Below, in pieces: positions 1 through 64,000 of a DNA stretch of 64,000 nt. How positions within the stretch are numbered: the stretch's first letter is position 1; every line of letters starts with the position of its first letter. A model generated the notes under the pieces. The model was not told where the DNA came from. It saw only the letters and a list, made by a program, of their open reading frames with translations, and did not search any database. The translations under genes were made by a program, and so were the position numbers. Source of the DNA: Panax quinquefolius (Eukaryota > Streptophyta > Magnoliopsida > Apiales > Araliaceae); contig CM035170.1 in the NCBI GenBank assembly GCA_020205615.1, forward strand, positions 7,496,311-7,560,310, in the 5' to 3' direction.

Positions 1-715
1 TAAAATGAGATCAGATCTTGGAGAACTTATAATTGTCATCTTCATCTACTACTATTATTACAAAATCTACTCTCATCTCTCATCTTCTCTCACTAAATCG
101 AAAGTCTACTCTCATCTTCTTTCACCAAATCGATCTCTCAGAACCTGGCCTGATCTCAAATTTGTTCTCGATCTTGAATTCTCAGAATCCTCATATCTTA
201 ATTTCGGTTATTACCCGAATAACCGAATAGTAAATTCGGTAATTTGGTAATTCGGTTATTAGGTAATTCGGTTACTTGTTCGGATATTAAAATTGTTATA
301 CCAAAGTATTATTATATATACCAATTTAATTAAGTCCAATTAGAAAATAAACAATTTTATAATAATGACTTACAAGATGCAATTGACAAATTTTTAAAAT
401 CAAGTCAACTGTGTGACAGTCTCTCCTTAAAGCAGATTTCGTCCCCGCTATTGGTGCTTACGGATGGAACATTGGACGTCTACTTTCCAGGATAAAATGG
501 TCTTCAACTCTCACAAGAAACACTTCAATGAAAGAGTTCCACGAACTAACAAAATTTAAACTCTCTATAATTTTTTAATGAATGAAGAATGAATGTAATT
601 TTTAAGAACTTGAGAAGGATTGAAGTTGAATTTGAAGTAAAATTTTGGGTAGATTTGAAACATATTTATAGGTTTCTAAATACCCCTTTAACAATATACA
701 TTCTTTTAATATATA

Positions 716-760
<45 letters not shown>

Positions 761-1030
761 GAGAATTTTATCTATAAAGTGTGACCTTTTGGTTCATATG
801 ATTTCAAGTCAAACAACCATTAAGCATGCTCATATATACATAAACATTAAATATCATGGCTATATTTCAATAAATTATACTAAATGACACGCAAGAGATG
901 CTAGAGGAGTACAAGTATGATTGGTGATTCTGGACACATTATAGGGACAGAGACAGTCGTACGTAAAACCTAACTGCATGCATGCAGCAAATTAAACAGC
1001 AAAAGACAAACAAGTTCAAATAAGAAAAAA
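1..1030. other. Intergenic AT-rich DNA, no gene seen
   Basis: I see no convincing gene here. Positions about 197-290 hold an imperfect tandem repeat built on AATTCGGTTA / GGTAATTCGG, and 707-757 is an (AT)n microsatellite. Short open frames near the left edge have repetitive composition and no recognisable domain. The stretch ends where similarity to the 3' untranslated region of the LBD gene begins. Confidence 0.6.
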
Positions 1031-1170
1031 TAGCTTGTTTTCATTTTATATCAAAACCAAATCCTCCCGGAAAACAGCCATTACTCACCGGGAGTATTTC
1101 TAAACCTAAAGAAAAAACGAAACTAAATTAAATCTATTTACATTTCATTAAGCGGATTAGTCACCCACTG
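1031..1170 (-). pseudogene. LBD pseudogene, 3' UTR fragment
   Basis: This segment matches the region just downstream of the intact LBD gene (about 44817-44945). The shared core reads AAATCCTCCCGGAAAAC, then CACCGGGAGTATTTCTAAAC, with similarity trailing off at CGGATTAGTCACC. It is in the same orientation as the intact copy. The coding end that should follow is missing. A second fragment of the same gene appears only at about 2600-2745, so roughly 1.4 kb of other DNA separates pieces that lie about 250 bp apart in the intact gene. I read this as the remnant of a duplicated LBD gene. Similarity was judged by eye. Confidence 0.75.
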
Positions 1171-2600
1171 ATCAGGTAAAATGGTTGACGCATATTTTAA
1201 ATATGTGAAGTATTTCAGTCCAAAAATGAGATTTTTATCTCCACTACTCTTTTCATTCTAATATTAAATATATATTTGTAAAATAATGATTTTAAAGATA
1301 ATTTTATTTTTTCAATTAGACTTATTCCTAATAAGGGATGGAATGTAGTAGTGGAGGCATGATAGTAAACAGAATGATTGTTTTAAAAATTTCATAACAT
1401 TCTATAGTCCAATGAAGAATATAAATATATTTATGATATTAGAATGCATTAAAAAATGTATGTCTAACTTGAAACGGAAGAAATATTACTAGGATTTTAA
1501 ATCTGTAGCCTTTTCGTACAAAAACAAGATTGGCTTAGCATGTATATATTTTTGTGCACAAATATTTACTAATTTATGTGCACAAATATTTTATACAAAC
1601 AATATTTTTCATGTATTGTTGGGCCGTGATACTTTTCGTATTGGGCCGAACCGGTTGAGCTCTTTCCTTGAGTTGTATTTATTGTGTCTTGAGTGGTTGG
1701 GCCGAATCTTTGGGCTGATCCATTGGACAAATAGTATTTACTTTTTGGGTTTTGACCGGTAACGATGAAAGAATATGACAATTGACTGTCTTATCTGCAA
1801 AACATTAATGTGGATGAGATGATAGTCAATGCGTGGTGAAAAAACAAAGGCCAAAAGTAGTGGGTGAAATTTGCATCATGCGGTCAATTTGAGATGACCA
1901 TGAGTGGGGTGCGTAATCGAGAGAGTAGTGGGTGACATGGTAAACCGGGCTTGGAGTATATGGGGCAAAGATCACACAATCTAAAAGTAACAACACTTAA
2001 TCATTTTATTATCTCTCTCTAGACACTAGATATTTTCCTCCATTGTTAACCTTGTGATCGATCAGATTGTCTTCTCATTCTCACGGAGCTATATCCTCTA
2101 CGGTCAATCAATAGTCAAGCTTTGGGTGTTGACTTGTTGAACTGTGCAGGATATCGGACGCGTCTTACGTGATTGGGACGTGAGGAAAGATCTTGGCGTT
2201 AACATGTATTAAATAATTAAAAAATAATGTAAAAGATTTATTAATCTTATTTATAATTTCAAGAATAATTTTATGTACAAAAATTGTGTACAAGCAATAA
2301 TTATATGTACACAAATAGTACTAAAACTTATGTAATAAATAGTAACAAAGATTTGTAAACATATTTAGAATGGTAGAACTTGCAACAACAAAAAAATTGA
2401 GCAGTGCACATTTTTTTGTGCACAATTTATGCACATAAAACTATTTAGTGTGTTAAAATCTCATATCAATTAAGTTTGACAAGAAGACTCACTATATATA
2501 CTTGAAAAATCTCTTCACTTAGTAGCAGTTAGTTTTTAGTTGAATATTTCAACATGCTATCAAAGCTAAGATCTTTATATACTTTTGGTTTAATCTCAAA
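1171..2600. other. Unidentified insertion splitting the LBD pseudogene
   Basis: This DNA lies between two fragments of the decayed LBD copy and is absent from the intact gene. About 1241-1354 forms a long imperfect inverted repeat (CCACTACTCTTTTCATTCT against GGATGGAATGTAGTAGTGG), which resembles a small MITE. Motifs with GTGCACAA occur near 1554, 1579 and 2419, so a second unit of about 0.9 kb may lie between them. I could not define terminal repeats or target duplications. The 70-codon frame at 1569-1781 has no recognisable domain and I do not call it a gene. Confidence 0.4.
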
Positions 2601-2745
2601 TACGGGAGAGGCCTCCCACTCACTACCGCAGTTTTTTCCGGTGAAAAATACCTACACAACGACCATTTTCCGGTGAAAAATAGTCCGATTATGTCGCGGT
2701 ACAGGCGCCGACAACTTCATACACATCTAAAAAACACAAGGAAAA
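2601..2745 (-). pseudogene. LBD pseudogene, exon 2 fragment
   Basis: The core CGACCATTTTCCGGTGAAAA followed by TAGTCCGATTATGTCG matches intact LBD exon 2 around 45200-45232 (CGGCCATTTTCCGGTGAAAT, then ACAGTCCGATTACGCCG). That stretch of the intact gene encodes the VIGLYFTGKWP segment of the LOB domain. The fragment then jumps to CACATCTAAAAAACAC, which resembles the intron acceptor side at about 45288-45300, so the intervening codons are deleted or unrecognisable. Another TTTTCCGGTGAAAA occurs nearby at about 2633. No open frame survives. Confidence 0.7.
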
Positions 2746-3587
2746 AAGATTTAGGAGGAGGAAAAATGGGTTGAATAGGAGGAGAGAGACCTCCATTAAT
2801 TAGGGTTTGAGATTAAGAGGAGTGGTTTTCATTGTTTTCAAAGATGGCAACGATGGTGACGTTGTATTTCATTGTTATCAACTTCATTAATTTCTATGCC
2901 TTTGATTTATTTTTATTTTTTTATTATTTTTATTTTTTGTAGTTTTTACTGATTGTGAATTTTGTACTTTATGTTGTACTTACTGATACAAACCAATCAA
3001 GCAAAACACGACCGGTATGCTTGAAGATTTTTTGTTTACTTATTAATTATTCAATTAATTAAATGTAGTGTAAATATATTTTTGAGAAGATACTTACTAA
3101 ATTATTGAATTTGTTAAGAGTAACTAATTGGATTATATAATGTAAATTTCTTTACACAAATATAAATATAATCAATTTAATGTATTGTGAAATTATTAAG
3201 AGTCAGAGAAGGTAATTATTATAATATTAGATTTAATTTAATACTATTATACACTTCTACTGAACTTAATATAGTTAGGACACGAATTAAATTACAAAGA
3301 AGATTTAATATACAATTATACATTTCTAATGAACTTAATATAGTTAGGACAAAAAATTACAAAGAAAATTCATAATTAAATAATATAATTGAATCGCGGA
3401 AGTGGTATGTTAAGACTTTAATTGTTGGGTAAATTGCAAAATTGCATGTCCCCTATACATTGAATTGCAACATAGACGTCAATATTTAAAATTTTACAAT
3501 GTCATAGTTAATGTTTTTATTTTTTACAAAATCGTCCCTTCTAACTAATTTTGATCAAAATTAGTAAGATATGTGTTTTATGCATGT
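2746..3587. other. Intergenic DNA with a two-unit tandem repeat
   Basis: No gene is supported. About 3240-3375 contains two imperfect tandem copies of a unit of about 67 bp (shared core AACTTAATATAGTTAGGACA). The 62-codon frame at 3187-3375 is that repeat read as protein and is not a gene. The right end, TGCATGT, is the left target duplication of solo LTR S0. Confidence 0.5.
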
Positions 3588-4271
3588 TGTAAGACCCCGA
3601 ATTTTATGAAATGAAAGTATTCAATTTTTTTATAATTATTATTCTATTTAGTAAATGGTTAAATTGATAAAAGAATAAAGTTAAGGGTGATATGTGAAAA
3701 TTTTACAAAGTAAGCAAGTTGTCATAAAATATTCGTTTGATCGAGGAATATTTTTTTTATCGGGGAATATCCATACGACGACATAATTATTGGTGGACCC
3801 CACAACGGAATAATTATCGAATTTAGAAAGCGACAAAAATAACCTTTTTATAAAAATAACGACACGACTTTTACCGTTAAAGTGTTAAAATACTCGGTGA
3901 TAAAAGTACAGTAATACGCGCGGTTGCATATATAATAGCACACGGTATTGTACAGTACTATCTTTGATTATTGATGCTTACGTAAGAAGTCACTCAGTTT
4001 TATTCAATTATTACAATAGTAGTTGATGCATAGTATCTCATATTATTGATTCAATTATTGTCACATTATCATCTACACAATATTTTATATTATTAAATCA
4101 ATAATTGAAACGACAAAGTTATTCATATTATTATTTGCATTATTGACAATGTCTAGAAAGTTCTGTTGAGAAAATGGGTATGGTCACCTAATTGCGCGCC
4201 AATAAGGAGAAGTCCTTATCGGAAAGTCCCCTCTTTCCTGGAATGATCTGGTTGTTAATATTGTGAGTTAT
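3588..4271 (+). mobile_element. Solo LTR S0, left part (split by E1)
   Basis: It starts TGTAAGACCCCGAATTTTAT, the same TGTAAGACCCC terminus used by the other LTRs here, and its right part ends ATCACA at 41547. The flanks are CATGT (3583-3587) and CATAT (41548-41552), a 5-bp duplication with one mismatch. The sequence stops at GTTAT where minus-oriented E1 begins, and resumes at 38870. No internal retroelement domain lies next to it, so I call it a solo LTR left by LTR-LTR recombination. It is the oldest layer of this stack. Confidence 0.85.
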
Positions 4272-5341
4272 TGTGACGCCCCAAAATAGGTATACATCAC
4301 TTATTACGAGTCGCATGCAAATACATGGTACGAATCTGAAATACAATCTTAAATATACAACATAAGTCGTGAGTTTTAATACAAATATTGTCTTCTGGCG
4401 ATTCAAACTCAAAATAAGTCCTCAATACATTTATTATCACACTATTTCATAGAATAGTGAGGACTACTAATGCTATCATCTAGGCGCCACTCTCTACTGC
4501 TAGATTAGTCCTCGCTACGTTCTCATTTCAAAGAGAACAATGAAAGCAAAAGGGTGAGCTCAACTAGCCCAAGAAGAAATATTATGACTAAGATAATGCG
4601 AGAATAAATTATCGTTAGCCTTCAACAAATGTTAAACTGATACAATATAACAAACATCAAGTTTAACTGCAGCGGAATAAGCAATCCATTAGAAGAGTCA
4701 AGTAGAATATAAAATCTACTATCTTCTATGATTTAAAAGGTTTTTTAATACTTTTATCACCGAGACTCGACAATAAATAATCCACATCATCCCCGCACTT
4801 TACTGCCGAGGATATTCATTAAGTATCACAACCACAAATTATCCATGCACTACGGGCGAGGATATTCGTGTTTTCATCGATGGTCAAGCGATCATGCCAA
4901 CAACTGTCCATCAATGCACTACGGGCCAATGATGATTTTTACCATATCATTTGTAACTTTACGGTCATGATTATACCGAATAATCCGTGGTCATAATCAT
5001 ACCAAGTCCATCTATGCATTACAGGCCACATATGACTTTCAACATAATATAAACATGAGGATGATGACAATGATATAATAATTCAATAAAATAAGTTCAA
5101 GAATTAATTTATCCAGGAACCAATAACGTCCAAATTGTCAACATGATACTTCTTTGTAGAGTAACACTCAAGAATGCTCAGAAGAATATTTTCATGAAAA
5201 GATACTGGATGAAGCGCAAATATCAAGGATATTCCACTAATTTCATGGAGTATAAAAGTCAAAATTTTAACCAACTGAGTATAATAAAGAATGGAATAAC
5301 AAAAGAAATCACCAGGCATGCGATAGACTGCACAGACAGGA

Positions 5342-5512
5342 AATAAATAACGGAACCAGGTCATGCGTAAACGCACAGACAAGATATTCTAACAGAATAA
5401 TAAATAATGGAACCAGGTCATGCGTAAACGCACAGACATGATATTTCAACAGAATAATAAACAACGGAACCAGGTCATGCGTAAACGCACAGACATGATG
5501 TTCCAACAAAAT
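5342..5512. repeat. 57-bp tandem repeat in LTR, 3 units
   Basis: The motif GGAACCAGGTCATGCGTAAA recurs at 5352, 5409 and 5466, a period of exactly 57 bp. Because 57 is divisible by 3, one frame gives a false protein with a 19-residue repeat. More diverged copies built on AATAATAAAGAATGGAATAA continue to about 5680. The same array type is present in the other LTRs with different unit numbers. Confidence 0.9.
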
Positions 5513-5873
5513 AATAAAGAATGGAATAACAGAAGAATTTCACCATGTATGCAGTACTTTGCATAGACATGTTATTCCAACATAATAATAAAGAATGGAA
5601 TAACAGAAGAATTTCACCAAGTATAGGGTAGCCCGCGTATCTGAGTTATTCCAATGAATAATAAAGAATGGAATAACAGAAGTTCTCTTCATTAATAAGA
5701 AAGAAATAATACCCCTTACGAGTACAACAAATAATATCCCTTACCTTAGTAGGAGATTGAATACTGCAGTAGTGTAGTAACAGAATCCACTTCTTCTTTT
5801 TCTCTTATTCTCTCTATACTTTCTCTCTCTATAGCTTGAATGAATTTGTAAAAAATAATGAAGAACTAGGCTT

Positions 5874-5882
5874 CTATTTATA
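5874..5882 (-). promoter_or_regulatory. LTR TATA box (E1 3' LTR)
   Basis: The minus strand reads TTCTATAAATAGAAGCC, a canonical plant TATA box conserved in all LTRs of this family in the window. It is followed by GCTTCATTATTTTT, a plausible start region for the LTR transcript, which would put the boundary between U3 and R just downstream. Confidence 0.7.
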
Positions 5883-5908
5883 GAAGATTTCTAGCTTAGC
5901 CCTTGCAA

Positions 5909-6062
5909 TGTGAAAAGGCAAGCGGCTTGACGACTGCTGATGTGAAAAAAAAGTGGTTTGACGCCTGTAATGTGAAACACCAAGTGGTTTGACGCCTGTA
6001 ATGTGAAACAACAAGTGGTTCGACGCCTGTAATATGAAACGGCAAGTGGTTTGACGTCTGGT
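5909..6062. repeat. 31-bp tandem repeat upstream of the LTR TATA box, 5 units
   Basis: Units begin near 5909, 5941, 5971, 6002 and 6033 (spacing 30-32 bp) and share GTGGTTTGACGCCTGTAA and TGTGAAAC. In the element's own orientation the array lies immediately upstream of the TATAAATAG box, in U3. The matching array in the E1 5' LTR (about 38003-38188) has one more unit. Confidence 0.9.
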
Positions 6063-6770
6063 AAAGGTAATTACTATTGGCGAAAGAGACTCTTAGATGA
6101 TGACATATGCCCCCCCATAGAATAACCAAACTTACCACAAACGTCTCATAATAGACTTCTTATATACATCAAGGATTGAATAAATATTACCATAAATTAT
6201 TTTATTTTTAATCAACACATATTTAATCTTTCAACAACTATTCATCATTATAACTTGTCGTCTCAACTATTGATTTAATAATATAACATATTATACAGAT
6301 GATACTGTGATAATAATTGAATCAATAATATAAGAGATATGATGCAACAATTACTGTAGCAATAATTGAGTATAAATGAGTGACTTCTCACGTAAGCATC
6401 AATAATCAATACCGTGTACTACTATGCAACCACGCGTAATACTGTACCTTTATTACCGGGTATTTCAATAGTTAACGGTAAAACTTTCGCCGTTATTTTT
6501 ATAAAAAGATAATTTTGTCATTTTCTAACTCCGACAATAATTTCGTTATGGGGTCCACCAATGATTGTGTCGTCGTACGAATATTCCCCGATAAAAAGAA
6601 TATTCCCCGACCAAACAAATATTTTATAACAACTTGCTTACTTTACAAAATTTATAAATATTACCCACAACTATAACATTATATCAAATCCCCACCATAA
6701 TATTCAAAAATGATATTTAGAGAAAATTAATCTTTATTCATAAAAGTTGGGGTCTTACAACCTCCCCTTC

Positions 6771-7850
6771 TTATGAAATTTCGTCCTCGAAATTAGGGTA
6801 CATACCTGGTATGACGAAGAGGTGAGGATACCTTGAGTTTATTTCAGATTCTAATTCCCAAGTTATTTCCTCAACATCGTGGTTTCTCCACAAAATTTTA
6901 ACTTGAGGTATAACCTTGGAGCGTAGAATATGTTCCTTCTTATCCAAGATTTGAACAGGAACCTCTTCATACGTTAAATCTTCCGCTATTTCGTCTGGTT
7001 CTAACTCAATAATGTGGTTCGGGTCCTCCACATATTTACGTAACATGGATATGTGAAAAACGTTATGAACACGAGACATACTTGGTGGTAAAGCAAGTCT
7101 ATAGGCTACATTTCCTACTCGGTCAAGGATTTCAAATGGGCCAATGAATCGAGGATTGAGCTTTCCTCTCTTTCTAAATCTTGTAACTCCTTTCCATGGA
7201 GCCACACGTAACAACACATGTTCTCCAACATTGAATTCCACGTCCTTTCGATGAAGATCAACACAACTCTTTTGTCGATCTTGTGAGGTTTTTATACATT
7301 GGCGGATCATTTGAATCTTCTCCGTAGTCATACGTACTAATTCGGGTCCCAACAACATTGCTTCACCAACCTCATCCCAACATACTGGAGAACGACACTT
7401 GCGTCCATACAACGCCTCGAATGGAGCCATGCCGATATTTGCTTGATAACTGTTGTTGTAGGAGAATTACACTAATGGCAAGAACTTGTCCCAACTTCCT
7501 TTGATGTCAAGGACACAGAGTCTTAATAGATCCTCAAGAGTTTGAATATTCCTCTCTGATTGTCCGTCCGTTTGAGGATGATATGCCGAACTAAATCGTA
7601 AATCCGTGCCCATAGCTTTTTGCAAACTAACCCAAAATCGTGAAGTGAATATTGGGTCTTGATCAGAAACTATGGATACTGGCATACCATGCAGTCGTAC
7701 AATCTCATTTATGTAAATACGAGCAAGACATTCAAGTGTATAAGTTTCTCGTATAGGTAAGAAATGAACAGATTTGGTCAATCTATCAACAATGACCCAA
7801 ATCGCATCAATTCCTTGAGAAATCTTGGGAAGACCAGTAACGAAATCCAT
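6771..7850 (-). pseudogene. E1 integrase core, C-terminal region and chromodomain
   Basis: Reading 7850 to 6771 in one frame gives the integrase catalytic region, starting MDFVTGLPK (first Asp), then SDQDPIFTSRFW (second Asp) and QSERNIQTLEDL (Glu), so the DDE triad is present. A TAA at 7467-7469 interrupts where relatives read Glu in LVEFSYNN. The frame then continues through MAPFEALYGRKCRSPVCWDE and the conserved [20 protein letters not shown]. It ends with a chromodomain (VKILWRNHDVEEITWELE) and a stop at 6771. Chromodomains at this position direct integration to marked chromatin in chromoviruses. With its single stop this is one of the better-kept pieces of E1. Confidence 0.88.
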
Positions 7851-8573
7851 GGTAATGTGCTCCCACTTCCATTATGGAATTTCAAGTGGTTGCAATGGAC
7901 CTTTTGGCACTTGATACTCCGCCTTGACTCATTGATAAGTTAAACACCTTGAGATAAACTCCGCTATCTCTCTTTTCATATTGCTACACTAAAATGTATG
8001 TCGAAGATCACGATACATTTTGGTACTCCCAGGATGGATTGCAAACAGTGTGTTGTGCGCCTCCATCATGATCTTATACTTCAAATCAGAGTAATTAGGA
8101 ACACAAAGTCTGGAGTTGACTCTAAGTATTCCTTCTTCATCGATTCTTGCTTCCGGAATAGCACCTTCTTGCACTTTCTTCTTCATGCGCATCAGATTCA
8201 GGTTTGTAGCTTGAGCAGCTTTAACTTTATCAATTAAAGTCGGTTCTACTCGTATATTTGCCATCATCACGTGGGTCCCTGGAGTCTTTATCTCTATTTC
8301 TATCCTTTGCAAGTCATACAAAATAGGCCTTTGCGTTGACAATATCGCACTCGTACCCGCATATGATCTTCTACTCAATGCGTCGCCTACCACGCTTAAA
8401 CTTTTCGGGATGGTATTGAATGGTATGATCATAATCTTTTAACAGTTCAAGCCAACGTCATTGCCGAATGTTGAGTACCTTTTGGGTGAAGAAATATTTG
8501 AGGCTTTTATGATCCGTAAATATCTCCACATTCTCCCCATACAAGTAATGCCTCCAAATTTTAAGTGCGAAGA
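7851..8573 (-). pseudogene. E1 RNase H end and integrase zinc-binding region
   Basis: The open stretch 7989-8432 contains DALSRRSYAG, the usual end of Gypsy RNase H, a variable linker, then LRVNSRLCVPN and the start of the HHCC integrase domain (AHNTLFAIHPGSTKMYRDLR). The second half of that zinc domain is past a stop near 7989 and reads RCLTYQ where relatives have RCLTCQ, so a metal-binding Cys is lost. The upstream end at 8573 is cut by insertion of solo LTR S1; the same reading resumes at 11112. Confidence 0.82.
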
Positions 8574-11111
8574 TGTGACGCCCCCAAAATTAGGTATACA
8601 TCACCCATCTTGAGTCGCCAGATACATGGTACATAATTCAAATACAACTTAATAATACAATTGTCGTGTATAATACAACAAAACATAAACTGTGAGTTTG
8701 AATACAAATATTGTCTACTAGAGAGTATACAAACTCAAAAGGAGTCCTCATTATAATTATTATCACACTATTTCACAGAATAGTGAGGACTACTAATGCA
8801 CCATCTATGACCATCACTCTGTTCCCCGACTAGTCCCTGCTACGTTCTCATTTCCTGTAGAGAACAGTGAAAGAAAGGGTGAGCTCAACTAGCCCAGTAA
8901 GAAATATTATGACTAAGATAACGCATAATAAATTATCGTTAGCCTTCAACAGTGTTAAACTGATACAATATAACAATCATCAAGTTTAACTGTAGCGGAA
9001 TAAGCAATCCATTAGAAGAGTCAAGTAGAGAATAAAATCTACTATCTTCTATGATTTAAAAGGTTTTTCATCACTTTTATCGCCGAGACTTAGCTTAATA
9101 AATAATCCACATCATAAAATCATCCCTGCACTATAGGCCAAGGATATTCTTTAGTATCATGACCACGAATTATCCATGCACCACGGGCCAAAGATAATCA
9201 TGTTTTCATCAACGGTCCTGATCATGCCATAAAACAATTCATCTTTGCACCCTTGGCCGAAGAGAATCCATAGCCATAATCATACCAAAAACTGTCCATC
9301 AATGCACTACGGGCCAACGAGAGGACTTTTTTCACATCATTTGTAACATTACTAAGTAATGATTATATCGAATAATCCTCGGTCATAATCATACCAAGTC
9401 CATCTATGCACTACAAAATACATATGACTTTCAACATAATATAAACATGAGGTTGATGACAATGATATACTGAATTCAATAAAACAAGTTCAAGAATTAA
9501 TTTATCCGAGAACTAATAACGTCCAAATTGTCAACATAATACTTCTTGTAGAGTAAAATTCAAGAATGCTCGTAAGAATATTTCCATGAAAAGATCTTTG
9601 GATGAAGCGCAAATATCAAGGATATTCCACTAATTTCATGGAGTATAGAAGTCAAAACTTTAACCAACCGAGTATAATAAAGAATGGAATAACAAAAGAA
9701 ATCACCATGCATGCGGTGCTTGCGATGTATAAAGTTATTCCAACGAGAATAATAATAACGGAACCAGTCGGTAAAATTTGCAAGCCGGGATGTGTTCCAT
9801 GAATAATAAAGAATGGAATAACAATGAAATCACCATGCATGCGGTACTTCACATAGACGAGTTATTCCAACAAAATAATAATAATCGGAACCGAGTCAAA
9901 GAAATTACGCGCAAGCGATGTGTTCAGCGAATAATAAAGAATGGAATAACAACAAAATCACCATGCATGCGGTATTTGGCGCAGACAAGTTATTCCAACG
10001 AATACTAAATAACGGAACCAGGTCAGCGTAATCGCACCGCAGAGATATTCCAACGTAATAATAAAGAATTGAATAACGTAAGAATTTCACCAAGTATAGG
10101 GTAGCTCATGATATCTGAGTTATTCCAACGAATGATAAAGAATGGAATAACGAAGTTCTCTTCATGAATACAAAAGAAATAATACCCCTACGAGTACAAC
10201 AAATAATATTCCCTACCTTAAGAAGAAGAAAATCTTTGGATATATGAGTAGTGAAGTAGCGAATACTTTTCTTCTTTCTCTCTATAGTTTATCTCTCTGA
10301 GTTTCAAAGTGATTTCGTAAGAAATAATGAAGGAATGAGCTTCTATTTATAGAAAAATGGATCTGCGTAAGAACTAACTCATGAACGGTCCGTATTGATT
10401 TACTTTAATCGGACGGTCCATATTTAAAGCAAAATCTTTTAAATAAAATATAATATATTCTATTTATAATCTAATAAAACGAATAACTTTATAAAAGATT
10501 TTACTATGCAAATACTATCTGCAGCCTTATGCAAATACTATGCATAATAAAATATAATATATTCTAATTATTGTCTAATAAAATAGATAACTTTATAAAA
10601 GTATTCTATTTTATATAAAAGATTTTACTATTAGCCTAATAAAACGAATAACTTTATAAAAGTATTCTGCTTTTATATAAAATGCTTTTCTGCTTTTATT
10701 ACATTAATAATACCAATAAAACAAAAACCGAAAGACTTATCACATAAGCATCAATAATCAATACCGTGTGCTACTATGCAACCACGCGTATTACTATACT
10801 TTTACTATCGAGTAGTTCAACAGTATTAATGGTAAAACTTCCGCCGTTATTTTCAATAAAATATTTTTGTTGTTTTCTCAATCCGACAATAATTTTGTTG
10901 TTGGGTCCACCAATGATTGTGCCGTCGTACGGATATTCTCCGATAAAAAGAATATTCCCCGACTAATCGAATATTATACAACAACTTGCATACTTTTCAA
11001 AATTTATAAATACTACCCACAACTATAACATTATATCATATCCACACCATAATATTCAAAAAATTATTTCGAGAAAATTAAATATTTATTCATAAAATCT
11101 GGGGTCTCACA
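8574..11111 (-). mobile_element. Solo LTR S1 inside E1 pol
   Basis: This 2.54-kb LTR begins TGTGACGCCCCCAAAATTAG and ends GGGGTCTCACA on the plus strand. It is flanked by perfect 5-bp duplications GAAGA (8569-8573 and 11112-11116). Removing it together with one duplication restores the RNase H reading found uninterrupted in E5 (about 50800-50815). It has the family arrays and a TATAAATAG box on the minus strand (10343-10351). No internal domain belongs to it, so it is a solo LTR. The region 10380-10720 holds imperfect repeats of AATAAAACGAATAACTTTA not seen in the E1 LTRs. Confidence 0.95.
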
Positions 11112-11500
11112 GAAGACAACAGCTGCCAACTCTGGATCATGAGTATGATAATTCCTCTCATATTCTTTGAGTTACCGAGAGGCATAGGCTATGACTTTTC
11201 CATGTTGCATGAGAACACATCCTAACCCTTTGCCCGATGCATCACTGTAGATGACAAATCCTTTTGATCCAGATGGTATTGCCAGAACAGGTGCTGAAAT
11301 GAGTCTCCTCTTGAGTTCTTGAAAACTCTTCTCACATTCCTCGGTCCAACCGAATTTTGTATCTTTTCGAGTCAGCTGAGTTAATGGAGTAGCGATTCGA
11401 GAAAACCCTTCTACGAATCTCCGATAATAACCAGCTAAGCCGAGAAAGCTACGTATTTCGGTCACTGATTTAGGTTTCTCCCAGCTTTGTATTGTTTCTC
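11112..11500 (-). pseudogene. E1 RT thumb / RNase H fragment
   Basis: Read on the minus strand it gives [20 protein letters not shown] (the RT thumb/connection segment of Gypsy pol), [20 protein letters not shown], then the RNase H start [20 protein letters not shown] with the first catalytic Asp. A stop near 11172 replaces Gln after YASR. The upstream end stops abruptly after TTTGTATT at about 11495 and is followed by an LTR fragment. About 125 bp of E1 pol present in E5 (about 51175-51300) is missing between this point and 33858. Confidence 0.85.
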
Positions 11501-12138
11501 CCAGGTCGTTCCCAGGAAAGAGGGGGCTTTCCGATAAAGATTTCTCCTTATTGGTGCGCAATTAGGTGACCAAACCTCTCATTGACAGAACTTCTAGACA
11601 TTGTTAATATTGCAAATAATAATATGAATAACTTTACCGTCACAATTATTGATTTAATAATATATCATATAATGCAGATGATACTGTGATAATAATTGAA
11701 TCAATAATATGAGAGATATGATGCAACAATTATTGTAGCAATAATTGAGTATAACTGAGTGACTTCTCACGTAAGCATCAATAATCAATACCGTGTGCTA
11801 CTATGCAACCACGCCAGACATCGCATTTTTTACTACCGAGAGTAGTTCAACAGCTTTTAACGGTAACACTTTCACAAGTTATAAAAGATAATTACATCAT
11901 TTTCTAAATACGACAATACTTTCGTTGTGGGGTCCACAAATAATTGTGCCGTCATACGGATATTCCCCGACAAAAAGAATATTCCCCGACCAAATGAATA
12001 TTTTATAACAACTTGCATACTTTGCAAAATTTATAAATACTACCCACAACTATAACATTATATCAAATCCACACCATAATATTCAACAAAATATTTTGAG
12101 AAATTTAAATCTTTATTCATAAAATCTGGGGTCTCACA
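11501..12138 (-). repeat. E2 3' LTR, truncated
   Basis: It enters the LTR in the middle, at CCAGGTCGTTCCCAGGAAAG, and runs to GGGGTCTCACA at 12138, followed directly by the polypurine side ATCCCCCCTCCTTATG. The first 1.8 kb or so of the LTR is missing, along with about 125 bp of flanking E1 pol, which points to one deletion across the insertion junction. Confidence 0.85.
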
Positions 12139-12149
12139 ATCCCCCCTCC

Positions 12150-12870
12150 TTATGAAATTTCGCCCTCGAAATTTACGTACGTACCTGGTATGCCGAAGAG
12201 ATGAGGATACCTTGACTTCATTTCAGATTCTAACTCTTGAGGTATAACCTTTGAGTGTTGAATACGATCCTTCTTATCCAAGATTTTAACACGTATCTCC
12301 TCACACGTTAAATCTTCTGCTATGTCGTCTTGTTCTAATTTAATAACGTGGTTCGGGTCGTCCACATATTTACGTAACATCGATACGTGAAAAATGTTAT
12401 GAACACGCGACATACTTGGCGGTAAAACGAATCTATAGGCCACAGTTCCTACTCGATCAAGGATTTCAAATGGGCCAATAAAATTGAGGGTTGAGATCTC
12501 CTCTCTTCATTGATTATTGCTTCTAGAATAACGCCCTCTTGAACCTTCTTCTTCACATTCATCAGCTCTGAGTATGTAGCTTGAAGGACTTTTAACTTTA
12601 TCGATTAAGGTCGATTCTACTCGTATATTCGTTACCTTCACGTGGGTCCCTAGAGTCTTTAACTCTATCTTCATCATTTGTAAGTTATACGAAATGAGTC
12701 TTTGTGTTAACAACATCGCACTCATAAACGCATACGATCTTCTACTCAATGCGTCAACTACCATGTTCACTCTTCCATGGTGATATTGAATGGTCGTAAC
12801 CTTCAACAGCTCGAGCCATTGTCTTCGGCGCATTATACGTTCGTTTTGGGTGAAGAAATACTTGAGGGTT
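12150..12870 (-). pseudogene. E2 chromodomain and RNase H-integrase linker remnants
   Basis: 12150-12443 encodes the integrase C-terminal segment [20 protein letters not shown] and a shortened chromodomain that lost its VKVLWRNHD strand and joins IPQ directly to [14 protein letters not shown]. At about 12490-12510 the sequence jumps to the RNase H/integrase linker (12507-12833, with VDALSRRSYAF), so the DDE core and zinc domain are gone. At about 12870 it jumps again to the protease-RT linker, so the RT is gone too. Confidence 0.82.
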
Positions 12871-13573
12871 TTAGAAATAGGTTTTGTATTGGGGTCAATA
12901 CCAAATTCAATTTCACGCTCTAGTGGTAGGCTAAGAAGTTTTCAAGAATACGTCATGAAATTTATTAACAATAGAAATATCATTCAAAACTGTGACTCTC
13001 ATCCAAGACTTGGATAACACGTCACATTGATACCTATCAACTTGCCATCGTTATTCACGACGTCCCCTGCGGATATTCTAGCTTCGGTGTATTCCAAGAC
13101 TTGGAAGTCACCAGCGAAAGGCTCAGGGCTCTTTACTTATGGCTTGATATGACAATGATTGACTTTAGTGGTTTGGTTGCTTGAATTCGCATAACAGGTT
13201 GGTTAGGAATATGAAAGTTAACCACCTTACGAAAAGCATGATAAGTAGTTAACCAATCGATTTCTAAAATCACATCAAAGGCAAGTATTTTCAAAGAGAT
13301 AAGATCGACAGGTAACGTGAAAGTGTCGATTTAAATTAAACTAAACTTATAAACAGTGGATGTAATGAAGGTTTCTCCCAACAGAGTTTCAATAGATAAA
13401 TCAAAGTCTAATTTCTTAAGAGCCAAGTTCATACGTTGAACACAACTAGGTGAAATACAAGAGTGGGTAGAACCGGTATCGAATAAGGTATAGACTTCGC
13501 AAGAGTTTATGATTAACTTACCCGTGATAACTTTGTTCGGGTTCCTCGATAAACGCCTCTCACTTAAACTCAC
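12871..13573 (-). pseudogene. E2 protease and linker with a foreign 135-bp patch
   Basis: The aspartic protease reads YTLFDTGSTHSCISPSCVQR (13331-13573), with the catalytic DTG intact. The region downstream of it, matching E1 34500-34800, is broken by frameshifts. Positions 13001-13135 do not match any other copy and replace about 70 bp of normal sequence; read on the minus strand the patch is an open coding-like stretch. The normal sequence returns on both sides (ATCAAGCCATAA at about 13139 and the ATTCAAAACTG side at about 12981). Confidence 0.75.
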
Positions 13574-13583
13574 TCAATTTGAC

Positions 13584-14321
13584 TTATGCAGGACATCCTT
13601 TAAGCGTCACCATCCCAGTTGGACTTAACTTTGCTATAGGGTATATTCCACCCTTAATTGCTTCGTCACATTCCTGATCTATGATTTGAATCATTACTCC
13701 CCGATCCATATCGAATTGGGATTGATCGCTTTGCACAGGGTAATTCCGAACTCGATGTTGGATTCTCCCAATTGTTGTCCAAAAAGCAAAATCCATTTCA
13801 TCTATTTTGACTTTATTAGATCGGACATCTTTTTCGACAATATCAACGCATCGTGCGGCTTTTACCCACACATCATCTATTCTCCTTCGTTCAATTGTTT
13901 CTGCTTTCATCAGAACTTTGATCATAACATTCTTAGATTCCAGCTCTAATATCTTATACTCTGCCAAAGAGTGCTTCATTCAAGCATCGCATTATCGGTA
14001 AACACAGCTTTTTGTTGTTGTTTCTCTTTTGCTCCACGCCGCTTCTTCTTGATTTCGCTCTTCTAACTCATGAATAAGATTTTGTAATTCTAAATTTTGA
14101 TCATAAAATTCTTCTAATAAATTCTCCTCAGGTTCCTCTTCTTCCTCACTCTCAGCAGCTACCTCTGCAACTAGCTCGGGTGCAACTATTAGTTCTTCAC
14201 GTACCACGTAGATATCTCTAATTTCTTCTTCGTCTGACATCATATTAACCTGGTTAGTGATTAAAAGTGTCTCAACGGTCTCATGTGCTTCATTGCTTAT
14301 CTCAATATTTTCGGATGCCAT
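13584..14321 (-). pseudogene. E2 ORF1: acidic coiled-coil-like protein in place of Gag
   Basis: The start at 14321 (MASENIEISNEAHETVET) matches the Gag N-terminus of E1 (MTSENVEISNGAHETVES). After about 20 residues similarity stops. Next comes an acidic tract (ESEEEEEPEENLLEEFYDQ), a heptad-like stretch (LELQNLIHELEERNQEEAAW), and a charged region up to about 13660. The end, KLSPTGM near 13620, matches the post-knuckle linker KSSPAGM of E1. There is no WW-containing Gag core and no CCHC knuckle. Two in-frame stops lie at 13992-13994 and 13980-13982; apart from these the frame is open for about 245 codons. I do not recognise the inserted protein. It could be a captured host gene segment or a Gag too diverged to see. 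Confidence 0.65.
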
Positions 14322-14508
14322 TTGCAAATACTGCCACAAAATAAGGGTTAATTTACATATCACATATTATCCCTATACTTTGACCTACCAATTAAATACC
14401 AAATAAACTTACGTTGGTCATACTAGCGAAAGAATTCCCCGTCTCTCCCCTCCTAGTCCTTGTCTCACATCTCAGCCAGGGATCATATCCCTAAGATTTT
14501 ATACCAAC

Positions 14509-15160
14509 TGTGACACCCCCAAAACAGGTATACATCACCCATCTTGGGTTGCCAAATACATGGTACACAATTCAAATACAACTTAATTATACAACAGTCG
14601 TGTAAAATACGACAAAATATAATCTAAGACTTTTTAAAAAGAATATTGTCATCTAGACAATATACAAACTCAATGGAGTCCTCATTACATTTATTGTCAT
14701 ACTATTTAACAGAATAGTGAGGACTACTAATGCTATCATCTGGACCGTCACTCCGTTCGTCGACTAGTCCCGTCTACGTTCTCATTTCCTGAAGAGAACA
14801 TTGAAAGAAAGGGTGAGCTCAACTATCCCAGTAAGAAATATTATGACTAAGGTAATGCAGAATAATTTATCGTTAGCCTTTAATAGTGTTAAACTGATAA
14901 AATATAACAAACATCAAGTTTAACTGCAGCAGAACAAACAATCCATTAGAAGAGTCAAGTAGAGAATAAAATCTACTATCTTCTATGATTTAAAAGGTTT
15001 TTCATCACTTTTATCGCTGAGACTCAGCTTAATAAATAAACCACATCATCCCTGCACTACGGTCAAAGATATTCATTAGTATCACGACCATAAATTATCC
15101 ATGCACTACAGGCCAAGGATATTCGTGTATTCATCAATGGTCATGATCATGCCAACAACC
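14509..15160 (-). repeat. E2 5' LTR, first part
   Basis: It begins TGTGACACCCCCAAAACAGG beside the E2 primer site and matches other family LTRs up to about 15160 (ATGCCAACAACC). There it switches abruptly to the interior of an E3-type LTR (AGGCAACACTCTTATGGCAA). The rest of the E2 5' LTR continues at 23581-24386 and 33522-33857; about 0.7 kb or more is missing. Confidence 0.82.
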
Positions 15161-18100
15161 AGGCAACACTCTTATGGCAACACTTTTATTACCTGAAAGG
15201 AATTGTGAAGCAAAAAGGGTGAGCACAACTAGCCCAGTAAAGAATATCATGACTAAAGATAATTAAATTATCAATAGCTTTCATCAATAATAAATCAGAG
15301 ATTTAGAACATATGGTAGATGATAAAATTTTTCAACCATAGTTGCAGCGGAACGGACAATCCATTAGAAGAGTCAAATAGACCATTAGGTCTATTATCTT
15401 CTCCATGTTAAAAGTCCACCAATAATATTTTATCCCTGTAACATCAATCAACAATTCCTGTCCACAATCATATGAATAACTTATAATCATAATTGTCATT
15501 CGGAATTCCCTTTTCGCACCCAGGACGAAGATGATTCTCATCACCTATCTTCACCTGAAATATCACAAATCATGGTTATACCAAATCACAATTCTTGCTC
15601 ATAATCATACTAATAAATTCATCTTTGCACTACAATAAAGATATACAATCAGAAAACCAATAATCCGAGACTCGACAACAAATAATCCACATCATCGAAT
15701 CACCCCTGCACTACGGCCAAGGATATTCGTTAATATCACATCAATGAATTATCCATTCACTACTACGCCAAGGATATTCATTATTATCACATCCATGAAT
15801 TAATATTTCATTCTTTGAGACTCACTTTCAATAATTAATCCACATCATTAAATCATCCCCACTTGCTACGTGCCAGGATATTCTTTAGTATCACGACCAC
15901 GAATTATCCATGCACTACGGCCAAAGATAATCGTGTTTTCATCAACGGTCCTGATCATGCCATAAAACAATTCATTTTTGCACCATTGGCCGAAGAGAAT
16001 CCATAGCCATAATCATACAAAAAACTGTCCATCAATGCACTACGGGCCAATGAGGACTTTTTCATTAGTATCACAACCACAAATTATCCATGCACTATGG
16101 GCCAAAGATAATCGTGTTTTTATCAACGGTCCTGATCATGCTATAAAACAATTCATCTTTGCACCCTTGGCCGAAGAGAATCCATAGCCATAATCATACC
16201 AAAAACTGTCCATCAATGCACTACGGGCCAATGAGGACTTTTACCACATCATTTGTAACATTACGGTCATGATTAAATCGAATAATCCCTGGTCATAATC
16301 ATACCAAGTCCATCTATGCACTACAGGCCACATATGACTTTCAACATAATATAAACATGAGGATGATGACAATGATATAAGAATTAAATAAAACAAGTTC
16401 AAGAATTAGTTTATCCAAGAACCAATAACGTCTCATTTACTCGTAACTAGATTATTTTCATAAAAAAATACCAAATCAGTCCCAAAAATTATTATTTTCT
16501 GGGATTAAGCATAATATAATCCCATATTGAACATATATTTTTCTCGGAATTTTTAAAATTCATTTACTATTTTTCAAAAAATAATTTCTAATTAATTCCT
16601 TAAGAAATTAGCTACCTTAAGTTTAACTCCAGAAATTCCCAAATCTTAGCAGGATCTTACACATGTTAACGTGAGCTTCCAGTTTAAATTTCATGGTTAT
16701 CGGAGTTATAGAACTCCTAAGTTATAAGCGTTTTTTTCGGAAAAACCTAAATATTGAAATGGTCATAACTTGCTCATTTTAAGTCGGAATGAGCTCAGTT
16801 TTGGACAGGAGGTACTTTATTCCATATACTTTCATATCCCAAAAGGACAGAATTATTCTCATAAATTAAGTGGCCGAAACAGCCCTTTTAAATTTCTGGG
16901 CAGTAGCATTTTTCTCTTTTGCAGCTTTTGACTCCTTTGCTAAAGTCAGTCCACACGAAAATCTACAACACCTTTTATAGTGATTCCACTTGGATAAGTT
17001 ACAAAACTCATAGATCTAACTCTAGAACTTGACCTCACTAAAAAATTCAAAATATAATAGGAGATATGGTCAATTGAATTTTATGTTCCGTTTTCACCAA
17101 AATCTGATTTTCAACTCTTTGTGATTTCTAAGAAACTTTCATGTTTTCACATAATAACCAACATAACTCATCATAAAACTTTCTAATACTCAAAACATAT
17201 GAGGACATCATGTATACAGATCATTTCCACAATTTAATAAGGAATGAATACACATGATCATTCACCATGCTTGTGGTAATCCACATAGACACGCTATTCC
17301 AACAGAATAATAAAGAATAGAATAACAGGAGGATTCACCATGCGTGCGATATAGACTCGCATGCATGGGTTATTCTCAATGAATAATAAATAATGGAACT
17401 AGGTCCCACAGTAACGCATGCATGTGGATATTACGATGAATAGTAAAGACGGAACCAGTCCCACAGTAAAATGAATGCATGTGATATTCCAACATAATAA
17501 TAAAAAATGGAATAATGTAATAATTTCACCAAGTATAGGGTAGCTCGTGTATATACAAAGTTATTCCAATGTAATAATAAAGAATGGAATAACAGAAGTT
17601 CTCTTCATGGATAAGAAAGAAATAATACTCCCTACCATAGAAGAAACTGGATATAGAAGTAGTGAAGTAGCAGAATACTTTTCTTCTTTCTCTCTATAAT
17701 AATTGCTCTATAGCTTTTGTGAATTGGTGAGAAATGAAGGAAGAATGAGCTTCTATTTATAGGAAAATATAGTTTCGATAATTGCACGTTTTGGGGCTCG
17801 AAAAATTACAGTACAATACCTCCAACTTTTCTTTCATTTTTAATTTAGTCCTGCAAGTATTATCAAACTTGCACCACCTCCCATAATAGTAAATAATGTG
17901 AATCAATAGTTCAATCATGTGAATCAATAGTATAATCATGTGAAAAAATTAATTACAGTATAGTACCTTCAACTATACCTCTATTTTTAACTTAGTCATG
18001 TAAGTATTATCAATCTTGCACCAACTCCCTTAATAGTACATGAATGTGATTCAATAGTATCCACATGTGAACAAATAGTTATATAAACATGTGAATTAGT

Positions 18101-18941
18101 AGTAATTAAGTGCTCATTTATCCGATAAATTACCCAATTTATCAATATAACCCCCAAACATCAATTATCATCGAAATAGATGTTGATTTCCATTAACACT
18201 AATAATCCCAACACAATGGAACTATCAATTTCATTTTTAATCAACACAACTTATTCATCATTAATATTATAACTCACAATATTTAACAACCAGGTCATTC
18301 CCAGGAAAGAGGGGGCTTTCCGATAAGGATTTCTCCTTATCGACGCCAAGATTAGGTGACCAAACCTCTCCTCGATGTAACTTCTAGACATTGTCAATAT
18401 TGTAAATAATAATATGAATAACTTTGTCATCTCAATTATTGATTTAATAATAATAAATATTATGCAGATGATACCGTGACAATAATTGAATCAATAATAT
18501 GAGAGATATGATGCAGCAATTACTGTAGCAATAATTGAGTATAACCGAAAGTGACTTCTCACGTAAGCATCAATAATCAATACCGCAGTGCTACTATGCA
18601 ACTACCACGCCATTACTTATACTTTTAACACCGGTGTTTCAGCAGCTTTAACGGTAACACTTTCACCGTTATTTTTATAAAAGATAATTACGTGCTGTTT
18701 TCTAACTACGACAATACTTCCGCCAGGGGTCTACTAATGATTGTGTCGTCGTACGGATATTTCCTGACAAAAAGAATATTCCCCGACCAAATGAATATTT
18801 TATAACAACTTGCATACTTTACAAAATTTATAAATACTACCCACAACTATAACATTATATCAAATCCACTCTATAATATAAAAAATAAAAAAATTATTTC
18901 GAGAAAATTAAATATTTATTCATAAAATCCGGGGTCTCACA
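15161..18941 (-). repeat. E3 5'-truncated LTR (left copy)
   Basis: It aligns with 19800-23580. It carries an extra segment of about 800 bp (16430-17240) not found in E1, E5 or E6 LTRs, GCACTACGGGCC repeats at 15700-16330, and TATTCCAAC/AATAATAAAGAATGG repeats at 17290-17600. A TATAAATAG box lies on the minus strand at 17753-17761. The 60- to 70-codon frames inside are not genes. Confidence 0.85.
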
Positions 18942-19280
18942 ATCTCCCCTCCTTATGGAATTTCGCCCTCGAAATTTACGTACGTACCTGGTATTCAAAG
19001 AGATGAGAATACTTTGCTTTCTTTTCGGATTATACCTTCCTGGTTATTTGCTCTGTATCATGATTTTCCCATTACTCATCTCCTGTATTTCAGATATTAT
19101 TCTAGAATATATCTTCAAAACAAAGGTCAATTAACATATCACAAATTGTCAATTTATCAAGTAAAAAAATTTTCGGCTTAGGTAAGTCACACACTAGCGA
19201 AGTATATTACTCGTCTCTCCCCTCCTAGTTCTAGACTCATATCTCCGCCAAATGACCATATCCCTAAGCTCGATATCAAA
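18942..19280 (-). mobile_element. E3 residual interior: PPT, chromodomain tail, leader, PBS
   Basis: Positions 18942-19075 align with the end of chromovirus pol (GAAATTTCGCCCTCGAAATT is the coding end just inside the 3' LTR). From about 19080 the sequence matches the leader between the 5' LTR and gag of E1 (GTCTCTCCCCTCCTAGTTCT shared with 36327 onward). Everything between, about 5 kb in an autonomous element, is absent. The left and right borders are intact LTR edges, so the cis signals for priming and packaging may have been kept. Confidence 0.85.
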
Positions 19281-22200
19281 TGTGACGCCCCCAAATTAGG
19301 TATACATCACCCATTCGAGTCGTCGATATATATAGTACAAAATTCGAATACAACTTCATTTATATTAATCATTGAAATGTCAGATAGAATACGACCATAG
19401 TTAACTGTGAGTTTTAATACAAATATATGTAACTCTCATGGTGCCTCGACCACAACCTTACAATGGTGAGTCTTCTCTTGACATATAACTATCTCCACTG
19501 TCTCCAAATGAATATTATATTTCAAATAAACTCCAAGATCATATAGGTAGTGCCCGTAGATATACTCAGCAAGTGGATGCGCATAACCCTGTCTTATGAT
19601 AACACGAGGTTGTATGTCATTAGACATCTTGTGTGATAGTGGCAAAACACCCTTCCAAAGTTGGGTTCGCCTCACCCTATTTGATTCACCAAATATAACT
19701 ACTAAATGATGTATAGAATACAACACACTTTTCTATACTGTTTAGGGAGAACCTCCACAGCTAGAGACCACTGTTATATTCCCCTGTTATCCCCGATCGA
19801 CCAGGCAACACTCTTATGATAACACTCTTATTACCTGAAAGGAATTGTGAAGCAAAAAGGGTGAGCACATCTAGCCCAATAAAAAATATCACGACTAAAG
19901 ATAATTAAATTATCAATAGCTTTCATCAATAATAAATCAGAGATTTAGAACATATGGTAGATGATAAAACTTTTCAACTATAGTTGCAGCGGAACGAGCA
20001 ATCCATTAGAAGAGTCAAATAGACCATCAGGTCTATTATCTTCTCCATGTTAAAAGTCCACCAATAATGTTTTATCCTCAGTAACATCAATCAACAATTC
20101 CTCATCCACAATCATATGAATAACTCATAATCATAATTGTGATTCTCAATTCCTTTTCGCACCTGTGACGAAGATGATTCTCATCACCTATCTTCACCGA
20201 AATATCACAAATTATAGTTATACCAAATCACAATTCCCCGCTCATAATCATACTAATAAATTCATCTTCGCACTGAAGCCAAAGATATACAATCAGAAAC
20301 CAATAATGCTAAGACTCAAACAAACAAATAATCCACATCATCGAATCACCCCGCACTACTACCAGGATATTCGTTATCATCACATCAATGAATTATCCAT
20401 GCACTACTACCAAGGATATTCATTATTATCACATCCATGAATTAATATTTCATTGCTGAGACTCAGCTCAATAATTAATCCACATCATTAAATCATCCTT
20501 GCACTATAGGCCAAGGATATTCTTTAGTATCACGACCATGAATTATCCATGCACTACAGGCCAAAGATAATCGTGTTTTCATCAACGGTCCTGATCATGC
20601 CATAAAATAATTCATCTTTGCACCCTTGGCCAAAGAGAATCCATAGCCATAATCATACCAAAAACTGTCCATCAATGCACTACGGCCAATGAAGACTTTT
20701 TTCATTAAGATCACAACCACAAATTATCCATGCACTACGGGCCAAAGATAATCGTGTTTTTATCAACTATCCGATCATGCTATAAAAACAATTCATCTTT
20801 GCACCCTTGGTCAAGAGAATTCATAGCCATAATCATTCCAAAAACGTCCATCAATGCACTACTGCCAATGAGGACTTTTACCGCGTCATTTTGTAACATT
20901 ACTACCATGATTATACCGAATAATCCTCGGTCATAATCATACCAAGTCCATCTATGCACTACAGCCACGATGACTTTCAACAAAATATAAATATGAGGAT
21001 GATGACAATGATATAAGAATTCAATAAAACAAGTTCAAGAATTAATTTAACCAAGAACTAATAACGCCTCATTTACTCAGAATTAGATTATTTTCATAAA
21101 AATACCAAATCAGTCCCAAAATTATTCTTTTCTCGGATTAAGCATAATATAGTCCCATATTGAACATATATTTTTCTCGGAATTTTTAAAATTCATTTGC
21201 TATTTTTCAAAAATTAATTTCTAATTAATTCCTTAAGAAATTAGCTACCTTAAGTTTAACTCCAGAAATTCCCAAATCTGAGCAGGATCTTACACATGTT
21301 AACGTGAGCTTCCAGTTTAAATTTCATGGTCATCGGAGTTATAGAACTCCGATTATAGCTTTTTTGTCGGAAAAACTGAAATATTGAAATGGTCATAACT
21401 AGCTCATTTTAAGTCGGAATGAGCTCAGTTTTGGACAAGAGGTACTTTATACCATATACTTTCATGTCCCAAAAGGCCAGAATTTTTATCACAAATTAAG
21501 TGGTAAAACATCCCTTTTAAATTTCTCGGCAAGAGCATTTTCTCTTTTTTCAGACTTTTGACTCCTTTGCTAAAAGTCACCCACACGAAAATCTACAACA
21601 CCTTTTACAAAGATTCCAATTGGATAAGTTACAAAACTCATAGATCTAACTCTAGAACGTGACCTCACTCAAAAATTCAAAATATAATAGAGATATGGTC
21701 AATTGAATTTTATGTTCCGCTTTTACCAAAATCGATTTTCAACTCTTTGTGATTTCTAAGAAACTTTCATGTTTTCACATAATAACCAACATAACTCATC
21801 ATAACACTTACTAATACTCAAAACATATGAGGACATCATGTATACGAGATCATTTCACAATTTAATAAGGAATGAATACACAGGATCATTCAACCATGCA
21901 TGTGGTAATCCACATGCATGTTTATTCCAATGTAATAATAAAGAATGGAATAACAGGAGGATTCACCATGCGTGCGATAGATCGCATGCATGTGTTATTC
22001 TCAATGTAATAATAAATAATGGAACTAGGTCCCACGTAAACGCACGCACGTAATATTCTACGTAATAGTAAAGACGGAACCAGTCCCACAGAAACGCATG
22101 CATACGATATTCCAACATAATAATAAAAAATGGAATAATGTAAGAATTTCACCAAGTATAGGGTAGCTCGCATGATACAAAGTTATTCCAACGAATAATA

Positions 22201-23580
22201 AAGAATGGAATAATGAAGTTCTCTTCATGGATAAGAAAGAAATAATACTTCCTACCTTAGAAGAAACTGGATATAGAAGTAATGAAGTAGCAGAATACTT
22301 TTCTTCTTTCTCTCTATAATTTCTCTCTATAATAATTGCTCTATAGCTTTAGTGAATTGGTGAGAAATGAAGGAAGAATGAGCTTCTATTTATAGGAAAA
22401 TATAGTTTCGATAATTGCACGCGTTTTGGGCTCGAAAAATTACAAGATAATACCTCCAACTTTTCTTTCATTTTTAATTTAGTCCTGCAAGTATTATCAA
22501 ACTTGCACCACCTCCCATAATAGTAAATAATGTGAATCAATAGTTCAATCATGTGAATCAATAGTATAATCATGTGAAAAAATTAATTATAGTATAGTAC
22601 CTTCAACTATACCTCTATTTTTAACTTAGTCATGCAAGTATTATCAATCTTGCACCAACTTCCTTAATAGTACATGAATGTGATTCAATAGTACCCACAT
22701 GTGAACAAATAGTTATATAAGCATGTGAATTAGTAGTAATTAAGTGCTCATTTATCCGATAAATTACCCGATTTATCAATATAACCCCCAAACATCAATT
22801 ATCATAGAAATAGATGTCGATTTCCATTAACACTAATAATCCCAACACAATGGAACTATCAATTTCATCTTTAATCAACACAACTTATTCATCATTAATA
22901 TTATAACTCACAATATTTAACAACCGTGTCGCTCCCTGTGAAAGAGGGGCTTTTCGATAAGGATTTCTCCTTATTGGCAGCCAATTAGGTGACCAAACCT
23001 CTCCTCGATGTAACTTCTAGACATTGTCAATATTGTAAATAATAATATGAATAACTTTGTCGTCTCAATTATTGATTTAATAATAAATAATATTATGCGA
23101 TGATCTTTGTGACAATAATTGAATCAATAATATGAGAGATATGATGCAAAGAATTCATCGTAGCAATAATTGAGTATAACCGAGTGACTTCTCACGTAAG
23201 CATCAATAATCAATACCGCAGTGTGCTACTACGCAACTACGCCAGACGTATTATATACTTTTAACACCGGGTGTTTCAACAGCTTTAATTCGGTAACACT
23301 TTCACCGTTATTTTTATAAAAAGATAATTCTGTCATTTTCTAACTACGACAATACTTCCGTTGTGGGGTCCACCAATGATTGTGTCGTCGTACGGATATT
23401 CCCCGACAAAAAGAATATTCCACGACCAAACGAATATTTTATAACAACTTACATACTTTGCAAATTTATAAATACTACCCACAACTATAACATTATATCA
23501 AATCCACTCCATAATATAAAAAATAAAAAAATTATTTCGAGAAAATTAAATATTTTTTTCATAAAATCTGGGGTCTCACA
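19281..23580 (-). repeat. E3 LTR, full-length copy (right)
   Basis: This 4.3-kb LTR is nearly twice the length of the E1 LTR. Its first 520 bp (19340-19800) are unlike any other LTR here and hold the open frame at 19436-19726. After that come GCACTACGGGCC arrays (20340-20960), the E3-specific segment (21060-21860), the TATTCC repeats (21900-22220), a minus-strand TATAAATAG (22385-22393) and the family end. Confidence 0.88.
19436..19726 (-). CDS. Unidentified 96-codon open frame inside the E3 LTR
   Basis: Read on the minus strand from ATG at 19726 it gives 96 residues with balanced composition (MLYSIHHLVVIFGESNRVRR at the start, CQEKTHHCKVVVEAP at the end), unlike the low-complexity frames of the neighbouring repeats. 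I recognise no domain. It lies in the part of the E3 LTR that is absent from other LTRs in the window; the left LTR has lost it, so no second copy is available to test conservation. It could be a captured host exon or chance. There is no evidence of expression. Confidence 0.3.
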   Translation of the reverse strand: MLYSIHHLVVIFGESNRVRRTQLWKGVLPLSHKMSNDIQPRVIIRQGYAHPLAEYIYGHYLYDLGVYLKYNIHLETVEIVICQEKTHHCKVVVEAP

Positions 23581-24386
23581 TAGTACATTTAACTATACCT
23601 ACATTTTTAACTTAATCATGCAAGTATTATCAATCCTACACCAACTCCCTTAATAGTACAAGAATGTGATTCAATAGTACACACATGTGAACAAATAGTT
23701 ATATAAGCATGTGAATTAGTAGCAATTAATTGCTCATTTATCCAATAAATTACCCGACTGGTTAGTATAACTTCTAGACGTCAATTAATACCAAAATAAA
23801 TGTCAATTTCCACTAACACTAATAATTCCAACACAATGGAACAACTTTTATCAAAAAATTTATTTTTGAAATTTCGAAGTTTGACTTTTTTTGAAAAAGT
23901 CTACTGTTGACTTTTTTGACCAAAAAGTCAACCCCAAAAAATTTTGTGTTTATAGTCTATTTTTACTAATTTCATCGTTCCGGACTGAAATATCACGTCC
24001 GCGTCTCCAAATTCAACTCCGAACTCAAATTTGATTTTTAATAACATTCATCATTAATATTATAACTCACAATATTTAACAACCTGGTCGTTCCCAGGAA
24101 AGAGGGGGCTTTCCGATAAGGATTTCTCCTTATTGGAGCGAAATTAGGTGACCAAACCTCTCCTTGACAGAACTTCTAGACATTGTCAATATTGCAAATA
24201 ATAATATGAATATCTTTGCCGTCACAATTATTGATTTAATAATATATCATATATTGCAGATGATATTGTGATAATAATTGAATCAATAATATGAGAGATA
24301 TGATGCAGCAATTACTGTAGCAATAATTGAGTATAACTGAGTGACTTCTCACATAAGCATCAATAATCAATACCGTGGTACTCTTC
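23581..24386 (-). repeat. E2 5' LTR, second part
   Basis: It resumes in the middle of an LTR at TAGTACATTTAACTATACCT and matches the E5 LTR from about 48030 to 48800, including the TTGACTTTTTT / AAAAGTCAA palindromic tract at about 23880-23940. It ends at ACTCTTC where E4 begins; the remainder is 33522-33857. Confidence 0.82.
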
Positions 24387-24892
24387 TGTAATACCCGATA
24401 AAAATAAATAAATAAATAAATATTGAATAATTAATATTATTTTGTTTTAAAATATTTTAATTGGACTTTATCTTTTATTTGGGTCAAACTAGTCACTTAT
24501 TTTGGGCTAAAAATTTAACAAGTGTTGGATAAATTAATTTAGTAAAAGTTGGGCCTTAAAACTAATTGGATTTAATTTATATGTGGGTAATAATAAATCC
24601 TATTAAAATAGAGTAAATAAGATATATTAATTAATAAATAAATATATACTAAAACCTAATCAAACATGAGATGCAAATCAGAAAGAAAAGAAAAAGAAGA
24701 AGCCCGTACCGTTATTATAGAGAAAGAGAGAATTCATGAACAGAACCAAAATAGGTAATTTTTATTTTTGTTTGCGTGTGGTGCATATATACTATAAATG
24801 ATGGAGAACCCAGATATTATATATTATTATATATATATAGTTTATATGTTACTAAGTTATTAGATTATTATGTAAGAACCTAAAGGGAATTG

Positions 24893-24951
<59 letters not shown>

Positions 24952-26429
24952 ATAACGTATTGTTGGCACTGCTGCATTCTTATTGGCTGTTATAGTGTTA
25001 GTTTCGTATTATATATATATATATATAATATTTTAATAATTATTGGGCCATTAACTTATAAACGAGATTAGTAAATTAAATTGAAGTTGTGTATATTAAT
25101 TTAAATTAATTAATTTTGTTGACATAGTTGTAAAAGTTTTTAATAATAAATTTAATATTATTATTTTATTAATTATTGGATTGTAATAAAATCTTATTAA
25201 ATTATTTAGATTGAATCTGAGGAGTTTAAATGAGTTTTGGAATATAAATTTATTACATTGCATTATCGATTCCGTACGGATTCTGTACTCTTTTCAATGA
25301 GACTCTTTTATTTTTAATTTGTTCGCTTTAGTTATTCGCTTTGAAATTTAGTATTGTCTCTCATAATTATTCCTTGTCAATTCATTATGATAGTTTTGTT
25401 TTGGCGTTCATAATTGAACTCATATTTGTACTCTTTAGACTAGTCCAACATGTCTAAATTTATTTTGATATTTATAGTAATGTACATGTTAGAATTTTTT
25501 TGGACTTTGAGTTGATGATTCATTTCATTTAACATGTATGTATATATTAGAACCCTTTTGTGTTGATATTGTATCGCATGTGTTGTGACATGGTATCCTT
25601 GTTAGAATATATCATAGGGTATACCGAGCTATAACCACTGTGGGGGTACCACAGTGCATGTCCTCTTAGCACCGAGGCATGACACCTTCCGCGGGCGGTG
25701 TGATCACCCATCACTGGCGTCTCCATTTGTGCTCCGTTGGGAGTTGGCCATTTGGTGTTTTGTTGTGGGAGGCGTATGGGTCGACCCTAGTTTTCTGCCT
25801 TACTTACTCGTGGATTGGTGATGTTTGTGCCAAACACGCCTTCTGATTTTACATGCATTGGATTCGCGGTCCAATGTGTGTGACTTATTGTGGTGGCATT
25901 ATTTGATTTGCCTTATGTGGCATTATTTGACTTGCACTGTGTAGCGAGGTATATTTCTGTTTTATTCGAGCTCGATATGAAATAACACCCAGCTATTTGA
26001 TTCAGCCTATTATTTCGTTGTGTTAGTTTTGTTCGTTTCGTTTCAGTTAGTTTCGTTTTATTTTATTTAATTGAGTTAATTATTTCGGTTCATTAATTGT
26101 ATTCTATATCCGTCATTGGGCATTTGGCTCATGTCTTTGTGTTTTTCTTCCTAGCAGTAATCGGGGGATCAAGGGCAAGTGTGATGAGAGCTCCATTCAT
26201 CCAATAGTTTTGATATATTTCGTTAGGCTATGATACATTGATTTATTTGGAGTTGTAATAGTTATTTCAGATTGTGGTTTGAGCCAGTGTGACATTTATT
26301 ATGGTTTGTCTTAAGACATTTAATTAGTTTAAGACTATTCTTTTGTGGATTAGAGCCTTGCTATTAAATTCATCAGTTTTGTTATGTTTTGAGTAACCTC
26401 TCTTTCTATTTTGGAAAGGGGGTGTCACA
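24387..26429 (+). repeat. E4 5' LTR
   Basis: It begins TGTAATACCCGATAAAAATA and ends GGGGGTGTCACA. It contains AAATAAATAAATAAA near the start, a (TA)n microsatellite (24894-24949) and a GC-richer block at about 25620-25800. TATAAATG at 24793 is a possible TATA box. Confidence 0.92.
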
Positions 26430-26433
26430 GAGT

Positions 26434-26449
26434 TGGTATCAGAGCCAGG
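26434..26449 (+). other. E4 primer binding site (tRNA-iMet)
   Basis: TGGTATCAGAGCCAGG lies four bases after the end of the 5' LTR and is the complement expected for the 3' end of plant initiator methionine tRNA, the usual primer for chromoviruses. Confidence 0.95.
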
Positions 26450-26609
26450 TTCTTTCTTGTAGAAAACCTATTTAGGTTTGACCTGTGAGTTATGGGTAGA
26501 CTTCTGGGTTAGGTTTTTGTTCTGTTTGATTTTCTGTTCAGCTATCATATCAGCTATATTTGAATTTGTCTCTAATCTGCTTTGTTTTTGTTCGTGATCT
26601 CTTTCTTAG

Positions 26610-27569
26610 ATGGCTCGTAGATCCGCCAGAGTTGTTGGGAGGCGAGGCAACAATAGGGGAAGAGGTGAGGGTCAGCCCAATGAGCAACCTAATAATCAGA
26701 TAAATGCTCAGTTGGCTACCTTGGTGAATCAGGCAGTGAATCAGGCTTTACCTCAGTTGGTGGCACAGGTTGTACAGGCAATGCAGCAGCCGCCACCAGA
26801 AATTCCTGAACTAGAGAATTCGGGAAATAATGGTCAACATGCAAATATGGAGGAAGGGAATGCAGATGGTCTTGATCAACAGGTGGTTCCAATGTATGTG
26901 TGGTTGGAAAGGTTTCAAAAGCAGAAACCACATGCATTCAGTTCAGCTCCAACTCCAATTGATGCAGAGAATTGGATTGCCCACTTAGAGAAGATTTTTG
27001 ATGTGTTGGGGTGCTCGGATAATCAGAAAGTGTTGCTAGCTGCTTACAAGCTGGAAGGGGATGCGCAGAGGTGGTGGAAAGCGTTGAAAACAACAAAGGG
27101 TGATGGTTTTGTTGAGGCACTTAGTCAAGGCGAGTTTTTTGTGAGGTCTTTATCGCACATGATTTCTTCCAAATTACCGATAAAGAGGCCTATGCTAGAG
27201 AGTATCTGTCGATTCGGCAGAAAGATGATGAGTCCATCACAGACTTCATAACGAGGTCTACTAGGTTGGCAGGCTTTTATGGAACCTCGGCGGGACTCGC
27301 AATGAAATAAAGCAAGAGAAGTTTAAGTGGAGGATTCATTATAGGTATCGACAACATCTCATTAACAACAAGTTTATAGACGTGTCAGCAGTGGCCAATG
27401 CGGCCAAGAATATTGAGATGGAGCGACAGGATTTTCGGTTTTCTAAACCGGATGGGAGTCGAAAGAGGGATAGAGATGACCAGCAGGGTCAAACTTCAGT
27501 TCAGCATGGGAGAAATCAGGGTGGTCAGTTGAATAGGAATCGTGGTGGCCAACAGGGAGAAGGCGTGGC
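26610..27569 (+). pseudogene. E4 Gag, frameshifted
   Basis: Gag forms the virus-like particle that packages element RNA. The start at 26610 (MARRSARVVGRRGNNRGRGE) follows the primer site by 160 bp. A Gln-rich N-terminal part precedes the retrotransposon Gag core with WIAHLEKIFDVLGCSDNQKV and AAYKLEGDAQRWWKALK. At about 27110-27150 the frame shifts; the true continuation (AREYLSIRQKDDESITDFIT) is in another frame up to a stop at about 27307, and a third frame (27382-27588) carries the Arg/Gly/Gln-rich tail. The CCHC knuckle is encoded just downstream, in the same open frame as pol. Confidence 0.9.
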
Positions 27570-30500
27570 GTGGTCGAAATCAAAATAGGGTTATCGGCAG
27601 ATGCCTCGGCAAGGGCGAAATCATCACCGCAGCCTACCTTGGAATGGTCGAAATCGTCGGCAGAAGGGCAAAGATCGTCGTCAGGGCGTAAATCGGTGGG
27701 TCGTTATCCGAGACCAGCTGGTGGGGGTAACCCAAATCTCATTCCGATAGCTCCTTGTGCTATTTGTGGGGCTATTCATCCGGGGAGGCAGTGTCATAGA
27801 CTCACAGGTGCATGCTTCTTGTGTGGACAGATGGGTCATATTGCTAGGGATTGTACCGGTCCACGTGAGAATGGTGGAGGTGGTGATAATGGTGGCAATG
27901 GAGGTCAGCGTCAGGGTGGTCGAGTGTTTGCCTTGACATATAACCAGGCGACAGGTGCACTAGGTACTGTTTCTGGTACTCTTTTAGTTGGCAATAGTGA
28001 GGCGTCTATTTTGTTTGATACGGGTTTTACTCATTCTGTTGTTGCTTGCTCGGTCTTTTTGTTCGGCACCGGGTGTGCCATCTCGATTTTAGATTCTGTT
28101 ATGTCTATTTCTACCCCGATGGGGACTTCTGTTGTTATTTCTGATTTGTATCGAGGGTGTCCGATAAGTTTTGGGGATAAGATCCATAACGTTAATATTC
28201 TTCGGATGAGTATGCACGATTTTGATGTCATTCTTGGGATGGACTGGTTGGATAAGCACCAGGCCACTATCAATTGTCAGGCGAAGAAGGTTATATTTAG
28301 AGATGTGAAGTCTCCAGAATTCGTGTTTCAGGGTTCACAACCGAGTAGGGTGTTGAAGTTAATTTCATCTTTGAAGGCTGGGAAATTGGTAGCAAAGGGT
28401 TGTGAGGAGTATTTGGCATTTGTGAAAGATACCTCTAAGGGTGAGTCTCGTATTGAGGATGTTCCAATTGTTCGTGATTTTTCTGATGTGTTTCCTGAGA
28501 AGTTGTCAGGGTTGCCACCACAACGGGAAGTAGAATTTTCTATTGAGCTTGTTCCTGGTGCGGAGCCTATCTCTAAGGCGCCGTATCGGATGGCACCGTT
28601 GGAGTTGCAGGAGTTAAAGGAACAGTTGAAGGAACTGTTAGATCGTGGTGTGATTTGGTCGAGTGTTTCGCCGTGGGGTGCTCCAGTTTTGTTTGTGAAG
28701 AAGAAGGATGGGTCTATGAGGCTGTGTATAGACTATAGAGAGTTGAACAAAATAACCATCAGGAATCGGTATCCATTGCCGAGGATTGATGACTTATTTG
28801 ACCAACTTCAAGGGGCAAAATATTTTTTGAAGATAGACTTGAGGTCAGGGTATCATCAGTTGAGGGTGAGGGATGGGGATATCCCTAAGACAGCTTTTCG
28901 TACTCGATATGGGCATTACGAGTTTCTGGTGATGCCATTCGGGTTGACTAACGCTCCGGCGGTGTTCATGGATATAATGAATCGGGTGTTCAAGGAGTAC
29001 TTAGACCAATTTGTTATTGTATTTATTGATGATATTTTGGTTTACTCCAAGTCTAAGGAAAAACATGAGGAGCATCTTCGCACAGTGTTGGGGATTTTGC
29101 AGAAAGAGAAGTTATATGCTAAATTCTCTAAATGCGAGTTTTGGTTGGAGCAGGTTGCATTTTTGGGCCACGTTGTTTCTGCCGAGGGCATTAATGTGGA
29201 TCCTGCGAAGGTTGAGGCTATCACTAAATGGCCGAGACCTACTACAGTGACAGAGATTAGGAGTTTCTTGGGTTTGGCAGGGTATTATAGGCGGTTTGTG
29301 GAAGGGTTTTCCTTGCTTGCCTTGCCATTAACCCAATTGATGAGAAAGGGTGTGAAGTTTGTGTGGAATGAGGAGCGTGAGAAGAGTTTCGAGGAATTAA
29401 AGAAACGACTTGTGACAGCTCCTATACTTGCATTGCCGTCGGGGACTGGAGGTTACCAGATTTATAGTGATGCTTCTAAGAAGGGTTTGGGGTGTGTTTT
29501 GATGCAACACGGTAAGGTGATTGCTTATGCTTCTAGGCAGCTTAAACCTTACGAGGTGAATTACCCCACACATGATTTGGAGTTGGCAGTGGTGATCTTT
29601 GCCTTAAAGATTTGGAGGCATTATTTGTATGGAGAGACTTGTGATATCTTCACCGATCATAAAAGTCTTAAATACATTTTCACTCAGAAAGAGCTTAACA
29701 TGAGGCAGAGGCATTGGTTGGAGCTTCTAAAAGATTATGATGCTAGAATTCAGTATCACCCGGGGAAGGCAAACGTGGTTGCAGATGCTCTTAGCCGGAA
29801 GAGTTCAGGGAGTGTAGCAGCCCTTATTACACAACCTCAGCTTATTTCGGATATGGATTGGCTAGAGTTGGAGTTGTATGTACGAGGTTCAGATGGGCAT
29901 TTGGCGGGTATGAGAGTTGAGCCCTCTCTTATCTCGCGGGTCAAAGAAGCTCAAAAAGAAGATGGGGAGTTGTGGAGTATGACGCAGAATCTAGAGGAGG
30001 GAAAGCAGACCGAGTTTCGTATTGATGACCATGGTGTGATTTGGTTGGGTGAACGGTTGTGTGTACCGTCGGATCCAATCATTTGAGAGGCTGTGTTGGT
30101 TGAGGCTCATAGTTCACCATTTTCTATTCATCCTGGTTCTACAAAGATGTATAGGGATTTGAAGAAGAATTTTTGGTGGAATGGGATGAAATGAGACGTG
30201 GCTGAATATGTTGGGAAGTGCCTCACTTGTCAACAAGTGAAGATAGAACATCAACGAGCTAGTGGTTTGCTGCAACAGTTAGACATTCCAGTGTGGAAGT
30301 GGGAGGATATCACGATGGATTTTGTGACTGGTTTGCCGAAGACTTTCAGGAAGAATGATGCCATATGGGTAGTAGTGGACCGGTTGACCAAATCGGCACA
30401 CTTTTTGGCTATCCGTGAGGGTTACTCGGTGGATAGGTTAGCACAAATCTTTCAGCAGGAGATTATTAGACTTCATGGTACTCCGGTGTCTATTGTTTCA

Positions 30501-31353
30501 GATCGGGACCCACGGTTCACTTCACGGTTTTGGAAAGGGTTTCAACGAGCTTGGGGTACTCGGCTCAACTTCAGTACTTCTTTTATCCATGGTGATGGGC
30601 AATCCAAATCGACTATTCGGACATTAGAGGACATGTTGAGATCTTGTGCACTTGAGTGGTCGGGTAATTGGGATGATTACTTGAGCCTAGTTGAGTTTTC
30701 TTATAACAACAGCTGGCATGCAAGTATTGGAATGGCTCCGTTTGAGGCATTGTATGGTAGAAAGTGTCGGCACCAAACTTGTTGGGATGAGGTTGGCGAA
30801 AGGGCCATAGAAGGGCTGAGTTAGTTCAAATCACTACGGAGAAAGGTAGCGGTGGCTAAGGAGAAATTGAAGTCGGCTCGATCGCGGTAAGTGTTATGCT
30901 GATAAGCATAGGAGGACTTTAGAGTTTGAACCTGGTGAGTATGTTTTTCTAAAAGTTTCTCCTTGGAAGGGCATTCGGCGATTTGGGTTGAAAGGAAAGC
31001 TTAGTCCGCGATATATCGGTCCATTTGAGATTTTGGAAAGAGTTGGTGAGGTTGCATATCGGTTAGCTTTGCCTCCACAGCTAGCTCATGTGCACAATGT
31101 ATTTCATGTGTCGGTGTTGAGGAGTTATCATTATCATCCGTTGCATGTGGTGCAATATCCATTCGATAAGATTCGGGAGGATCTTACTTGTGAGGAGAAA
31201 GCTGAGGCGATTTTGGATCGTTAAGAAAGGATTATGAGGAGGAAGACGATTCCGTTTGTTAAGGTTCTGTGGAGGAACCATTCGAAACGAGAAGCCACTT
31301 GGGAGCTTGAGGAGTCTATTCGAGCGGAATATCCACATCTTTTTGATAATTAG
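27570..31353 (+). pseudogene. E4 pol: protease, RT, RNase H, integrase, chromodomain
   Basis: The frame 27570-30086 (838 codons) holds a CCHC knuckle ([14 protein letters not shown], residues 82-95), protease (LFDTGFTHS, about residue 150), RT with the FIDD catalytic box (about residue 484) and RNase H ([11 protein letters not shown], about residue 630). A TGA at 30084-30086 and another in the integrase zinc domain interrupt, then the same frame continues at 30198-30824 with MDFVTGLPK and VSDRDPRFTSRFW. The usual HPQTDGQSE strand reads HGDGQSKS, so the third acidic residue appears lost. A frameshift at about 30815 leads to GKLSPRYIGPFEILERVGEV and the chromodomain VKVLWRNHSKREATWELEES, ending at TAG 31351-31353, with one more TAA near 31222. 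Both TGA stops fit C-to-T change of Arg codons. It is a young but inactive copy. Confidence 0.92.
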
Positions 31354-31406
31354 GTATGTTCTATTCTTTTGATTCCGGGGACGGAATTCTTTTAAGGGGT
31401 AGGTGA

Positions 31407-31997
31407 TGTAATACCCGGTAAAAATAAATAAATAAATAAATATTGAATAATTAATATTATTTTGTTTTAAAATATTTTAATTGGACTTTATCTTTTATTT
31501 GGGTCAAACTAGTCACTTATTTTGGGCTAAAAAGTTAACAAGTGTTGGATAAATTAATTTAGTAAAAGTTGGGCCTTAAAAACTAATTGGATTTAATTTA
31601 TATGTGGGTAATAATAAATCCTATTAAAAATAGAGAGTAAATAAGATATATTAATTAATAAATAAATATAATATATAAAAAACCTAATCAAACATGAGAT
31701 GCAAATCGAGAAAAGAAAAGGAAAAGAAGAAGAAGGCGACAGGTAGCATTACAGAGAAAAGAAAAGAGAATCTATATGAACATGAACCAAAATAGTTAAT
31801 TTTTATTTTTGTTTTATATATATATATGTATATACTATAAATGATGGAGAACACATATCAATATATATTATTATATATATATAGTTTATATATTACTAAG
31901 TTATTAGATTATTATGTAAGAACCGAAAGGGAATTGATTATATATATATATATATATACGAATATGTAAAAGTAATAAAAATTATTATTATATCATG

Positions 31998-32055
<58 letters not shown>

Positions 32056-33521
32056 CATGTTGGTGGTCTGCATTGATATGATTATATATATATATTATTT
32101 TTTATATATATATATATAATATATATATATTTAATAATTATTGGGCCATTAACTTATAAACGAGATTAGTAAATTAAATTGAAGTTGTGTATATTAATTT
32201 AAATTAATTAATTTTGTTGACATAGTTGTAAAAGTTTTTAATAATAAATTTAATATTATTATGTTATTAATTATTGGATTGTAATAAAATCTTATTAAAT
32301 TATTTAGATTGAACGGAGGGAGTTTAAACGAGTTTTTAGAATATAAATTTGGGTATTGCATTATCGATTCCAGGTACGGATTCCGTACTCTTTCAACGAG
32401 ACACTTTTATTTTTAATTTGTTCGTTTCGTTATTCGTTTCGAAATTTAGTATTGTGTCTCATAATTATTCCTTGTCAATTCATTATGATAGTTTCGTTTG
32501 GCGTTCAGAATTGGAACTCATATTTTTACTCTTTAGACTAGTCCAACATGTCTAAATTTATTTTGATATTTATAGTAATGTGCATGTTAGAATTTTTGGG
32601 GACTTTGAGTTGATGATTCATTTCAGTTTAGCATGTACATATTAGAACCCTTTTGTGTTGATATTGTGTCGCATGTGTTGTGACATGGTATCCTTGTTAG
32701 AATATATCGTAGGGTATACCTGAGCTATAATCACCTGTGGGGGTACCATAGGCATGTCCTCTTGGCACCGAGGCATGACACCTTCCGTGGCGGTGTGATC
32801 AGCCCTCGGCGTCTCTGTTTTATGCTCCGTTGGGAGTTGGCCATTTGGTGTTTTGTTGTGGGAGGCGTATGGGTCGACCCTAGTTTTCTGTTCCATTCTG
32901 TTCTGCGGATTGGTGATGTTTGTGCCAAACACGCCTTCCGATTTTACATGCATTGGATTCACGGTCTAATGTGTGTGACTTGCCTGTGTGGCATTATTTG
33001 ATTTGCTTATGTGGCATTATTTGACTTGCCTGTGTGGTGAGGTATATTTCTGTTTTATTCTGAGCTCGGTATGAAATAACACCCAGCTATTTGATTCAGC
33101 CTATTATTTCATTGTGTTAGTTTTGTTCGTTTCGTTTCAGTTAGTTTCGTTTTATTTCATTTAATTGAGTTAATTATTTCGGTTCATCAATTGTATTCTA
33201 TATCCGTACTGGGCATTTGGCTCATGCTGTGTTTTTCTTCCGGCAGGTAATCAGGGGAATCAAGGGCAAGTGTGACGAGAGCTCCATTCTATCCAATAGT
33301 TTTGATATATTTCGTTAGGATATGATACATTGATTTATTTGGAGTTGTAATAGTTATTTCAGATTGTGGTTTGAGCCAGTGTGACATTTATTATGGTTTG
33401 TCTTAAGACATTTAATTAGTTTAAGACTATTCTTTTGTGGGTTAGAGCCTTGCTATTAAATTCATCAGTTTTGTTATGTTTTGAGTAACCTCTCTTTCTA
33501 TTTCTTGAAAGGGGTGTCACA
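31407..33521 (+). repeat. E4 3' LTR
   Basis: It begins TGTAATACCCGGTAAAAATA and ends GGGGTGTCACA. It pairs with 24387-26429. The main differences are in the (TA)n tracts (31939-31958 and 31999-32051), which are longer and split here, plus scattered small changes. Confidence 0.92.
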
Positions 33522-33857
33522 ACTCTTATCGACCACGTATTCTTCGTACTTTTACTACCGAGTAGTTCAACAGTTTTAACGGTAACACTTCCGCCATTAT
33601 AAAAAGATAATTATGTCATTTTCTAAATACGACAATACTTTCGTTGTGGGGTCCACCAATGATTGTGCCGTCGTACGGATATTCCCCGACAAAAAGAATA
33701 TTCTCCGATCAAACGAATATTTTATAACAACTTGCATACTTTGCAAAATTTATAAATACTACCCACAACTATAACATTATATCAAATCCACACCATAATA
33801 TTCAACAAAATATTTTGAGAAATTTAAATCTTTATTCATAAAATCTGGGGTCTCACA
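33522..33857 (-). repeat. E2 5' LTR, last part
   Basis: It continues the LTR broken at 24386 and ends CTGGGGTCTCACA at 33857. The next base begins E1 pol (GCTTGTTTTCACGAAGC), so this is also the right border of E2 in E1. Confidence 0.85.
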
Positions 33858-34328
33858 GCTTGTTTTCACGAAGCTTTTCAAGTATCAGCTTCAAATGGTG
33901 CTCATGATCTTCACGACTTTTGGAATAGATGAGGATGTCATCAATAAAGACAACAACGAACTGATCCAAATATTCCTTGAATACTTGATTCATCATATCC
34001 ATGAAAGCAACAGGAGCATTAGTCAATCCAAAAGACATGACTAAAAATTCATAATGCCCGTACTGAGTTCTGAAGGCAGTCTTTGAAATATCCTCAATTT
34101 TAATCTTCAGCTGATGATATCCCAAACGAAGATCAATCTTTGAAAAGAATTGTGCTCCTTGTAACTGGTCGAACAGGTCATCAATGCGAGGTAACAGATA
34201 CCTATTCTTGATGGTGACATGATTTAACTCCCGATAATCAATACAAAGTAGCATACTTCCATCTTTCTTCTTCACGAATAGAACAGGAGCACCCCAAGGA
34301 GACGTACTAGGATGAATGAAACCGATGT
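33858..34328 (-). pseudogene. E1 reverse transcriptase fragment
   Basis: Read on the minus strand from 34275 this is the RT fingers and palm: [20 protein letters not shown], the [20 protein letters not shown] motif, [13 protein letters not shown] (first catalytic Asp), [20 protein letters not shown] and the [11 protein letters not shown] box. It stops at LRENKL where E2 was inserted. A frameshift at 34276-34340 separates it from the protease frame, at the conserved motif that reads [12 protein letters not shown] in relatives. The rest of RT was lost in the deletion at the left E2 junction. Confidence 0.9.
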
Positions 34329-36206
34329 CTACAATTCCTGTAGTTGGATTTTTAACTCCTGAAGTTCAATAGGAGCCATTCGATATGGGGCTTTGGAAAT
34401 GGGTTTTATACCAGGTTCAAGGTCAATAAAAAACTCGATTTCACGCTCCAGGGGTAGGCCAGGAAGTTCTTCAGGGAAAACGTCAGGAAATTTATTAACA
34501 ATAGAAATATCATTCAAGACTGACGTATTTTTGTTTAAATCCGTGACATGTGCTAAGAAAGCTTGACATCCATTTTTCAATAAACGAATAGCTTTATGGC
34601 TTGAGATGACAGTGATTGACTTTAATGGTTTGATTGCTTGAATTCGCATAATAGGTTGGTTAGGAACATGAAAGCTAACAACCTTACGAAAACAATCAAT
34701 TTTAGCATGATGAATGGTTAACCAATTAATCCCTAAAATCACATCGAATGCAAGTATTTTCAAAGAGATAAGATCGACAGGTAATGTGCGGTTGCCGATT
34801 TGAATCAAACAAGACTTATAAACCGTGGATGTAATAAAGGTTTCCCCCAACGGAGTTTCAACAGATAAGTCAAAGTCTAATTTCTCCAGAGTCAAATTTA
34901 AACGTTGAGCGCAAGTAGGAGAAATAAAAGAATGGGTAGAACCGGTATCAAATAAGGTATAGACTTCGCTAGAGTTTATGATTAGCTTACCCATGATCAC
35001 CTCGTTCGGATTCCTCGCTTTTTGGGAGGTTATGACAAACGCTCTCCCTTGAACTACCAGTTTTGTCTTGTCAGGGACTGCTTTTGATGCCTCCATCCCA
35101 GCTGGACTTGACTTTGGTGCACGACAAAATTGAGCTAGGTGGCCTTCTTTTCCACAATTGTAACATGCTTTTGATTGCTGCGTACAGTTTGGACTGACGT
35201 GTCCCTCCTGTCCGCATTTGAAACATACGACCGGTGGTCGTTCTCCTTCTTTAACAACATGTGCTGGTGCTGATGTCTTTCCATCATTATTAAATCTCCT
35301 CTTCTTGAAATTTCCACTTCTATTATCTTGGCCATGATTACCACCGAAATGGTTACCATTTCTGGCATGTTGATTTCTTCCACGTTTGTTGTCACCGCTT
35401 CGATGACTACTACCACTGGTATTATCGACTTATCGGTTGCTCTCTCTTGGTTGGGTTAACTTATTATCGCGCTCTAATAACTGAGCCCTATTTACAACAT
35501 CTGAATACAAACACAGTTTATGAGATATAAGATATTGACGTATCTCGGGTTTCAAACCTCTTAGAAACATTCGCGTCATTCTCTCCTCATTATCAACCAA
35601 ATGGGACGCAAACTGGGACAATTCGGCAAACTTGGCTTCGTACTGCGACACAGTCATGTTATTTTGCTTCAGCTTGATGAACTCTACTTCTTTCATGTGA
35701 CGAATACTTTCAGGAAAGTACTTGTCGTTGAACAATTCTTGGAACTTCTCCCAAGTCATCTTTAGTGCGGCAGGTTGAGTACGCTTTATAGATTCCCACC
35801 AGTAGTCTGCCTCTGCTCGCAACATGAAGGTGGCAAAGGGAACCTTTTACTCATCGGAGCATCCCAAGACATCAAATATCTTGTTAATCTGCTTTATCCA
35901 CGTCTCCGCCTTAAGTGATTTTGGCTCTCCAAAAAACTCCGGTGGTCCCAATTCCTTAAACTGCTTGGCGGTGACCGTCCGAGAGTTGCCAGTGTTTCCA
36001 CCTACATTTTGGACAAGAGCCGCTCTCGCCTGATGTTGCATGAATTGCATAAAGCTTCTGAATATCCCATCGTTCGTCATTTGATCGGTATTGTTGATTA
36101 TCTGAGGATTATGGTCTTCTTGATGCACATTATCCTGGGTATTGATCGTTGGTGACTCAACGGTCTCATGTGCTCCATTGCTTATCTCCACATTCTCGGA
36201 TGTCAT
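34329..36206 (-). pseudogene. E1 Gag and protease
   Basis: The start at 36206 (MTSENVEISNGAHETVES) follows the 5' LTR by about 190 bp. One frame carries Gag and protease together. The Gag core has WIKQINKIFDVLGCSDE then, after a TAA at 35847-35849 (Gln in relatives), RAEADYWWESIKRTQPAALK. A second stop at 35430-35432 precedes a basic linker and two CCHC knuckles (CFKCGQEGHVSPNC and CYNCGKEGHLAQFC, about 35120-35230). Protease has YTLFDTGSTHSFISP (about 34935-34980) and ends near the RT junction at 34329 with [13 protein letters not shown]. Two premature stops in an otherwise clean frame suggest modest age. Confidence 0.9.
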
Positions 36207-36380
36207 TTTTAAATACTGCCACAAAACAACGGTTAATTGACATGCCACATATTATCTCTATACTCTGACCGACCAATTAAATAACAAATAAGCTTAGGTA
36301 GGTCATACTAGCGAAGGAATTACCCGTCTCTCCCCTCCTAGTTCTAGTCTCACATCTTAGCCAGGGATCATATCCCTAAT

Positions 36381-36391
36381 CTTTGATACCA
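36381..36391 (-). other. E1 primer binding site
   Basis: The minus strand reads TGGTATCAAAG, two bases inside the 5' LTR end. It matches the initiator methionine tRNA complement except for one base (TGGTATCAGAG in E4). Confidence 0.85.
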
Positions 36392-36393
36392 AC

Positions 36394-38869
36394 TGTGACG
36401 CCCCCAAAATAGGTATACATCACCTATTCTGAGTCGCCAAATACATGGTACAGAATACAAATACAATCTTAAATATACAACATAAGTTTGTGAGTTTTAA
36501 TATAAATATTATCTTCTAGGCGATGATTCAAACTCAAAATAAGTCCTCAATACATTTATTATCACACTATTTCATAGAATAGTGAGGACTACTAATGCTA
36601 TCATCTAGACCGTCACTCTGTATCCCGACTAGTCCCTGCTACGTTCTCATTTCCTGAAGAGAACAATAAAAGCAAAAGGGTGAGCTTAACTAGCCTAGTA
36701 AGATATATTATGACTAGGATAATGAAGAATAAATTATCGTTAGCCTTCAATAGTGTTAAACTGATACAATATAACAAACATCAAGTTTAACTGCAGCGGA
36801 ACAAGCAATCCATTAGAAGAGTCAAGTAGAAAATAAAATCTACTATCTTCTATGATTTAAAAGGTTTTTCATACTTTTTTATCATTTGAGACTCGACAAT
36901 AAATAATCCATATCATCCCTGCACTACGGCCAATGATATTCATTAGTATCACAACCACAAATTATCCATGCACTACGGGCCAAACATATTCGTATTTTTA
37001 TCAATGGTCATGATCATGCCAACAACTGTCCATCAATGCACTACGGGCCAATGAAGATTTTTACCACATCATTTGTAACTTTACGGTCAGGATTATACTG
37101 AATAATCTGTGGTCATAATCATACCAAGTCCATCTATGCACTACAGGCCACAGATGACTTTCAACATAATATAAACATGAGGATGATGACAATGACATAA
37201 TAATTCAATAAAACAAGTTCAAGAATTAATTTATCCAGGAAACCAATAACGTTCAAATTGTCAACATGATACTTCTTTGTAGAGTAACACTCAAGAATGC
37301 TCAAAAGAATATTTCCATGAAAAGATAGTGGATGAAGCGCAAATATCAAGGATATTCCACTAATTTTATGGAGTATAGAAGTCAAAACTTTAACCAACTA
37401 AGTATAATAAAGAATGGAATAACAAAAGAAATCAACAGGCATGCGATAGACCACACACGCACATGCATGATATTCCAACAGAATAATAAATAATGAAACC
37501 GAATTCAATGCGTAAACGCATACATACGATATATTCCAAAGTAATAATAAAACACGGAACGGTGTTATGCGTAAACGCACGTATAGGATGCTCCAAATGT
37601 AATAATAAAGAATGGAATAATGAAAGAATTTCACCATGTATGCAAGATTACTTTGCATAGACAGGTTATTCCAACATAATAATAAATAATGGAATAACAG
37701 AAGAATTTCACCAAGTTTAGGGTAGCCCGCGTATACAGGTTATTCCAATAGAATAATAATGAATGGAATAACAGAAGTTCTCTTCATGAATAAGAAAGAA
37801 ATAATACCCCTTACGAGTACAACAAATAATATCCCTTACATTAGTAGGAGATTGAATATTGCTGTAGTGTAGTAACAGAATACTTTTCTTCTTTCTCTCT
37901 TATTCTCTCTATACTTTCTCTCTCTATAGCTTGAATGAATTTGTAAAAAATAATGAAGAACTAGGCCTCTATTTATAGAAGATTTCTAGCTTAGCCCTTG
38001 CAATGTGAAAAGGCAAGCGGTTTGGCGACTGCTGATGTGAAAAGAAAAGTGGTTTGACGCCTGTAATGTGAAACACCAAGTGGTTTGATGCCTGTAATGT
38101 GAAACAACAAGTGGTTTGATGCCTGTAATGTGAAACAACAAGTGGTTCGACGCCTGTAATATGAAACGACAAGTGATTTGACGTCTGGTAAAGGTAATTA
38201 TTATTGGCGAAAGAGACTCTTAGATGATGATATATGGCCCCCCCATAGAATAACCAAACTTACCACAAACGTCTCATAATAGACTTCTTATATACATCAA
38301 GGATTGAATAAATATTACCACAAATCATTTTATTTTTAATCAACACATATTTAATCTTTCAACAATTATTCATCATTATAACTTTTCGTCTCAATTATTG
38401 ATTTAATAATATAACATATTATACAGATGATACTGTGACAATAATTGAATCAATAATATAAGAGATATGATGCAACAATTCTTCAGAGCAATAATTGAGT
38501 ATAAATCGAGTGACTTCTCACGTAAGCATCAATAATCAATACCGGTATGCTTACTATGTAACCACAGCGTAATCTGTACCTTTATTAAAGGGTATTTCAA
38601 CGATTAACGTTAAAACTTCATAGTTATTTTTATAAAAGATAATTTTGTCATTTTCTAACTCGACAATAATTCCGTTATGGGGTCCACCAATGATTGTGTC
38701 ATCGTACGAATATTCCCCGACCAAAAGAATATTTTATAACAACTTGCTTACTTTGTAAACTTTATAAATATTACCCACAACTATAACATTATATCAAATC
38801 CCCACCATAATATTCAAAAATGATATTTAGAGAAAATTAATCTTTATTCATAAAAGTTGGGGTCTTACA
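36394..38869 (-). repeat. E1 5' LTR
   Basis: This 2.48-kb LTR begins TGTGACGCCCCCAAAATAGG and ends GGGGTCTTACA, pairing with 4272-6759. A TATAAATAG box lies on the minus strand at 37969-37977. The adjoining 31-bp array (about 38003-38188) has six units, one more than in the 3' LTR, so a repeat changed copy number after insertion. Confidence 0.92.
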
Positions 38870-41547
38870 ATTATAATATTAATGATGAAAAAAATGTTAT
38901 TAAAAATGTGTTTAGTACTTGAAGCCAAGTGAATTGAGATAAATAGAGGAATTTTTTATGAAGTATTTGTTATAAATTTGGCTTATTATATGGACCCCCA
39001 CTTACTCATTTTTCAAAATCGCCGGTAGAAAGTTATCTTAGTTTTGTTTTATTACTTATATATATAAGTATTATATATATATATATTATAAGTTTTATTT
39101 TTTATATAAAATAGAAAATATTATATTTTATTATTTGCATAGTCCTGCATAGTGTTTGCATAATACTGCATACTGTTGTATAGTAAAATCAAAAAAAATT
39201 CAAGCCGAAGTCCCGTGAATTCGCTGAATCTTACTATACAGTCCGTGATTATTTTCTTAAATAGTATTTTGCCATTCTCCGATAAATAGGATGCTTAGTT
39301 TAGAAATGAAAATCACACCAAAATCAGAAAATTATTCTTCTATAATATTGAGTGTATTTCTTTTGAGCTAAGGAAACTTTAAGTGTAGCAAATAGTGCAA
39401 ATTTTTCTTCAAGAATATCTCCACTATACTAGTCAGAAATACTCTCCTTTTAAGGTAAGGGGTATTATTTATTTCATATTTGCTTACGATATTATTTTTT
39501 CGTATTCGTAAGGAATTTTATTTTCGTTCAATATTCGTAAGGAATATTATTTTCATTCAATATTTGTAGGGAATATTATATTCGTTCAATATTCGTAAGG
39601 AATATTATTTTCGTTCAACAGTTGTAAGGGAAATTATTTTCATTCAATATACGTAAGAAATAATATTTTCTTCCATACTCTAAGTAATATTATTTCGTTT
39701 CATATTCTTAATTCTACACTCATGTTGATAAGTATTGCTTCTATACTCCTTAAAATTAGTAGAATATCCTTGAAATTTGCGTTTCATCTAGTATCGTTCC
39801 ACTGAAATATTTTTTTTGAACATTCTTGTTAAATTTTAATCTTTTCATGCCGAAGTACTATTCATACATATGAAAATATTTATACGTACGACACTATTCA
39901 CGAAGTACTATTCATGAGATACTATTAACTCGTGTACTATTCACCCGGGGTACTATTCACAACAAAAATTGATTTCTTTTCTGTCCAAATTAATTTTGAT
40001 ACATGAATATTATTCTTGAATTTTACTCCACAAAGTAGTATCATATTGACAATTTGGATATTCTTAAACTCTGGATAAATTGAATTATAAATCTTTAAAA
40101 TTTATCATTGATCTCATTTAATTGAATGTTTATATCATTGTCAGCATCCTCATAATTATATTGTAATGAAAGTCATCTTTGGCCCGTAGTGCATAGATGG
40201 ACTGTTGATCGGTATAATTATGACCATGAATTATGTATCGGTATAATCATGAGCACCTGTAATGTTACAAATGATGTGGTAAAAGTCCTCATTGACCTGT
40301 AGTGCAAAGATAGACAGGTGTATGACATGATCATGACCACTGGTGATACTAACGAATATCCTTGGCTCGTAGTGCATGGATAATTCGATGATGTGTTTGG
40401 CAGGATCATGACCATTGGTCTTACAGTTGAATGTCTTTGGCCGTAGTGCACTGACAGACAATTGATTGGTATGATCATGACCCTTGGTTTTATAGTTGAA
40501 TATCTTTGGCCCGTAGTGCAAAGATAGACAACTGATTGGTATGATCATTGTTATTACAATATTTGAACGTCTTTAGCCTTTGGGGCAAGGATATTAAGTG
40601 AAAGTTTTATTAAGCCTTGTGGCAAGGAGAAACTGTTGATTATTGGTTTTACAGTTGTATGTCTTTGGCCCGTACTGCAAAGATGGACTGTTGATTTACA
40701 TGATTGTAAACATGAATTAATTATGAATTTAACTATAATCTTTGGTGGTTCAGGTGAAGACAGGTGATGAAAGTTCTCTTTGTCTCGAGTACGACAATGA
40801 ACTGTTGATGGGTATTACAGGGATGAAATATTAATGATGAACTTTTAATTTGGAGGAGATAGTAGACATTATGTTCTACTTGACTCTTCTAATGGATTGT
40901 CGTTTCTGCTGCAGTTGTTGATCTAAAACTTGTTGTCTATTGTATTCTATCAGATTTTTTCCTGTTGAGGACTAAGGATAAATTGTTCTATTATCTTAGT
41001 TATAATATTCTTTACTAGGCTAGCTGAGCTCACCCTTTTCCTTCACAATTTCTTTCAGGTAGTAAGAGTGTAGTTGGGTCAAGCGGGGATAATAGGGAAA
41101 TAGTGTGATGATCCGAGGCTGTCGAAGTTTCTCAATACATTATAAAACAGCATGACATGTAATATTTAATTGTATTGAGGACCTAAGATGAGTGTGTCGT
41201 ATTTTATACATCACTTAATAATTGATTTTGGTGAACAATGAGAACCCGACTCTGAAAGCGTCAAAGATGCACCCCATTAGAATGAGGAGGATGAAAATCT
41301 TCTTGTGTTCCTTTTGAGGACTTGAAATATTTGCTGTTGTATTTTATATGGCATAGTAATAATTTGAGTATTAATATTGTCGTATTATATACGTTACAAC
41401 ATTTATATTGAAACTAACGAACATATGTTTATCGTTATTTTTCTTGCGATATTCAACGATTAAGATAAATAAAGTTTGTATTTGAATTACATCACAGATG
41501 TCGGATTTACTCGGAATGAATTGTGATACCTATTTTGTGAAATCACA
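38870..41547 (+). mobile_element. Solo LTR S0, right part
   Basis: It resumes after E1 with ATTATAATATTAATGATGAA and ends GTGAAATCACA. It carries tandem repeats not found in E1-type LTRs: a unit of about 29-30 bp built on TTCGTTCAATATTCGTAAGG (39500-39670), short TACTATTCAC repeats (39865-39960), and the GTAGTGCAAAGAT-type array (40170-40700), which is the opposite-strand form of the GCACTAC repeats in the minus-oriented LTRs. The short open frames at 40218-40548 are translations of that array. Confidence 0.83.
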
Positions 41548-42307
41548 CATATCATCTGAGTTTTATAGGGGCCAACTAGTCTATTACTGTACAAAACTAT
41601 TTTCTCTCCTAATAGTACAATTTGCTCTTAATTGTTTATGATTTTGAATTTAGTTAGAAAACTTAATTAATAAAGAATGTGCAGAATCAAAAATAAAATA
41701 AAAACCCGTGGTACGTTAAGATTTCAAGCGTCGATAAATTTTAATTTAATTAAGAAATTAATTTAATAAAAAATTGTTAAATTAATTGAAACCAAAATTA
41801 AAACCAAAATGAAGTTTGTTTTTAATTACTACTATATCCTAGATATAGTAGATTAAGGACGGACCCAAGATATATTATTTTTAATGTACTATTTTTGGTC
41901 TGTCACAAGTACTTTTGATATTTGAGCTCCAACTCCGAGAATAACTAGTACTAGTATATGCTCTTATTTTTTTAAACAATTGATATTTGTAGATTATCAT
42001 AGCAATTAAGTATTTGTCACGTTCCGGACACCAAAATTAGTCTTATTATAGTAAATGATTGAAGCTAGAATACTCATGTGGTAATTAGAGAAGATTAAGT
42101 CAATGTGAAGTTAAAAGACGACTTAAGAGAGGTGATTTAAGTGGTGCTATCGAAGTGCTAGTTAAAACTTTCAGAATACAATTTAGCGAATGTGCTAGTT
42201 GCGAAGAAATTTGAAAAAGAAGTTTGTGAATTGAATAACGTCATAAAGGTTATTATATTAATAATGTTCGGGAGAGGTAAATTATAGAAAAATGATGTTT
42301 TTTAAGT

Positions 42308-42916
42308 TTGAAAATAAAAAATGAGAAATTGAATGAGACGTCGAATGAAGAAGCATTTGAAGATGTAAAAGGAGAAGAAGAAGAAAAAAGAGAGGAGGTG
42401 GTCAAAGAAATTGAATTAATTAACAAAATTGTCAATGATGAAAATCTTGTTGAAATTATGAAAATAGAAGAAAAGATTGTTGATCAAGACTATTGTTCAG
42501 AAATTTAGAGAAGAATGAGAAAATTATTTTGTGTTAAAATTGATTTGGGATTTATAATGGTAAATTTTGTGGAAGACATTAAATGGGTTAACATGAAGGA
42601 GTATTTTGATCAAAAGGAGTTCAGAAATAGTGAAATAGATAAGAAATACAAGCATGTAAAATATGAAAAACTAATAAGCAAGATCAAGAAGTACAAATGG
42701 AAACTTCAAGCATATGTGAAGAAGAAATATGAAGGCACAAATGTGAAGAAAAGAGAGAAAATTCTCACGTCCAATGAAATTTCAAAAATGATGAAAGTAT
42801 TCCAACGTGTGTTAAAGATTCGAGTATGCCAAGATTATTTGTGTCATTTACATCAATGGAGATGGGAAAAGACTTTCTTGCGTTTGAAGGAATCAGAAGA
42901 TCAAAAGGTTTTATGA
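42308..42916 (+). pseudogene. Decayed Lys/Glu-rich open frame of unknown identity
   Basis: Two open stretches (42308-42508 and 42515-42916) are in the same frame and separated by one TAG (42506-42508), giving about 200 codons in strongly AT-rich DNA. The first part is acidic (DVKGEEEEKREEVVKEIELI) and the second basic (KYKHVKYEKLISKIKKYKWK). I recognise no domain. The length and single stop suggest a former coding region, possibly the structural or tail protein of an old retroelement, but chance in A-rich sequence is possible. Confidence 0.3.
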
Positions 42917-43774
42917 CATTATGAAGAATAAATTTGGTTTACGGAAGGTATTCTTAATTAACTAAACCAAATTAATAAATGTCTTTTAGAATGTTTATGA
43001 ATTGTCTTAATTAGTATTTATATTAGTACATGTATGGGTGAATGTCCATGTACATGCATTAATGTATATCTAAAAGAGTCTTGGAATATGTATGACTAGA
43101 TTCATATATATATATATATACATTAATTTGGTCATGTAGTAATTATTAGAGTGTCTCTAAAAATGTTTCGGGAGTTTTATGTCGTGAAGGATAAATAAGT
43201 GAGATATAAGTTGAAGACAATTATTATTATATATCCACTTCCTCTCTATAATTTATTATCTTTCATATATTTCTAACAGTTTTTAATTATTGTAAAATTA
43301 AAATAATATTACATGGTCCATTATAATTTTTATAACTTTAACATTTTTTTTCAAGTTACTGTTTTATTTAAACCATTTTTTTCTTGAGGACGAAGGGGAT
43401 TAAGAGGCAGTGGCGAAGCCACATAGTGGTATAAATCAATCGCCCCACTTTTTTTTTTTTTTTATAATATAAATGTAAATTTTTAAAATTTTTAAGTATT
43501 ATATATAAATTGATTTACTAAAATTTTATAAATTTTCTATTATACTGAATCAAATTGAAAATTTATAACTTTGTCAATCAAATTTTAATCACATATGACT
43601 CATATCCTCTTAATATATGTCTCTCTATAATATTCTAATTAAACTAAATAATAATCTAATTTATATTATTTTTAAAAATAAATAATGAATTACTTATGAA
43701 TAATTGTGATTAAAAAGTCTAGTATGAGTTAATATAGTGTATATATACCATATATTATTACTCATTATATTTTC

Positions 43775-43823
<49 letters not shown>

Positions 43824-44830
43824 CGTCTCTCACAAGTTGAACTAGATGAATTCGTGATTTTATAAATTTAATTTACCTTTAATGTAAAAATATAGGAAGT
43901 TATTTACATAAATTTTAAATCTCTCCTAAATATGTAATTATGTTAACCATTTATTATAAATCAAGAGAGACGATTGTGAAATAAAATAACAATTCTACCT
44001 GTGGAAAATAACAATCCATAAAATATGTCATTGCTTTCATCAAGTACAAACAAAATACTTCATCTGTGCTCAAAATATGAACAAAATATATTTTTTATAC
44101 ATAGGTACACTTCATTCTTAACTTGTATTAAAAAAATATAATTAATGCAAGTGTGGTTCCTTTTAAATTTAATAGAAAGATGAAAGACTCAGAAATTTTC
44201 AACAGGGGCAAATTTTTTATTTTTTAATAGGATATATATAATGTGAACAATAAGGGAAAAATTAATCCATTTATAGATAGAAATTGTAAATAAATATTGT
44301 CTTTAATATACAAATATTAAATGTTTTTTTTTGAAAAAAAAAACAGTATATGTAACAAATTGTTCATGTCTAATTAATTTATTTGATCAACATTATAATT
44401 GAAATATAAACTTAGTATAATTAATTCACTAGCTAAAAAGGAATGGATAATTTATTTTTGTGGAACAGAAGAAATAATATTTATAATTATATTGTCAAAA
44501 TTAAATTAATTAATTTGCATTATTTTTAATATTTAAAATTTCTAAAATCAACTTTAAAAGTCCATAATTATACTCGTTTTTGTGAGATAAATGGATAAAA
44601 TACCAACTATTATGATATTAAAATTTTAAAATACACACGGGTCAGGGTATGGGTCAGGGTATGGAACCAAAGCATGTTTTCAACACCAACGAGAACAGGA
44701 CGAGGACAAGTTAGAGAGAGAAAATGAGTGAGTATTATAAAGTCTCAATATTATCCCACGCATACAGACAAGAAGAAACCGAGTCACTAAAACCAACTGT
44801 AGTAAAAAATACAGCTTTTCATTATATATG

Positions 44831-44867
44831 AAATCCAAATCCTCCCGGAAAACAACCATTAGTCACC
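44831..44867 (-). promoter_or_regulatory. Hairpin in the LBD 3' UTR
   Basis: CTCCCGG and CCGGGAG are separated by 17 bases and can pair over 7 bp. It lies about 110 bp beyond the stop codon. The same hairpin is retained in the pseudogene copy at about 1065-1095. It might act in RNA processing or stability; that role is only inferred. Confidence 0.4.
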
Positions 44868-44975
44868 GGGAGTATTTCTAAACCTAAACGAAAATCCAAC
44901 TCAAGTTAATTTTAATTTATTATTAACCGGATTCACCAATAACATATCACACATCTAATTATTAATTAACCCTAA

Positions 44976-45570
44976 CTAGTGAAAAAGATCCAAAAGCTTG
45001 GGCACTTCCTTCTCCTCTCCATCACCGTCACCGGTCGGAACGATGTTGCTTCCGGCTGGATTAGAGGAACCTATAATAATCGGAGCATTCTGATTGTTAG
45101 CCATTGGTCGAAGGACGGGTAGGGCTTGCGGTTCGTGAACTATATGGAGAGGAAGTACTTTTCCGCCCTTGAGAATCATGTCGACGGCCAACAAACACAC
45201 CGGCCATTTTCCGGTGAAATACAGTCCGATTACGCCGGTGAGCGGATTAACCGTACGGCCGGCCGCTTCAAGAAGAAATGAGCGGAACACACCTAAAAAA
45301 AGATGAGATTGTGAATTAATTATGAGAATTGATTAATTAGGAGTAACTAATAAACCAAATTATATTAATTGTGTTACCAGATCGTTGAGCGGAGGGGATA
45401 CAGGCCAGGAAGGAAAGGAGGAAGGTGATCCCGAAGAAATTCGAGATGAAGAGAAGAGCGTTGGCTTGCTCCTGGGGATTCTCGATCCAACTGACAGAAT
45501 CGCGAATTATGCAGTTGGATGAGTCACTGCATTCTCTGTTTAGGACTCGGCACCCGTTGCAGCTGCTCAT
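44976..45570 (-). CDS. Class II LOB-domain (LBD) transcription factor
   Basis: LBD proteins are plant-specific nuclear DNA-binding regulators. Two exons are clear: 45378-45570 and 44976-45292, joined across an 85-bp GT..AG intron, giving 169 residues. The start is MSSCNGCRVL. The Cys block reads CNGCRVLNREC, then SDSSNC. Next come WIENPQEQANALLFISNFFG and, across the splice, RSGVFRSFLLEAAGRTVNPL, GVIGLYFTGKW and AVDMILKGGKV, matching class II order (LBD37-42 type) with no Leu-zipper block. The family's last Cys spacing is CX3C; here it is CX5C, so the zinc finger may be altered. RPC after that block is replaced by IRDS. The tail (about 60 residues) is acidic near its end. No stop or frameshift is present, and the intron position is typical of class II genes. 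I could not assign an orthologue. Confidence 0.9.
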
Positions 45571-45610
45571 TTCCTATCTCTAAAATTATATGTTTCTCTC
45601 TTTCTCTCTC

Positions 45611-45618
45611 TATATATA
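45611..45618 (-). promoter_or_regulatory. Possible TATA box of the LBD gene
   Basis: The minus strand reads GTGTATATATAGAGAG, 41-48 bp upstream of the ATG, next to a CT/GA-rich tract (45593-45615). This spacing would leave a very short leader, so the true start may use another site further upstream. Weak call. Confidence 0.35.
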
Positions 45619-46560
45619 CACGAAGTGTTTCTCTCTCTAGAGTAGAGTGTGATGAAGAAGAGATGGGGAGTGAAGAAGGGAAAAAAGGGGGTTGTAAAGG
45701 GGGAGCGGGAGGAGAGAGAGAGTTGTTTGGGATAGCTGGAGCTCCCAGGATGAGCCAGACAGGAGAGAGAAAATGCAAATGGGCAATGTAGTGTTTCGTT
45801 TCTCTGCCATTGATCGGTTTATATGTGCGTATAGATTGTGATATTTGTACTCTCAATCAGTCAATTGTATTGATCTGTCGCAGGTACTTAATATGATAGA
45901 GTTTCAGCTCCTACATTAATTATTACTTTATGATCAGTATAACTACATTACTGTTCTTCTTCTTCCCCCCCTATGTTCGAACCCCATTATGTTGATTTTT
46001 GGTCATCACCTATATTTGGGAACTATAAATTCATTACTAAAACAACTTTTTCCAAATAATTACTCCTATATATATAGGTTTCATTACCAAAATTACCATA
46101 TACTAGTTTGATATTTTCATTACCAATTACCATATATATATATATATATATATAGAAACTTGGTGTATTTTAAAATTATAGGATAGCTTTTGTCGGAAAA
46201 TACATTCTGATGTTGAAATCTCTTGATCATTGGTTGTACTTGATTTTTAAATGAACTTGTTTCTTGAATGCTTGGAGATTTGTGTGTAAATTTTGCAAGA
46301 GTTTCATTTGGAATGTAATTTCTTCTGAATGGAAAATGCTAGCCCTATATACAGTTATAATGTGTTTATCAGATACTTGTTTTCACATACAAATATATCA
46401 TATATGACTGATAATTAGATCATCCCGATGAGTAATTACTTATAAGTAATTAGGGCAGATTGAAAAATTTAATGGACTAAATTAGGGATCAACAAATTTC
46501 ATGGAGTAAATTAACTAAATAAAAAATCACTAACCTTTAAAAATCTCCTAATATGCTAAG
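45619..46560. other. LBD upstream region, no further gene seen
   Basis: The first 170 bp are purine-rich on the plus strand (many GAGAGA and GGAG runs), common in plant promoters or leaders. A short (AT)n tract lies at about 46132-46155. The overlapping short frames at 45519-45856 on both strands are produced by these low-complexity runs. I see no domain in the rest. Confidence 0.5.
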
Positions 46561-46799
46561 CTAAAAAATGGTTACCACGGCGACAGTGGTGGCGGCACTG
46601 TGGTGGTACCATCGGTAATTGGAGGAGGAGGAGGAGGTACCAACGCCGGTCAAATGAAGAGTAACAGAAGAAATTAAGAAAAGAGGAGGCACTGTTGAGA
46701 AAGAGAGAGAGCTCAACGAGAGATGAGATAAAAGTGAGAGATAAAAATGAAGGAGGCGGCTGGGGGATCGACAGAACATAAATTAGGTTTTAATTAATT

Positions 46800-47083
46800 T
46801 CGACGGGACTTCCGTCGACATTAAACCCCTCAAAATTAACTATTCTCGACGGAAGTTTCGTCGAAATTATATCTCAATCGGTCAAATTTATGCTTGTCGT
46901 GAGCGGGAAAGTTTGGCGCCAAGAATTGTACCTATCCCCGATGGAATTTCGTTGAGATAATTCTATTTAAGAGGGAATTATATTCGAAGGAATATTAATA
47001 TTCTATCAGAAATAATATTATCTCGACAGAAGTTCGGTCGAAAATAATTCCGCCGTTCTTAAGGTTTTTTTTTGTAGTGTAAG
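46800..47083. mobile_element. CACTA (En/Spm) transposon terminus
   Basis: The right edge reads TTTTTTTTTGTAGTG, the inverted CACTACAAAAA terminus of plant CACTA transposons, ending at about 47079-47083. To its left lie short inverted motifs on CGACGGAAGTTTCGTCGA and CTCGACAGAAGTTCGGTCG, the usual subterminal repeats, and GAGCGGGAAAGTTTGGCGCC. No transposase is seen and the other CACTA end was not found, so this is a fragment or a deletion derivative. Additional material of the same style (GCGCCAACCTTTCGCGCTC) continues to about 47205, so a second overlapping element is possible. Confidence 0.72.
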
Positions 47084-47205
47084 GTCATTCTCGACGATTA
47101 GGTTGTCAATAATTACATACGTCGTTCATTTATCATGTAGTCCGTCACAAATACGTTCCGTGGTATGTCAAAAATGATGTTTTGATTTTAGCGCCAACCT
47201 TTCGC

Positions 47206-49054
47206 GCTCAAGGAAAATTAAAGAATATTTACATGAAAAAATACTGGATGAAGCGCAAATATCAAGGATATTCCACTAATTTCATGGATTATAGAAGTCA
47301 AAACTTTAACCAACTGAGTATAATAAAGAATGGAATAACAAAAGAAATCACCAAGCATGCGATAGGCCTCGCATACGCGGTTTATTCCAATGAATAATAA
47401 ATAACGGAATCGGTCCGCCAGAAACGCATGATGTGATATTCCAATGAGAATAATAAAGATTTTAATCGTCCCCATAAAAATGCATGAGGCATGGATATTC
47501 CAACGAATAATAAAGATGGAACCGAATCCCAAGTGAAACGCATGACAAAGATGTTCCAACGAATAATAAAGAATGGAATAACAGAAGAATTTCACCAAGT
47601 ATAGGGTAGCCCACGTATACAGGTTATTCCAACAGAATAATAAAGAATGGAATAACAGAAGTTCTCTTCATGGATAAGAAAGAAATAATACTCCCGACTT
47701 TAGAAAAACTGGATATTGGAATAGTGAGGTAGCAAACTTCTCTTCTTCTTTCTATAATTTCTCTCTATAATAATCGCTCTAAAACTTTTGTGAATTGGTT
47801 AGAAATGAAGGAAGAATGAGCTTCTATTTATAGAAAAATATAGTTTCGATAATTGACGTTTTTGGGGCTCGAAAATTACAGATCTGATACCTCCAACTTT
47901 TCTTTTATTTTTAATTTAGTCATGAAAGTATTATCAAACTTGCACCACCTTCCCTAATAGTAAATAATGTGATTCAATAGTAAATTATGTGAATCAATAG
48001 TTCTAGACATGTGAAAATACGAATTACAGTATAGTACCTCCATTTTTAACTTAGTCATGCAAGTATTATCAATCTTGCACCAACTCCCCTAATAGTAACA
48101 AGAATGTGAAACAATAGTATACACATGTGAACAAATAGTTATAATCATGTTAAATAATAGCAATCAATTGCTTATTTATCCGATTAAATACTTCGATTGG
48201 GTCGATATAACCTCCAGGACATCAATTATTATCGAAATAATTGTCGATTTTCACTAACACAAATAATTCCAACACAATGAAACCATTTTTATCAAAATAT
48301 AAATTTTGAAATTTCAAAGTTTGACTTTTCAAGAAAAAAGTCAATCTGTTGACTTTTTAGACGAAATAGTGAATTCGAGAAAATTTTGTGTTTATAGACT
48401 ATTTTACTAATTTCATCGTCCGGACTCAAATATCACGTCCGCGTCTCCAAATTCAACTCCTAACACAACTTCAATTTTAATAACATTCATCATTAATATT
48501 ATAACTCACAATATTTATCAACCAGGTCGTTCCCAGGAAAGAGGGGGCTTTCTATAAAGGATTTCTCCCTATTGGCGCCCAATTAGGTGACCAAACCTCT
48601 CCTTGTCAGAATTTCTAGACATTGTAAATATTGCAATTTAATAATATGAATAACTTTGTCATCTCAATTATTGATTTAATAAAATAACATATTATGCGAG
48701 ATGATACTATGACATAATCGAATCAATAATATGAGAGATATGATCAAAGAATTCATCAGAAAGTATAATTAAGTATAACTGAGTGACTTCTCACAAAGCA
48801 TCAATAATCAATCTTGTGTCTACTATGCAACCATGCGTATTCTCAGTATTTTTTTACTACCGGGTAGTTCAACAGTTAACGGTAAAACTTCCGTCGTTAT
48901 TTTCATAAAGTATTTTTGTCGTTTTCTCAATCCGACAATAATTCCGTTGTGGGGGTCCACCAATGATTGTGCCATTGTACTAATATTCTCTGTTAAAACA
49001 AATATTCCACGACCAATCGAATATTATATAACAACTTGCATACTTTGCAAAATT
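47206..49054 (-). repeat. E5 3' LTR remnant
   Basis: It enters the LTR about 900 bp in, at the GAATATTTACATGAAAAAAT segment, directly after CACTA-like DNA. It carries TATTCC repeats, a minus-strand TATAAATAG (47824-47832) and the TTGACTTTTTAG tract. It stops at TTTGCAAAATTT and continues into pol at TATCCTCGAAATTAGG, so the last part of the LTR and its GGGGTCTTACA end are deleted. Confidence 0.85.
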
Positions 49055-51665
49055 TTATCCTCGAAATTAGGGTGCGTACCTGGTATGTCGAAAAGGTAAG
49101 GATATCTTGATTTCATCTCAGATTCTAACTCCCAGGTCATTTCTTCCACATCGTGGTTTCTCCACAAAACTTTGACTTGAGGTATAACCTTGGAGCGTAG
49201 AATATGATCCTTTTTATCCAAGATTTTAACAGGTAACTCTTCATACGTTAAATCTTCCTCTATCTTGACTGGTTCTAATTTAATATGTGAAAAACGTTAT
49301 AAACACGAGACATACTTAGCGGTAAAGCAAGTCTATATGCCACAATTCCTACTCGATCGAGGATTAAAAATGGGCCAATGAATCGAGAGTTGAGCTTTCC
49401 TCTCTTTCCAAATCTTGTAACTCCTTTCCATGGAGCAACACGTAACAACACATAATCTCCAATATCGAATTCTACGTCCTTTCGATGAAGATCAGCATAA
49501 CTCTTTTGTCGATCTTGTGAGGTTTTTATACGTTGTCGGATCGTTTGTATCTTTTTAGTAGTCATATGTATCAACTCCGATCCCAACAATGTTGCTTCAC
49601 CCACCTCATCCCAGCATACTGGAGAACGACACTTTCTTCCATACAATGCCTCAAATGGAGCCATGCCAATACTTGCTTGATAACTCGTTGTTGTGGGAAA
49701 ACTCCACCAATGGTAGGAACTTATCCCAACTTCCTTGAAGTCGAGGACACGAGTCTTAATAGATCTTCAAGAGTTTTAATGGTCCTCTCCATTGCCCGTC
49801 CGTCTCGAGGATGATATCTTAGAAAGCTAAATCGTAAATCCGTGCCCATAGCTTTTGCAAACTAACCCAAAATCTTGAAGTGAATCTTGGGTCTCGATCG
49901 AAACTATGGATCTTGGCATACCATGCGATCTTACAATCTCGTTTATGTCGTAAAGAGCAAGACATTCAAGTGTATAAGTTTCTCGTATAGGTAAAAATGA
50001 AAGCGGAGACTTGGTCAATCTATCAACAATGACCCAAATTGCATCTATGCCTTGAGAAACCTTGGGAAGACCGATGTTGAAATCCATAGTAATGTGTTCC
50101 CACTTCTATTCTAGAATTTCAAGTGGTTCTGATGGACCTTTTGGTACTTGATGCTCCTTTGACTCGTTGACAAGTTAAACACCTTGAGGTAAACTCTGAT
50201 ATCTCTCTCTTCATATTGCTCCACCAAAATATATGTCGAAGATCACGATACATTTTGGTACTCCCAAGATGGATTGCAAACGGTGTGTTGTGCGCCTCCA
50301 TCATGATTTTATACTTTAAATCAGGGTCGTTAGGAACACAAAGTCTGGAGTTGACTCGAAATATTCCTTCCTCATCGATTCTTGCTTCCGGCATAGCACC
50401 TTCTTGCACTTTCTTTTTTATACGCATTAGCTCCAGGTCTGTAGCTTGAGCAGCTTTAACTTTATCGATTAAAGTCGATTCTACTCGTATGATTGCCATC
50501 ATCATGTGGGTCCCTGGAGTCTTTAACTCTATCTCCATCCTTTGCAAGTCGTACAAAATGGGCCTTTGCATTGACAATATCACACTCGTACTTGCATATG
50601 ATTTTATACTCAATGCGTCAGCTACTACGTTCGTTTTTCCAGGATGGTATTGGATGGTATGATCATAATCTTTCAACAATTCAAGCCAACGTTGTTGTCG
50701 CATGTTGAGTTCCTTTTGAGTGAAGAAATATTTGAGGCTTTTATGATCCGTAAAGATATCCACTTTCTCCCCATACAAGTAATGCCTCCAAATTTTAAGT
50801 GCGAAAACGACAGCTGCCAACTCTAGATCATGAGTAGGAAAATTTCTCCCATATTCTTTGAGTTGTCGTAAGGCATAGGCTATGACTTTCCCATGTTGCA
50901 TGAGAACACATCCTAACCCTTTGCCCGAAGCATCATTTGTGATGACAAATCCCTTGAGCGGATGGTATTGTCGAGCAGTCTTTGAAATGAGTCTCCTCTT
51001 GAGTTCTTGAAAACTCTTCTCACATTTCACGCTCCAACCAAATTTTGTATCTTTTCGAGTCAGCTGAGTTAATGGAGTAGCGATTCAAGAAAACCCTTCT
51101 ACGAATCTTCGACAATAACCAGCTAAGCCTAGAAAGCTACGTACTTCGGTCACTGATTTAGGTTGCTCCCAGCTTTGAATTACTTCAATCTTTATCGGGT
51201 CAACAGATATCCCATGATTTGATATCACGTGCCCAAGGAATGCAACTTCCTCAAGCCAGAACTCACATTTCTTTAACTTGGCATATAGCTTGTTTTCACG
51301 AAGCTTTTGGAGTATCAGCCTCTCATGATCTTCACAACTTTTGGAATATATGAGGATGTCGTCAATAAAGACGACCACAAAATGATCCAAATATTCCTTG
51401 AATACTCGGTTCATCATTTCCATGAAGGCAGCAGGAACATTAGTCAATCCAAAGGACATGACTAGGAATTCATAATGCCCGTACCGAGTTCTGAAAGCCG
51501 TCTTTGGAATGTCATCGGTTTTAATCTTCAATTGATTATATCCTGAACGAAGATCAATCTTTGAAAAGAATTTGGCGCCTTGCAACTAGTCAAACAGGTC
51601 ATCAATACGTGGCAATGGGTACCTATTTTTGATGGTGACATGATTCAACTCCCGATAATCAATAC
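49055..51665 (-). pseudogene. E5 pol: RT, RNase H, integrase, chromodomain
   Basis: Reading 51665 to 49055: RT from the [13 protein letters not shown] segment through [20 protein letters not shown] and the [11 protein letters not shown] box (51085-51585); thumb and RNase H ([30 protein letters not shown] in place of the usual [10 protein letters not shown], so the first residues of the RNase H motif are changed); integrase zinc domain (AHNTPFAIHLGSTKMYRDLR, TSRCLTCQRV); the catalytic start [15 protein letters not shown] and then a decayed second Asp region; MAPFEALYGRKCRSPVCWDE (49275-49664); and chromodomain VKVLWRNHDVEEMTWELE (49055-49221). At least four frame breaks and a deletion at about 49265-49290 make it inactive. 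Confidence 0.88.
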
Positions 51666-52626
51666 TGTAAGACCCCAACTTTTATAAATAAAGATGAATT
51701 TTCTATAAATATTATTTTTGAATATTATGGAGTAAATTTGATATAATGTTATAGTTGTGGGTAATATTTATAAATTTTGCAAAGTAAGCAAGTTGTTATA
51801 AAATATTCGTTTGGTCGGGGAATATTCTTTTTTGTCGGGGAATATTAATGCGACGACACAATCATTAGTGGACCCCACAACGGAATTATTGTCGGATTGA
51901 GAAAATGACAAAAATACTTTATGAAAATAACTAGCAGAGGTGTTACTGATTAAAAGCTGTTGAACTACCCAGTAGTAAAAGTGCTGATGTCTGGCGTGGT
52001 TGCATAGTAAGCACGGTATTGATTATTAATGCTTACGTGAAGTCACTCAAATATACTCAATTATTACTTTCGATAATTAATTTTGTCATATCTCTTTATA
52101 TTATTGATTCAATTATTGTCACAAGATTATCATCTATATAATATGTTATATTATTAAATCAATAATTGAGACGATAAGTTATAAATGATTAATAATTGTT
52201 GAAAGATTAAATATGTGTTGATTAAAAATAAAATAATTTGTGATAATATTTATTCAATTCTTGATGTATATAAAGAGTCTATTATGAGGCGTTTGTGGTA
52301 AGTTTGGTTATTTTATGGGGGGAGGAAATGTCATCTAAGAGTCTCTTCACAATAGTAATTACCTTCAATCGATAATAATTATCTTCGTCGATAGTCATTA
52401 CATTCGTCGATAGTAATTACCTTCGTCGATAGTATTTACCTTTACGGCACGTCAAACCACTTGTCGTTTACATATTACGAGGCGTCGAACCAATTGTCGT
52501 TTCACATTCTGAGCGTCAAACCACTTGGTGTTTCACATTACAAGCGTCAAACCACTTTTCTTTTCACATCACCAGTCGTCAAGCCACTTGCCTTTTCACA
52601 TTTCAAGTGCTAAGCTAGAAATCTTC

Positions 52627-52635
52627 TATAAATAG
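52627..52635 (+). promoter_or_regulatory. LTR TATA box (E6 5' LTR)
   Basis: TTCTATAAATAGAGGCC is followed about 25-30 bp later by GCTTCATTATTTTTC, the likely transcription start of E6. It lies immediately after the 31-bp repeat array. The same arrangement is in the 3' LTR at 62561-62569. Confidence 0.75.
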
Positions 52636-52902
52636 AGGCCTAGTGCTTCATTATTTTTCACGAATTCATTCAAGCTATAGAGAGAGAAAGTATAGAGAGA
52701 GATAAGAGAAAGAAGAAGAGTATTCTTCTTACACTACAATGAGTATTCAATCTCCTACTAATGTAAGATGTGTTATTCTTTCTTATTCATGAAGAGAACT
52801 GTTGTTATTCCATTGCTTATTATTCTATTTGAATAACTTTGTATCTGCGGTTTACCTATACTTGGTGACATTCTTCTATTATTACATTGGAATATCCTCA
52901 TG

Positions 52903-55497
52903 CATAAGACCCCAACATATTATTAATGAAATTTAATTTTCTCTATTTATTATTTTGAAATAGTAAGGGTTGATTTGATTAATGTGGATAGTTATGGGTA
53001 AAATACATAAATATTTCAAAATAAGCAAGTGGTTATAAAATATTCATTGTTGTGGGAATATTCGTTTGGTGGTGGAATATTAAATCGTCGGGGGAATATT
53101 AAATGCATTTACAAGTAAAAGCCATGTGTGGGCCCCATAACTTGAAATCGATTGGATGAAGAAAACAACAAATATAAGTTGTTTAAAAATAACTGGCGTA
53201 GTTATTCTGAATTAATCTTTATTAAAATACTAAATTGGTTAAAACACGATAGCATACGGTATTGCACCAATCATTGATTCTTACGTGAAGGCACTACTCA
53301 ATAATGGTTACGAAATTAATTCTTTATTCGATATTTTATTGATTTAATAATTCTTTGCGTTGATATTTTATATTCTTTGTTGTTTCATAATTGTCATTAC
53401 ACATTATTTTTCATTATCGGCAATAATTCATATTATCTGAATAATATTATTAGATAACATTATTGGCAATGTCTAGAAAGTTCGATCTAAGGAGAGGTTT
53501 GGTCACCTAATTGCTACCAAGATGAGAGAAATTCTTATTGAAAGCCCCCTCTTTCTCTGGGAACTACACGGTTTATCGATATTGTGATTACAAATATTAT
53601 TTGTGAATAAATAATTATTAATTCATATGATGAGGAAAATATTGATTTTATGTGGATATAGATGGAAAAATTTTAATGTGACAATTGTTGAAAATTGAAA
53701 TTTTATCTTTTACGATAAAATAATTCATTTAAATATATTATTATATTTTAATAATATAATAATGGTGATATTTTTACAACGAATGTGGTATATATGAGTA
53801 TACGAGGAGGAAGAGTATTTTTTGTTGCAATAAATATTTAAAACATGTTAAACATGCTCAGCGGACCCCATTTATTAGTCGAAATTTGATTATAGCTTTC
53901 AAAAATCTCCCGGTTTGTGGATTTCGGTCAATTTTTGTTTGGAATTTGGAAAAACTTTCTTCTGCAAAGTTGTAGAAATTGAATTTCCTATAAAAACACG
54001 CGAGATTCAATTTTCCGATAGAAGGGCTATTTATTATGAATTATTGAAGTTCCAAAGCTCAAAATAATTGATTTTTGGAAGTTTAAAATATTTTAAATTG
54101 GAAAACGTTTTATTACTTTTTCTAGAAGGTGAGCTTGTGGGAAATGCTAGGAGCTGAATTCTAAGAGGCGTAGGAAATTTTATTATAAATAATAATATTA
54201 TATTAAATTTTATGCTTTGGTGTTCAAGCCTTTTCCTATAAATAGGGTCTTAGGTTAGAATTGAAAATCACACGAGAAATTGAAGTTTTCTCTCTATATT
54301 ATCGAAACGTATTCTTGTGAGTATTTTGAGTATACTTTGAGTATTGCTATACTGGTACAAGTTCAAGTTATAGTCAATATCCTGTGTTTAACTAAAATCA
54401 TTGTCTTTGTGAGGTAAGGGATATTTTTTTTTCAGAATGATATTATTTCTTCAATATCATTATCTTTGAAATATTGATCTGAAGTTTTATCAAATTTGGA
54501 ACATTTGGTGTCGAGTTACTATTCACGATATCTGGCCTTTATTCACGTATCGACCTTTATTCACGAATCTGACTTTATTCACCAAAAAATAAAATTTCTT
54601 CTTTTGTCTAAAATATCTATTACGGATACTAGCTTTGATTGTATCCATGTTTTGATAATTCTTGAATTTTACTCCACTCGATTACTTATGAAGTATTTTT
54701 GAACTTGGATTGTTTAAAATACGAATCCTTAATATTGTTCTTTTGTTTCACTTGGATTCGTTTCCTTTAAAATATTTTTCATCATCCTCAGTCTTAAATG
54801 ATGATATTATGGAATATCTTTGGCCTGTAGTGAAAAGATGAATGATTTCTGATGAATATCTTTGGCCATAGTGCAAAGATGAACAGGTGTTTAGATGAAC
54901 ATGACCAATCGATGAATATCTTTGGCACAGAGTGCAAAGATGAATATTTGATTCCGGATATATATTGATTGATGTTACAGGGATAAAAGATAGAGCGATG
55001 AACTTTAAAATTCATACATAGAAGATAGTAGTTGCATTCTCTTTAATTCTTCTAATGAATTATTATTTTCATTGCGAATATTGATTTAAAACTTGTTGTC
55101 TATTGTATTCTATTAGATTTTTTCCCATGTTGAAGACTAATGATAATTTGTTGTATATTATCTTAGTCATAATATTCTTTTCTTGGGCTAGTTGAGCTCA
55201 CCCTTTTCCTTTTTGTTCCATTTTTCTTCTCGGGAGGCGAGAATATAAGCGAGTACAGCCTGGGGTATGGAATGAAGGTTCTAGAGAGTTGTTTAGTAGT
55301 CCTCACCATTTTGTAAAATAATGTATCAATAAATGTGATGAAGATTTATTTGAGTATAGATATTGTCTAGAAGATAATATTTGTATTCAAACTCACGAGT
55401 TTCTTGTTGTAATAATAAAGTTGTAGTTGTTTCGCATACCATGTATTGACAACTCAAAATGGGTGATGTAAACTATTTTGGGGGCGTCACCTTGTCG
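52903..55497 (+). mobile_element. Solo LTR S6 in the E6 5' LTR
   Basis: It starts near CATAAGACCCCAACATATTA (usual form TGTAAGACCCC) and ends near GGGGGCGTCACCTTGTCG. TCATG lies on both sides (52898-52902 and 55498-55502), and E6 LTR sequence resumes after it, so it is an independent insertion. The exact ends are uncertain by several bases. It belongs to the S0 type, with CTTTATTCACG-like short repeats (54530-54590) and no coding domain. Confidence 0.8.
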
Positions 55498-56972
55498 TCA
55501 TGTTTTTTACACCTACATGGTTCCGCTCTTTATTATTATTCTGGAACATCCTCACATGCATGTGTTTTACACCGGACTGGTTCCGCTTTTTATTATTCTC
55601 ATTTGAACATCCCAGCTTGCGTGCAAATTTTGCACGACCTAGTTTCGTTATTATTATTCTGTTAGAATAACTTTTACATACATCTGCAATCTACCGCATG
55701 CATGGTGATTTCTTTTGTTATTCCATTCTTTATTATACTCAGGTTGGTTAAAGTTTTGACTTATATACTCCATGAAATTAGTAGAATATCCTTGATATTT
55801 GCGCTTCATCCAAAGATCTTTTCATGAAAATATTCTTCCGATCATTCTTGAATTTTACTCTACAAAGCGGTATCATGTTAACAATTTGGACATTATTAGT
55901 TCTGAATAAATTAATTCTTGAACTTGTTTTATTGAATTCTTATATCATTGTCATCATCCTCATGTTTTATATTATGTTGAAAGTCATATGTGGCTTTAGT
56001 GCATGTATGGACTTGGTATGATTATGACTGAGAGATTATTCGGTGTAATCATGGCCACCGTAATGTTACAAATGATGTGGTAAAAATTATCATTGGCAGT
56101 AGTGCATTGATGGACGATTTGTTGGCATGATCATGACCATTAATGAATACACGAATGTCCTCGGGCGTAGTGTATGGATAATTTGTGGTCGTGATACTAA
56201 AGAATATCCTCGGCCAGTAGTGCGGGGGTGATTCGATGATGTGGATTATTTATTAAGCTCGAGTCCCAAATGATAAAAGTGATGAAAAAAACTTTTAAAT
56301 CATAAAAGATAGTAGATTTTATTCTCTACTTGACTCTTTTTTTAATGGATTGCTTGTTCATTGCAGTTAAACTTGATGTTGTTATATTTTATCAGTTTAA
56401 CACTGTTGAAGGCTAATGATAATTTATTCTGCATTATCTTAGTCATAATATTTCTTACTGGGCTAGTTGAGCTCACCCTTTCTTTCACTGTTCTCTTCAA
56501 GAAATGAGAACATAGCGAGGGACTAGTCGGGGAGGCGAGTGAGCGGTCCGTCCGAGGATAGCATTAGTAGTCCTCACTATTCTGTGAATTAGTGTGTTAA
56601 TAATTGTAATGAGGACTCCTTTTGAGTTTGTATAATCTCTAGTAGACAATAATTGTATTCAAACTCACAGTTATGTTTTGTCGTATTATACACGAAAGTT
56701 GTATTAGTAAGTTGTATTTGAATTTTGTACCATGTATCTGACGACCCAAGATGGGTGATGTATACCTAATTTTGCTGGCGTCACAGTTGATATCAAAGCT
56801 TAGGGATATGATCCCTGGCTAAGATGTGAGAATAGTACTAGGAGGGGAGACACGGGGAATTACTTCGCTAGTATGACCTACCTAAGTTTATGTGGTATTT
56901 AATTGGTCGGTCAGAATTTAGGGATAATATGTTACATGTCAATTAACCTTTGTTTTGTGGCAATATCTGAAA

Positions 56973-58086
56973 ATGACATCCGAGAATGTTGGGAATAGCA
57001 ATGGAGCATAGGCGATCGTTGATTCACCACATATCAATAATCAGGATAATGTGCATTAGGAAGGCGACAATCCTCATGCAAACAACAACACTGACCAAAT
57101 GATGAATGATCAAATATTCAGGGGCTTTATGCTATTCATGCAATAGTAGGCGAGAGCGGCTCCTGTCCAAAATACAGGTGGAAACACTGGAAACTCTCGG
57201 GTGGTCACCGCTAAACAGTTCAAGAAACTGGGACCACCGGAGTTTAAGGGTGAGCCAAAACCACTTATGGCGGAAGCATGGATAAAGCAGATCACCAAGA
57301 TATTTGATGTCTTGGGATGCTCCGAGGAGCAAAAGGTTTCCTTCTTTCGCTTTTATATTCTGCGCGAGAGGCATATTATCGGGTGGGAATCGGTAAACGC
57401 GTACTCAACTGCCGCATCAAGATGTCTTGGGAGAAGTTCCAAGAGTCGCTTCAGCGATAAATACTTTCCCGAAAGTATTCGTCACATGAAGGAGGTGGAG
57501 TTTATCAAGTTGGAACAAAACAATATGACCGTGTCGCAATACGAGGCTAAATTTGCGGAGTTATCCCGGTTTGCGTCCCACTTGGTGGATAATGAAGAGA
57601 GAATGACATGGATGTTTTTAAGAGGTTTGAAGCCGGAGATACGTCAACATCTTATTTCTCATAAACTGTGTTTATATTCAGATGTTGTAAGTAGGGCCTA
57701 GTTAGTGGAGCGCGATAACGAGTCAACACAACTAAAAGAGAGCAACCGACAAAATGATAATACTAGCGAGAGCAGTCATCGAAGCGGTGACAACAAGCGT
57801 GGAGGGAATCAATAGGCCAGAAATGGTAACCACTTCGGTGGTAATCAGGACCAAAACAATAAGAATGGATATTTCAAGAAAAGGAGATTCAACAATGATG
57901 GAAAGACGTCAGCACCAACACCTGTCGTTAAGGAAGGAGAACGACCACCTATCATATGTTTCAAATGCGGAGGGGAGGGGCGCATCAGTCCAAACTGCGT
58001 GATGCCATCCAAAGCAAGTTATAAATGTGGAAGAGAAGGTCACTTAGCCCAATTTTGTCGTTCACCGAAGACAAATTCAGCTAGGA
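56973..58086 (+). pseudogene. E6 Gag with CCHC knuckles
   Basis: The ATG at 56973 begins MTSENVGNSNGA, the family Gag start, but stops occur soon after and near 57147. The core (57201-57701) has FKKLGPPEFKGEPKPLMAEA and WIKQITKIFDVLGCSEEQKV, then a garbled stretch where relatives have the WW motif, then YFPESIRHMKEVEFIKLEQN and AELSRFASHLVDNEERMTWM. Past a frame break the knuckles read CFKCGGEGRISPNC (His replaced by Arg) and YKCGREGHLAQFC (first Cys replaced by Tyr), so neither is intact. Confidence 0.88.
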
Positions 58087-58802
58087 TGGAGGCACCAAAG
58101 GCCGTCCCAAAAAAGTCAAAACCGAAAGGTCTGGAGGAGAGCGTTTGTTGTGACCTCCCAAAAAGCAAGGAACCTGAATGAGGTTATCACGGGTAAGCTT
58201 ATCATAAACTCTAACGAAATCTATACTTTATTTGATACCGGTTCTACCCATTCTTTTATTTCTCCTACTTGCGCTCATCGATTAAATTTGACTCCGGAGA
58301 AATTAGACTTTGACTTATCTGTGGAAACTTCGTTGGGAGAAACCTTCATGAAATCCACTGTTTATAAGTCTTGTTTGGTTCAAATCGGTACCCTCACATT
58401 ACCTGTAGATCTTATTTCATTGAAAATACTTGTATTTGACGTGATTCTAGGGATTGATTGGTTAACTACTCATCATGCAAAAAATTGATTGTTTCCGTAA
58501 GGATGTTAGCTTTCATATTCCTAATCAACCTATTATGCGAATACAAGCGACCAAACCATTAAAATCAATCACGTTCATCTCAAGCCATAAAGTTATTCGT
58601 TTATTGAAAAACGGATGTCAAGCTTTCTTAGCTCATGTCATAGATTTAAACAAAAATACGTCAGTTTTGAACGATATTTCTATTGTTAATAAATTTCTGA
58701 CGTATTACCTAAGAACTTCTGCCCTACCCTCGAAAGCGTGAAATTAAATTTTGTATCGACCTTGAACCCGGTACAAAACCCATTTCCAAAGCCCCATATC
58801 GA
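58087..58802 (+). pseudogene. E6 protease
   Basis: The open stretch 58150-58488 contains KARNLNEVITGKLIINSNEI, the catalytic YTLFDTGSTHSFISP and the flap and core to FDVILGIDWLTTHHAK. A frameshift at about 58480 moves the rest (CFRKDVSFHIPNQPIMRIQA, 58475-58741) to another frame, and a further break follows near the RT junction. This is the same protease as in E1 and E2. Confidence 0.9.
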
Positions 58803-60400
58803 ATGGCTCTATTGAACTTCGTGGAGTTAAAGACCCAACCGCAGGAATTGTTAGACATTGGCTTTATTCGTCCTAGTACTTCTCCTTGGGTGCTCTCTCG
58901 CTCTATTGAAGAAGAAGAAAGATGGGAGTATCGACTTTGTATTGATTATCGGGAGTTGAATCATGTCACCATCAAAAATAGGTATCTATTGCTGGTGTAT
59001 TGATGACATGTTTGACCCGATAAGGAGCCAAATTCTTTTCAAAGATTGATCTTCGCTCCGGATATCACCAATTGAAGATTAGAACCAGATGACATTCCAA
59101 AGACGGCTTTCCGAACTCCGATGCACGGCATTATGAATTCCTAGTCATGTCCTTTGGATTGACTAAAGCTCCTGCTGCCTTCATGGATATGATGAACCGA
59201 GTATTCAAGGAATATTTGGATCACTTTGTGGTTGTCTTTATTGATGACATTCTTATTTATTCCAAAAGCCGTGAAGATCATGAGCAACATTTAAGGCTGA
59301 CACTCCAAAAGCTTCGTGAGTATAAGCTTTATGCCAATTTGAAGAAATGCGAATTCTAGCTTGAGGAAGTAGCATTCCTTGGGCACGTAGTATCAAGTCA
59401 TGGAATATCTGTTGACCCAGCAAAGATTGAAGCAATTCAAAGCTGGGAGCAACCTAAATCAGTGACCGAAGTACGTAGTTTTCTCGGTTTAGCTAGTTAT
59501 TATCGGAGATTCGTGGAAAGATTTTATCAAATCACTACTCCATTGACTCAGCTGACTCAGAAAGATACAAAGTTCGATTGGAGCGAAGAATGTGAGAAGA
59601 GTTTTCAAGAACTCAAGAGGAGACTCATTTCAAGACTGCTCGACAATACCACCGGCTCGGAGGGATTTGTCATCTCAAAGGATGATCTTGAGAAAAGGGT
59701 TAGGATGTGTTCTCATGCAACATGGGAAAGTCATAGCCTATGCCTCAAGACAACTCAAAGAATATGAGAGGAATTATCCTACTCATGATCTAGAGTTGGC
59801 AGCTGTTGTCTTTGCACTTAAAATTTGGAGGCATTACTTGTATGGGGAGAAGGTGGAGATCTTTACGGATCATAAAAGCCTAAAATATTTCTTTACTCAA
59901 AAGGAACTCAACATGCGACAATGACGTTGGCTTGAACTATTGAAAGATTATGATCATACTATCCAATACCATCCCGAAAAGCGAGCGTAACGTAGAAATG
60001 ACGCGAAAGTAGAAGATCATATGCAAGTCTGAAAAGTGCGATATTGTCAACGCAAAGGCCTATTTTGTGTGACTTGCAAAGGATGGAGATAGAGTTAAAG
60101 ACTCTGGGATGCATGTGATGATAGTGAATATACTGAGTAGAACCGACTTTAATCAATAAAGTTAAAGTTTGCTTTCCAAGCTACGGACACTGGAGCCGAT
60201 GCGTATGAGGAAGAAAGTACAAGAAGGTGCTATCTTGGGAAGCAAGAATCGATGAAGAAGGAATACTTGAGTCAACTCCGGACTTTGTGTTCCTAACGAC
60301 CACGATTTAAAGTATAATATCATGATGGAGGCGCACACACACCATTTGCAATCCATCTCGGGAGTACCAAAATGTATCATGATATTCGTGCTCATACATT
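58803..60400 (+). pseudogene. E6 reverse transcriptase and RNase H
   Basis: RT pieces: [20 protein letters not shown] (58803-59003), the [13 protein letters not shown] segment (about 59035-59075, broken by small indels), [20 protein letters not shown] and the [11 protein letters not shown] box (59147-59359). A TAG at about 59357 replaces Trp of CEFWLEE. RNase H continues as [20 protein letters not shown] (59462 on) and, after a shift, [20 protein letters not shown] and [20 protein letters not shown] (59592-59924). From 59930 to 60400 similarity to the linker and zinc domain persists but no frame stays open. Confidence 0.88.
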
Positions 60401-61623
60401 TTGGTGGAGCAATATGAAGAGAGAGAGATACTGCTTATCTCAAGGTGTCTAACTTGTCAACGAGTTAAAGCGACATCAAGTACCAAAAGGTCCATTGCAA
60501 CCACTTGAAATTTCGTAATGGAAGTGGGAGCACATTACCATGAATTTCGTTCTACTTGGTCTTCCTAAGGTTTCTCAAGGCATAGATGCGATTTGGGTCA
60601 TTGTTGATAGATTGACCAAGTCTATTCATTTCTTACCGATATGAGAAACTTATACACTTGAACGTCTTGCTCAGATGTACATAAACGAGATTGTAAGATC
60701 GCATGGTATGCCAAAGATCCATAGTTTACGATCGAGACCCAAGATTCACTTCACGATTTTGGGTTAGTTTGCAAAAAGCTATGGGCATAGACTTACGATT
60801 TAGCTTCGGTATATCATCCTCAAACGGACGGACGATGGAGAGGACTATTCAAACTCTTGAAGATCTATTAAGACTCTGTGTCCTTGATTTCAAGGGAAGT
60901 TGGGACAAGTTCTTACCATTGGTGGAGTTTTCCTACAACAACAGTTATCAAGCAAGTATTGGCATGGCTTCATTCGAAGTGTTGTATAGAAGAAAGTGTC
61001 GTTCTCCAGTATGCTGGGATGAGGTAGGTGAAGCAACGTTGTTGGGACCGGAGTTGGTACGTATGACTACAGAAAAGATTCAAACGATCCGACAACGTAT
61101 AAAAACCTCACAAGATCGACAAAAGAGTTATGCTGATCTTCATCGAAAGGACGTGGAATTCGATATAGGAGATCATGTGTTGTTGCGTGTTGTTCCATGG
61201 AAAGGAGTTACGAGATTTGGAAAGAGAGGAAAACTCAATCCTCGATTCATCGACCCATTTTTAATCCTCGATCGAGTAGGAACTGTGGCCTATAGACTCG
61301 CTTTACCGCCAAGTATGTCTCATGTTCATAACATTTTTCACATATCCATGTTACGTAAATATGTGAAAGACCCAAACCACATTATTGAGTTAGAACTGGA
61401 CGAAATAGCGGAAGATTTGACGTATGAAGAGGTTCCTATTCAAATTTTGGATAAGAAGGAACATATTCTACGCACCAAGGTTATACCTCAAGTCAAAGTT
61501 TTGTGGAGAAACCACGATGTTGAGGAAATGACTTGGGAGTTAGAATCTGAAATGAAATCAATGTATCCTTACCCCTTCGACATACCAAGTACGTACCCTA
61601 ATTTCGAGGGCAAAATTTCATAA
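60401..61623 (+). pseudogene. E6 integrase and chromodomain
   Basis: The catalytic start at about 60540 reads [19 protein letters not shown]; relatives have MDFVTGLPK, so the first catalytic Asp appears to be Asn. The open frame 60703-61623 (306 codons) then gives YDRDPRFTSRFWVSLQKAMG (second Asp), MERTIQTLEDLLRLCVLDFK (Glu), RKCRSPVCWDEVGEATLLGP, LPPSMSHVHNIFHISMLRKY and the chromodomain VKVLWRNHDVEEMTWELESE, with its stop at 61621-61623 just before the polypurine tract. It is the longest unbroken integrase-chromodomain frame in the window. Confidence 0.9.
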
Positions 61624-61634
61624 GAAGGGGAGGT

Positions 61635-64000
61635 TGTAAGACCCCAACTTTTATAAATAAAGATGAGTTTTCTATAAATATTATTTTTGAATATTATGGA
61701 GTAAATTTGATATAATGTTATAGTTGTGGGTAATATTTATAAATTTTGTAAAGTAAGCAAATTGTTATAAAAATATTCGTTTGGTCGGGGAATATTCTTT
61801 TTGCCGGGGAATATTCGTATGACGGCACAATCATTGGTGGACCTCATAATGAATTATTATTATTTGGATTGAGAAAACGACAAAAATACATTATGAAAAT
61901 AACTTGGCGAAGGTGTTACCGTTAAAAGCCGTTGAACTACCCGTAGTTAAAGTACAAAGATAATCTGGCGTGGTTGCATAGTAGCACACGGTATTGATTA
62001 TTGATGCTTACGTGAGAAGTCACTTCAATATATACTCAATTATTACTTGCTACATAATTCTTGCATCATATCTCTTATATTATTGATTCAATTATTGTCA
62101 CATATCATCTCAGATAATATGTTATATTATTAAATCAATAATTGAGACGACAAGTTATAAATGATTAATAATTGTTGAAAGATTAAATATGTGTTGATTA
62201 AAAATAAAATAATTTGTGGTAATATTTATTCAATCCTTGATGTATATAAAGAGTCTATTATGAGACGTTTGTGGTAAGTTTGGTTATTTTATGGGGGGCA
62301 TATGTCATCTAAGAGTCTCTTCGTCAATAGTAATTACCTTCGTCAATAGTAATTACCTTCATCAATAGTAATTACCTTTACCAGATGTCAAACCACTTGC
62401 CGTTTCATATTACAGGCGTCGAACCAATTGTCGTTTCATATTACAGGCGTTAAACCACTTGGTGTTTCACATTACAGGCGTCAAACCACTTTTCTTTCCA
62501 CATCACCAGTCGTCAAGCCACTTGCCTTTTCACATTTCAAGTGCTAAGCTAGAAATCTTCTATAAATAGAGGCCTGGTGCTTCATTATTTTTCACGAATT
62601 CATTTAAGCTATAGAGAGAGAAAGTATAGAGAGAATAAGAGAGAAAGAAGAATAGTATTATGTTACTACACTATTACAGTATTCAATCTCCTATTAATGT
62701 AAGGGGTGTTATTCTTTCTTATTCATGAAGAGTACTAATGTAAGGGGTGTTATTCTTTCTTATTCATGAAGAGAACTGTTGTTATTCCATTGCTTATTAT
62801 TCTTCTGGAATAACTTTTTCTTTATGGTTTTACCCTATACTTGGTGACATTATTCTATTATTACATTTGGAACATCCTGTTTGTGTGTTTTACACCTACT
62901 GGTTCCGTCTTTATTATTATTCATTGGAACATCCTGTCTGCATGTGTTTTACACCGACTGGTTCCGCTTTATTTATTATTACATTGGAACATCCTCATGC
63001 ATGTGTTTTATCTGGGACTGGTTCCGTCTTTTATTATTCATTGGAACATCCAGCCATTTTACAAAATTTTTTACGACTGGTTCCGTTATTATTATTCTCA
63101 TTGGAATAACTCGCCTACATGCGCAATACTTGCATGCATGGTGATTTCTTTTGTTATTCCATTCTTTATTATACTCAGGTTGGTTAAAGTTTTGACTTCT
63201 ATACTCCATGAAATTAGTAGAATATCCTTGATATTTGCGCTTCATCCATATCTTTTCATGAAAATATTCTTCCGATCATTCTTGAATTTTACTCTACAAA
63301 GCGATTATCGTGTTGACAATTTGGACATTATTAGTTCTGGATAAATTAATTCTTGAACTTGTTTTATTGAATTCTTATATCATTGTCATCATCCTCATGT
63401 TTATATTATGTTGAAAGTCATCTGTGGCACATGGTGCATAGATGGACTTGGTATGATTATGACCAGGGATTATTCGGTGTAATCATGACCGTAATGTTAC
63501 AAATGATGTGGTAAAAGTTATCATTGGCCCGTAGTGCATTGATGGATAGTTGTTGGCATGATTATGACCATTAATAAATACACGAATGTCCTTGGCTGTA
63601 GTGCATGGATAATTTGTGGTCGTGATACTAAAGAATATCCTTGGCCGTAGTGCAGGGGTGATTCGATGATGTGGATTATTTATTAAGCTGAGTTCCAGCG
63701 ATAAAAGTGATGAAAAACCTTTTAAATCATAAAAGATAGTAGATTTTATTCTCTACTTGACTCTTTTAATGGATTGCTTGTTCCGCTGTAGTTAAACTTG
63801 ATGTTGTTATATTTTATCAGTTTAACACTGTTGAAGGCTAACGATAATTTATTCTTATTATCTTAGTCATAATATTTCTTCTTGGGCTAGTTGAGCTCAC
63901 CCTTTTTTTTCACTTTGTTTTCTTGAGAAATGAGAACATAGCAGGGACTAGTCGGGGAATGGAGTGATGGTCCAGAGGATAACATTAGTAGTCCTCACTA
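61635..64000 (+). repeat. E6 3' LTR, cut by window end
   Basis: It begins TGTAAGACCCCAACTTTTAT directly after AGGGGAGGT. It carries 20-bp TAGTAATTACCTTCGTCA repeats (62330-62392), a five-unit 31-bp array (62390-62540), TATAAATAG (62561-62569), and a GGTTCCG/TTATTATTCATTGGAACA array (62830-63110). About 120 bp should remain beyond the window. Overlapping open frames at 62747-63344 are translations of the array. Confidence 0.92.

Follow-up and report, generated by a model that had tools for sequence, protein, structure and literature searches.

LARD- and TRIM-type elements carry little or no pol, reach high copy numbers and keep the cis signals. To our knowledge, known non-autonomous LTR elements retain Gag, carry ORFs beside gag-pol, or lack coding capacity altogether. 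TR-GAG elements are LTR retrotransposons whose only ORF is gag (PMC8704663). Extra ORFs occur in Grande, RIRE2, Retand, SIRE, and Athila, where they supplement gag-pol and usually lie between pol and the 3' LTR (PMC7264820; PMC6317226), and in LTR elements of bdelloid rotifers, where a third ORF stands beside gag and pol and in some types encodes a coiled coil (PMC5408684); these statements follow the portions of the papers that were available. In Panax, with a genome of 3.6 Gb, the dominant Ty3 elements include the PgDel elements and show structural variation, as described in the accessible parts of two accounts (PMC5567358; PMC6181221).

The element considered here, E2, lies in a stretch of 64,000 nucleotides (the window) and shares something with each of these systems. 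Like TR-GAG elements as presented in the excerpted source, the E2 type is non-autonomous, has LTRs and one ORF from the Gag position, and is presumed to be mobilized in trans, but its single ORF is not gag. The E2 type resembles LARD/TRIM elements in its scant or missing pol, its high copy number, and its retained cis signals; the difference is a long ORF, kept in two subfamilies. A family-wide ORF lacking known relatives recalls Grande, RIRE2, Retand, SIRE, and Athila; however, going by the sections available for those elements, their ORFs are additions, whereas that of E2 substitutes for the core of Gag in Gag's own frame. Similarly, the bdelloid elements, so far as the partial text describes them, offer a parallel in modular ORF gain and in the coiled coils of some types, but the E2 ORF is present instead of gag, not beside gag and pol. 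The Gag-bearing relatives of E2 probably belong to the PgDel family; the consulted portions of the PgDel accounts (PMC5567358; PMC6181221) contain neither a Gag-replacing ORF nor the word "non-autonomous". In the open-licence literature, no description of a coiled-coil ORF in Gag's place was recognized for E2's family. Here a pair of subfamilies, with thousands of probe matches, has a non-Gag ORF in Gag's own frame.

Layout of E2 and the borders of its foreign segment

E2 is encoded on the minus strand in the order LTR, primer binding site (PBS), leader, ORF1, remnants of protease, RNase H, and integrase C-terminus, polypurine tract (PPT), and partial 3' LTR (Table 1). LTRs with TG..CA ends, a PBS, and a PPT identify it as a Ty3/gypsy LTR retrotransposon; the pol order PR-RT-RH-IN is complete in one related copy, L041, and the remnants in E2 follow the same order without reverse transcriptase (RT). 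The subfamily is probably a Tekay/Del-like one within Ty3/gypsy; in relatives a Pfam Chromo match follows integrase (E = 0.0009), but its 19.6 bits fall short of the curated cut-off of 25.1. The PBS presumably matches initiator tRNA-Met; that of L074, a copy with the ORF only, is TGGTATCAGAGCTTAGGG.

Table 1. Features of E2 in window coordinates.
Feature	Position	Strand	Basis
5' LTR, TG...CA ends	14509..18941	-	self-alignment; termini read
Primer binding site, TGGTATAAAATCTTAGGG	14489..14506	-	read in sequence
Leader, common to the Gag-bearing element	14322..14508	-	86% identity across 14520-14241
ORF1 head, 27 codons of Gag origin	14241..14321	-	DNA alignment
Foreign segment: acidic tract and predicted long coiled coil; contains the two stops	13634..14240	-	alignment, profile comparison, structure prediction
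Gag/protease linker of Gag-element origin; ORF ends inside it at 13584	13551..13633	-	DNA alignment
Protease remnant; more than one frame matched in many copies	13137..13548	-	DNA alignment and copy comparison
RNase H remnant, fused to protease; RT absent	12540..12962	-	matches of copy L001 converted to window coordinates
Integrase C-terminus/chromodomain-like remnant	12153..12482	-	L001 matches; domain names from Pfam, chromodomain below curated cut-off
Polypurine tract, AAGGAGGGGGGAT	12139..12151	-	read in sequence
3' LTR, start only, broken off at 11501 by sequence of another element	11501..12138	-	self-alignment

The 5' LTR of E2 doubles as the 3' LTR of an upstream unit, and bases 18942-19066 correspond to the PPT side of other copies. 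The internal piece to which these bases belong (18942-19282; about 340 bases, with a PPT side and a PBS side) is free of coding sequence and flanked by two LTRs, so that E2 is part of a head-to-tail row of LTR-internal-LTR-internal; the unit with this piece as its interior adjoins E2 and is smaller still. Elsewhere in the window, 24387-26000 (right end set by the query) and 31407-33094 form a repeat pair of 87.5% identity that flanks a plus-strand Gag-Pol element with ORFs at 26610-30824; the pair probably represents the LTRs of another Ty3 element. No RNA family reaches its gathering score in window positions 7000-24500.

ORF1 runs on the minus strand from 14321 to 13584 and has 245 codons before its terminal stop, including two internal stops; its translation passes from a Gag-like start through an acidic tract and a leucine-rich region to a KLSPTGM linker. 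Against the DNA of the Gag element in the window (36405-34594), homology begins at the end of the LTR and continues to codon 27 inclusive (14520-14241, 86%), breaks off there, and is back at 13633 in the linker (72%) and at 13548 in the protease (85%); within 14240-13634 no match is better than E 0.33. The roughly 200 codons of 13634-14240 are without Gag likeness, and at the corresponding place the Gag element encodes a capsid (Pfam Retrotrans_gag, 3.2e-19) and two zinc knuckles. An earlier note, made from the letters of the sequence, had claimed a swap of the Gag core for an unrelated frame between a Gag-like start and a KLSPTGM linker; the DNA borders at 14240 and 13634, the 27 retained codons, and the linker bear this out.

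A strongly diverged Gag might be suspected, given that the segment occupies Gag's place and Gag's first 27 codons are retained. However, neither the window pieces nor the related public proteins P0001-P0004 have any Pfam match above cut-off, and a sequence search of the PDB is likewise negative (best E 0.26). The exception is the public protein P0005, in which two CCHC zinc knuckles stand behind the first ~175 residues of the ORF; this fusion may be an assembly chimera. A profile search, named beforehand as a possible refutation, compared 13 family sequences minus the Gag head with nine Gag sequences and returned a probability of 0.2%, against 100% for a control of two Gags versus the other seven. 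The single long helix predicted for the product and the slow evolution of the relatives' capsid (omega 0.10) also argue against a diverged Gag, which we consider scarcely credible.

The open frame is not coincidental: an open piece of at least 150 codons that passed a text filter is present in 26 of the 73 loci scanned (five duplicates and L039-L041 were left out), 14 of the 26 reaching at least 250 codons, whereas dinucleotide shuffling of three open-piece loci, 3000 times each, never yields a stop-free run above 153. A one-off rearrangement is likewise excluded by the many further copies and by 2673 probe matches in the genome. Both stops of E2 fall within or at the edge of ~14050-13980, where the frame, compared by eye, is unlike that of sister copies; since they sit in a frame-shifted stretch, E2 is a damaged family member, so that the in-frame swap with two stops read earlier stands as to frame and stop count and is corrected as to what the stops represent. 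It is confirmed that the Gag core of E2 has been exchanged in frame, with sharp borders, for a segment unrelated to Gag.

Copies in the genome and a second subfamily

The genome that holds the window comprises 3.57 Gb in 821 contigs. In a DNA search, the best 40 of 5944 candidates were scored, and the 39 besides the window itself are 88-92% identical; with the C-terminal half as a protein query, all of the best 150 of 26096 candidates match. A 30-base ORF probe with up to two mismatches hits 2673 places, its reversed control none, so the further copies sought are abundant. On contigs C1 to C24 match coordinates extend to tens or hundreds of megabases, and on higher-numbered contigs they are about 1.1 Mb or less.

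After removal of the duplicate loci L009, L010, L014, L017, and L027, 33 distinct window-type copies were compared in pol. The same deletion, joining protease at about residue 347 to RNase H at about residue 115 (numbered on the reference pieces) without RT, occurs in 29; the deletions of L024 and L033 are larger, no pol match follows protease in L028, and L038 is the one copy of the 33 with an RT match within about 1.5 kb downstream. Four of five 7-kb stretches show the same layout as far as the 3' LTR, and the fifth (L041) contains all the pol domains. At L042:1-2290 and L043:5471-6887, the 3' LTR of coiled-coil elements directly adjoins the interior of elements that bear Gag or pol. E2 is therefore a member of a high-copy non-autonomous subfamily that has lost RT by deletion in most copies examined; together with the non-Gag ORF, copy number and RT loss support the new subfamily, with its own ORF1 for the Gag core, that had been proposed. 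Thousands of genome copies carry the gene for a predicted rod protein in place of Gag and probably depend on relatives for movement.

L038 and L041 are the same copy, in which the pol domains are spread over several frames. Its foreign segment is 92-97% like those of L039 and L040, and from the protease on it is nearer to Gag elements. When L041 900-2442, from ORF to RT, served as query, the ORF end is covered by L041 alone among the best 40 of 20449 candidates, all 39 remaining matches starting at or past query base 293, in the linker. A pol-bearing subfamily with the ORF was therefore rejected, no second copy among those 40 spanning the join, and L041 is apparently a single mosaic that joins the ORF to pol. 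The window type may nevertheless have descended from a pol-bearing element like L041.

A second, shorter subfamily shares the ORF. In a genome search with P0003, all of the best 147 of 56311 candidates match; each of 20 fetched loci, chosen by likeness to this one protein, has the ORF between LTRs, and neither RT nor RNase H is found within 1.5 kb downstream in any of the 20. Compared with E2, similarity is 71-75% in the leader and 80-88% in a remnant of about 97 bases that abuts the start of the 3' LTR match. A probe for this subfamily hits 1804 places (control 0), a count that may overlap with the 2673. The two subfamilies are separated by a net distance of 11.5%. Second-subfamily copies can follow one another about 5 kb apart on one strand, as in G000 C1:42517468-42537369, which suggests long LTRs and tandem units that share them.

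The predicted protein and tests for selection on its frame

AlphaFold2, run with five sequences, predicts a single helix over residues 71-200 (about 130 residues) with disordered ends. The best model has a pTM of 0.29 and a mean pLDDT of 63.2, the top of a range that begins at 45.5 among the five models; within the helix pLDDT exceeds 90 from about residue 81 to 170 and declines to ~64 at the end, with 85 residues at 90 or more. In three sequences one heptad register outscores the others in all 42-residue windows, and the heptad score of the whole helix is matched by 6, 0, and 21 of 5000 shuffles, respectively; only 49-51% of the a/d positions are hydrophobic. A single gap, of seven residues, separates the open copies of both subfamilies throughout and leaves the register intact, and two shorter gaps in the ORF vary inside the subfamilies. 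Foldseek finds no match in the PDB at E <= 0.001. Matches to Cep57, CASP, SMC, crescentin, and other Pfam/NCBIfam families stay below curated cut-offs, as is usual for coiled coils, and were discarded. The E-rich tract and leucine heptads of the first reading reappear as an acidic tract, a leucine-rich region, and one predicted register, and the ORF product is predicted to be an acidic, rod-like coiled-coil protein.

Inside the window subfamily alone the ORF is under no special constraint. For 37 copies picked by likeness to the ORF (666 pairs), omega is 0.70 in the ORF, 0.46 in protease, 0.64 in RNase H, and 0.73 at the integrase end; 14 copies chosen by protein give 0.55, 0.53, 0.71, and 0.71 in the same order. 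A second set holds 15 open copies from both subfamilies, with omega of 0.52 between the subfamilies and 0.62 and 0.48 inside them, against simulated neutral values (substitution spectrum of two LTR copies) of 0.73-0.83 between and 0.66-0.84 and 0.68-0.93 inside, with a mean of 0.77. Because only open copies were aligned, the gaps in this set are whole codons by construction and are no evidence for selection; they were dropped as such a sign. By ORF block, omega between subfamilies is 0.39, 0.40, 1.89, 0.35, and 0.56 in these 15 copies. The third value belongs to alignment columns 110-160, where dS is low (0.10) and dN higher (0.19), perhaps through recombination or a fast-changing heptad region.

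A third set of 59 copies, 39 window-type and 20 second-type, includes broken copies: in-frame stops occur in 32 of the 39 and 12 of the 20, 44 in all. Omega between subfamilies is 0.54 (0.39-0.76) and the net value 0.51 (0.33-0.80); the shifted frames give net dN/dS of 1.07 (0.61-2.22) and 1.09 (0.67-1.92), intervals that the in-frame interval overlaps, reaching also the neutral mean of 0.77. Among the 39 window-type copies omega is 0.48 and 0.77 when the frame is shifted, against 0.71 in the true frame. Under simulated neutral drift from four starting copies, the frame stays open over the net 11.5% in 18, 23, 23, and 32 of 2000 runs, and over half that distance in 167-199. For comparison, family omega is 0.18 in RT (10 pairs), 0.10 in Gag capsid (3 pairs), and 0.27 in protease (3 pairs). 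Taken together, the omega, shifted-frame, and drift results and the comparison with Gag and RT indicate loose constraint on the ORF, if any. Purifying selection across copies, which the earlier note had put forward for testing, is accordingly at most weak: it is suggested by the net value between subfamilies but not by the window subfamily on its own (0.70-0.71).

Probable mode of action and possible origins of the segment

The favored reading, to which we give a probability of about 0.57, is that the E2 subfamily arose by in-frame exchange of the capsid and zinc-knuckle part of Gag for the coiled-coil segment of about 200 codons, is mobilized in trans, and encodes a product that possibly acts through its coiled coil. 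PBS and leader are common to E2 and its Gag-bearing relatives and the PPT is similar, which makes mobilization in trans likely; RNA made from the LTR would probably be packaged, copied, and integrated by proteins of Gag-Pol relatives. The deletion of RT in most copies examined and the presence of the ORF in the shorter RT-less subfamily are direct observations. The protein would probably be made from the Gag start codon and, to judge from the structure model, oligomerize by its coiled coil; consisting of the Gag head and the coiled coil, it could act in RNA binding. The most tentative step is that the product perhaps aids its own RNA or the assembly of Gag particles. The ORF module is found with pol remnants, without pol, with full pol domains (one copy), and fused to zinc knuckles (P0005). 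A bolder version, in which the trans-acting protein of a Gag-less parasite joins the Gag particles of relatives or redirects them to its own RNA and the module moves by template switching, appears improbable.

The ORF could instead be a functionless passenger, a relic still open in young copies of an element that is amplified through LTR, PBS, leader, and PPT alone. Near-neutral omega inside the window subfamily, the far stronger constraint on the relatives' Gag and RT, the stops in 44 of 59 compared copies, and the adjoining unit with just ~340 coding-free bases (18942-19282) as its interior all point that way. Frames of at least 250 codons are nevertheless held by both subfamilies across a net 11.5%, where 18-32 of 2000 neutral runs would be expected to stay open, and both shifted frames have a net omega above 1, compared with 0.51 for the true frame, albeit with overlapping intervals; we regard the passenger explanation as a possibility of real weight, though below the favored reading of a trans-mobilized Gag exchange.

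As to where the segment came from, the foreign sequence matches only itself in the window, apart from chance-level hits at E 0.39, and among 5.8 billion proteins the ORF has eight relatives, ENA entries on short contigs that apparently, to judge from all but P0007 and P0008, belong to the same element family. A Gag-capsid control query returned just 11 proteins from this collection, which is thus nearly blind to plants and uninformative on a host donor. Capture of a plant coiled-coil gene by template switching, a host source of the kind that the earlier note had suggested, would be compatible with the sharp borders in Gag's frame and with the lack of similar sequence elsewhere in the window, and it has a precedent in a Ty3 element that gained a domain homologous to plant proteins (orchid AlkB; PMC9289625, in the part of the account available). 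Pfam, the PDB, and the protein collection contain no host relative, although these are weak tests for plants, and since the searches of the element's own genome score best matches only, a host donor would stay hidden behind element copies; such capture is possible, at less than even odds. Derivation from another mobile element or virus (as an unclassified type of ORF), or de novo origin in non-coding sequence, is a tentative alternative: the eight relatives apparently all fall in E2's own family, and most extra ORFs of plant LTR elements are without known relatives according to the sections available (PMC7264820; PMC6317226), but the window holds no donor element.

If the protein acts, the family would show how a parasitic element competes for the particles of another element, and the existence of two subfamilies makes this testable; if it is inactive, what the family offers is an extensive natural record of an almost neutral ORF carried along by a retrotransposon.
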